From positions 1 through 35,153 of the IMG/VR virus record IMGVR_UViG_3300042090_001017: a stretch of DNA of 35,153 nucleotides; one strand, given 5' to 3'. This DNA comes from a virus. The translations under genes were made by a program, and so were the position numbers. Shown piece after piece: positions 1 to 35,153 of the stretch (position 1 is the first letter of the stretch; the number at the start of each line of letters is the position of its first letter). Under the pieces are notes generated by a model. That model did not search any database. It was not told the origin of the DNA and saw only the letters and a program-made list of their open reading frames with translations.

Positions 1-165
1 CAGCGATGTTTGCGGCCGCGCTGCTCGCCGACGCTCCGTGCAGGGCCGCGATAGGATTGGCCACACTAGAGCAGCAGACGCTCCGCTGCACTTTTCCCAT
101 CGCTATTTTGCAAAACACCAGAATTAAATTGCAACACCCTCATTCCCGGCCCCAGATACACAAAT
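1..165. other. Left-edge non-coding stretch, possible phage end
   Basis: No minus-strand gene is seen here. The stretch is AT-richer than the rest of the window between about 91 and 135. It holds two similar motifs in the same orientation, TTTTGCAAAACACC at 106-119 and ATTGCAACACCCT at 128-140, about 22 bp apart. A second pair, GACGCTCCGTGCA (29-41) and GACGCTCCGCTGCA (77-90), is nearby. Mu-like phages carry repeated transposase-binding sites at their ends, and the adjacent genes are the last tail genes, so this could be the right end of the phage with host DNA to its left. A TG dinucleotide at 87-88 would fit the usual transposon terminus. This is inference; no host gene is recognised. Confidence 0.25.
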
Positions 166-189
166 AGCGTGCCGCTTCCGCAGCACGCT
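166..189 (-). terminator. Hairpin after the last tail gene, possible terminator
   Basis: On the minus strand AGCGTGCTGC, loop GGAA, GCGGCACGCT forms a 10-bp stem with one T-G wobble. It lies 23 bp beyond the stop of the last gene. The minus-strand tract after it is ATTTGTGT, only weakly U-rich; the plus-strand side has CGTTTTG. It could terminate the long leftward transcript or act in both directions. Confidence 0.4.
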
Positions 190-212
190 CGTTTTGCCCG
201 CTTAACTCCTAG

Positions 213-563
213 TTACCGCTCAGCCTCCACCGAAACCTGCAGCACCGCCGCGCCCGCAGGCGCCAGGAACTGCACCATCGTCGCGGTTGCCCAAGATGCG
301 GCGACCTGCTGGCGTAGCACCACAACCCCAGCCCCCCCCATTGCGACAATGGCGACCCGATAGGCCGTCGCCGGCAGCGGGTCTGATATCAGCACCTGCA
401 CTATCTCCGACTCCGCAGCCGCCGGCGGCAAGGGCATGAAGTTTGCCAACTCCTGTCCGCTCAAGACGACCACCAGGTAGGTCACACCGTCCTGCGTGAT
501 TGGCACCCCGGTAGGAACACCAGCCGGAGCCGCCGCCAACATCCACACCACCGTAGGTAACAT
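213..563 (-). CDS. Small hypothetical protein, last gene of the tail operon
   Basis: A 116-residue protein rich in Ala, Val and Pro with no family I recognise. It starts at an ATG preceded by GGAAGG at good spacing, 12 bp after the preceding stop. The sequence alternates hydrophobic and polar residues (for example GVTYLVVVLSG), which suggests beta strands. No signal peptide is obvious. Being downstream of the central fibre and a small helical protein, it may be an accessory tail-tip protein or the end of the structural operon. There is no evidence for a specific role. Confidence 0.6.
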   Translation of the reverse strand: MLPTVVWMLAAAPAGVPTGVPITQDGVTYLVVVLSGQELANFMPLPPAAAESEIVQVLISDPLPATAYRVAIVAMGGAGVVVLRQQVAASWATATMVQFLAPAGAAVLQVSVEAER

Positions 564-575
564 TGCAACCCTTCC

Positions 576-1016
576 TTAACGTCCGAAGTCCCTCTTCGCA
601 GCCGCCGGCCAGGTCGCGGGATCCGGATCCAGGCCCAAATGGACAAACTGACTGCCCCACGTCCGCCGCGCCAGCCGTACCGTCGCAAGCAAAAAATCCT
701 CCAGGTCGCCGGCATCCGCCGTATCCTGGAGGTTCAGAAGCCACATATCGAGACCGCTCTTCGCGCCCACCTTCTCGTCATCGCGCAGCGCCTTCCGGAA
801 CTCGGCAAGTACAACCTGCAGTAGTCGGCCGTACTCCGCCTCCCCGATCAATGTGCGAAGGTTTAGCTTAGGCGCGTTGGCGCGGCGCGCCGCCTCCTCG
901 TCGCGCCGCTGCAAATGCATCATCCGCGTCGCGAGCGATCCCAGGTCGCCGGTGTGCATCCGCAAGACCCGGCGAATATCGTCGTCGCTCAATACACTCT
1001 GTGATTGATCCGTCAT
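576..1016 (-). CDS. Hypothetical helical protein downstream of the tail fibre
   Basis: A 146-residue, mostly helical and charged protein. I place the start at the ATG at 1016 because AAAGGA lies about 8 bases upstream and the longer reading frame would run into the fibre gene. The gap to the fibre stop is 14 bp. The C-terminal half has Trp and Asp residues (MWLLNLQDTADAGDLEDFLL; then TWGSQFVHLGLDPDPATW). I do not recognise the family. Its position immediately after the central fibre suggests a fibre assembly or attachment helper, but this is inference from position only. Confidence 0.65.
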   Translation of the reverse strand: MTDQSQSVLSDDDIRRVLRMHTGDLGSLATRMMHLQRRDEEAARRANAPKLNLRTLIGEAEYGRLLQVVLAEFRKALRDDEKVGAKSGLDMWLLNLQDTADAGDLEDFLLATVRLARRTWGSQFVHLGLDPDPATWPAAAKRDFGR

Positions 1017-1030
1017 AGTACCATCCTTTC

Positions 1031-4000
1031 TCAAGACCACCCAACGACCAGGCCGCCCACCACCTGGATTTGCGAGATCGACGACAGGGTGATGGTGCCA
1101 GTTCGACCACTGCTGCCGTTTGCGATAAACTGCGTCGCGGAGCATTGTCCAACCTGCCCCGTTACCGAAAAGGTCGTAACACCGGATGCGTTTTGCACAG
1201 AGATGTTGCCGCCCCCCACGGCGCCAATGATGCTTACCGCCTGGTTGCCGTTTGGCTGGAATGCCACCAACCCCTCGTTGAACAAAAGCGCTCGATACAG
1301 GGTATTGGCGGTGCTTTGCACCATGACTCCGGCATAAGCCCCGTACGCGTTATCGTAGACGTTCCCAAGCGTCGTTATGATTCCGTTCAGGTTCAGCGTC
1401 ATGGTCGAACCCACAAACGCACCCGCCGTCACCTCGCTCGCCGCAATCGTCACTCCCGCCGCCAGCGCCCCCGCAACCATCTGCGCCGGGCTCTGCGGAG
1501 TCACCCACACATTGCCGACGTTTTGGTACAAAACCCCGGTGCTCGAAAGCTGCACCACTGACCCCACCGGGTAATAGCTATTACCACCGGCGATGGTTGG
1601 CAGTGACGGCAAACTCTGCACGTTCAAAAAAATCACCTGGCCGCCGACGTTGAACCCAATTGTGCTGCCATTGTTGATCTGCGTCGCCCCGGAGCCAAGA
1701 GCCTGCAACCCGTTTCCGAGCTGCAACTGCTGCCCCGGGACCACTGGCTTCAGCGAGCACGAATCGATGTAGAAGTACTTTCCCGCCTGCGTCGCGCTAG
1801 CCACCGCAACGCCCACCAACATTGACAGCGCACCAGCGGGCACAGTCCACGACCCACTCAAAATCAGCCACGATCCCGCAACGCAGTTGACGTTTCCCTG
1901 GCTGGTACCCTCGCCCGGTATGATGTTTTGGCACGCGTCGTCAGAGTAGAAATTGACCGCGATATAGAGCTGCCCGGCGACCATCCCTGCGTCTTCGTCG
2001 CACCAGAATTGAGCTAGCCACTGGTCCCCCGGTTTGCACTGGAACTGCTGATATGCCACCGCAAACTGTGTGGCTGGCAATTGGAGCGACCCCGATCCAG
2101 ACAAGAACACTGAGGTGGATACCCCGAAAACGCCTGAGGTCCCCCACCCCGTAAGTCCCTGCTCGAATCCCGGATTAACGAATACATTTCCGGTCTGGTC
2201 TGTGCCCACCGCCAGCGCCCCGCCCGAGTTTACGATCAGCGGGGAGGCAATCGCCGACAGCCGAGACACCGGAATCGCGCCAGCCGGGATCGCCCCGAAA
2301 TCCTGTAGCGAGCTGGTCGCCCCGCCAGGCCACTGCTGCAACACCGCGTAGGTCGGATCTTGCCAGCCCGGCTTATTAACCATGCCGCCCGACGTATAAG
2401 CCCCGGGATTTGCGCTCATCGCGTAGCTGATTGTTGTCCCGGTCACAGCCGACACCGTGACGATCCCGTTGAAGCCCACCGGCGCCATGTCGCTGATGTA
2501 AGCGGTTTGCCCCACCGAGAACGCGTGCGAACCGATGGTGAGCGTTGCAACGCCGCTGGTCCACGATGCCGCCGTCACCCCGTAAACCGGGTCTGCCGCC
2601 GATCGGCTGACTCCGTACACCTTGTAGCGCGTGAAGGTCTGTGTGGTTCCAGCCGGCAGATAGCCGCCATTGAGCGGAGGGAACACATGCTGTTGCCCGT
2701 CGTTCCCGCACGTCTGCCACTGCCGCTCCGTGGCGATCGGGCTGTTACTCGTCGGCACGCCGGCGGGGCCCGGATTGCCGCTGCCGTCGCAGTTCTGAAC
2801 CGTGATAATGTACCATGCGCAACTCGAATCCGCGGACCCCGGCGTCTGGACGGTGAGGGACTGCTGCCAATACTGCCATCCGGTCGTCGGATCCGTCACC
2901 GGCGTCACGGGAGAGATGCCCAATGCCGCCCCGTTAGCCGCCGGCGGACCAATCACTCCCACCGTGCACGTCGCGCTCACCACGGCCCCCGCAGGCCCGG
3001 CATCCACGTATTGACTGAGCGACCACGCCCGCGCCTTGAAACTCTGCGCCGTGGTCTGCACCAGAAAGCCCGCTACCGTAATCGTCGTAACGAAGTAGGT
3101 GTGCGTCCCGTCCTCATCGACGCGATCGCTGGCATAGATCCCGGCCCCCGCGTCGAACCAGGTTGATCCGCCATCCGCCGACATCTGCACATGCAGCATC
3201 GTCCCCAGCGCAAACCCGCCGGCCGGCACAATTGACTCCTCGATCGCCACCTGCAAACTGGTATACGTGGTCTGGTCCGACAGTTTCAGCGTCCGCGGCC
3301 CCACTTCCGTCAGTGTCACGCTGTACGGTGCTTCGGGAGTCGTCGCAGACCCGGAGCCGCCCGTCCCATTCGGCACCGTCAGCGCCGCCACCGTGTAACT
3401 GCTCACCGTTGGCGCGTTATCGACATTCAGCGGCACCACCGTCGGCGTGAAGCTCAGCGCGGCGCCGCTGGTCGGCTGTGGGTACACCACACTCGCCCAG
3501 CTCAAAACCGCGTTCGCCGTGAACGGCCCCAGGAACCTGTACACCGTGGTCGCCACGCCCGCGGCCGAGGTCATCACCACGTCGATCTCCGCCGTGTTCC
3601 CGGGCGCCGGGCCCAGCGTCACAGTGCCCGAAAACTGGTAGTACGGTTGGCCGCCAATGTTGATACCCAGTGTCACCCCTGCCGTGAATCCGCCCACGTC
3701 CGGCGCCAGCGGATTCCCCAGCGAATCCACCGCATAGGGCCCCTGCCCCGTAAAGCACTTGGTGGTAATCGGCGACGGCCCGATCTCGTTCGAGACCCAG
3801 CAATCCGCCGCCACCAGCGCCTGACCCTGGAACGGAATCTGTCCAATCACCGTCGGCCAGGCCGGCGTCCCATACGCGAATTGCGGCAGTGCGAACACCA
3901 CCGTCACCGCGGTCACCGGCCAGATCTTCGCGCCCGACGCGTGCGCCGCGGCCGTCGATGCCTTCTGCGCGCGCGTAATCGCCGAGCCGTTCGAAGCCGT

Positions 4001-5293
4001 CACCAGGACGATCTCTTCGTCGATCGCCACGTAGCTCGGCTCCGTCTCAATCAGCGTCTGCGGCGTATTCCCATCGCTCGCCGAGCACGTCACATGCACG
4101 GCCGTGTTCTGCAGCGCCGTCAGCACCACCGTCGATCCCACCGCCGTCGCCTCGGCGTTCGGATCCCCCTCCGCATCGATCAGCGCCGCCAGCGCCGCCG
4201 CAATCGTCGCTCCCGTGTCCTCTGTCTGCTGCGAGTACTCGTACGTCGCCGCGCCGATCCCGATCGAGTGCACGTATCCGGGACCGATCGTCACGCCGCC
4301 CGTCGTCGTGTTGTAGAACGTGAACGCGACCGATCCCGGCGTCGATGCCGGCAGCGCCGCGCTCGCGCTCAGCGCCGTTGCCCCCGCCGTCAGCGCGGCT
4401 GTCAGCGTCGCAGCCGGCCCCGCGCCCTCGGCCACGTAGTACAGTATGAAGGTCGCGAAATCGATCCCGTCCGTATTGGCCGCGCCCGCAATCGTCAGCT
4501 CGCCGATTACGAGTTGCGAATTCGTCTCCGCCGCCGCGAAGTTCGGCGTACCCGGCACGCCCGTGTCTTCGCTCTCGCCAATCATCGCCACCACCGCCGG
4601 CCCTCCCGGCAGCAGCGGCGCTTCCGCGCCCGTCCCGATCTTGCGTGAGCTCACCGCAATCACGGCCGTGGCGCTTGTGACCACCCACCCCACGCACGCG
4701 TCCGTGCTCACCGTCGGCGTCGAGCTGCTCTTCCAGTACCACCCGCTCGCCGACGAATAGAACAGCCAGCTATGCTGCGACGCCGGCGCCGCGGGCAGCA
4801 CCGGAGCCGTCGCCGGCGCGTATATCTGCCCCTGTGCGAATAGCACGCCCTTGCTGATCGTCGGCACCAGTTCGTTGCCCGTCAGCTCGAACAATGTGAC
4901 CGGCTCCGTCACACCGTCGCTAGCCATGCAACTGATGGCCGCGCCCGTATTCTGCCGCGGCGACAGTGTCAGTACGCCGCCCGCGGCCGTCGCCGTCACC
5001 AGCGGATCCGGAGCGCCGTTGATGGCGTTCATCAGGTACGTCGCCACCGTGCTCGGCGTGTCGCCATTCTGCTGCACGTAGGCGTAGGTGTTTCCGCCAA
5101 TTGTTACCCAGTGCTGGTACCCCGTGGCAATCTGAATCAGCACGCCCAGCACCGTGATGTTCGAGTTTTGGAACACGAACGACACCGAGTTGCCGGTACC
5201 CGCCGGCGTTCCGGAGAAATCCGGTGCCCCAAGCGCAAACCCGGCGACGACGCCCTGCCGGTAATAGGTCGGAGCTGCGAAGTAGGTCGGCAT
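1031..5293 (-). CDS. Central tail fibre / tail tip protein (1420 aa)
   Basis: The largest gene, a 1420-residue beta-rich, Gly/Thr/Ala-rich protein, follows the hub and distal tail genes, as central fibre or tip proteins do in siphoviruses. Residues about 38-127 and 321-409 are two copies of one domain: both run from VSFVFQN / VAFTFYN through NTYAYVQQ / ATYEYSQQ to ISCMASDG / VTCSASDG. Residues about 1035-1183 (start NVFVNPGFEQGLTGW) look like a carbohydrate-binding beta-sandwich of the CBM4/9 type. The last 130 residues resemble fibre tips. The ATG directly follows the stop of the upstream gene. It probably contacts the host surface; receptor unknown. Confident as a tail fibre, less so on domain limits. 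Confidence 0.85.
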   Translation of the reverse strand: MPTYFAAPTYYRQGVVAGFALGAPDFSGTPAGTGNSVSFVFQNSNITVLGVLIQIATGYQHWVTIGGNTYAYVQQNGDTPSTVATYLMNAINGAPDPLVTATAAGGVLTLSPRQNTGAAISCMASDGVTEPVTLFELTGNELVPTISKGVLFAQGQIYAPATAPVLPAAPASQHSWLFYSSASGWYWKSSSTPTVSTDACVGWVVTSATAVIAVSSRKIGTGAEAPLLPGGPAVVAMIGESEDTGVPGTPNFAAAETNSQLVIGELTIAGAANTDGIDFATFILYYVAEGAGPAATLTAALTAGATALSASAALPASTPGSVAFTFYNTTTGGVTIGPGYVHSIGIGAATYEYSQQTEDTGATIAAALAALIDAEGDPNAEATAVGSTVVLTALQNTAVHVTCSASDGNTPQTLIETEPSYVAIDEEIVLVTASNGSAITRAQKASTAAAHASGAKIWPVTAVTVVFALPQFAYGTPAWPTVIGQIPFQGQALVAADCWVSNEIGPSPITTKCFTGQGPYAVDSLGNPLAPDVGGFTAGVTLGINIGGQPYYQFSGTVTLGPAPGNTAEIDVVMTSAAGVATTVYRFLGPFTANAVLSWASVVYPQPTSGAALSFTPTVVPLNVDNAPTVSSYTVAALTVPNGTGGSGSATTPEAPYSVTLTEVGPRTLKLSDQTTYTSLQVAIEESIVPAGGFALGTMLHVQMSADGGSTWFDAGAGIYASDRVDEDGTHTYFVTTITVAGFLVQTTAQSFKARAWSLSQYVDAGPAGAVVSATCTVGVIGPPAANGAALGISPVTPVTDPTTGWQYWQQSLTVQTPGSADSSCAWYIITVQNCDGSGNPGPAGVPTSNSPIATERQWQTCGNDGQQHVFPPLNGGYLPAGTTQTFTRYKVYGVSRSAADPVYGVTAASWTSGVATLTIGSHAFSVGQTAYISDMAPVGFNGIVTVSAVTGTTISYAMSANPGAYTSGGMVNKPGWQDPTYAVLQQWPGGATSSLQDFGAIPAGAIPVSRLSAIASPLIVNSGGALAVGTDQTGNVFVNPGFEQGLTGWGTSGVFGVSTSVFLSGSGSLQLPATQFAVAYQQFQCKPGDQWLAQFWCDEDAGMVAGQLYIAVNFYSDDACQNIIPGEGTSQGNVNCVAGSWLILSGSWTVPAGALSMLVGVAVASATQAGKYFYIDSCSLKPVVPGQQLQLGNGLQALGSGATQINNGSTIGFNVGGQVIFLNVQSLPSLPTIAGGNSYYPVGSVVQLSSTGVLYQNVGNVWVTPQSPAQMVAGALAAGVTIAASEVTAGAFVGSTMTLNLNGIITTLGNVYDNAYGAYAGVMVQSTANTLYRALLFNEGLVAFQPNGNQAVSIIGAVGGGNISVQNASGVTTFSVTGQVGQCSATQFIANGSSGRTGTITLSSISQIQVVGGLVVGWS

Positions 5294-5503
5294 CTATCTC
5301 GCCCGCGCCTCGCACTCAGGGCACCTGTGCGCCCCTTTGCCGATAAACCACCCTGATTTGGACGCAATCCCAAACAGGTCCTCGCCTATGTTGCGCTGAG
5401 TCGAGCGAGCCATCCTGCCGTCATGGCCAGCCCGCACCATTGACCTCACAGCCAGTGCCCGCCGGCAGACGTCGCACAACAGTTCTATGGAATAGACGAT
5501 CAT
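5294..5503 (-). CDS. Small zinc-ribbon-like protein
   Basis: A 69-residue protein with two Cys pairs, CDVC at residues 10-13 and CPEC at 61-64, an arrangement expected to hold one zinc ion. The ATG overlaps the preceding stop as ATGA, and its own stop abuts the fibre gene start, so it is translated as part of the tail operon. Similar tiny Cys-pair proteins occur at 7282-7548 and 23735-23965. Function is unknown; it may be a small assembly or structural factor. Confidence 0.65.
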   Translation of the reverse strand: MIVYSIELLCDVCRRALAVRSMVRAGHDGRMARSTQRNIGEDLFGIASKSGWFIGKGAHRCPECEARAR

Positions 5504-5955
5504 CGGCTCCTTTGCGCGTGCGTAATCACCTTCAGGATGCCGTCGTTCGTGTCCTGCTCCGACGTCTTGTAGTAACTCACATTCGTCGTCACCAGGCCGG
5601 TCACCTCGCTCACATCGGCGCCGAGTTGCAGCAGCATGCCCGAGCCCGTGGTTGCCCCCCTCGGCGGTGGCGTCATTGTCCCGTTGCACGGTCCCGTCGC
5701 CGAGCCCGTCCAATACCACGAATGCGCGAATCGCAGCTCGCTCAGCGAATACTGGTACCCGTCCGCCGGCGACACCGGCAGCACCACCGTCTCCCCGTTC
5801 CGGTAATAGCCGTAGAATTGCTCGTTTCTCACGGCCGCGAATTTCGCGTCGTCGTTCAGGCTGGTCATCAGCGCGCTCGTCGCCGGATTCCCGGCCGCGA
5901 ACGACGTGTCTGCCAGCTCCACAAACCCAGGTTGCGTTCCCAGTGTCAGACTCAT
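5500..5955 (-). CDS. Tail protein upstream of central fibre, hypothetical
   Basis: A 151-residue protein. The ATG at 5955 (MSLTLG) lies just after the hub gene stop and is preferred over an upstream start that would overlap the hub gene. The N-terminal half includes ALMTSLNDDAKFAAVRNEQF, and later comes a beta-rich stretch (YGYYRNGETVVLPVSPADGY). It sits between the hub and the central fibre, where siphoviruses encode small distal tail or tip-assembly proteins. No family is recognised with certainty. It is linked to the downstream zinc-ribbon gene by an ATGA overlap. Confidence 0.65.
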   Translation of the reverse strand: MSLTLGTQPGFVELADTSFAAGNPATSALMTSLNDDAKFAAVRNEQFYGYYRNGETVVLPVSPADGYQYSLSELRFAHSWYWTGSATGPCNGTMTPPPRGATTGSGMLLQLGADVSEVTGLVTTNVSYYKTSEQDTNDGILKVITHAQRSR

Positions 5956-5956
5956 C

Positions 5957-7285
5957 TCAGTACCACGTCCCCGTTCCAATCAGCAGCGGATTCGTGCCGC
6001 CCCACGTATACGCCCCCGGCCGCCCCGTCAGCCCCGTGTCCAGCACTTTGTATTGCATCGTGCCGCTGGCATAGTCCGGCTGCCGGTCGATCACCTCGTA
6101 AATCCGGTTCGTGACGCCAAGGTTCCCCGTCGTCAGATCGGGCATCTTAGTGTGCGTCAGCGCGACGTAATCGCCCACCCATACGGGTAAGGTCATCAGA
6201 AACGCACGCAGCGTTAACAGCGGCGCGCCGCCCTTGATCCCCGGCAGCGCGCCGCTGAACCGGTTGAACAGCATGCCCGTCACCCACTCGGTCCACGCGA
6301 ACGCGCCCAGCTCGCTGCGCAGTCCCTCGCTCGTCACGCTGAACTGCTGCCCCTGCCCGTACTGCGAAATCGACGTCGCCTGCAGGTATGTCTCGTAATT
6401 CGCGTATCCATCGCTGTTCGCGTCGAACTCCCAGATGGCCTGGTTCACAATCGCCTGCCGGTCGCACTCCGGAAACGCAATCAGGTTGCCCTCGTTGAAC
6501 GTGAAAACCGGTGTCGCGCCGGCCGCCGGCGGATGCTGTGCCCGCAACGAGAGCTGCCCGCTCGCCAGCACCACCTGGTATAGTCCCGATGGCTTGAATA
6601 ACTCCGTTTCCAAAAACTGCTTCGCGTCGAAGCTCTTTGTGATCGCGAACTGGAACGGCCGCCACGGCCCAAACAGGTTCTGTGCCGGCGAATCCAGCGC
6701 CTGGATCCCGGCCAGGTCGAGCTGCGCCGGGCTGAGCCCCAGCGCAAACAGCGTCACCGCCTGGTAGATCTCGCACGCCGTCCCGCACAGGTACCATGGA
6801 TTGTCGTCGCTGAGCGGGTAGCCGTTCTCCGGGTGCGAATAGATCGTGATCTTCTCGAGAAGCTGCAGATCCCGGCACACGAAGTTGAAGCTCGTATAGC
6901 CCGACGTCGGGTTGATCTTGTACAAAATGTAGCTCTGCACCACCGCGAAGTCGCTCCAGGCCAGGCCCGGATACCCCACCAACAGCGTCACCGCCGAACC
7001 TTCCAGCGTGTTCTCGCCGACCAGTTGCCGCACCGCGCCGCCGATGTCGATCACCTCGCACGTCAAATCCCCGATCGACGACGACCCATTGATGATGTCG
7101 ATCGACTGCGCGCCGCCCTGCGGTGTCTTGAGCCACGGCTCGTAGCTCGGGTAGCCCGTGATTCCCCACGCCGACAGCGGATGCGTCGTATACACCGTCG
7201 CCTGGCCCGCGATCGCAAACGCATAGATCGGCATCTTCGCCGTCTTGGCATTCGCCGTGTTCCAGTTGGTGGTGGTGGTAATCAT
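5957..7285 (-). CDS. Tail hub / baseplate-like protein
   Basis: A 442-residue protein in the position of a tail hub: after tape measure and distal tail proteins, before the central fibre. The sequence has the feel of gp27/gpD-type hub proteins: an N-terminal part about curved beta domains (residues 50-150 with GDLTCEVIDIGGAVRQL, then SYILYKINPTSGYTSFNF), a helical middle (ITKSFDAKQFLETELFKPSG) and a C-terminal part describing a coordinate-like barrel (VGDYVALTHTKMPDLTTG, NRIYEVIDRQPDY). The start overlaps the upstream stop as ATGA. In siphoviruses this protein forms the ring that caps the tube and holds the central fibre. Assignment rests on position and general sequence character. Confidence 0.6.
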   Translation of the reverse strand: MITTTTNWNTANAKTAKMPIYAFAIAGQATVYTTHPLSAWGITGYPSYEPWLKTPQGGAQSIDIINGSSSIGDLTCEVIDIGGAVRQLVGENTLEGSAVTLLVGYPGLAWSDFAVVQSYILYKINPTSGYTSFNFVCRDLQLLEKITIYSHPENGYPLSDDNPWYLCGTACEIYQAVTLFALGLSPAQLDLAGIQALDSPAQNLFGPWRPFQFAITKSFDAKQFLETELFKPSGLYQVVLASGQLSLRAQHPPAAGATPVFTFNEGNLIAFPECDRQAIVNQAIWEFDANSDGYANYETYLQATSISQYGQGQQFSVTSEGLRSELGAFAWTEWVTGMLFNRFSGALPGIKGGAPLLTLRAFLMTLPVWVGDYVALTHTKMPDLTTGNLGVTNRIYEVIDRQPDYASGTMQYKVLDTGLTGRPGAYTWGGTNPLLIGTGTWY

Positions 7286-7548
7286 CTATCGAGCCACCTG
7301 CACGCTTCCACGTACATCTCCATCGATCCCATCCGCATGGTGGCCAGCAGTTTCGCCTGCGTCGAAGGCAGCAGATCGCTGAAGCACTCCCAGCACAGCG
7401 GCTTTCCCGCGCGCTTATTAGTGCCGCACCTGCAATACAAGGCCGCCAAAATGTTCTCTGCGCTCTCTGCCCCCTCTGCGCTCTCCAGGGTTTTTCCTTC
7501 CAGTCTTTCTCTGCGCCTCTGCGCCTCTGCGGTGAATAGCTTTTTCAC
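7282..7548 (-). CDS. Small zinc-finger protein whose N-terminus is made of a dispersed DNA repeat
   Basis: An 88-residue protein starting at a GTG that overlaps the upstream stop (GTGA). Residues about 38-54 carry CRCG...LCWEC, a four-Cys zinc-binding knot, followed by LPSTQAKLLATM and YVEACRWL, a layout common in small phage zinc proteins of 50-60 residues. Residues about 4-30 (FTAEAQRRRERLEGK...) are the in-frame translation of the dispersed repeat at 7455-7536; FTAEAQRRRE is the peptide this repeat family encodes in many genomes, as I recall. The repeat therefore seems to have inserted near the 5' end and been kept in frame, or replaced the original start. Function unknown. Confidence 0.6.
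   Translation of the reverse strand: MKKLFTAEAQRRRERLEGKTLESAEGAESAENILAALYCRCGTNKRAGKPLCWECFSDLLPSTQAKLLATMRMGSMEMYVEACRWLDR
7455..7536 (-). repeat. Dispersed CACCGCAGAG-type repeat, copy inside a gene
   Basis: On the minus strand this begins TCACCGCAGAGGCGCAGAGG and goes on through GC/AG triplet-like tracts to GCAGAGGGGGCAGAG. A 21-bp core at 7465-7485 is identical to 11474-11494, and both copies have the same order: core, about 25-30 bp spacer, then the CGCAGAG-repeat arm ending in the TCACCGC end. It lacks the opposite arm that makes the other copy palindromic. It lies wholly within the coding region of the small zinc protein. Confidence 0.75.
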
Positions 7549-7982
7549 GGCGTCACCCCGTAGAATCTCCGCAGCACGATGTCCGGACCGCTGGGGCACT
7601 GCGAATCCTGGAGTATCCGGAGCAGCAGCTTCGCGCCGTACTTTTTCGGCGCGTTCCGCTGCGGTTTCCAGCCCTTGTCCTCAGCCACGCAATTGTAGTT
7701 ATCGCCCAGGGTGCTGCACGGATAAAACTGAAACGTCCCGCCTGCCAGTGCGAACGCCTCGAACGACGCCCAAGCCGACAGGTCGTTCTGCAGAATCATG
7801 TGGGGCATTTCCATCGAGATCAGGATGTCGAGGTTCTCCACCACGCGTTCCCGCGCAATCCCCGAAGTGGCCAGATTATCGTGCACCCGCCCGTCCCAAT
7901 ACGGGCAAAAGTTCACCGGCGGATACGCGAACGTCAGCGTCACATTGCCCGAGCCCGGATTGTAGACAATCTGCGGTGTCAC
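7545..7982 (-). CDS. Distal tail-like protein, hypothetical
   Basis: A 145-residue protein that starts at a GTG overlapping the stop of the upstream gene (GTGA). It is beta-rich with aromatic residues (NVTLTFAYPPVNFCPYWDG), followed by RVVENLDILISMEM and GGTFQFYPCSTLGDNYNCV. The layout, a strand pair at the N-terminus and a middle section about residue 45-100 that reads like a tube- or distal-tail beta sandwich, and its place between tape measure and hub suggest a distal tail protein (Dit-like). Four Cys are present. Family not recognised, so the role is inferred from synteny. Confidence 0.6.
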   Translation of the reverse strand: MTPQIVYNPGSGNVTLTFAYPPVNFCPYWDGRVHDNLATSGIARERVVENLDILISMEMPHMILQNDLSAWASFEAFALAGGTFQFYPCSTLGDNYNCVAEDKGWKPQRNAPKKYGAKLLLRILQDSQCPSGPDIVLRRFYGVTP

Positions 7983-8242
7983 TTGCCCTCCAGGGCCTCG
8001 ATCCGCTCATGGAGCGTTGCTATCACACCCGCCTGGCGCTCGATCGTATCCAGCAGCGATTGAATCGCGCGCGCGTGCTGCGCCCGGTAACCCATCCAAT
8101 AGATGAGCCAGTCCGCCATCTCTTCGTCGGCTTCCTCGCCGAGACGCCGCTTATCCCCGGCCGTCAGCGGAGGGCCATAGCGTTCCGTGCCCACAGCCTC
8201 TCGCCTCCGCAGCAGCTCGATTGCCTGTTCGACGCAGCTCAC
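7979..8242 (-). CDS. Small coiled-coil protein after the tape measure gene
   Basis: An 87-residue, mostly helical protein. The GTG start at 8242 overlaps the tape measure stop (GTGA). The first 25 residues are charged (AIELLRRREAVGTERYGPPL), the middle has DEEMADWLIYWMGYRAQHA and the end RQAGVIATLHERIEALEGK is a short coiled coil. There is no signal peptide or Cys motif. It may help in tail assembly near the tape measure protein; this is inferred from position only. Confidence 0.6.
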   Translation of the reverse strand: MSCVEQAIELLRRREAVGTERYGPPLTAGDKRRLGEEADEEMADWLIYWMGYRAQHARAIQSLLDTIERQAGVIATLHERIEALEGK

Positions 8243-10872
8243 TGGTTCACCTGCACTCCCGTTTTCGTGTTGGTCGCCGTAAGCTGCACGTCCTGATTCA
8301 TCACCGCGTCGTTCAACATGCCGGCGAGCTGGCTCACTCCCGACGTGCCCACCACATGCCCCCACACATTCACCGTCACATGCGGCCCGCTCGCGGCCGT
8401 CGGCGCGCCCACCGCTCCCGATTGCCCGTTCGCCTGCAGTGCCCGCGTATTCGCCGCGTCCGTGCCCAGCCCACCGGACCCAGTACCCGCTCCGCTGCCG
8501 GCCCCTCCGCCCGGCCCTCCGGCCGGCGTCATACTGCGCCCGATCAGCGCCGCGCCCGTGCCCACCGCTGCGAAGATCGCCGCAGCCGTGAACGCCTGCA
8601 CCGCGCCGGCCTCGTTGCCCTCGGCCAGGTCAAGAAACCCCAGCGCCAGCGAGTAGATTGCCTGCCCGTACGCCTGCCCCGCCAGCGATTCCAGCGTCGC
8701 CTCCATGGCCGCCTTCATCGCCGCGCCGATCGACTGCTTGTACATGATCGCGTGCGCGATGTTGGCGCCCATCCCCTGTGCCATCTGCTGGAAAGCCTTC
8801 TGCGACATTTCGTTCAGGCTTTCCATGGCAGCCTTCACCATCAGCAGCGATTGATTGGTGCTGGTGGCCCATTCTTTCGACAGGGCCTCATTGCCGCGGA
8901 TCGTCGTCGCAAACTTGTCGCCGAACACGCCCTGCCATCCGGTCGAGTTCTGGAGCTGCTGCAAATCCTGCTGCTCTTTGGTGTACAGCCCCTCGCGGAT
9001 CGCCTGGAACATCAGGTGGATCTGCGCCCGCTGTGCCTCGCTGGTGGCCGTCGCCAGCGTCTTCTTTTCCTCGGCCGCCGTGAACTTCGCCACATCGGCC
9101 TGGTATTCGGCCGCGATCTGCTGCCCGTGCGTCTGGTGTTCGCGCTCGATCCGTTCAAGCTGCTCACCCAGCCGCGCCATCTCCTGGTCGTACGCGGCCT
9201 TCTCGTCGGCCGCAATCTTTGCCAAGCCGGCCTTGCGCAGCGCCTCCAGCGCCGCCTCGTTCTGTGCAGTCAGCGCTTCCTTCTTGCGCAGCCCCTCGAT
9301 CTCCAAATTGATTTCGCGGTTCCAGTCCGCGGCCTTCTGCTCGTAGCTCCGCTCGCTCTGCGCGCGCATCTTCGCCGCAATCTCGTCGCCGCCCTTCTCG
9401 ATTGCCGCGATCCCCTCGTCGGTGATCTTCTGCCGCGCCGCCTGCTCGTACGCCGCCAGCCACGCCAGGTTTATTGCGGTGTCGGTGTGCTCCTTCTCCA
9501 TCGCTTCCCGGCGCCTGGTCACATCCATATCCAGCAGCCGGTTCTTGATGTCGAGCGTCTGCTCGCCCTGCCGAAGCACCAGCTCCTCCAACTGCTGTCC
9601 GGCGCGCTCCACCGATTCGTACGCCTTGCTGTCCGCCTGCCCTTGCAATGCGTCCTTCAGAGCCTTAAACGCATCGTTGAGAGGCCCCAGCGCCGCCGCC
9701 TGCGCCGCCGCATCCTCGGCGCTCAGCTTGCCTTCCGCATGCAGCCGCTGGTACTGGCCGTACACCTTGGCAAGCTGCTTATCCAACCCGTCGAACTGCG
9801 CCGCCAGGCGTCCTTCCTCGCCGCCCGTTTCCAGCGTTTTCGCGGTCACTTCCTCGAGGAGATCCGTCAGACCGGTGAAGCTTTCCTTCACCTTCGCGGC
9901 TTTCGGCGCCAGATCGTCCAGCGGCTTGCCGGCGTCCCCCATCTTCGAAAGCGACTTTGCCAGCTCGCCGATCCGATCCGCGATGAGCTGGTTATTCATC
10001 ATCCAGCTCCGGAGAAACTGCCCCTGGCCCAGCTCGCCGTGTTTCACGGTCTCGATCAGCCCGGCCCATATGATATGCAGCCGTTCCATGATGCCGACGG
10101 AGTTGCGCCCAACCTCCACATCGAACGCTTCCTGCGCGGCCTTCGCAGCTTGCACCGCGGCTTTGTATTCGTTCACCGCCACCACGTCCTTCGTGGTGAT
10201 CGTCAGCCCCAGCTCCGCGCACTCACGCTCGAAATCCTTGATCCCCGCCGCGCCCAGGCTCAGTATCCGGATCAGCTCCGCTCCGCCGCGTCCGAACAGA
10301 TCCCGCGCCACGGCCGTTTTTTCCACCTGCGAGCCCAGCCCCTTGAACCTGTCCGCCACCAGCTCGAGCAGCGGCATCATGTCCTTCTCGCCGGCCTTCA
10401 CCTGCTCCTGCGAAATCCCCAGCCGCTGGAACGCCTTCTGCTGTACCTCGCTCCCTTCGCCCGCCTTTACTACCGTGGTGGCAAAGCGCGTCAGCCCCGT
10501 CACCAGCGCGTCGTAGCTGGTGTTCGTTTCCGACGCCATGAATTTCAAACCGCTCATCTGCTCGGTCGAGATCCCGGTGATCCGCGAGCCCCGCTCCACC
10601 TCGCTCACGTACTCCGCGTACGAGTTGGTGGACTCCCGCATGATCGCGCCCAGCCCCACCGCGGCAGCCGCCACCGCGGCCGTCGCCGCCGTCATGGCGC
10701 CCTGCACCGTGCCGATGTTGCCGAAGACGTCTTTTGCCCAGTCCTCGAACTCGCCCTCCAGATCTCCCAGGTCTTTCGACAGCAGCGTCCGGAATCGCTT
10801 GATGTTGTCTTCCGCGTCGTCGCTATTCGCGCCGATCGAAAACAACAGATTCGCCGTGGAGTCTATAGGCAT
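8239..10872 (-). CDS. Tail tape measure protein (877 aa)
   Basis: This sets tail length and is ejected with DNA. It is an 877-residue, Ala/Glu/Lys/Gln-rich helical protein. The N-terminus (residues 1-60) has DAEDNIKRFRTLLSKDLGDL, followed by an Ala-rich hydrophobic stretch at about 58-78 and a segment with VERGSRITGISTEQMSGLKF typical of tape measure proteins. Residues about 300-650 are long charged coiled coils, and about 750-800 form hydrophobic segments (YSLALGFLDLA; AAAIFAAVGTGAALIG). It lies directly downstream of the tail chaperone pair, as expected. Its ATG at 10872 overlaps the end of the shifted chaperone frame. At about 2.6 kb the tail would be moderately long (roughly 0.15 nm per residue gives about 130 nm). 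Confidence 0.92.
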   Translation of the reverse strand: MPIDSTANLLFSIGANSDDAEDNIKRFRTLLSKDLGDLEGEFEDWAKDVFGNIGTVQGAMTAATAAVAAAAVGLGAIMRESTNSYAEYVSEVERGSRITGISTEQMSGLKFMASETNTSYDALVTGLTRFATTVVKAGEGSEVQQKAFQRLGISQEQVKAGEKDMMPLLELVADRFKGLGSQVEKTAVARDLFGRGGAELIRILSLGAAGIKDFERECAELGLTITTKDVVAVNEYKAAVQAAKAAQEAFDVEVGRNSVGIMERLHIIWAGLIETVKHGELGQGQFLRSWMMNNQLIADRIGELAKSLSKMGDAGKPLDDLAPKAAKVKESFTGLTDLLEEVTAKTLETGGEEGRLAAQFDGLDKQLAKVYGQYQRLHAEGKLSAEDAAAQAAALGPLNDAFKALKDALQGQADSKAYESVERAGQQLEELVLRQGEQTLDIKNRLLDMDVTRRREAMEKEHTDTAINLAWLAAYEQAARQKITDEGIAAIEKGGDEIAAKMRAQSERSYEQKAADWNREINLEIEGLRKKEALTAQNEAALEALRKAGLAKIAADEKAAYDQEMARLGEQLERIEREHQTHGQQIAAEYQADVAKFTAAEEKKTLATATSEAQRAQIHLMFQAIREGLYTKEQQDLQQLQNSTGWQGVFGDKFATTIRGNEALSKEWATSTNQSLLMVKAAMESLNEMSQKAFQQMAQGMGANIAHAIMYKQSIGAAMKAAMEATLESLAGQAYGQAIYSLALGFLDLAEGNEAGAVQAFTAAAIFAAVGTGAALIGRSMTPAGGPGGGAGSGAGTGSGGLGTDAANTRALQANGQSGAVGAPTAASGPHVTVNVWGHVVGTSGVSQLAGMLNDAVMNQDVQLTATNTKTGVQVNQ

Positions 10873-11048
10873 ACGCGCTCAACCGGCCCGTCAGTCTCTT
10901 CCTTCTGCAGCTCGATCGTCCGCGGCACCCCCGCCAGGTCGAACGCCAGCGCCAGCACCGGATCGTCGATCCCCAGGAGCGCCGACGGTCTGCAGCAATA
11001 CAGCTTTGCCGCCGCCAGCAGCGCCGCCATTCGGTCGCCCTCCACGAA
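10863..11048 (-). CDS. Tail assembly chaperone, C-terminal extension reached by frameshift
   Basis: From the CCC TTT codons at 11047-11052 the frame shifted by +1 (equivalently -2) reads FVEGDRMAALLAAAKLYCCR and on to VERVCL, 61 residues, and stops at 10863 inside the start of the tape measure gene. This extension has normal coding character (Leu/Ala helices, acidic end), whereas the unshifted frame over the same DNA is an Arg/Gly-rich string typical of an out-of-frame reading of GC-rich coding DNA. Joined to the first 122 residues of the upstream frame it gives a 183-residue protein. Siphoviruses commonly make a long tail chaperone by programmed frameshifting directly upstream of the tape measure. 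A single-base insertion in the C run or a sequence error would look the same. Confidence 0.6.
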   Translation of the reverse strand, partial: FVEGDRMAALLAAAKLYCCRPSALLGIDDPVLALAFDLAGVPRTIELQKEETDGPVERVCL

Positions 11049-11415
11049 AGGGCCGCAACTCCGCAGCCTCCTTAAGCCGCATGGACCACGCGATAATGAA
11101 CATCCAGTCCGCGTCGCCGATCTCACGCGGATGAATCTCGTTTATCCCCGGCTCCAACGAAATCGCCGGATCCAGACAGCAATAGATCAGCAGGTCGCGC
11201 ATGATCGTCGCGATCTTCTCCGCCTCCTCATCGCTGATGTTTTCGGCGCCCACTTCCTCGGCCCGCGCGAGCGCCGTTGGCAGCATCCCCCACTGCGCGA
11301 ACTGCACCGGATCCGGCCGCCTGGCCAAAATACTCATCCCCGAAGGCAGCGTCAGCACCACAGCCCTTTCCCGCGCCGCCTGTTTGGTCTTTTCTCTCCA
11401 CTCGTTGGCCGTCAT
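10891..11415 (-). CDS. Tail assembly chaperone, short form
   Basis: Starts at the ATG at 11415 (MTANEWREKTKQAARERAVV). Residues 1-122 look like real protein: a short beta-hairpin with LTLPSGMSILARRPDPVQF, then helices with ENISDEEAEKIATIMRDLLI and MFIIAWSMRLKEAAELRPF. After residue 123 the frame becomes Gly/Arg/Ala low complexity and ends at 10891 after 174 residues. It lies between tail tube and tape measure, the standard position of the G/GT-type chaperone that coats the tape measure during assembly. The short form would be made without frameshifting. Unlike most such genes, the unshifted stop comes about 150 bases after the shift site. Confidence 0.7.
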   Translation of the reverse strand: MTANEWREKTKQAARERAVVLTLPSGMSILARRPDPVQFAQWGMLPTALARAEEVGAENISDEEAEKIATIMRDLLIYCCLDPAISLEPGINEIHPREIGDADWMFIIAWSMRLKEAAELRPFRGGRPNGGAAGGGKAVLLQTVGAPGDRRSGAGAGVRPGGGAADDRAAEGRD

Positions 11416-11433
11416 AAATTGTCCTTGGAATTT

Positions 11434-11541
11434 ACCGCAGAGACGCAGAGACGCGGAGAACGAACCCTATTACCTCTGCCCCCTCTGCGCTCTCTTTTCT
11501 TTGCATTTCGTTTTTCTCTGTGTCTCTGTGTCTCTGCGGTG
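11434..11541. repeat. Palindromic dispersed repeat between tube and chaperone genes
   Basis: The largest gap inside the operon (11416-11545) holds a repeat with inverted arms. The left arm is 11434-11460 (ACCGCAGAGACGCAGAGACG...) and the right arm 11508-11541 is its near inverse complement (...GTGTCTCTGCGGTG). The arms differ at a few positions and could fold into a long stem. Between them is a 21-bp core (11474-11494) identical to 7465-7485. Such CACCGCAGAGRCGCAGAG repeats are known to me as dispersed elements in many unrelated bacterial chromosomes. It is probably a small non-autonomous or REP-like element that entered the phage. It could affect transcription into the tape measure genes. 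Confidence 0.75.
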
Positions 11542-11545
11542 AGAT

Positions 11546-12793
11546 TTACACTAACCCGTTTTCGTGGAAGATCCCGATCTGCCTCCCCGCCGTCCTGGTC
11601 ACATCGCTCTGCCCCGTGAACTTCACCTTATACGTGCTGGTCTTGTTTCGCTGCGCGGTCCACGAAATCCCGTCGGCCGCGTTCACTCGATACAAACACC
11701 CCACCACCACGTCCGTCGTCACCGTCCGCCGTGGCGCAATCGCCGCCAGGCAGATCGTCGGCGGCTGGTTCGTCCCACCGAACGTGCACTGCGCGTAGTT
11801 GCCCGCCGAGAGCGTATAGTTCCCCACTCCCAGGGCCGTGGCCAGGTTTGTCATCGAACTCTGCAGTAGCTCCACTTCGAAGCTCGCTTCCAGGCTCTCC
11901 ACATACGCGTCCACCGGCCCGTCGAATTGGTCTGCCTTGATCAGCCCGATCTTCGGCGCCACGCTAAACGTCAGGGCGCCCGCCGTCATGCCCAAATGCA
12001 CGGAGTTCGCGTGCACCGTCGAACTGGGCGTCAGCGTGGCCGCGTCCAGCGTCACTTGCTGCACCGCGTCCGTCGGCGCCGGCGACACGACCCAGAAGTC
12101 CACCGGCCCCTGGTAGATCTGCGCCGCGTCGAACGCCTTCGCCGTCGGCGTTCCGCCCGACGCGTTCACCAGCGTCTGGTAGACAACCCCGATGTTCTGC
12201 CCCAGCGTCCTCGTCGGGTCGCTCAATCCCTGAAACTGTGCCTTGTAGCTCGCCGCCTTCGCGCGCCCCAGCGCCAGCGCAAATCCACTCATCGAGACAC
12301 CGATGTACAGCACGCTCACCACGTATTGCTGCGCGTTCTGCCGCGACGCCGAAATCACCGCCAGGCAGGTCTTCGGCACCGTGAACGTCCCGCCCCACGT
12401 CACCTGCTCGTATGTCGTCCCCGACGACGGGTTGGCATTTGTGCCCGTGGTATACGTCCCGACGCCCAGCATCCGCTGCAGCTTCTGCGATTCCACCTGC
12501 GCCAGGTCCGCCTCGATCTTCGCGTCCAGTTCAGCCAGGTACGAATCGATCGGCGCCTCGAACTGATCGGTCTGAATGTTCGCGATCTTCGGCTTTACGC
12601 TCGTCGTCACCGCCGACGCGATCGCTCCCAGGTGCACCGACCCCGGATGCGTCGTCGCGTCCGGCGATCCGTCCGACGCCAGCACCAGCCGCACCGCCGA
12701 GTCCGTCGGCGCCGCCGTCACCGGTATCGCCCACAAATCGCCCGGTCCCTGCACAATCTGGGAAACGCTGTAGTTCTTGCTCGTCCCCGCCAT
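11546..12793 (-). CDS. Tail tube protein with tandemly duplicated domain (415 aa)
   Basis: A 415-residue protein made of two copies of one domain of about 200 residues (about 12-206 and 222-412). Matching landmarks are QIVQGPGDLWAIPV / QIYQGPVDFWVVSP, PGSVHLGAIASA / ANSVHLGMTAGA, QTDQFEAPIDSYLAELDAKI / KADQFDGPVDAYVESLEASF, RMLGVGTYT / ALGVGNYT, and QGLSDPTRTLGQNIGVVYQ / TGQSDVTRTAGRQIGIFH. It is placed just upstream of the tail chaperone, where the major tail tube gene lies. Phage T5 tube protein pb6 is also a fused double domain that forms trimers in place of hexamers; the same design is likely here. Sheath protein is the main alternative, but no separate tube gene or contractile baseplate genes are seen. 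Confidence 0.75.
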   Translation of the reverse strand: MAGTSKNYSVSQIVQGPGDLWAIPVTAAPTDSAVRLVLASDGSPDATTHPGSVHLGAIASAVTTSVKPKIANIQTDQFEAPIDSYLAELDAKIEADLAQVESQKLQRMLGVGTYTTGTNANPSSGTTYEQVTWGGTFTVPKTCLAVISASRQNAQQYVVSVLYIGVSMSGFALALGRAKAASYKAQFQGLSDPTRTLGQNIGVVYQTLVNASGGTPTAKAFDAAQIYQGPVDFWVVSPAPTDAVQQVTLDAATLTPSSTVHANSVHLGMTAGALTFSVAPKIGLIKADQFDGPVDAYVESLEASFEVELLQSSMTNLATALGVGNYTLSAGNYAQCTFGGTNQPPTICLAAIAPRRTVTTDVVVGCLYRVNAADGISWTAQRNKTSTYKVKFTGQSDVTRTAGRQIGIFHENGLV

Positions 12794-12988
12794 CTATTTC
12801 ACCCCCGCGGTCTCCACGCGCACCAGCGCGTGGGCATAAAGTTTCGCCGTTGCCATGTCCAGGCTCACCACCTGGCCGTATTCGTACACGCGCCCGTCCA
12901 CGTCGATCGGCAGCAGCACGCGGTACTCTTCCGTTGTCGGGCTGGCGCTCGCAATAGGAGCGCCTCCCAGGTTCTGTTCGCCTGTCAC
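12794..12988 (-). CDS. Small tail-region protein (64 aa)
   Basis: A 64-residue protein starting at a GTG overlapping the previous stop (GTGA), and its stop directly abuts the tube gene ATG. The core reads EEYRVLLPIDVDGRVYEYGQ then VVSLDMATAKLYAHALVRVE, a strand-turn-strand pattern resembling the small proteins (DUF2635-like) found just before tail tube or sheath genes in Mu-type phages. The resemblance is mainly positional. Function unknown. Confidence 0.6.
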   Translation of the reverse strand: MTGEQNLGGAPIASASPTTEEYRVLLPIDVDGRVYEYGQVVSLDMATAKLYAHALVRVETAGVK

Positions 12989-13416
12989 TCGTATACCTCC
13001 ACCAGTAAATGCAACTCCGGGAACTTCGCGAAGCCCCCGTCCTTCAGGTGCGAGTACAGCGGCCCGTAATCGTGCCCCTGCACAAACACTCGGGAAAACT
13101 GCGGCAGCCACGCCGCGCCCTCGATCGCCTGGTCGATCGCCAGCATGTAGCTCATGGCGTCCGCCGTCACCTGGTCCGGATCCATCCCGTTCACGCCAAA
13201 CTTCACCGTGAACAGGTTTTCGGAGTGCGACGCGCCCACAATCTCCGGATCGAACCCCGAACTCCGTGGCATCACCGCCGCCGGCGGCCAGTTGATTACC
13301 ACGCCGGTCCACGATTGCTTCACGTCCGCGAACGGCGCCAGCGTGCCCAGGTTGGCACTCTGCAGCACACCCACCAGCCAGCTCACAACCGGCGCGATGA
13401 ATTGCGGATTAGCCAC
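12985..13416 (-). CDS. Tail terminator-like protein
   Basis: A 143-residue protein (GTG start at 13416) with an alternating helix/strand fold: an N-terminal helix PQFIAPVVSWLVGVLQSAN, then strands around GVVINWPPAAVMPR and ENLFTVKFGVNGMDPDQVTA, a helix DAMSYMLAIDQAIEG and a C-terminal strand PELHLLVEVYE. This pattern and its location after the virion morphogenesis protein and before the tube gene fit a tail terminator or tail-completion protein, which caps the tail at the head-proximal end. No exact family is recognised. Confidence 0.6.
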   Translation of the reverse strand: MANPQFIAPVVSWLVGVLQSANLGTLAPFADVKQSWTGVVINWPPAAVMPRSSGFDPEIVGASHSENLFTVKFGVNGMDPDQVTADAMSYMLAIDQAIEGAAWLPQFSRVFVQGHDYGPLYSHLKDGGFAKFPELHLLVEVYE

Positions 13417-13480
13417 GCGGCTTCCACCCCTTTGTCCAGATGTCCCGCAGCGTTCGCCATAGCACTATGAACCAGTTCAT
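13409..13480 (-). CDS. Micro-ORF, 23-residue peptide
   Basis: Reads MNWFIVLWRTLRDIWTKGWK plus PRG, with four Trp and six basic residues, amphipathic and membrane-seeking. A strong GGGGAG lies 6 bases before the ATG, and the stop overlaps the next gene's GTG start (GTGGCTAA), matching the packing of all neighbours. It fills what would otherwise be a gap. It may be only a coupling leader, or a small membrane peptide. Cannot be assigned a function. Confidence 0.4.
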   Translation of the reverse strand: MNWFIVLWRTLRDIWTKGWKPRG

Positions 13481-13482
13481 CG

Positions 13483-13650
13483 TTAGCTCCCCATGCGCGC
13501 GGCCGTCGCGATCGTCCTGCCCATCGCCGCCAGCCAGCAGCCCACATCCACGAACGCAAACAGGATGGTCATCGGCTCGTTGCCGCGGTCCCGATACTCG
13601 CGCACCGCAAATCCCGCGGCGATCGCAACGATGATAAAAACGGCCGTCAT
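13483..13650 (-). CDS. Small membrane protein (55 aa)
   Basis: A 55-residue protein with two hydrophobic segments, TAVFIIVAIAAGFAV at residues 2-16 and MTILFAFVDVGCWLAAMG at 27-44, separated by charged EYRDRGNEP. It starts at an ATG overlapping the previous stop (ATGA). With the 27- and 23-residue ORFs on either side it forms a cluster of tiny membrane genes within the tail operon. Possible roles are a second holin or holin modulator; this is inference. Confidence 0.55.
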   Translation of the reverse strand: MTAVFIIVAIAAGFAVREYRDRGNEPMTILFAFVDVGCWLAAMGRTIATAARMGS

Positions 13651-13730
13651 TTCATCCCCGCCCACACCGCCCAGGCAATCCCAAGCATGCAGAAGATCAG
13701 CACCGCCAGCACTGCAATCGTATCCGCCAT
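13647..13730 (-). CDS. Micro-ORF, 27-residue membrane peptide
   Basis: Reads MADTIAVLAVLIFCMLGIAW and then AVWAGMK: a single transmembrane segment with almost no soluble part. The ATG overlaps the upstream stop as TAATG and the stop overlaps the downstream ATG as ATGA, so the reading frame is bracketed by two coupled junctions. This packing is the main evidence that it is translated. Function unknown. Confidence 0.5.
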   Translation of the reverse strand: MADTIAVLAVLIFCMLGIAWAVWAGMK

Positions 13731-14359
13731 TACTTCTTCCTCCCCACAAACCGCCCGCGCTCGTCGCGTTCCCGCTCCGGCGCATGTCTGCCGTGCGTGC
13801 CCAAATTCTGATGCCCCGCCGGCCGCGTCGAAGCCTTGTATCCGGCCATCCGGCTCACATCCAGCGGGCTCCATCCGCCCGTCCGGAATCCCGACTGCGA
13901 CGCGATCGTCACCAGGTACATCTGGACGTGGTGCATCACCGCCCGCTTGAACGTCTCCGGAAACACCAGCTCCGGCCGCGCCGGCATGTTCTCCGTGCCC
14001 ACCTGGTGGTACAGCGCGTATGGCAGCAGCGAGCCCAGCGTCAAGCTCTTGCGCTCTTCGCGCCTTACCCCGTTCGTCGAGTTCGGATTCGTCAGCGAGT
14101 CCAGCAAATCGCCCGACCGTTCCAGAATCTTCGCCCCCGGGTAGTGTTCTTCCTTCCAGCCGGCGTACGCCGGAGACAGCGGCTCCCACGATTCGCCGCC
14201 CTCCGCACCCTCGCTCTCGAACTGGTCTTTCATCTGTGCGTAGAAGTCGTCTTCGATCACCGCCCAGATCGGCCGGTAGTCCGCGATGCCGTCGGCGAAG
14301 CGCGCAATCCCGCGGTCCATCGCCACCTGCCCCGCAACTTCCAGCCGAAATCGAAACAT
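13730..14359 (-). CDS. Phage virion morphogenesis protein (Mu gpG-like / tail completion)
   Basis: A 209-residue protein with the features of the phage virion morphogenesis family: N-terminal VAGQVAMDRGIARFADGIAD, then FYAQMKDQFESEGAEGGESW, WEPLSPAYAGWKEEHYPGAK, LERSGDLLDSLTNP and ALYHQVGTENMPARPELVFP. The motif W-x-P-L-S-P-x-Y and the later QxGT-MPxRPEL are what I use to recognise it. In Mu (gpG) and relatives it joins tail to head. The last 50 residues are basic and probably disordered (RERDERGRFVGRKK). It starts 1 bp after the lytic transglycosylase stop. Confidence 0.85.
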   Translation of the reverse strand: MFRFRLEVAGQVAMDRGIARFADGIADYRPIWAVIEDDFYAQMKDQFESEGAEGGESWEPLSPAYAGWKEEHYPGAKILERSGDLLDSLTNPNSTNGVRREERKSLTLGSLLPYALYHQVGTENMPARPELVFPETFKRAVMHHVQMYLVTIASQSGFRTGGWSPLDVSRMAGYKASTRPAGHQNLGTHGRHAPERERDERGRFVGRKK

Positions 14360-14360
14360 G

Positions 14361-14903
14361 CTATTGCAACTCCCCCGTCAGCGCCTCGATCTTCGCCACG
14401 TACGCCACCGTCTCGCCCGCGCGCTTCCCAGTGACCCGCGCGAGCACCGCCGCCACGCTCTGCCACACCATCTTCCCGGCCAACTCGACCGCGCGCGCGA
14501 TGTTGCCGGGGCCGGCGTTGTACGCCGCCAGCGCCAGGTCCCTCCGGTCCGCCGGCGCCGGCGCCGCAAACCGGTCTTCCTCCATCCGGTCGTACATGGC
14601 CGCGCCCTGGATCGCCGATTCCGGATCCAGCGGATTCACGCCCAGCCCCTTCGCCGTGGCCGGCATAAACTGCATAATCCCCACCGCGCCCGCACTCGAC
14701 ACCTGGTTTTCTTCGCACCCGCTCTCCGCGAGCGCCTGCGCCTCCAGGAGGTGCCAGCTTTCCCAGGGCAGGTAAAAGCTTGTCCACCGCTCGAAAGCCC
14801 CGCTGTAGACAGCCGGACAGCTCGGGCTGGCCGCCTGGCCGGTGTTAGCGGATAGTGCTAAGCACAGCCAGCACAACCAGGCCATAGAGAATCGCGATCG
14901 CAT
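14361..14903 (-). CDS. Lytic transglycosylase (SLT domain) with signal peptide, likely endolysin
   Basis: Cuts the glycan strands of peptidoglycan. Residues 1-25 form a Sec-type signal (MRSRFSMAWLCWLCLALSAN then TGQA). The SLT (lysozyme-like) domain spans about 45-175: catalytic Glu60 in ALAESG, GIMQ at 75-78, AYNAGPGN at 127-134, and a helix AYVAKIEALTG. At 180 residues it is a single-domain enzyme. The start overlaps the preceding membrane gene by 59 bp; AAAGGA lies upstream of this ATG. It may be the endolysin, exported by Sec like other signal-arrest or secreted endolysins, next to holin-like genes. It may instead be a virion-associated enzyme; the neighbours favour lysis. Confidence 0.9.
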   Translation of the reverse strand: MRSRFSMAWLCWLCLALSANTGQAASPSCPAVYSGAFERWTSFYLPWESWHLLEAQALAESGCEENQVSSAGAVGIMQFMPATAKGLGVNPLDPESAIQGAAMYDRMEEDRFAAPAPADRRDLALAAYNAGPGNIARAVELAGKMVWQSVAAVLARVTGKRAGETVAYVAKIEALTGELQ

Positions 14904-15054
14904 AGTTTCCTTTCCGCAGCTCCGCCGCCGTGTCCACGGACCGCAGCCACCACTTGTCGATAACGAAGATGATGGCCGCGAGACCGGTCCCGAGTGCCAG
15001 CACCAGCCGTATCCACCAGATCAGCAGCATCACCAGTTGCGCGCTCAAGGGCAT
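14845..15054 (-). CDS. Small two-helix membrane protein, lysis region
   Basis: A 69-residue protein with two transmembrane segments, LVMLLIWWIRLVLALGTGLA (with AIIFVI beyond it) at about 7-32 and YAIAILYGLVVLAVL at 51-65. It starts directly after the holin-like gene's stop and runs 59 bp into the lytic transglycosylase gene. Position between a holin-like gene and a transglycosylase suggests a second holin, antiholin or spanin-like helper. It has no lipobox and few periplasmic residues, so a spanin is unlikely. Confidence 0.65.
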   Translation of the reverse strand: MPLSAQLVMLLIWWIRLVLALGTGLAAIIFVIDKWWLRSVDTAAELRKGNYAIAILYGLVVLAVLSTIR

Positions 15055-15435
15055 CTACTTCCCCTCCTCTGCCGTCCGCGCAGGCACGGCCTTGTTCGTG
15101 AAGTACCCGCACAGCCCAATGGTCGCCGCGGCCGTAAAGTTCCCCACGTACGCCTGCGCCGCCGCCGCCAGCACTCCCAGCAGTGTGGTATGTCCGTCGT
15201 GGTTTTCCTTGGTCGCCAGGTACCCGATTCCCCACACCGCGATGCCGGATGCCACCATGGCGATTTGCTGCGGATCTCCCGCCAGCAGCTTCGCCCAATC
15301 CAGATCCTTGATTGCCAGCAGCACACCCGCGATCGCGCCCACCACGGTGGTTTGCGTATTCTTGTCCGTGGCCAGCGATCGCACCAGGTCCTTCACCACC
15401 GCCGCCGCAACCCTCAGCTTCAACGCGTCAAGCAT
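15055..15435 (-). CDS. Holin-like membrane protein
   Basis: A 126-residue protein with a basic N-terminal helix (LKLRVAAAVVKDLVRSL), then hydrophobic segments TTVVGAIAGVLLAI (29-42), MVASGIAVWGIGYLA (60-74) and TLLGVLAAAAQAYVG through TIGLCGYF (84-112). The order and size are typical of three-helix phage holins, which form the pores that trigger lysis. It lies just upstream of the small membrane protein and transglycosylase. It overlaps the preceding gene by 16 bp. Family membership is inferred from topology and position. Confidence 0.65.
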   Translation of the reverse strand: MLDALKLRVAAAVVKDLVRSLATDKNTQTTVVGAIAGVLLAIKDLDWAKLLAGDPQQIAMVASGIAVWGIGYLATKENHDGHTTLLGVLAAAAQAYVGNFTAAATIGLCGYFTNKAVPARTAEEGK

Positions 15436-15659
15436 GTCTTTTTCCTCTCCGCCTCGGCCCTGTACCTCACCACCGCCGCCACCATCCTTCGGAGTCCGCT
15501 GTCGTCGTCCACCATTGCAATCGCCAGGGCGTCGATCGCATCCGGAGCGCAGAGTGCCTCGATCATCCGGTCGCGCACCGCCCGGTCGCCGATCCCGGCC
15601 CGCCAGAGCACGCCATCCATCTCTTCCACTTCCGTAATCGCCCGCCCCAGCGCCGTCAT
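15420..15659 (-). CDS. Small hypothetical protein (79 aa)
   Basis: A 79-residue acidic, helical protein (GRAITEVEEMDGVLWRAGIG; DAIDALAIAMVDDDSGLRRM). The ATG follows GGAGA at good spacing, 10 bp after the exported protein's stop. No recognised domain, no signal peptide. It could be a small regulatory or assembly factor tied to the lysis block. Function unknown. Confidence 0.6.
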   Translation of the reverse strand: MTALGRAITEVEEMDGVLWRAGIGDRAVRDRMIEALCAPDAIDALAIAMVDDDSGLRRMVAAVVRYRAEAERKKTCLTR

Positions 15660-15669
15660 ATCGGTCTCC

Positions 15670-16215
15670 TTAAAACGTCTTCCGGAATTCCACCCCGTAC
15701 ACCGGCTTGACCTCCGTTGCGGTGATCGCTGTGTATAGAAACTTCAGCACCACAGGCAAATGCATCTTGCCCTTCGAAAGCGCGTACCCGGCGTCGTAGC
15801 TCACCGCCACTCCCCCCGCGAACATCGCCGCGGTCACCGTGCCGCTCGTAGTCGTCGATTGCACCGCGCCGATTGCGCCCTGCCCGATGAAATCGAAATT
15901 ACCGCTGTGCGCCAGGTGGTACTCCAGCGTTTCGGTCACCGTGGCGTCGGTGGGCGCCGTCGCGCTCGGCCCCACGCCGCTGCTGATATCGGTGTTTAGA
16001 AACGCGTTCGAGCACTGGCCGGTCTTTACGCCGAACCCCGTGCTCACCGACGGCGACTTGCCATAGTAATCGTAGTAAGCGCCCCCCGACGCAAAATAGC
16101 TGAACGGAGGGGTGCTTCCCGCCGCGCAGGTAGTCGTCGTCTGCGCCCCCACCGTCGCCGCCAGCATCGCCAGCATCGTCACTATCCATCCAAACTGCCG
16201 TAGTAAATTCTTCAC
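15670..16215 (-). CDS. Exported beta-rich protein, possible small outer-membrane barrel
   Basis: Start chosen at the GTG at 16215, 7 bases after GAGGAG; a TTG five codons upstream overlaps the preceding stop. Residues 1-25 (KNLLRQFGWIVTMLAMLA then ATVGAQ) form a signal peptide. The remaining 155 residues alternate polar and hydrophobic residues, rich in Gly, Ser, Thr and Tyr (GGAYYDYYGK; SVSTGFGVKTG; GVAVSYDAGYAL; MHLPVVLKFLYTAITAT), and end with a terminal Phe (VYGVEFRKTF), as outer-membrane barrels often do. It sits among capsid and lysis genes. It may alter the host surface (receptor masking) or be a spanin substitute; both are inference. Confidence 0.7.
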   Translation of the reverse strand: MKNLLRQFGWIVTMLAMLAATVGAQTTTTCAAGSTPPFSYFASGGAYYDYYGKSPSVSTGFGVKTGQCSNAFLNTDISSGVGPSATAPTDATVTETLEYHLAHSGNFDFIGQGAIGAVQSTTTSGTVTAAMFAGGVAVSYDAGYALSKGKMHLPVVLKFLYTAITATEVKPVYGVEFRKTF

Positions 16216-16226
16216 GTCGTCTCTCC

Positions 16227-16955
16227 TCAAAACACTTTCTCTGTCCGGAACAGCGGCCGGTCTCCGGTCGCTGCCGCCAGTTGCGGCGTCGGCGCCACCG
16301 TCGCCGCCGATGGATCGAAGAACTTGTCGTAATCGCCGTCGCGCAGCATCGCCCTCTGCTCCTGGTATGCCGTCCTCAGGCTCTTACTGACGCCCCACTC
16401 GCCCGTACCCGAAAACTGCGCGCCCACGGCCGCCGCCAAACGCGCCGCGGCTCCCAGCCGGTTGATCATTTCGGCCACATCCGCGGGATCCGGATCCCCC
16501 GCCGACGCCGGCTGCTGCCAGGTCGATGGGTCCAGGCTCAATCCGCGCCGCATCATCTCGGCCGAAATCTCCTGCGCCACGCTGCGGATCCATCGCTGGA
16601 TCTGATCGTCGGTGATCGTTCCGCCGCGTTTGAATCCCGGCACCTCGCCGCACACCGCATCCACACTCGTCCACGATTGCAGCGTCGTGTCGGTGAACTG
16701 CGCAGTGAACATCACCACGCCGCTGGTCGATTGGTCCGACCCCAGCACGAACACGGCGACCTGCATCGTCGTCCCATCCGGCCCCGCCAGGTCTGCCGGT
16801 ATAGCGGCCGTCAACGTAGTACTGTTAACCAGCGTCGTCGGCACCAGCGTCGGACAACCCACCTGGGAGCCGGCGTCGAAGCCGGCCCCCGTCAGGGTAA
16901 TCACCGTCCCGGGGGAACCGGAGGTCGGTGCAATCGATGTCAGCGATACGCTCAT
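16227..16955 (-). CDS. Head-tail connector protein with N-terminal IPT/TIG domain
   Basis: A 242-residue protein. Residues 1-85 form an Ig-like IPT/TIG domain: SLTSIAPTSGSPGTVITLTG is the classic start (P-xSG-xx-G-T-x-x-L-T-G) followed by GFDAGSQV and a late VAVFVLGSDQST. Residues about 112-215 (TDDQIQRWIRSVAQEISAEM, then ADVAEMINRLGAAARLAAAV and GVSKSLRTAYQEQRAMLRDG) look like the helical head-tail connector (gp6/DUF1320-like) family. Placed directly after the major capsid gene, as connectors are. The TIG part may decorate the virion neck and bind carbohydrate. Such a fusion is unusual to me. Confidence 0.75.
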   Translation of the reverse strand: MSVSLTSIAPTSGSPGTVITLTGAGFDAGSQVGCPTLVPTTLVNSTTLTAAIPADLAGPDGTTMQVAVFVLGSDQSTSGVVMFTAQFTDTTLQSWTSVDAVCGEVPGFKRGGTITDDQIQRWIRSVAQEISAEMMRRGLSLDPSTWQQPASAGDPDPADVAEMINRLGAAARLAAAVGAQFSGTGEWGVSKSLRTAYQEQRAMLRDGDYDKFFDPSAATVAPTPQLAAATGDRPLFRTEKVF

Positions 16956-16964
16956 GGGTCAGCT

Positions 16965-18050
16965 CTACGCGCCGACCTCGCCGCCGGAGTCAACCGACGA
17001 CGTGTTCTTGTAGAGGATTCCCGCGCCGCTCGCCGTCAGCGTCTGCGCGTAGTACTTGCTGACGTCGATCACCCAGCGCTTCTGATCCTGGTCGTACCAT
17101 TTCTCCACGATCCGGCCCATCACGCCGGTGTTCCACAGGAAGGTTGTGGCCAGGTTCAGCTTGCGCCGCCCCGCGCCCGGATCCCGGTAGAACAGCAGCA
17201 CCAGGTCGCCCCAGATGTAATCGAGCGCGTGCGCCTCGCCCTCGGGCACCGTGTCGTACATCGCCTCCGCCACCAGGACCGTGGGAATTTCCAGCTTCTC
17301 GCTGGCCATCTCCGGTGTGATCTGTTTGTCCGGCGCCAGCACCGTCGTGCCATAAATGTGCTTTAGCACGTTGGGGTTGTTGCGGAATGCGCGCCAGGCC
17401 GGCCGTCCGAACAAAATCGTATTCGGCTGCCGTCCCACCGCTTTGGCCACCGTTTCCTTCTGCAAATCGAAAAACGCGATTGGATCGGTGTTCGCATTGT
17501 CGAGCTGGTACTGCCCGGCCGAACCGCCGAATACCGCCGTCGAAAGGTCGTACGACGTGCAGTTGGCTTTCAGCATGTCCACCAGGTTGCATTCCTGCGC
17601 CAGCAGCACCTGGTCGGTGGTGACTTCCGTGGTGTCGATGTCCAGGTCGATCGCCGGATCGGCGTTCGCCGGCCCCTCCCAGGGGTACCAGCCGCGGATC
17701 ATGTGGCCGTCGGCGTAGTACGGATTGCTGCTCACCGTCCAGCCGGTTTCCTTCGGCCGCGAGCCCGGCGACCGCAGATCCTGCCTGCGCCGGAAACGCT
17801 CGAAACCGTACACGAAGTACTTGTTGCTCTGCTTGTCCGCGGGCGCCACCGGTGCGACCGTCTCCGCTAAAAACGCCGCGTTAGTGTACGCGATCGACAG
17901 GTTCGTCAGAGCGTAATTGATGTGGATCTGCGAGAGGTCCAGGTTGCCCATGCTCTCGCTGGCCACCAGGGGTCCGGCGCCGCGCCCCGCGCGCAGCGCC
18001 TTTTCGAATTCGATTCTCCGTTTCAGCTTTTCGGGTATCTGTGCCGTCAT
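16965..18050 (-). CDS. Major capsid protein (HK97-fold type)
   Basis: A 361-residue protein directly after a decoration-type gene and the protease, the usual place of the major head protein. N-terminal helix EKLKRRIEFEKALRAGRG, then NYALTNLSIAYTNAAFLAET VAPVAP-like N-arm, YFVYGFERFRRRQDLRSPGS, a long spine helix and A-domain with TILFGRPAWRAFRNNPNVLK, IPTVLVAEAMYDTVPEGEAH and LDYIWGDLVLLFYRDPGAGR. The last 60 residues form the C-terminal strand region with FLWNTGVMGRIVEKWYDQDQ. It matches the E/T-type capsid proteins of Mu-like phages by these landmarks. GAGGAG precedes the ATG. Likely processed or scaffolded by the I-like protease. Confidence 0.88.
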   Translation of the reverse strand: MTAQIPEKLKRRIEFEKALRAGRGAGPLVASESMGNLDLSQIHINYALTNLSIAYTNAAFLAETVAPVAPADKQSNKYFVYGFERFRRRQDLRSPGSRPKETGWTVSSNPYYADGHMIRGWYPWEGPANADPAIDLDIDTTEVTTDQVLLAQECNLVDMLKANCTSYDLSTAVFGGSAGQYQLDNANTDPIAFFDLQKETVAKAVGRQPNTILFGRPAWRAFRNNPNVLKHIYGTTVLAPDKQITPEMASEKLEIPTVLVAEAMYDTVPEGEAHALDYIWGDLVLLFYRDPGAGRRKLNLATTFLWNTGVMGRIVEKWYDQDQKRWVIDVSKYYAQTLTASGAGILYKNTSSVDSGGEVGA

Positions 18051-18063
18051 GCGTCTCCTCCTC

Positions 18064-18492
18064 CTAGCTCACCGCCAGCGCGATCAGCTCCGGCTTGATG
18101 TACACGTAGACGATGTCCCCGACATTCGCCACCGTGTTTTCCGCCGTCCCCACCACATTGAACACCTTGGCGGGGTTGTTCAGACCCGACGCCACCACGG
18201 TCTCCACCGAGTACACGTCGCCGGCCGTGCTGTTGATTGCGACGTGGTCGCCCCGGTTGATCGCGCCCCCTGCCACGGCCGCCGAAATCCCCAGCCGCAT
18301 CACCGGCACGCTGCCGTTCTGGTTCGCCTGCGACGCCTGGGTGAACCCCAGAAACTGCGCCGCGTTCTGCGCCGTCGGCAGCTTGCAACTGCTGTCCGAC
18401 GCGCCCTGTACCACCGCCGCAAACTGCGTCACGCCCGTCGAGTTGTCGATCGAGTATGTGACGCTGAGTAAATTGATAGCTCCGCCCGTCAT
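18064..18492 (-). CDS. DUF2190-like capsid decoration protein
   Basis: A 142-residue, beta-rich protein with no charge-rich helices. The central part GISAAVAGGAINRGDHVAIN resembles the conserved region of DUF2190 proteins, which commonly sit next to major capsid genes and act as decoration or capsid cement. Residues 85-140 continue as strands (GDVYSVETVVASG; GDIVYVYIKPELIAL). Located between the protease and the major capsid genes. Confident in decoration role by synteny, moderate by sequence. Confidence 0.7.
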   Translation of the reverse strand: MTGGAINLLSVTYSIDNSTGVTQFAAVVQGASDSSCKLPTAQNAAQFLGFTQASQANQNGSVPVMRLGISAAVAGGAINRGDHVAINSTAGDVYSVETVVASGLNNPAKVFNVVGTAENTVANVGDIVYVYIKPELIALAVS

Positions 18493-18495
18493 GGC

Positions 18496-19617
18496 CTAAT
18501 TACCCCCCTTCTTTCCCTGGCCGGCGAGTTCCGCCCGGCGCAGCCGCTCCAGATCCCGGAACAGCTCCGGGCTCTCGCTGGCCACCAGCTTCAGCGCGGC
18601 GCCGTATTTCAGCTCGGGATCCATCCTCTGGACTTCCGCGACCTGCGCGTCGATTGCCGCCTGGATGCCCTGTAGCGAGTGCATTTCCACCCCGTCGGCA
18701 GCCGTGCCTCGCTCGCTCAGATCCACCGCCGGCCGCATGGAAGCCGCCAGCGTCTTGAATCCCTCGGGATCGGCCATCGCCGATTTTTCGAAAAATCCCC
18801 GTTGCGCCGGTGTGATCTTGCCTTCCTTCACTGCCGCGTCGATCGCCGTCTGCACGTCCATTGCGCGCATCACGTCGCTTCCCACCAGCGCGCCCTCGTC
18901 ATGCGGAAGCGAGGCGAAATCCCACCGCCCGTCACTCCCGCGCTTCACATCCGCCATCGACACCACCCGCAGACCCTCCACCTGCATTTCGGTCTCGGTG
19001 TTGTCGTCCGCCACAAGCCGAACCATGCCCGCGGCGCCGGCCCGAATCACTTTCGTGATTTTCACGTCTTTGACCTTCCTTCCTTCGACCGCGTCGCCGC
19101 CGTCGAAACTCCACCCGTCGCATGCCACCAGCGGCAGCTCCGGCAAACTCTCAAACAGCGGTTGCTTGGTCAGTGCGATGCTGGTCACCGTAGCTCCCTG
19201 CTGTTCTCCCGTCTTCTTGTCGCGTATCGACCAGTCGATCACCGGCGACACGTATTTGTAGTCCCTGGCCGCCACGCTCTGCGCGCCCTGATCGGTATAT
19301 GCCACCCAGCCCCACAGCACCCCGCGGCCGTCCGGCGCGTCCTCGATCCGCTTCAGCCACCCGGCCGTCGGTGTCGGCACGCCTTCCCGCGCATTCAGGG
19401 TCGAGTGCTCGTAGTCCAGCGGAATGTCCGCCTCGCGCTTCTGGAAGTTCGCCACGATCTGGTCGAGATCCTCGCGTGTCACCGCGAACTTCTGTTTCCC
19501 TTTGTAGCCGCGCGTAATCAGCGCTACCGGGATCCGCTTGAGCCCGTCCGCCGCCGCGCGCGAGTCGCCGATCAGCAGGCACAGCCGCGGTCGATCTTCC
19601 ACGTTGTCGATTGTCAT
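18496..19617 (-). CDS. Mu I-like phage protease / scaffold
   Basis: Prohead protease that trims the capsid, probably with its own C-terminal part serving as scaffold. The N-terminal domain has DIPLDYEHSTLNAREG (DYEH at 68-71), then GVLWGWVAYTDQG, and YKYVSPVIDW (residues 121-129), the Mu gpI landmarks D-Y-E/D-H and Y-x-Y-[LV]-S-P. A serine-type active site is expected in this family; His71 and Ser124 are candidates. The C-terminal half is helical and charged, with QTAIDAAVKEGKITPAQRGF. The ATG overlaps the previous stop (ATGA). Length 373 is typical. Confidence 0.85.
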   Translation of the reverse strand: MTIDNVEDRPRLCLLIGDSRAAADGLKRIPVALITRGYKGKQKFAVTREDLDQIVANFQKREADIPLDYEHSTLNAREGVPTPTAGWLKRIEDAPDGRGVLWGWVAYTDQGAQSVAARDYKYVSPVIDWSIRDKKTGEQQGATVTSIALTKQPLFESLPELPLVACDGWSFDGGDAVEGRKVKDVKITKVIRAGAAGMVRLVADDNTETEMQVEGLRVVSMADVKRGSDGRWDFASLPHDEGALVGSDVMRAMDVQTAIDAAVKEGKITPAQRGFFEKSAMADPEGFKTLAASMRPAVDLSERGTAADGVEMHSLQGIQAAIDAQVAEVQRMDPELKYGAALKLVASESPELFRDLERLRRAELAGQGKKGGN

Positions 19618-20009
19618 GCCATCACCGTGATGAACAGATTGCCGCTGGCCGAGTCCTGGATCGCCGCGATCAGCCAGCCGCTCGTGATCGCGAAATACTG
19701 CACCGTGTTCGCCGGCAGATAGCAGCAGGTGCCGTTGGCGTTCGCTGTTGGGCTGGTGCCGAATGCCAGGTGGCAGTTCTGCGTCGCCACCACACGCACG
19801 ATCGCACCCGCGATCGCGCCCGACTGCGCCGATGTCGCCGTGAACGCCAGCTTCTGGCTGGTGCCCGGCGTCAGCGCATCGTCCAGAACGTGCAACTGGT
19901 GCACGCCGCCAATATTGGTCGTCTTCAGCACTCCGCGCGTTCCCGCCAGGTCCGTCGCGTGCCAGTCGCCCGCAATCAAATTATTCGCTACGTTAGTCGT
20001 TATCGGCAC
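19614..20009 (-). CDS. Hypothetical protein between portal and protease genes
   Basis: A 131-residue, beta-rich protein (TKTTNIGG-like strands; QKLAFTATSAQSGAIAGAIV; QNCHLAFGTSPTANANGTCC). I place the start at the GTG at 20009 because a strong AAGGAGG lies 5 bases upstream; a longer frame starting at ATG 20042 lies inside the portal gene. It overlaps the portal gene end by 17 bp. The family is not recognised. Compact, Gly/Ala/Thr-rich and without charge clusters, it may be a second decoration or spike protein on the capsid. Confidence 0.6.
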   Translation of the reverse strand: MPITTNVANNLIAGDWHATDLAGTRGVLKTTNIGGVHQLHVLDDALTPGTSQKLAFTATSAQSGAIAGAIVRVVATQNCHLAFGTSPTANANGTCCYLPANTVQYFAITSGWLIAAIQDSASGNLFITVMA

Positions 20010-22344
20010 TGCTTCCTCCTTCGTCGCTGAACACGTACACAATCACGCACCGGCACTTGTCGCCGCCGTCGCAATCCGGATTCGGCGTGTCCGGCAGATC
20101 GTCCGGCGTGTCCGCCGTCTTCCCGTCGGCGTCGGCGCACTCGCCGCAGGTATTGATGTCGAGCAGCGCCGAGTAATAGCAGCTCCCGATCTCGTCTTTA
20201 AACTGCTCGTACCCCGCGTCGCGCCCCTCGGCGAAGGCTTCGTTCGCACCCTCGCCGGCCACCCCGTCGATCCACTTATCGCTCTGCCCGTCTAGGTCGC
20301 TCTCGATTCCCTGAATCACCTCGCCCTTCGTGGCGTCCCCCGTGTTCCGCATCCGGTTCGCCGCCACGTTCGCCGCCCGCGCCGTCAGGTTGTTCTCGAA
20401 CTTGCTCACTACCGCGTCGGCAAATAGCCCCACCTGGTCGCGCTTCTCGGCCGCCACCACGGCTTCGCGTATCTGCGCCGCGTCCGCCGGCTTCCGCCCC
20501 GCGAGCTGCCGCGCGCGCTCTTCGGCCACCTGCCGCTGTCCGAAGCCGGCGAGCCCGCGCAGAATCTCCTCCACTTCCGCGATCAGCTTTTCGTCCGCGG
20601 CTGCCGACACGCGGTGCAGGTTCCGCACCGGCGTATTCACCAGCTTGTTGACGATCTCCGCCTGCACCCGCCCGCGCGCCTTGCGCAGCGCCGCCGCCAC
20701 CTCGTCGCGCCCCTTGTCCAGCGCCGACACGATCTCCGCGGCCGCCAGCCATTGCTCCGGCCCTCTTGGCGGACGCCGCAAATTCAATTCGCTCGCGGCC
20801 ACGGCCTTGCCGCGCTTCCCGGCCGCGCCGCCTCCGTCCCACGGGCCGGCCGGCCGAACGTCCTTCGCGTCTCCCTGTCCAGCCTGCTCGCCCGCATTCG
20901 CGTCCGCGCCCCCTCCCGCGCTTTCCGGCTTCTGGCCCGGTTGCTGCCCGGGGAGATTTACCTGCCGCTTCGCCCGCTCCCGGATAATCGTCGCTGAGTC
21001 CGCCTCCGGAGCGCCCATCAGCTTTCGTATCCACGCCTCCAGCTCCGGCGTCGGCGTAACCACATTGCCCTGGCCGAGTTGCCCCAGCGCCTGCGCGATC
21101 GCGTCGAACTTTAGCGCCATCACGCTCTGTGGAATAAGCTGCGGATACCTTCCCGGCTTGATGCCGTCGAAGTTGAAATCCACCAGCCGCTTTACCGTCG
21201 TCTGCGAGATGCGCCGGCCAATCAAATCCGCCGTCGCCTGTAGGCCCATGAAGAAGAAATCCGACATTGTCTCACCCAGCGAACGGTTGCCGGAGCTGTG
21301 CCCCGAAGAGCCCATCATCATGAACTGCGCCAGGCCCACTACGGTGATCATTGTGCCGTGATGCTGGATGGCATCCTTCGGATCCCGCACCGTTCCCGTC
21401 ACACCCTCCAGCGCGAACTTCCATTCGGGCGGCAGCAATAGCCCGGTGCGCTCGTTGGCCGTCAGCGCGGTGAGCCACTCGAACGCCGTCGCAATATCTT
21501 CCTTTTTCGCGCTGGGGCCCATCGTAATCACCGGGACGCCCAGCCCGTTGCGCTCGCAGGCCACCGCCTCGATCTTGTAGAGGTTGTTCTTGATGAACCA
21601 GTGCTGGTACATTTCGCGCAGCAGCGCCCGGCCCGTGAAGTTCGCACCCTCCTGGCGAAAGACGAACAGCGTGCTCTTGTCGAGAGGCACGTCCGTCCGG
21701 ATGTATTGCCCTGCGCGGTATCCGAGCTGCTCAATCGTCTCCAGTTCGTCCGTCCCGGGTTTGCACAGCCACCGGTACCACGTCAGCGGCAGCCGCGCCG
21801 CCAGCTTCTTCAGCCGCACGCGGTTCTGATCCACGTAGTAGACGTCCTCATGCATCGACGCGCCGAAATCGAACATCAGCAGCGCGTTTTCCAGCACCGC
21901 GTCAAAATCAATCTCGCCGTCGAACATTTCCTGCTCGATAAAATCCGTCGCTTCCTGCTCCGTCGAGTTGGCGTCTTCCGGCGGCTGTACCATCCACTCG
22001 CCGCCGCGGATCGGCAGCTTCGACGCCCACAGCGTGGCCGCTACCTGTGCATCCGACCGCCGCATGCGCTCGTATACCATGTACGCCGTCGGCCAGCTCA
22101 GGTCGGCATTGTATTCGCCTAGCTCGCGCAGGAATCCGGAGAAGATCGGTGTGCCCGTGGCGCCGATCTCGCGCATGTCCGCGGCCGTCGCCGGCACGCC
22201 CTTCTGTCCGCCCCCGGGTGCGACATTCCACGGCTGGGAAACCTGCCCGATTTCCGTCCCCGCCGGCACTGCCGGTTGCGGCGGTCCCGCCTGCCAGTCA
22301 GATGGCGGTTGCGAGGTGAGTCCCAAACTGATCAGTTTCGCCAT
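19993..22344 (-). CDS. Portal protein fused to a minor head (Mu F / SPP1 gp7-like) domain
   Basis: A 783-residue protein. Residues about 60-450 are portal-like (Mu gp29 / DUF935-related): APVIRG-like clip region, GRALLREMYQHWFIKNNLYK, LGETMSDFFFMGLQATADLI and LVDFNFDGIKPGRYPQL. A low-complexity Gly/Gln/Ala linker spans about 465-515. Residues about 520-783 resemble the Mu F / SPP1 gp7 minor head protein: CYYSALLDINTCGECADADG near the end, followed by PDCDGGDKCRC, a Cys/His metal-binding pattern. In most Mu-like phages these are two genes. The portal forms the DNA gate of the head; the F part promotes head assembly. The start overlaps the terminase stop (TAATG). Confidence 0.85.
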   Translation of the reverse strand: MAKLISLGLTSQPPSDWQAGPPQPAVPAGTEIGQVSQPWNVAPGGGQKGVPATAADMREIGATGTPIFSGFLRELGEYNADLSWPTAYMVYERMRRSDAQVAATLWASKLPIRGGEWMVQPPEDANSTEQEATDFIEQEMFDGEIDFDAVLENALLMFDFGASMHEDVYYVDQNRVRLKKLAARLPLTWYRWLCKPGTDELETIEQLGYRAGQYIRTDVPLDKSTLFVFRQEGANFTGRALLREMYQHWFIKNNLYKIEAVACERNGLGVPVITMGPSAKKEDIATAFEWLTALTANERTGLLLPPEWKFALEGVTGTVRDPKDAIQHHGTMITVVGLAQFMMMGSSGHSSGNRSLGETMSDFFFMGLQATADLIGRRISQTTVKRLVDFNFDGIKPGRYPQLIPQSVMALKFDAIAQALGQLGQGNVVTPTPELEAWIRKLMGAPEADSATIIRERAKRQVNLPGQQPGQKPESAGGGADANAGEQAGQGDAKDVRPAGPWDGGGAAGKRGKAVAASELNLRRPPRGPEQWLAAAEIVSALDKGRDEVAAALRKARGRVQAEIVNKLVNTPVRNLHRVSAAADEKLIAEVEEILRGLAGFGQRQVAEERARQLAGRKPADAAQIREAVVAAEKRDQVGLFADAVVSKFENNLTARAANVAANRMRNTGDATKGEVIQGIESDLDGQSDKWIDGVAGEGANEAFAEGRDAGYEQFKDEIGSCYYSALLDINTCGECADADGKTADTPDDLPDTPNPDCDGGDKCRCVIVYVFSDEGGSSADND

Positions 22345-23738
22345 TAGAAGTCACGCTCCATTAACCCCGCCGACACCGGCCGCCCCACCAGGCCGCAATC
22401 CTTCGCCGGCACATACACCCGCCCCGGCCCTTCCGCCGCCGACACCATCAGCGCCAGCGCCCAGAATTCATCCGCGTGTCCCTGGTCCGTCCGCGTCGCG
22501 TCGAACCGGATGATCCCCGTCGGCCCCACATACCTCTTGATCGCCTGGCACGCTCTCCGCAGCTTCGGCGATTCCGGCAGCCGCAGCGTCCGCTCTTCGA
22601 AGCGCTTCTTCAGCGTCACGGCCATGCGCTCTTTCACGGGGACGGTCACAATTTTTCCTTCGGTAGTTTCGCCACCGCTCTCGACGCGCGCTCCAAACTC
22701 CACCGGTTCCACGCACGGGAACTCCTCATGCAATTCCTCGGCGAGCTGCGCGCCCAGCCCCGTCGCATCCATCGCGAACCGGCCGCCGCCCTCGCTCACC
22801 GCCGCCGCTACTTCCCTCGCGACTTTCTTCTGGTCCGCGAACCGCATGCGCGCCATTTCGATCATTCCGCGCACCACCACCAGGTCCGCCATCGGTTCGC
22901 CCACCACAATCACCGACAGGTCGCGCTTCCTCGCCACGTCGAACCCCGCGCACAGCCCCGGCCGCGATTTCCCGTCCCACACCGCCGACGCTTCGTCCGA
23001 CTCGCACGCCAGCACCATCTCCAGCGGAATATAGTTCTCCGCTCCCGACACCGGCACGTTGCAGTAGTCCTGCAGCCAGATCTCGTCGTCGCCGATGGCC
23101 TTCTTCTGCGCCTCGATATCTACCGGCATGCCCTGCTGTTTCGCCATGTAGATATCCACCCAGTGCCCGCTCCACCCCTCGCGCTTCACCGGCTGCCGTT
23201 TCGGCCGCACGCCATCGTGCAGGCCCAGCATTTTCGCCAGCTCGTAAAACTTGTTCTCCGCGCCCTTGAACGTCGAAGCCACGCGCACCTTATAGCCGCG
23301 CGTCGCGCGCGTCATCATGGCCGCCCAGATCGACCGCGAATCGCGATGCAGCGCGAACTCGTCCAAAAACACATCTCCCGAATACCCGCGCGCCGTATCC
23401 GGATTCGCCGGCAGCGCGATAATCCGGCCGCCGCCCGGGAAGATCGCCCGATGCTCGATAATCTCGGTCGAGCCGAAAAAGCCGTCTTCGAACTTGGCGT
23501 CCCAGGCCCGCGTGTGCATCTTGATCTTTTCCATCAGCTCCACGCTCTGCCGTTCGCTCGCCGAGAGCATGATCCCCAGGTCCGGTTTCTTCAGCCGGTC
23601 CATCGCCATGTCGAGCGATGTTCCGAACGATTTCCCCGACTGCACCGACGCCACCACCCACTTGAACCGGCTCTCGTCGGCGATCCACGCCTTCTGCCAG
23701 TCGAGCAGCGGAACAATCGGCTTGGGGCTCTCGTTCAC
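22344..23738 (-). CDS. Terminase large subunit (Mu gp28-like)
   Basis: The DNA packaging motor. Start GTG at 23738 overlaps the previous stop (GTGA), giving 464 residues. Walker A-like ASVQSGKS at residues 30-37, Walker B DVFLDE at 122-127, motif III VASTF at 153-157. The nuclease domain has GFDVAR (Asp267), AMDATG (Asp324) and HADEFW (Asp423), the expected acidic triad. It packages the head; in Mu-like phages packaging starts near one end and fills the head with host DNA at the other. The neighbours gp27-like and portal match Mu order. A longer N-terminal frame beginning at 23927 exists but is an Arg-rich shadow. Confidence 0.93.
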   Translation of the reverse strand: MNESPKPIVPLLDWQKAWIADESRFKWVVASVQSGKSFGTSLDMAMDRLKKPDLGIMLSASERQSVELMEKIKMHTRAWDAKFEDGFFGSTEIIEHRAIFPGGGRIIALPANPDTARGYSGDVFLDEFALHRDSRSIWAAMMTRATRGYKVRVASTFKGAENKFYELAKMLGLHDGVRPKRQPVKREGWSGHWVDIYMAKQQGMPVDIEAQKKAIGDDEIWLQDYCNVPVSGAENYIPLEMVLACESDEASAVWDGKSRPGLCAGFDVARKRDLSVIVVGEPMADLVVVRGMIEMARMRFADQKKVAREVAAAVSEGGGRFAMDATGLGAQLAEELHEEFPCVEPVEFGARVESGGETTEGKIVTVPVKERMAVTLKKRFEERTLRLPESPKLRRACQAIKRYVGPTGIIRFDATRTDQGHADEFWALALMVSAAEGPGRVYVPAKDCGLVGRPVSAGLMERDF

Positions 23739-23965
23739 CGCGCGATCCTCAGCAGCTCCGCCGCCTTCACCGGCAGCTTCGCTCCGCAATTGCACCAGGC
23801 CGTCTCGCTCACGCGTTCCGTGCGCGCGACGATGCGCAACCCGCCGCCGATCCGCATCCACGTCTGCGTCTTCACCACCGCCGTCGCAAACCCGTTTTCC
23901 ACGGCATCGCACCCGCACTGCGGGCACTTCACCAGCCTATTCTTGGTGGCGCTAGGCGATGCCAT
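23735..23965 (-). CDS. Small zinc-ribbon protein between terminase subunit genes
   Basis: A 76-residue protein with CPQCGC near residue 14-19 and CNCG near 58-61, a zinc ribbon. The ATG lies inside the end of the gp27-like gene (14 bp overlap) and its stop overlaps the terminase GTG. Basic C-terminus KAAELLRIAR. Could be a DNA-binding accessory to packaging. Not a standard member of the Mu gp27-gp28 module, so probably an insertion between them. Confidence 0.65.
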   Translation of the reverse strand: MASPSATKNRLVKCPQCGCDAVENGFATAVVKTQTWMRIGGGLRIVARTERVSETAWCNCGAKLPVKAAELLRIAR

Positions 23966-24491
23966 AAATGCTCCGGATCTCCTCGATCCTTTGTTCCGGC
24001 GTCATCTTTTCGGCCGGCTTCTCCATCACTTCCCTCACGCGCCGATCCCGTTCTTCCATCAGCGCCATCTTCCTCTCCTGGACGGCCGCGTTGCGCTCCC
24101 GAATTTCCAGCTCACGCTTCTTCAGCCTGGTCTTCTCGCCCTCCAGCGCCAGCCCCTGCAGCTCGATCGGGTCGGCCCCCGTCAGCGAGTCCGGGTGCTC
24201 CATCAGGTGGCTCTGCGCCAGCGCCATGATCTGCTCGCTCGCATCCATTCCCCCCGCTTTCATCGCCGCAACCAGGTCTTCCATCCGCTCGCGCCCGATC
24301 CGCCGCCGCTCCACTTCCGCGCGCCATTCCGCCGCGCGCCTGGCGATCGTCCGCTCCGCCACGGTCTCGCCGGTTGCGTCCTTGATGGCCTGCGCAATCC
24401 ACGCGCTCGCCTTCTGCGCCGCAAAGCCCTGCACCATCACGCGCCGCCCCTCCGGCGAAAGCGCATCCGTGACTTTGGCCAGCCGCGCCAC
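23952..24491 (-). CDS. Mu gp27-like protein (DUF3486), terminase small subunit
   Basis: A 179-residue, helical, charged protein. N-terminal HTH-like region MARLAKVTDALSPEGRRVMV, then TGETVAERTIARRAAEWRAE, typical of DUF3486 proteins, which precede the gp28-like large terminase. The C-terminus has EKPAEKMTPEQRIEEIRSIY. It likely recognises DNA for packaging as the small terminase. Start is a GTG at 24491, immediately after the previous stop. Length and neighbours agree with Mu gp27. Confidence 0.85.
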   Translation of the reverse strand: MARLAKVTDALSPEGRRVMVQGFAAQKASAWIAQAIKDATGETVAERTIARRAAEWRAEVERRRIGRERMEDLVAAMKAGGMDASEQIMALAQSHLMEHPDSLTGADPIELQGLALEGEKTRLKKRELEIRERNAAVQERKMALMEERDRRVREVMEKPAEKMTPEQRIEEIRSIYGIA

Positions 24492-24492
24492 G

Positions 24493-24834
24493 CTAGAACC
24501 TCACCCCCGGATTCTCCGGCTCCGTGCCGTCGATCAGCCGCAGTCCCTTCGGCAGCAGTTTGCAGAACACAATAGCGTCCGGATCTCCCGCGCCCAGCCG
24601 GTCGCGCCGATACCCCGGCGTCTCGCCCGCCCGCACGATGCGCACGTAGCCCTCATCGGAGAGGTACACCAGGTGGAAGCCCAGGTCTTCCATCGACATC
24701 GGGTAGCCCAGCAGGTCGAGCGCGCCCGCCAGATCGGCCGTCCGCGTCAAGCGCCCGGAGTACTCCTCCATCAGCGCGTGCAGAATCATTCCCCGCTCGC
24801 GCGCGTGCCGTACATTATCGAGCGTCTGCGCCAT
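24493..24834 (-). CDS. Mu gp26-like winged-helix protein (VpaChn25_0724-type)
   Basis: A 113-residue protein with a winged-helix layout: ERGMILHALMEEYSGRLT, LAGALDLLGYPMSMEDLGFH, LVYLSDEGYVRIVRAGE and a final KLLPKGLRLIDGTEPENPG. The arrangement and the ending (LTxxGLxxxxG-x-P) match the gp26-type proteins found between DUF2730- and DUF3486-type genes in Mu-like phages. It may bind DNA or another packaging factor. Overlaps the previous gene by 20 bp. Confidence 0.75.
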   Translation of the reverse strand: MAQTLDNVRHARERGMILHALMEEYSGRLTRTADLAGALDLLGYPMSMEDLGFHLVYLSDEGYVRIVRAGETPGYRRDRLGAGDPDAIVFCKLLPKGLRLIDGTEPENPGVRF

Positions 24835-25117
24835 TGCGTGCCTCCACCAGCTTCTCCAGCATTTCTTTCATGTCGCGGATCGATCGCGATTGCACCCGCA
24901 CCGCCAGCAGCACTTCGTGCTGGTCCGTCTGCCCCGCCTGCACCGTCTGCGCCAGTTGCGTCACGGCCGTCGCCTGTGTCACCATCGCCACAGTCTGATC
25001 CCGCGACGCCTTCAGAAACTCCCCCAGCCACTTATCCGCCAGCTTCCACAGCAGCCAGCACAGCAGCGCTGTCGAGCCAAACTCCTGAATCGCTTTCCAC
25101 ACCAGGTCGAAGCTCAT
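24815..25117 (-). CDS. Mu gp25-like (DUF2730-type) membrane/coiled-coil protein
   Basis: A 100-residue protein with an N-terminal transmembrane segment (STALLCWLLWKLADKWLG, residues 14-31) followed by a helical tail with heptad pattern (VTQLAQTVQAGQTDQHEVLL; SIRDMKEMLEKLVEA). Same size, topology and position as Mu gp25. The ATG at 25117 follows the stop of the LamG gene by a few bases. Function in Mu-like phages is not established. Confidence 0.7.
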   Translation of the reverse strand: MSFDLVWKAIQEFGSTALLCWLLWKLADKWLGEFLKASRDQTVAMVTQATAVTQLAQTVQAGQTDQHEVLLAVRVQSRSIRDMKEMLEKLVEARNGADAR

Positions 25118-25122
25118 AATCC

Positions 25123-26259
25123 TCAATTCACTACGACGATGCGCCTCTTGGCGCTTGCGCCCACGGTAGTCAGACTCCCGACAGTGAGGAAAGACGAAGG
25201 CGCCGATTGGTTGTTGTACTCCGTGGCAATCCAATTCGCGGAGCGCTGCGTAGTCGATACCCTGTACTCGTCCGCGCTGAACGCAAGCAGTGCGCCGCCG
25301 GCGCCGCTGCATGCGTTGCCGAGCGAGATGTCCGCCCCTGTATAAGATGCGTAGCTGCCGGTGTTCGCATTGGTGCCTACCTGCGCGCCATTGATGTACG
25401 CAAATTCTCCCGATGCGCCGACCGAGCCAACCACATATGTCCAAGTCGCTTGGGAGAGGGCCGCGCTGGGCGTGGAGGTGATTTGGGACGAGCCGTTGTA
25501 GGCGTAGAAGTGCAGTTTGTTCGCCGCGTCCAAATACAGGATTTTGTCGCAGGCGCCGCCCACATACCCCTGCTGAAAGCCGCCAATGGTGGACGCCGCT
25601 CCCGGCAAGGTCGGGACGTACATCCAAAGGCTCACCGTGCCCGGCGAAGTGTTCACCGTCTTCGCTCCCATCACCACGCTGTTCGTGGTGGCGGGGAGAT
25701 TGGCGCCGCCGTCGATCTGGCCCGCTGCCGCGGTTACGACGCCTCCGTTTGTGCCGGTATCGGCATTCGCGCTGGAATCCGCCAGAGACAGCGTGGACCC
25801 GTTCGGCAGGTGCCAGATCGAGACATAGTTACTGTCCCACGCCGCCCCCGTCGCGCCACCCTGAAATGCGCTGATTGCGGAGTTCCCGACGCAAAGGTAG
25901 AAGCTACCGCTCGCCGTCAACGAGGGCACCAGGACCCAAGCCTCCATAGCGCCGGTCGAACCAACATAGGTTGGCATCTCCCAGTTCATCAGCGTCGGCG
26001 AGGAGCAAGCGGTCGAGGAAAACACGATGTCGTATCCATAGAGGCTGGTGGCATGGCCCCCGCTGCCGGTCACCGCCAGGCCGCTGACCGTTGGGCATCC
26101 GTTGCCGTCTCCCAGCGTCATGTTGGCGCAGACCAGCACCGTGAAGTTGCTCTGCGACGCCGGAATCTGGCTGGAGTTACCCAGAGTGATGACGCCCTGG
26201 TAGCCGTACCCGGCGAAGGCAGGCAGGGCAACCGCAAGCGAGAGGAAGAGTTTTCTCAT
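25123..26259 (-). CDS. Exported DUF2341/LamG-like lectin protein (378 aa)
   Basis: Start chosen at the ATG at 26259 (MRKLFLSLAVALPAFAGYGY), giving a signal peptide of about 16 residues. Residues about 20-145 read like DUF2341 (GYDIVFSSTAC; NWEMPTYVGS; EAWVLVPSL; FYLCVGN). YVSIWHLPNGSTLSLADSSA leads into a concanavalin A-like LamG jelly roll at about 165-345, with GTVSLWMYVP, LSQATWTYVVG, EFAYINGAQVGT and the closing SADEYRVSTTQRSANWIATE. Such proteins bind carbohydrate at the cell surface or outside. It is the last of five signal-peptide genes in a row and lies directly before the packaging genes. Confidence 0.85.
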   Translation of the reverse strand: MRKLFLSLAVALPAFAGYGYQGVITLGNSSQIPASQSNFTVLVCANMTLGDGNGCPTVSGLAVTGSGGHATSLYGYDIVFSSTACSSPTLMNWEMPTYVGSTGAMEAWVLVPSLTASGSFYLCVGNSAISAFQGGATGAAWDSNYVSIWHLPNGSTLSLADSSANADTGTNGGVVTAAAGQIDGGANLPATTNSVVMGAKTVNTSPGTVSLWMYVPTLPGAASTIGGFQQGYVGGACDKILYLDAANKLHFYAYNGSSQITSTPSAALSQATWTYVVGSVGASGEFAYINGAQVGTNANTGSYASYTGADISLGNACSGAGGALLAFSADEYRVSTTQRSANWIATEYNNQSAPSSFLTVGSLTTVGASAKRRIVVVN

Positions 26260-26261
26260 TG

Positions 26262-29105
26262 TCAGTTCACCGTGTAGTCCACACTGCAATTCAGCGCCGT
26301 GGGCGTTCCGCTGATCGATGTGATCGTGAGCACCACCGGATTATGGGCTGCCACCGCGCAATTGGAAGTCGCGCCGCACTGGCTCGATCCGTTAGCGAAG
26401 GTCGATGTGTTCGCGCCACCCGCGACCGCCGTGAGGTCCGAACCCAGCAGGTGCGCCCCGCTGTCGGTCCCAATCGCGCCTTCTGTGCGCTTGTCGAGGT
26501 TCATCACCACGTTGGTGGAGCCCTGAACGGCACAGTATACGCGTGTCAGCGCGATCGCTGTGGCTGGATTGATTACCAGGATCAGGCCGGAATCCGACGC
26601 CGCCGGCGCCAGGTCCGTCACCGCGGCCGTGCGGGTTTGCAAACCGCCGACTGTCAGATTTTCATTCGCGCTCAGCCCCGATGCGTCCAATGTCGCCAGG
26701 GCCGACGTGCTCGCACCGAAAGAGAGCTTGCCCGTGGTGGACATCGCGATTTCCGGTCCACTGGACGGCGCGACGTTGTTGGCCGCATATTGGTTGACCC
26801 AACCCACTGCGGGATTGCTGCCCGCAGCGGGAACCACCATCTGGTGCCATGTGCCGTCCTGGGCGGCCGAGCCCGTCCACCACGACGCCGCCAACGCCAG
26901 GTCGGCAGAGGAGTAGTTGGCGGAAGACGTCGCCGTGCTCTGCGGGAGGTAGGTCTCCGTTGGCAGGCCGCCGGAGTACCCGTCGTACTTCAAGGGCGCG
27001 ACGGTCGTGGAGTTCACGTCCACCTGGGTGTACAAACCGCCGTTGTAGATCGAGGGCAGGCTGTTGTTGCGCGTGGCAACCATCGTCACGCCCTGGTAGG
27101 CACTGGAGGAATTCTCCATCCGGAGCGCACCGCCCTGGACGCCGTTGCCATTGTTCCCGGTGAGGATCCACTCTCCGTTGTACTTTGCGAGGCCGATGTT
27201 GCTGCAGCCAACAAGGATGCAGGTCCCTGAGTTTGTCTGTCCTAGATAGAGATCGTCCGTGCTCCGTTCGTAATTGTCGGGGCCGATGGCAAAGTACCCC
27301 GCCGTCGAGCTGGGAGCAAGGTATCCCTGGCCGTCCGTGCCGGCCCAAGTGATCGGCGCCTGGCCGAGGCCCGTCCCGATGGCCATCGCGGCGGTCGTCG
27401 GGCTGCCGACATTCACGCCCGTCGCAACATTGGCCATTAAGACGCCGTTCGTGAAAGCCACTGTTTGGCCGCCCTGCAACGATTGCCCCGTCAGAGAGAT
27501 GCCCGCTTGCTGCGTGACGGAGCCGTTGTTCGACACTGTGACGGATGGGCGGTGCGCGCCGCCCGGACTGTATTCACCCCGCTGAATCCACAAGGATTGG
27601 GTGTCGGAGTACGGCGTGATCGCCAGTTCCACCAAGTCCCCATTCGTCCAGGTGAAGGTGTTGGTGTCCAACACCACGGTGGTGCCGCTGGAGTAAAGCA
27701 CCTGGGCGCATGGACTGATCTGGTAGGTGCCCGCGCCTGGGCCGTACCCGTGGTACACCGCGTCGCCTGTCACGCTCATCGAATAGATGTTGAGCGAGGT
27801 GCCGGAAGTGACAGACTGGATCTGGTACCAGGAGTGCAAAGGGCCGGTTGTGCCGGTGTTGTTGAACGGGACCCCTGTATAGGTGTCGGCCGCCAGGTAG
27901 ATGCAACCGGGGTTCATGGCGTCGCCGCCAACCATACCGTTCGCCCAGCTTGTTCCGCTGCCCGTGAAAGCGCTGGTGGTGGTGGAAATTGCACTCACCG
28001 TCCCCGTGGCGTAGGATCCTCTCGACAGGTCCACCAGCACGCGGTTTTGCCCGAACTGATACGTGCTGGCCACGCTGACGACCGCCGCCGGAGTCACCGT
28101 CGCGGCGCTCGCATAGTTTGCATTGAATACCCCAGTCAAGGTGCCGCTTCCCACGGCAGTGAGATTGACTGCGATTTCGTTGGGGTAGCCGGTTGGCGCC
28201 GATCTTCCGATAACCACCCAGTCGCCGGCGCTGCATCCGGTGGAGCTGGCCACCGTCACAGTCTGCGCCGTAATCGAGGCGGTCACAGCCTGCGTCAAGG
28301 TCGTATTGCACGATGTTCTCACCGCGCCAGAGGAAAGGGTCGTGAGGGTCAGGAAAGGTTGCTGCTGCTGCACCCACCGGGCAATGTAGCTGCCTTCGTC
28401 CCCGGCGATGGGGCCGCCGGCGTAGGTCAGGGTGGCTCCTTCGACAATGTTGTCGCTCATTCCATAGGTGGTCTCGGTTTGATTGGTAACCTGCTTCTGC
28501 CCCGATGCCCCGCCCGTGGTTGTGGAGTTCACCGCGATGAAGGTTTTTTTGGCGTTCGTTCCGCTGCCGTATAGCGCCTGTCCGTTGGCAATGTTCAACT
28601 GAAGATCGGCCAGGTTCTCGTCGCTGTAGTTGGGGTTCGTGCTGACGGAAGTGGTCGTCGATTGGACATTGATGGCATCAGCCCCATTCGCATTGCCTGT
28701 GGTGTTGGGGTTTGTGACGGACATCGTCAGGCCGGGAAGAAATAGGTTCGCTGTCGTAGAGCCCGAAGCAGGAATGGCCGTGCTCCCGATGAGGCCGCCC
28801 AGTAAGCCGGCGGCATTGTACTGGAGGGTCCCGGACGATCCGCCCGGTGTGCTGCCGCCGCTCGCCGTATGGCAGTTCCCATCTGCCCCGAGATATTGAG
28901 TCCCTGAGCAGGAGCTAAACAGCCCCACAACATTGCTGGCCGTCGCCGCCACCGGCTGGCTGCTGGAATTCGTGCCCAGCAGCGCGGCGCTCGCCGGCAC
29001 GGTGCCGCCGTTCACCGCATTTGCGCTCACCGACTGGTTCGCGACGCCGTTGATCGACTGCGCCCAACCCGCCAGCGGTAATGCCAGTAAGAGTAGTTTC
29101 CGCAT
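26262..29105 (-). CDS. Exported tail-fibre-like protein (947 aa)
   Basis: A 947-residue, Ser/Thr/Gly/Asn-rich beta protein. Residues 1-15 (MRKLLLLALPLAGWA) form a signal peptide. AGGAG overlapping the previous stop precedes the ATG. Residues about 16-90 contain INGVANQSVSANAVNGG and SCSGTQYLGADGNC, a repetitive head found in fibre-like proteins. The middle (300-700) is a long series of short strands. The last 90 residues (LTRVYCAVQGSTNVVMNLDK to CSVDYTVN) resemble capping domains. The combination of phage fibre style and a Sec signal is odd: virion fibres assemble in the cytoplasm. It could be displayed on the host surface or act as a decoy. No enzyme motif is seen. Confidence 0.75.
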   Translation of the reverse strand: MRKLLLLALPLAGWAQSINGVANQSVSANAVNGGTVPASAALLGTNSSSQPVAATASNVVGLFSSCSGTQYLGADGNCHTASGGSTPGGSSGTLQYNAAGLLGGLIGSTAIPASGSTTANLFLPGLTMSVTNPNTTGNANGADAINVQSTTTSVSTNPNYSDENLADLQLNIANGQALYGSGTNAKKTFIAVNSTTTGGASGQKQVTNQTETTYGMSDNIVEGATLTYAGGPIAGDEGSYIARWVQQQQPFLTLTTLSSGAVRTSCNTTLTQAVTASITAQTVTVASSTGCSAGDWVVIGRSAPTGYPNEIAVNLTAVGSGTLTGVFNANYASAATVTPAAVVSVASTYQFGQNRVLVDLSRGSYATGTVSAISTTTSAFTGSGTSWANGMVGGDAMNPGCIYLAADTYTGVPFNNTGTTGPLHSWYQIQSVTSGTSLNIYSMSVTGDAVYHGYGPGAGTYQISPCAQVLYSSGTTVVLDTNTFTWTNGDLVELAITPYSDTQSLWIQRGEYSPGGAHRPSVTVSNNGSVTQQAGISLTGQSLQGGQTVAFTNGVLMANVATGVNVGSPTTAAMAIGTGLGQAPITWAGTDGQGYLAPSSTAGYFAIGPDNYERSTDDLYLGQTNSGTCILVGCSNIGLAKYNGEWILTGNNGNGVQGGALRMENSSSAYQGVTMVATRNNSLPSIYNGGLYTQVDVNSTTVAPLKYDGYSGGLPTETYLPQSTATSSANYSSADLALAASWWTGSAAQDGTWHQMVVPAAGSNPAVGWVNQYAANNVAPSSGPEIAMSTTGKLSFGASTSALATLDASGLSANENLTVGGLQTRTAAVTDLAPAASDSGLILVINPATAIALTRVYCAVQGSTNVVMNLDKRTEGAIGTDSGAHLLGSDLTAVAGGANTSTFANGSSQCGATSNCAVAAHNPVVLTITSISGTPTALNCSVDYTVN

Positions 29106-29113
29106 TTCAGCTC

Positions 29114-30316
29114 CTATTGATTAACGATTCCGGGAGTCGATGCGTACAACGTCGCGCCATCCGGTGAGGTGAATTCCTGCTGGCTGCATTTGTTTACGGT
29201 GGTCCCTACAGTGATGCCGCCATGCACGGAGGCCGGCCAAGTGAAGGTCCCGCCGGTTGAGCCCTGGCAAATGATGAACCTCCACCAGCCGCCCGCGGTG
29301 ATGTTGCTCACGCTCGCGGTCGCGTTGGTGTTCAAAGCAGCGATGTATTGGACGTTGCCGAGCGAGAGATCGAAAGCGGGGCTGGCACCGGACGCCACCG
29401 TGTTAACGGCGTGAGTCTGTGTCCGGGTGAACGTGTTCAGGCCGAGGATTGCCAGGCTGGCGGATGCGGGTATCGATGTGCCGTTGACGCTCGTACTATT
29501 GGCGAGCGCCGCCGGCAGGTAGGTCGCCGGAATTGTGCCGGTAAGCGCGCCCGCCGCCGCCAGGTTCAGCGCGCCGAATGACGGGTTGGCGCTGGAACCT
29601 CCCGACACTAAGGCGAGCCCACTGGTGGACGATGGGGTGATGCCGCCCACCGTGGTGCTCGTCGCGAACACGCCTATCTGGTATTGCGCTGGAGTGCCGC
29701 TATTGCTCAGATTGCCGCCGCCCGATGGCGTGGCCCACGTCCCGTCTCCGCGCCAGAAGGTCGAGCTGGAGGCCCCAGTCCCGCTGCCCAGATTCGCCAC
29801 GGGAAGGTTACCGGTTACGCCCGTGGAAAGCGGCAGTCCGGTGCCATAGGTCAGCGTGATGCTCGACGGCGTCCCGGCCGCGCCGCCACTGGCCAGCAGC
29901 GTTCCCGAAGTCGGAAACGTCACCGCGGTATTGGCGGTAAGCGTGGCGCCAAACGTAAACGCGCCGGTCATCGTAAAGCTGCCCCCAAGCGAAACCGCCT
30001 TGCCGCCGATGCTGCCCACCGTGGTTGCGCACGCGCCGGCCGAGCTGGTCGCGTCGCCGGTCAGCGCGGGCAACTGCGCGCACGTCGCGGAGCCAGACAA
30101 ATTATTGAAAGTCGGCTGCGCCAGGTGGGGCACGCCGGAGGTGTCGATGTATTGCACCCAGTTGTTGCTCGACAGCGCGATTGATTCGATCCCGCCCAGC
30201 GCGCTTGCGGTCGGGTTGGGCAGGATTACAACCTGGCTGCCTACCCCGTTGATGGTCATCGTCTGCTGCGCGGACAACGCCAGCGCAACCGCGAGGCCCA
30301 GCATCAGTCTCTTCAT
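29114..30316 (-). CDS. Exported tail-fibre-like protein (400 aa) with shared C-terminal domain
   Basis: Residues 1-16 ([16 protein letters not shown]) form a signal peptide. The middle has the tail-fibre signature [20 protein letters not shown] and [19 protein letters not shown] (residues about 155-200), found in many phage fibres as I recall. The last 90 residues ([16 protein letters not shown] ... [19 protein letters not shown]) match the end of the 261-residue protein encoded at 30621-31406 (PTFDFSLCTQQIITL ... [19 protein letters not shown]). The ATG overlaps the previous stop (ATGA). Role probably surface or adhesin; a phage fibre with a signal peptide is unexpected. Confidence 0.75.
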
Positions 30317-30624
30317 TGCTTTCCCTCTTTCTCGGCGGACGCGCCGCCCGCTTTCGTTTTCGGAACGCAGATCAGGTCTATGAGCCCCTGATCGTTGCGC
30401 ACGTATTGCAGCTCCGCGTCATTGGCGGCGCAGAACGCGGTAGCCTTGCGCGTTGCCTCTCCCTGCAATGCCATCGCGTGCTCGATCACCCACGCCTGCC
30501 GCCAATACTCGCTGGTGATGTCGGTCTGCACGGCAAAGCGCGGGCGGATCTCCGGCGCTGGCGACGCGGGTTTGTCTTGCCCCCACAGCCCGGCACTCAG
30601 CAACAGTAGAACCGCTCTCTTCAT
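30313..30624 (-). CDS. Small exported protein (103 aa)
   Basis: Starts at the ATG at 30624, overlapping the previous stop (ATGA). [16 protein letters not shown] is a signal peptide; the mature part is about 87 residues, with a Pro-rich start ([12 protein letters not shown]), a helix [20 protein letters not shown], two Cys in FCAAND and DLICVPK, and a basic tail. The two Cys could pair in the periplasm. Not a recognised family. It sits between two fibre-like exported genes and may be their chaperone or partner. Confidence 0.65.
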
Positions 30625-31406
30625 TGGTTGACCGCTCCTGGATTTAAGCCCAACAGCGTCGAGCCGTCGAGCGAAGTAAACGACTGCACGTTGCGCTTGC
30701 CGCTGAAGGAGCCGATGGTGAAGCCGCCCAACACGGCTCCCGTCCAGGTCACCGAGTAGGCCGGTGAGCCCTGAACGAAAGTGATGGTGCAACCGCCGGG
30801 TACCTGGCAATACGCAGCGTTGGCGATAACCGGTGTCACGCCGCCGGTCAATGTGATGATCTGCTGGGTGCAGAGCGAAAAGTCGAAAGTGGGTGTTGCG
30901 CTGAACGCGACCACCTGCAGGCATTTAGGCGTCCCCCCGCAGATCCCCGGCGCCCATGTCGCTCCCGTCCAGCACAGCGCCTGGCCAATTGTCGCGCTGT
31001 CCTGGCTGAGCTGCTGCGGATTGAAAGTAACTCCCACCGCCGGCGCGACACTTACTCTTACCGCCGCAAGTCCCAGCGCCGTTCCACTGGTAGGTATCAC
31101 CCAGTGATCCGTTCGCGGCGCCGCCCCGACTAACTGCCACGCCGCCGTGTAACTCGTGTTGCTCGGAACGCCGGTGTCGTTCGGCTCTAAGTTCACCGTG
31201 AAAGCGCCATTGATGACTTTTACAATCACCGGGTTAGTATCTACCCACGTTCCATCCGCCGCCAGAAATGCCGCGGTCGCCGTGATAGTGATTTTACCCG
31301 TCGCAAGCGTCTCCCCGTCGCCAGCCGTGATCTTAGTCTGCGACACCGTTGTGGTGGCCATCGCCGCCAGCGCCGAAGCTATCCACAGCAAGCCGAGTTT
31401 CTTCAC
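30621..31406 (-). CDS. Exported protein with N-terminal signal and shared C-terminal domain (261 aa)
   Basis: Start GTG at 31406 overlaps the previous stop (GTGA), giving KKLGLLWIASALAAMATTT, a signal peptide. Residues 25-115 include KITAGDGETLATGKITITAT and VKVINGAFTVNLEPNDTG, which resembles a domain that frames substitution or display proteins in acidobacterial genomes; then a Cys-bearing link (ALCWTGATWAPGICGGTP). The last 90 residues form the C-terminal domain shared with the 400-residue protein. First of the exported block. Function unknown; likely surface-exposed. Confidence 0.7.
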   Translation of the reverse strand: MKKLGLLWIASALAAMATTTVSQTKITAGDGETLATGKITITATAAFLAADGTWVDTNPVIVKVINGAFTVNLEPNDTGVPSNTSYTAAWQLVGAAPRTDHWVIPTSGTALGLAAVRVSVAPAVGVTFNPQQLSQDSATIGQALCWTGATWAPGICGGTPKCLQVVAFSATPTFDFSLCTQQIITLTGGVTPVIANAAYCQVPGGCTITFVQGSPAYSVTWTGAVLGGFTIGSFSGKRNVQSFTSLDGSTLLGLNPGAVNQ

Positions 31407-31588
31407 CGCGCCATCTCCCGCTCGACCGCGTCCACCATAGCCGCCGTCCAGCGCACCCGCCCCGCCAGCGCCGCCCACGCCAGCAGCACCGCCGTTTTCA
31501 CCTCGATCTCGCTCTTATGCCGTATCTGCGCCATCCAAATCAGAGTCCTGACGTCCGACCCGCTCAACTCCATGCGCTTGCGGTTCAC
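31403..31588 (-). CDS. Small hypothetical protein (61 aa)
   Basis: A 61-residue protein starting at a GTG that overlaps the upstream stop (GTGA), and its stop overlaps the next GTG. NRKRMELSGSDVRTLIWMAQ then KTAVLLAWAALAGRVRW, a helical protein with a mildly hydrophobic stretch at 32-43. No recognised domain. Placed at the border between early regulators and the exported block. Confidence 0.55.
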   Translation of the reverse strand: MNRKRMELSGSDVRTLIWMAQIRHKSEIEVKTAVLLAWAALAGRVRWTAAMVDAVEREMAR

Positions 31589-31758
31589 CGCGCGCTCCGC
31601 CGCGAAGACGATAAGGCGGCACGGCCGGCTCCCGGCCCCGGTCCCGCCGCCGCATCGCCCGCGAACGCGCGGGACGGCGTCGGGCCATCGGCCCGTGTGC
31701 GCTTTGTTGCGCCTGTTTTTGCCCCGAAACCCGCGTCCGCAGTCCGTTCGTTCGCCAT
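31585..31758 (-). CDS. Small low-complexity protein (57 aa), doubtful
   Basis: An ATG at 31758 gives 57 residues (MANERTADAGFGAKTGATKR ...) rich in Ala, Gly, Arg and Ser, likely disordered. A TTG start further upstream would overlap the previous gene. The stop overlaps the next GTG start as GTGA, like its neighbours, which is the best sign that it is translated. The ribosome-binding site is weak (AGGA, 11 bases). May be a small basic DNA-associated protein or a spurious frame. Confidence 0.4.
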   Translation of the reverse strand: MANERTADAGFGAKTGATKRTRADGPTPSRAFAGDAAAGPGPGAGRAALSSSRRSAR

Positions 31759-31765
31759 CGCCAAA

Positions 31766-32137
31766 TCAATCCTGCCCCAATTTGTTTTCGCCGCCAAGCG
31801 CCCGCAACTGCTCCGCCGCCAGCTCGCGGATCTGTTCGGACGGGTCGTCGAGCATCGCTTCCAGCTCGCGCCGCCCCAACCGCCGCGCCGGCGCCTGGTC
31901 TTCGATCCGCCGCTCGGCCGGCGGCGCGTACCGCGTCGCGCGTTTTTCCTTCGCCCACTTCTCCGCCCGCAGGCACCAGTTCCAGCAGAACCGCCCGAAA
32001 TTCGAGTACGGCCGGCCGCGGTGAATCTCGGTGGCGTATTCGCGAGCCGACTTCAGCTCCGCATCCACGTCGATTCGCGCTCCGAATCTTTCCCGTAGAG
32101 CCGCTCTCTGTTTCTCGCTAAGAGAGTACTCCTTCAC
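31766..32137 (-). CDS. Hypothetical early protein (123 aa)
   Basis: Starts at a GTG overlapping the previous stop (GTGA). The sequence is charged and helical: KEYSLSEKQRAALRERFGAR, then NFGRFCWNWCLRAEKWAKEK, then ELEAMLDDPSEQIRELAAEQ, and ends LRALGGENKLGQD. No recognised domain; not the Mor/C activator family (no Mor-type HTH). Probably a cytoplasmic early protein. Confidence 0.6.
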   Translation of the reverse strand: MKEYSLSEKQRAALRERFGARIDVDAELKSAREYATEIHRGRPYSNFGRFCWNWCLRAEKWAKEKRATRYAPPAERRIEDQAPARRLGRRELEAMLDDPSEQIRELAAEQLRALGGENKLGQD

Positions 32138-32346
32138 TTACGCACCAGGAGTATTGTGCCCAACACCAAACCTATTGCGCAGACTAACCACACCGTAGCC
32201 CAGATATAAGACTGGCGTCTAAGTGCCTGCTGTGTGACATACTCCGCCATTGCCCCACATACCCGGCAGTCGTACTGCGCTCTACAGTGCGAGACGTGGT
32301 ATTCTAAGTCCTTCAGAACCGGGTCCATAAGTGGGTTATTTCCCAT
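32134..32346 (-). CDS. Small Cys-rich single-pass membrane protein (70 aa)
   Basis: A 70-residue protein: cytoplasmic Cys part HCRAQYDCRVCG (residues 20-31), then an aromatic-rich transmembrane segment SYIWATVWLVCAIGLVLGTI (46-65) and VRK. It looks like a zinc- or iron-binding membrane anchor. The ATG at 32346 overlaps the GemA-like gene end; a second ATG at codon 7 is possible and neither has good Shine-Dalgarno spacing. Base composition here is clearly more AT-rich than neighbours, hinting at separate origin. Confidence 0.6.
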   Translation of the reverse strand: MGNNPLMDPVLKDLEYHVSHCRAQYDCRVCGAMAEYVTQQALRRQSYIWATVWLVCAIGLVLGTILLVRK

Positions 32347-32758
32347 CCCTCCGGTTCATGGCCCGGATTCCTCCCAGCACCCGCACGAAGTCTTTCCGCG
32401 TCCGCATCTCGTCCCGGCCGCGCAACTGCCGCCGGATGAAGTTCCGTTGGCCCTCCGGCCCCAGTTGCCGCTTGGCGAATTCCTGCGCCAGCGCAATCAG
32501 CTCCTCGCCCGAGACCATCTCGATCCCGTCGCCTTCCCATCCGCGCGACGGCAGCTTGCTCCGGTTGCGCAGCGTCTTCCCCGTCCACTCCCGATAGAGC
32601 GACAGCAACTGCCCGTCCGTCACGTCCGACATCGAGTGGACGCCAAACCGCTCCGTGCACAGATCGTGCAGCGCATCGTGGTCGATTTTCCGCCGCAACG
32701 CCTCCGCATGCACCGCCTTGAAAATGCGCCCTCGAAATCCGCTCTGCAATCCCGGCAT
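32336..32758 (-). CDS. GemA-like regulatory protein (Mu gp16 family, DUF1018)
   Basis: Start ATG at 32758 overlaps the previous stop (TGATG) and follows GGAGGA; 140 residues. RIFKAVHAEALRRKIDHDAL, LCTERFGVHSMSDVTDGQLL and the C-terminal QEFAKRQLGPEGQRNFIRRQ and RTRKDFVRVLGGIRAMNRR match the GemA pattern (helical N-domain with a short T/S-x-x-D-L/M-T/S-D motif, and a C-terminal Arg-rich helix). In Mu the gem locus alters host gene expression and supercoiling. Typical marker of Mu-like early regions. Confidence 0.75.
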   Translation of the reverse strand: MPGLQSGFRGRIFKAVHAEALRRKIDHDALHDLCTERFGVHSMSDVTDGQLLSLYREWTGKTLRNRSKLPSRGWEGDGIEMVSGEELIALAQEFAKRQLGPEGQRNFIRRQLRGRDEMRTRKDFVRVLGGIRAMNRRDGK

Positions 32759-33372
32759 CAGACATCTCCTCCGAACGCCATCGATCGGAACCACACCTGG
32801 TCCACGCGCCGCAAATCGTACTCCGACGAATGCCGGCGAATAAACAGGACCACGTCCTGGTCCGCCACGCGATCTCCATTCGCGCCGCCCAATTCGCGCA
32901 CCCGGCCGAGCAACCCGCGCCGCCGCCAGCCCTGCACAGTCTGCTGGCTCGCGCCGAAGCATTCCTGCAAATCGGTCATGCTGTAGCCGTCCCGCGCGCG
33001 CCTGGAGACCGCCAGTCGCTCGCACCTGGCCGCCACGCACCGTTCCGACCGTCCCAGTTTCTTTGCCATGCCCACCAGCGACACGCGCCCCGCGGCCTCG
33101 CGCAGATACACGTCATCTTCGGCCGTCCACGCCCGTTTCTCCACCAGCGTGATACCCAGCCGCTGCGCTTCCGCGATCCACGCTTTCCGCGGCCAGTCCG
33201 GCCGCCGCCGCTGCAGCCTGGTCAGTGCAGCAACCAACGCCGGCCGGTTCGGCGCCCGGTACGCCTCGCGCAGCGCGGCCGTCAGCTCGGGTGTGAAGAC
33301 GTATTTTCGTCTGTCCCGCCCGAGTTGCCGCGCCCGGCATTCCCTACACGCATTGAGCCCGCACTGGCACAT
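32758..33372 (-). CDS. SANT-like/HTH DNA-binding protein (204 aa), paralog of its upstream neighbour
   Basis: Residues 2-12 are a Cys knot (CQCGLNACREC). Residues 81-122 form a SANT/Myb-like or homeodomain-like helix set (WTAEDDVYLREAAGRVSLVG, then RSERCVAARCERL). Residues 129-156 form an HTH (YSMTDLQECFGASQQTVQGW). The C-terminus DVVLFIRRHSSEYDLRRVDQ-VWF is a further motif. The gene upstream (33377-34063) has the same order and the closing motif DVRAFLFARPEEWDLRKVEK-WWF, so the two are divergent tandem paralogs. Likely phage transcription regulators. Confidence 0.7.
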   Translation of the reverse strand: MCQCGLNACRECRARQLGRDRRKYVFTPELTAALREAYRAPNRPALVAALTRLQRRRPDWPRKAWIAEAQRLGITLVEKRAWTAEDDVYLREAAGRVSLVGMAKKLGRSERCVAARCERLAVSRRARDGYSMTDLQECFGASQQTVQGWRRRGLLGRVRELGGANGDRVADQDVVLFIRRHSSEYDLRRVDQVWFRSMAFGGDV

Positions 33373-33376
33373 AAGC

Positions 33377-34063
33377 CTACCGGCAGATCCTCCCGTCGGT
33401 AATCAGATCCAGAAACCACCACTTCTCGACCTTCCTCAGGTCCCACTCTTCCGGCCGCGCAAACAGAAACGCCCGCACATCCTCATGGGCGATGTACCAC
33501 GTATCCCCTCCCTGCCGCTCCGTCCGCCACGTACCTCTCTTCTCCGCCTTCAGCCATCCCTCCTCGATATAGTGCCCAACGCCTTTCGAGTCGATCCCCA
33601 TCAGCGTCCCGAGTTGGTTGGCCGAATATCCTTCATAGGCGCGCACCAGGTCGAGCCGCTTACGCTTCAACAGGATGGCGTATTGCGATCTCGCGAATCC
33701 CGCCGCCGCCAGGCGCTTCTGAATCTCGGAGAATCCGTACTGGCAATTCGCCTCCAGGATGGCGACTTCTTCCAGACTCCAATTCTTTTCCTTCACGCGC
33801 GCGAGTCCGAGTTCCACGGCCCGCCCATGCACCTGGTGCGGCGGCCATCCGATCGCCTTTCCCGCGGCCCTGATCGCGCGCCGGTCGTTCCCATACACGA
33901 AAGCGTCGTAAGCCGCGCGGATCTGCCCGTCGATCTCCTCTGTCGGCCGATACTTCTTTCGTCCCAGGCGAAGCACCGCGGACCGCCGGTTTTCGTCCCC
34001 TCCCCGGTCCGCCTCGAACTCCACGTCCGCCGGCGCCTCCGCAATTGTGCCGAAGCTCCTCAC
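33377..34063 (-). CDS. SANT-like/HTH DNA-binding protein (228 aa)
   Basis: Start GTG at 34063 overlaps the previous stop (GTGA). Residues 40-90 hold a helical pair (IRAAYDAFVYGNDRRAIRAA; VHGRAVELGLARV), 94-137 are SANT-like (WSLEEVAILEANCQYGFSEI), 145-172 an HTH (GYSANQLGTLMGIDSKGVGH), and the end has TWYIAHEDVRAFLFARPEEW followed by DLRKVEKWWFLDL. All domains point to DNA recognition. The longer frame beginning at 34375 is a Gly/Arg-rich shadow. Related to the next gene; see that entry. Confidence 0.7.
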   Translation of the reverse strand: MRSFGTIAEAPADVEFEADRGGDENRRSAVLRLGRKKYRPTEEIDGQIRAAYDAFVYGNDRRAIRAAGKAIGWPPHQVHGRAVELGLARVKEKNWSLEEVAILEANCQYGFSEIQKRLAAAGFARSQYAILLKRKRLDLVRAYEGYSANQLGTLMGIDSKGVGHYIEEGWLKAEKRGTWRTERQGGDTWYIAHEDVRAFLFARPEEWDLRKVEKWWFLDLITDGRICR

Positions 34064-34602
34064 GCCGTTTTCGCCGCCGTCTTTTCGCGCCAGACGTTGT
34101 CCTCGCACTCCACCAGCCCCCGCTCCCGCAGTTCGGCGAGCCGCTCCGAGCACTGCATGGCCGACACCCCCAGCACACGCGCCAGATCCTTCAGCGTCGC
34201 CGGCCCGTTCTGGTGGAGTGTAGTCAACAGCAGCCGCTGCGCCGACCCAACCTTCCGCGCGCCGTTCGTCTCCGCGGCCGGCGGCGCCGGCATCTTCAGC
34301 GCCCGCTCCACCGTCAGCGGCGGCTCCTCCGTCCCGACGATCTTGATATAGAGGATGTCCCCCTTCTTGCCCCACAGCACCTTCAGCCCCAGCTCCCGGA
34401 TGTGTTTGAGCGCCGTATACCGCGCCGACCTCGCGATTCTCAGCGTCGATCCCTTCGGCGCGTCCTGCAGTTCCTCCAGTAGGTCCTTGTAGGGCGATAT
34501 GGCGCCGCTCTCGCGGAACTTCAGATCCGCCGTTTCATCCGGGGTTACGATCGCAATTTCGCGCTTCGCCCGCGGCAGCGGTTTTTCCCCTGTCTTCTTC
34601 AT
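34060..34602 (-). CDS. Winged-helix regulatory protein (180 aa)
   Basis: A 180-residue protein. N-terminal half AISPYKDLLEELQDAPKGST, then TLRIARSARYTALKHIRELG looks like an alpha/beta domain for DNA or protein binding. Residues 119-172 form a winged-helix: SAQRLLLTTLHQNGPATLKD, LARVLGVSAMQCSERLAELR, ERGLVECEDNVWR. The ATG overlaps the previous stop (ATGA). Probably a transcriptional regulator of the early region; no close family named. Confidence 0.65.
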   Translation of the reverse strand: MKKTGEKPLPRAKREIAIVTPDETADLKFRESGAISPYKDLLEELQDAPKGSTLRIARSARYTALKHIRELGLKVLWGKKGDILYIKIVGTEEPPLTVERALKMPAPPAAETNGARKVGSAQRLLLTTLHQNGPATLKDLARVLGVSAMQCSERLAELRERGLVECEDNVWREKTAAKTA

Positions 34603-35000
34603 GGTTCTTTCTCCATCGCGAGCTGTCCATACAGCTCGGCCAGCTCATGCTTTGACAGCAGCACCCGCAGCCGCCGCCACATTGCGAAAATCTGCGACCG
34701 GTATGCCGCCACGGCCGCCGCCAGATCCTCGGCGTCCATAATCACGAAATACCCGGCCGGTTCTTCGCGCCTCGCGCCGATCCGCGCCCGGTGTGTCACC
34801 ACCAGTTGCTCCACGACGCCCTTGATGTCCCGCTCTGTCTTGCCCGTCGCCTTCGACAACATCGCGCGCGACACCGGATTCTTCCGCCCCTGGTGCGTCC
34901 AGATAATCTCCGCTACAATCCGCTCCATCGCCGTCGGTGTCACCTTCGACGCCGCAAACGGCCCCTCCGCCTCGCCGCCCTCGCCAAACAGATCAGCCAC
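34599..35000 (-). CDS. Winged-helix-like early protein (133 aa)
   Basis: I choose the GTG at 35000 because GGAGG lies 9 bases upstream; the longer ATG at 35036 runs into the preceding gene. MERIVAEIIWTHQGRKNPVS, RAMLSKATGKTERDIKGVVE, QLVVTHRARIGARREEPAGY and FVIMDAEDLAAAVAAYR form a winged-helix with a beta wing. The C-terminal helix RSQIFAMWRRLRVLLSKHEL is amphipathic. Role unknown; likely DNA-binding. Its stop is shared with the next ATG (ATGA). Confidence 0.6.
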   Translation of the reverse strand: MADLFGEGGEAEGPFAASKVTPTAMERIVAEIIWTHQGRKNPVSRAMLSKATGKTERDIKGVVEQLVVTHRARIGARREEPAGYFVIMDAEDLAAAVAAYRSQIFAMWRRLRVLLSKHELAELYGQLAMEKEP

Positions 35001-35118
35001 GGTCGTCTTCCTCCCACATCTCGACGACATCCCCATACTCGAGCCCGCAAGCCTTCGCGCACAGCCACAGCCACACGCGCCCCGGGAGGCTCATCCACAT
35101 AAAGACGGAGACCCGCAT
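34993..35118 (-). CDS. Micro-ORF, 41-residue peptide
   Basis: An ATG at 35118 preceded by GAGGTGG gives MRVSVFMWMSLPGRVWLWLC then AKACGLEYGDVVEMWEEDDRG. It starts on the overlap with the upstream stop (TAATG) and its own stop overlaps the next GTG, so the packing is the same as for its neighbours. Function unknown; an acidic tail and aromatic head suggest a small regulator or membrane peptide. Confidence 0.5.
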   Translation of the reverse strand: MRVSVFMWMSLPGRVWLWLCAKACGLEYGDVVEMWEEDDRG

Positions 35119-35153
35119 TACGCCACCTCGCTCGGCGCATCCGGCCGCGCCGG
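35118..35153 (-). CDS. C-terminal end of an upstream gene (partial)
   Basis: The frame reading PARPDAPSEVA and a stop TAA at 35118-35120 continues off the window edge. The TAA overlaps the next ATG (TAATG). Only 11 residues are visible, so nothing can be said about the product. Confidence 0.4.
   Translation of the reverse strand, partial: PARPDAPSEVA

Follow-up and report, generated by a model that had tools for sequence, protein, structure and literature searches.

Five tandem genes with predicted Sec signal peptides in a phage with Mu-type head genes: candidates for exported fibres that may meet the virion at lysis

We analysed a block of five tandem genes within a stretch of viral DNA of 35,153 nucleotides (IMG/VR virus record IMGVR_UViG_3300042090_001017, positions 1 to 35,153), hereafter called the window. 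The explanation that accounts best for this block, and to which we give an even chance, is that it encodes receptor-binding fibres that are exported by Sec, stabilised by disulfides and brought together with the virion at lysis. Export of the block proteins is likely, and we infer that the fibres attach to the virion. As far as sequences tell, the same arrangement is found in several unrelated phages. Fibres of tailed phages are usually made and assembled in the cytoplasm, without an export signal, which is the usual condition and not a strictly defining one. We know of no standard account of tailed-phage assembly that includes exported fibres attached at lysis, and we found neither a published description of signal-bearing exported phage fibres nor a precedent for a periplasmic fibre assembled onto a tail.

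The block occupies positions 25123-31406 of the minus strand and consists of five co-oriented genes of 261, 103, 400, 947 and 378 aa, all of which were recovered as ORFs with the lengths given in the preliminary description. Gene 1 (P5, 30621..31406, 261 aa) has a GTG start and the Sec-type signal VKKLGLLWIASALAAMA; gene 2 (P4, 30313..30624) encodes a small, probably helical protein of 103 aa with a Sec signal; gene 3 (P3, 29114..30316) encodes a 400-aa fibre with a Sec signal and the fibre motif FWRGDGTWA; gene 4 (P2, 26262..29105) encodes a fibre-like protein of 947 aa, rich in Ser, Thr and Gly, with the Sec signal MRKLLLLALPLAGWA; gene 5 (P1, 25123..26259) encodes a 378-aa protein with the Sec signal MRKLFLSLAVALPAFA. 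The junctions between genes 1 and 2 and between genes 2 and 3 are 4-base ATGA overlaps, and the remaining ones are gaps of 2-8 bases; an alternative TTG start would extend gene 5 up to 26289, a longer form that is unnecessary.

The gene map places the block, as previously described, between regulatory and early genes (beyond 31,500) and packaging genes (below 24,500). It runs in the direction of the late operon, the late genes of the window (Mu-type portal, Mu-like protease, head genes, tape measure and tail genes) being on the minus strand. The next gene downstream (24815..25117, minus strand) encodes a 100-aa protein with one N-terminal membrane segment, by position only a candidate lysis gene (holin or spanin-like). 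The packaging genes start, on the same strand, with a presumed small terminase-like gene (23952..24491), which precedes the gene of the terminase large subunit (22344..23927, likely start 23735); the Mu-type portal with its C-terminal MuF-like region (19993..22344, minus strand) was assigned by profile matches. The label Mu-like, formerly given to the whole phage, holds for the head genes, where Portal_Mu and Mu-like_Pro were matched, and its support is confined to these.

Third-position GC skew is about -0.1 in genes 3-5 versus about +0.3 elsewhere in the window, and AGA accounts for 22% of Arg in the block versus 3% in the other window genes. This synonymous codon usage of its own suggests that the cassette was acquired recently. 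No RNA family or tRNA was found across the window, no sigma-70-like promoter on the block strand and no terminator-like site at the block ends rose above chance, and a PADLOC search of the block proteins matched no described defence protein. A diversity-generating retroelement was considered and rejected, the direct repeats giving no convincing template/variable pair.

Signal peptides were detected by a rule-based scan for n-, h- and c-regions and an A-X-A motif, not by SignalP; the rule misses some obvious cases, and L089, L090 and L004 6120 were assigned by eye. All five block proteins pass the type-I Sec rule, with a positive n-region, a hydrophobic h-region and an AXA-type c-region, at scores matched by 0.2-4.6% of shuffled N-termini per protein. 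A compositional artefact was rejected, as no internal segment of these proteins attains the signal score. Among the 38 genes called in the window, the only other clean signals are those of 15670-16230 and of the SLT transglycosylase at 14361-14903; the 1420-aa tail protein scored at the borderline, which was judged a false call. Because the base rate in the fetched loci is 27/830 non-fibre phage genes, five signals in succession would be expected at ~1e-6 (a naive count). Between gene 3 and its homologue in another contig (L003, described below), the mature parts are ~77% identical and residues 1-16 ~38%, and both N-termini are good signal peptides; genes 1 and 2 likewise keep their signals in the L003 homologues despite diverged signal sequence. 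That the signals appear to be evolutionarily kept in kind is the best support for their being real. Mis-called starts were also rejected: the signal-bearing starts form ATGA junctions or adjoin the preceding stop within a few bases, ribosome-binding-like sequence is mostly present and the starts are repeated in L003. The claim that all five genes start with Sec signal peptides was hence borne out by the scan, the shuffle control and the conservation in L003.

The five proteins contain neither a lipobox nor a C-terminal barrel or anchor signature; their C-termini (...NPGAVNQ, ...EKEGKQ, ...GIVNQ, ...DYTVN and ...IVVVN) have no aromatic barrel end, and window hydrophobicity along the mature parts peaks at borderline values for genes 1 and 4 (1.68 and 1.64), with the other three staying below. 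The window has two further signal-bearing genes. The one at 15670-16230 (minus strand) lies just after the major head protein region and encodes a 186-aa protein whose C-terminus, ...GVEFRKTF, has the final Phe typical of outer-membrane barrels; the head protein is likewise followed by small signal-bearing genes in L126 (16298-16774) and L123 (10923-11492), which are mutual homologues, and in the L009 phage (L133). The SLT transglycosylase gene (14361-14903, minus strand) belongs to the structural operon, with the gene of a membrane protein (15055-15435) close by, and possibly encodes an exported lytic enzyme.

Two or three of the five proteins had been described as looking like tail fibres. 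Mature parts are indeed fibre- or lectin-like, but both motifs quoted in support are found in the 400-aa protein alone, the 378-aa protein has a Laminin_G_3 lectin fold and the 103-aa protein is not fibre-like. The repeat stretches of gene 3 occur in many phage fibres, in hundreds of viral contigs, and this type of repeat comes without a signal in most of the 80 contigs examined. No fibre profile matched any block protein of the window, the fibre assignment coming from the sequence motifs of gene 3. Gene 1 combines an N-terminal beta domain, common to L120, L139 and L003, with a C-terminal domain common to gene 3. Gene 5 contains a Laminin_G_3/concanavalin-A-like domain (residues 191-345, Pfam E 1e-14) and weakly matches a virion structural PHROG; gene 4 matched no family, and no enzyme domain was found in the block. 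The product of gene 2 is possibly a periplasmic chaperone. The block as a whole is rich in Ala, Gly, Thr, Ser and Asn, with few charged residues. AlphaFold modelling of gene 1 from three sequences gave a pLDDT of 36, too low for use, and no match was obtained for genes 3 and 5 in a PDB sequence search or for genes 1, 4 and 5 among isolated phages. Scanning viral sequences with gene 1 or gene 2 alone, or with a profile of gene 2, returned only L003.

The search for the block elsewhere was partly successful: homologues of genes 1-3 were found in L003 and of gene 1 in L120 and L139, these three being the closest relatives found, but two genome-contig scans with gene 3 were empty. L003 (IMG/VR contig 3300041955_000165) is a 9.2-kb fragment of a contractile-tail phage with baseplate hub and wedge genes. 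Directly after the wedge gene, genes 1, 2 and 3 have homologues in unchanged order, each with a signal. Gene 3 is 75% identical overall to its counterpart, with all four Cys kept, and gene 2 is 43% identical and again placed between the fibre genes. This module of three consecutive signal-bearing homologues differs from that of the window by its location in the baseplate operon and by an additional signal-bearing gene preceding it there. By terminase the nearest relative is L120 (51%). No comparable block precedes its terminase; it carries three signal-bearing genes in the head operon, between portal/MuF and protease, the first being a gene 1 homologue (31%, 1e-13) and the second encoding a protein that matches PHROG tail fibres (E 1e-6). 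In L139, which is otherwise unrelated to the window phage (no terminase match was detectable), a signal-bearing gene 1 homologue lies in the tail-tip operon, between the tape-measure/minor tail gene and that of a 1268-aa tail protein. No such fibre block precedes the terminase in four more distant terminase relatives (L122, L123, L126 and L127). As homologues of genes 1-3 are found in differing virion operons, the cassette therefore seems to move between phages and to land in virion operons, in the late direction.

Whole-record gene lists were produced with a simple ORF caller. The fibre repeat gave access to a sample of 80 viral loci. About ten of these loci encode a fibre with a signal, often as tandem arrays: after the baseplate gene gpJ and its neighbour in a myovirus (L009), with a gpJ-type wedge (phrog_6) upstream, after a J-like protein in L080, and after internal virion proteins in three podovirus-like contigs (L004, L059 and L060). 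Signal-bearing relatives carry Collar (PF07484, together with a tail-fibre PHROG at 3e-28), Peptidase_S74 and pectate-lyase-like domains; downstream, L009 additionally carries a fibre-like gene without a signal. The strongest case is ppBdUSDA122-1, a Bradyrhizobium siphophage that is spontaneously released and whose siphovirions have been seen (PMC10127595). Two signal-bearing collar-type fibre genes (products WAX24263.1 and WAX24264.1), one of them annotated as tail fiber protein, follow its J-like gene, cleavage of the fibre signal being predicted at ...ALA|AEQSS, and no other fibre gene was found in this complete genome; likewise, no fibre-like gene besides the signal-bearing ones was found in the records G004 and G005.

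The 482-aa fibre of ppBdUSDA122-1 aligns over most of its length with a signal-less tail-collar protein of Rhizobium phage RHph_TM16. In RHph_TM16 (EVB27_007) and P106B (gp38), the tail-collar/short tail fibre gene also stands directly after J, and its product is homologous to the signal-bearing Bradyrhizobium fibres along the N-terminal domain and the collar region. These fibres differ in having neither a signal peptide nor the Cys pair discussed below, and in being followed by a Tfa-like fibre-assembly gene, which is missing from ppBdUSDA122-1 and from the signal-bearing versions. The annotated tail genes of six isolated phages (Rhizobium, Sinorhizobium, Pseudomonas and EBPR) have no signals, so signal-bearing tail genes are not a general property. 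The window block is linked to the Bradyrhizobium case by shared architecture and fibre motifs of the sequences, not by direct homology or alignment. The initial premise that virion fibres carry no signal peptides does not hold, since signal-bearing fibre genes occupy the ordinary fibre locus in unrelated phages and share homology with signal-less tail-collar fibres over the greater part of their length. Because no fibre candidates other than these were found in ppBdUSDA122-1, G004 and G005, and because they are homologous to virion fibres, these proteins would become parts of the virion.

Several of these loci hold further features. The L009 record (L131-L133) shows one myovirus with two separate signal-bearing fibre blocks totalling six genes; spanin-like genes come directly after the first block, whose second gene encodes a small signal-bearing helical protein, like gene 2; L009 also encodes a pectate-lyase-like, tail-spike-type protein with a signal peptide (10788-12530). 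A tail-spike-type sequence with 26 Cys and a signal peptide is found in G005 (L137, reverse complement 3707-6262). In ppBdUSDA122-1 (L086), an acyltransferase gene (4167-5291) lies in the opposite direction directly after the signal-bearing fibre and is possibly a surface-modifying, receptor-altering gene of the lysogen.

Cysteine content followed the signals. The mature products of genes 1 to 5 contain 6, 2, 4, 12 and 6 Cys, all even numbers. Among fibre-like proteins clustered by similarity, median Cys is 1.33% with a signal (14 clusters) versus 0.28% without (54 clusters; p 5e-6), and looser clustering gave 1.74% (10) versus 0.26% (32; p 2e-4). In an N-terminal domain shared by signal-bearing and signal-less fibres, a Cys pair is present in 14/15 signal-bearing copies and 0/16 signal-less ones, these copies being related and representing few evolutionary events; the sole signal-bearing exception, a 482-aa protein of L080, has neither Cys. 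A pair that tracks the signal in this way is what oxidative folding outside the cytoplasm would be expected to leave. An AlphaFold (AF2) model of this domain (pLDDT 78) retrieved, as named top matches among predicted viral structures, a tail fiber protein and a Rhizobium tail collar protein (E 6e-5 and 1e-4), and so the domain belongs to ordinary fibres; a fold search of the PDB gave no significant match. Agrobacterium phage Milano, a soil phage, similarly has Cys-rich, disulfide-stabilised virion parts, but its bonds are in neck, collar, sheath and capsid and no signal peptide is mentioned (PMC10491603). Since disulfides arise there without a reported signal, Cys richness alone is no proof of export.

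In the explanation that we favour, the block would be expressed late and form an exchangeable cassette that encodes receptor-binding fibres and lectins with type-I Sec signals. The proteins would be exported to the periplasm and their signals cleaved, a step strongly supported by sequence, and disulfide bonds would form there, as the cysteine patterns suggest. Anchors being absent, the products may then constitute a soluble periplasmic pool, possibly aided by the gene 2 product, itself small and exported. Once holin and endolysin open the membrane, DNA-filled virions would meet this pool and the docking of the fibres would end assembly; the resulting virions would bear fibres that are oxidised and robust. 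That particles complete in all else can still take on fibres is established from the long tail fibres of T4 and the tailspike of P22. Against this explanation, the window block precedes the terminase genes and is not within the tail operon, and the ends of the window are incomplete, so that signal-less fibre genes may lie outside it.

The main rival, which we consider rather unlikely, is an exported decoy or superinfection-exclusion system, fibre-derived and not part of the virion, that would occupy the receptor inside or outside the envelope; progeny would not re-adsorb to the dying cell or its debris, and competing phages would be shut out. Exported proteins encoded beside receptor-binding genes, namely T5 Llp (next to pb5) and the Cor proteins, do this (PMC9586334), and lambda Lom is encoded between tail spike and fibre genes (PMC12309495). 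The lectin fold of gene 5, the receptor-binding-type distal parts that are kept and the signal-less fibre-like gene that L009 retains also speak for a decoy. Llp, Cor and Lom resemble the block proteins in Sec export and gene location but are small lipoproteins or beta-barrels, not fibres; an Llp/Cor-type lipoprotein was rejected given the type-I signals, the lack of a lipobox and the sizes of 103-947 aa, and a Lom-type outer-membrane barrel given the lack of a C-terminal aromatic residue. A clear membrane anchor is missing as well. The decoy reading is further weakened by ppBdUSDA122-1, G004 and G005, where no other fibre gene was found for the virion, and by the retention of the N-terminal domain of ordinary fibres and of S74/collar assembly parts, for which a decoy has no need.

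We regard as improbable that the proteins are adhesins of lysogenic conversion, expressed in the lysogen and secreted (e.g. by a type II system) for host binding of surfaces or polysaccharide. Lectin-fold and fibre repeats, Sec signals and a codon usage unlike that of the rest of the phage, as for acquired cargo, would fit such a role; the late-operon direction, the absence of a promoter or terminator above chance and the location of homologues within portal/protease, baseplate and tail-tip operons, which are not moron positions, oppose it. The proposal of an accessory block benefiting the lysogen, drawn from the signals, is consequently unsupported given the late direction and the homologues at virion-fibre loci; from the broader idea of a secreted or surface-displayed system, likely export is retained, a lysogen adhesin is unlikely and a decoy or exclusion role is the main rival. 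Equally improbable are soluble exported proteins that bind or degrade polysaccharide and free the progeny by stripping or loosening the cell surface during lysis: the pectate-lyase-like domain in L009, the K1-lyase-like C-terminus in L006, the gene 5 fold and the position of the block directly upstream of a putative lysis gene favour them, but the window block has no detected enzyme domain, and relatives elsewhere carry fibre/collar and virion-type chaperone domains. Hydrophobic N-termini unused as signals, with fibres assembled in the cytoplasm or a membrane-active tip, are very improbable: signal prediction was rule-based, but the pattern of K/R, hydrophobic stretch and AXA recurs in many unrelated sequences, diverged in sequence and kept in kind, and both the enrichment in Cys and the Cys pair go with the signal.

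In textbook accounts, tailed phages complete their assembly in the cytoplasm. A missing signal peptide has served as an indicator that variable binding proteins come from phages (PMC6199706). Beyond the window, we tentatively propose, with somewhat less than even confidence, that many environmental tailed phages of Gram-negatives complete their virions outside the cytoplasm, adding Sec-exported, periplasm-oxidised fibres, and possibly small capsid-neighbour proteins, at lysis. Bradyrhizobium diazoefficiens USDA 122, which is culturable and spontaneously releases ppBdUSDA122-1, makes this idea directly testable. If whole phage groups do have Sec-exported fibres, this would alter the assembly pathway, the timing of fibre attachment and the part that host Sec, Dsb and periplasmic chaperones play in making phage, and genes of this kind annotated as bacterial secreted proteins would have to be relabelled.
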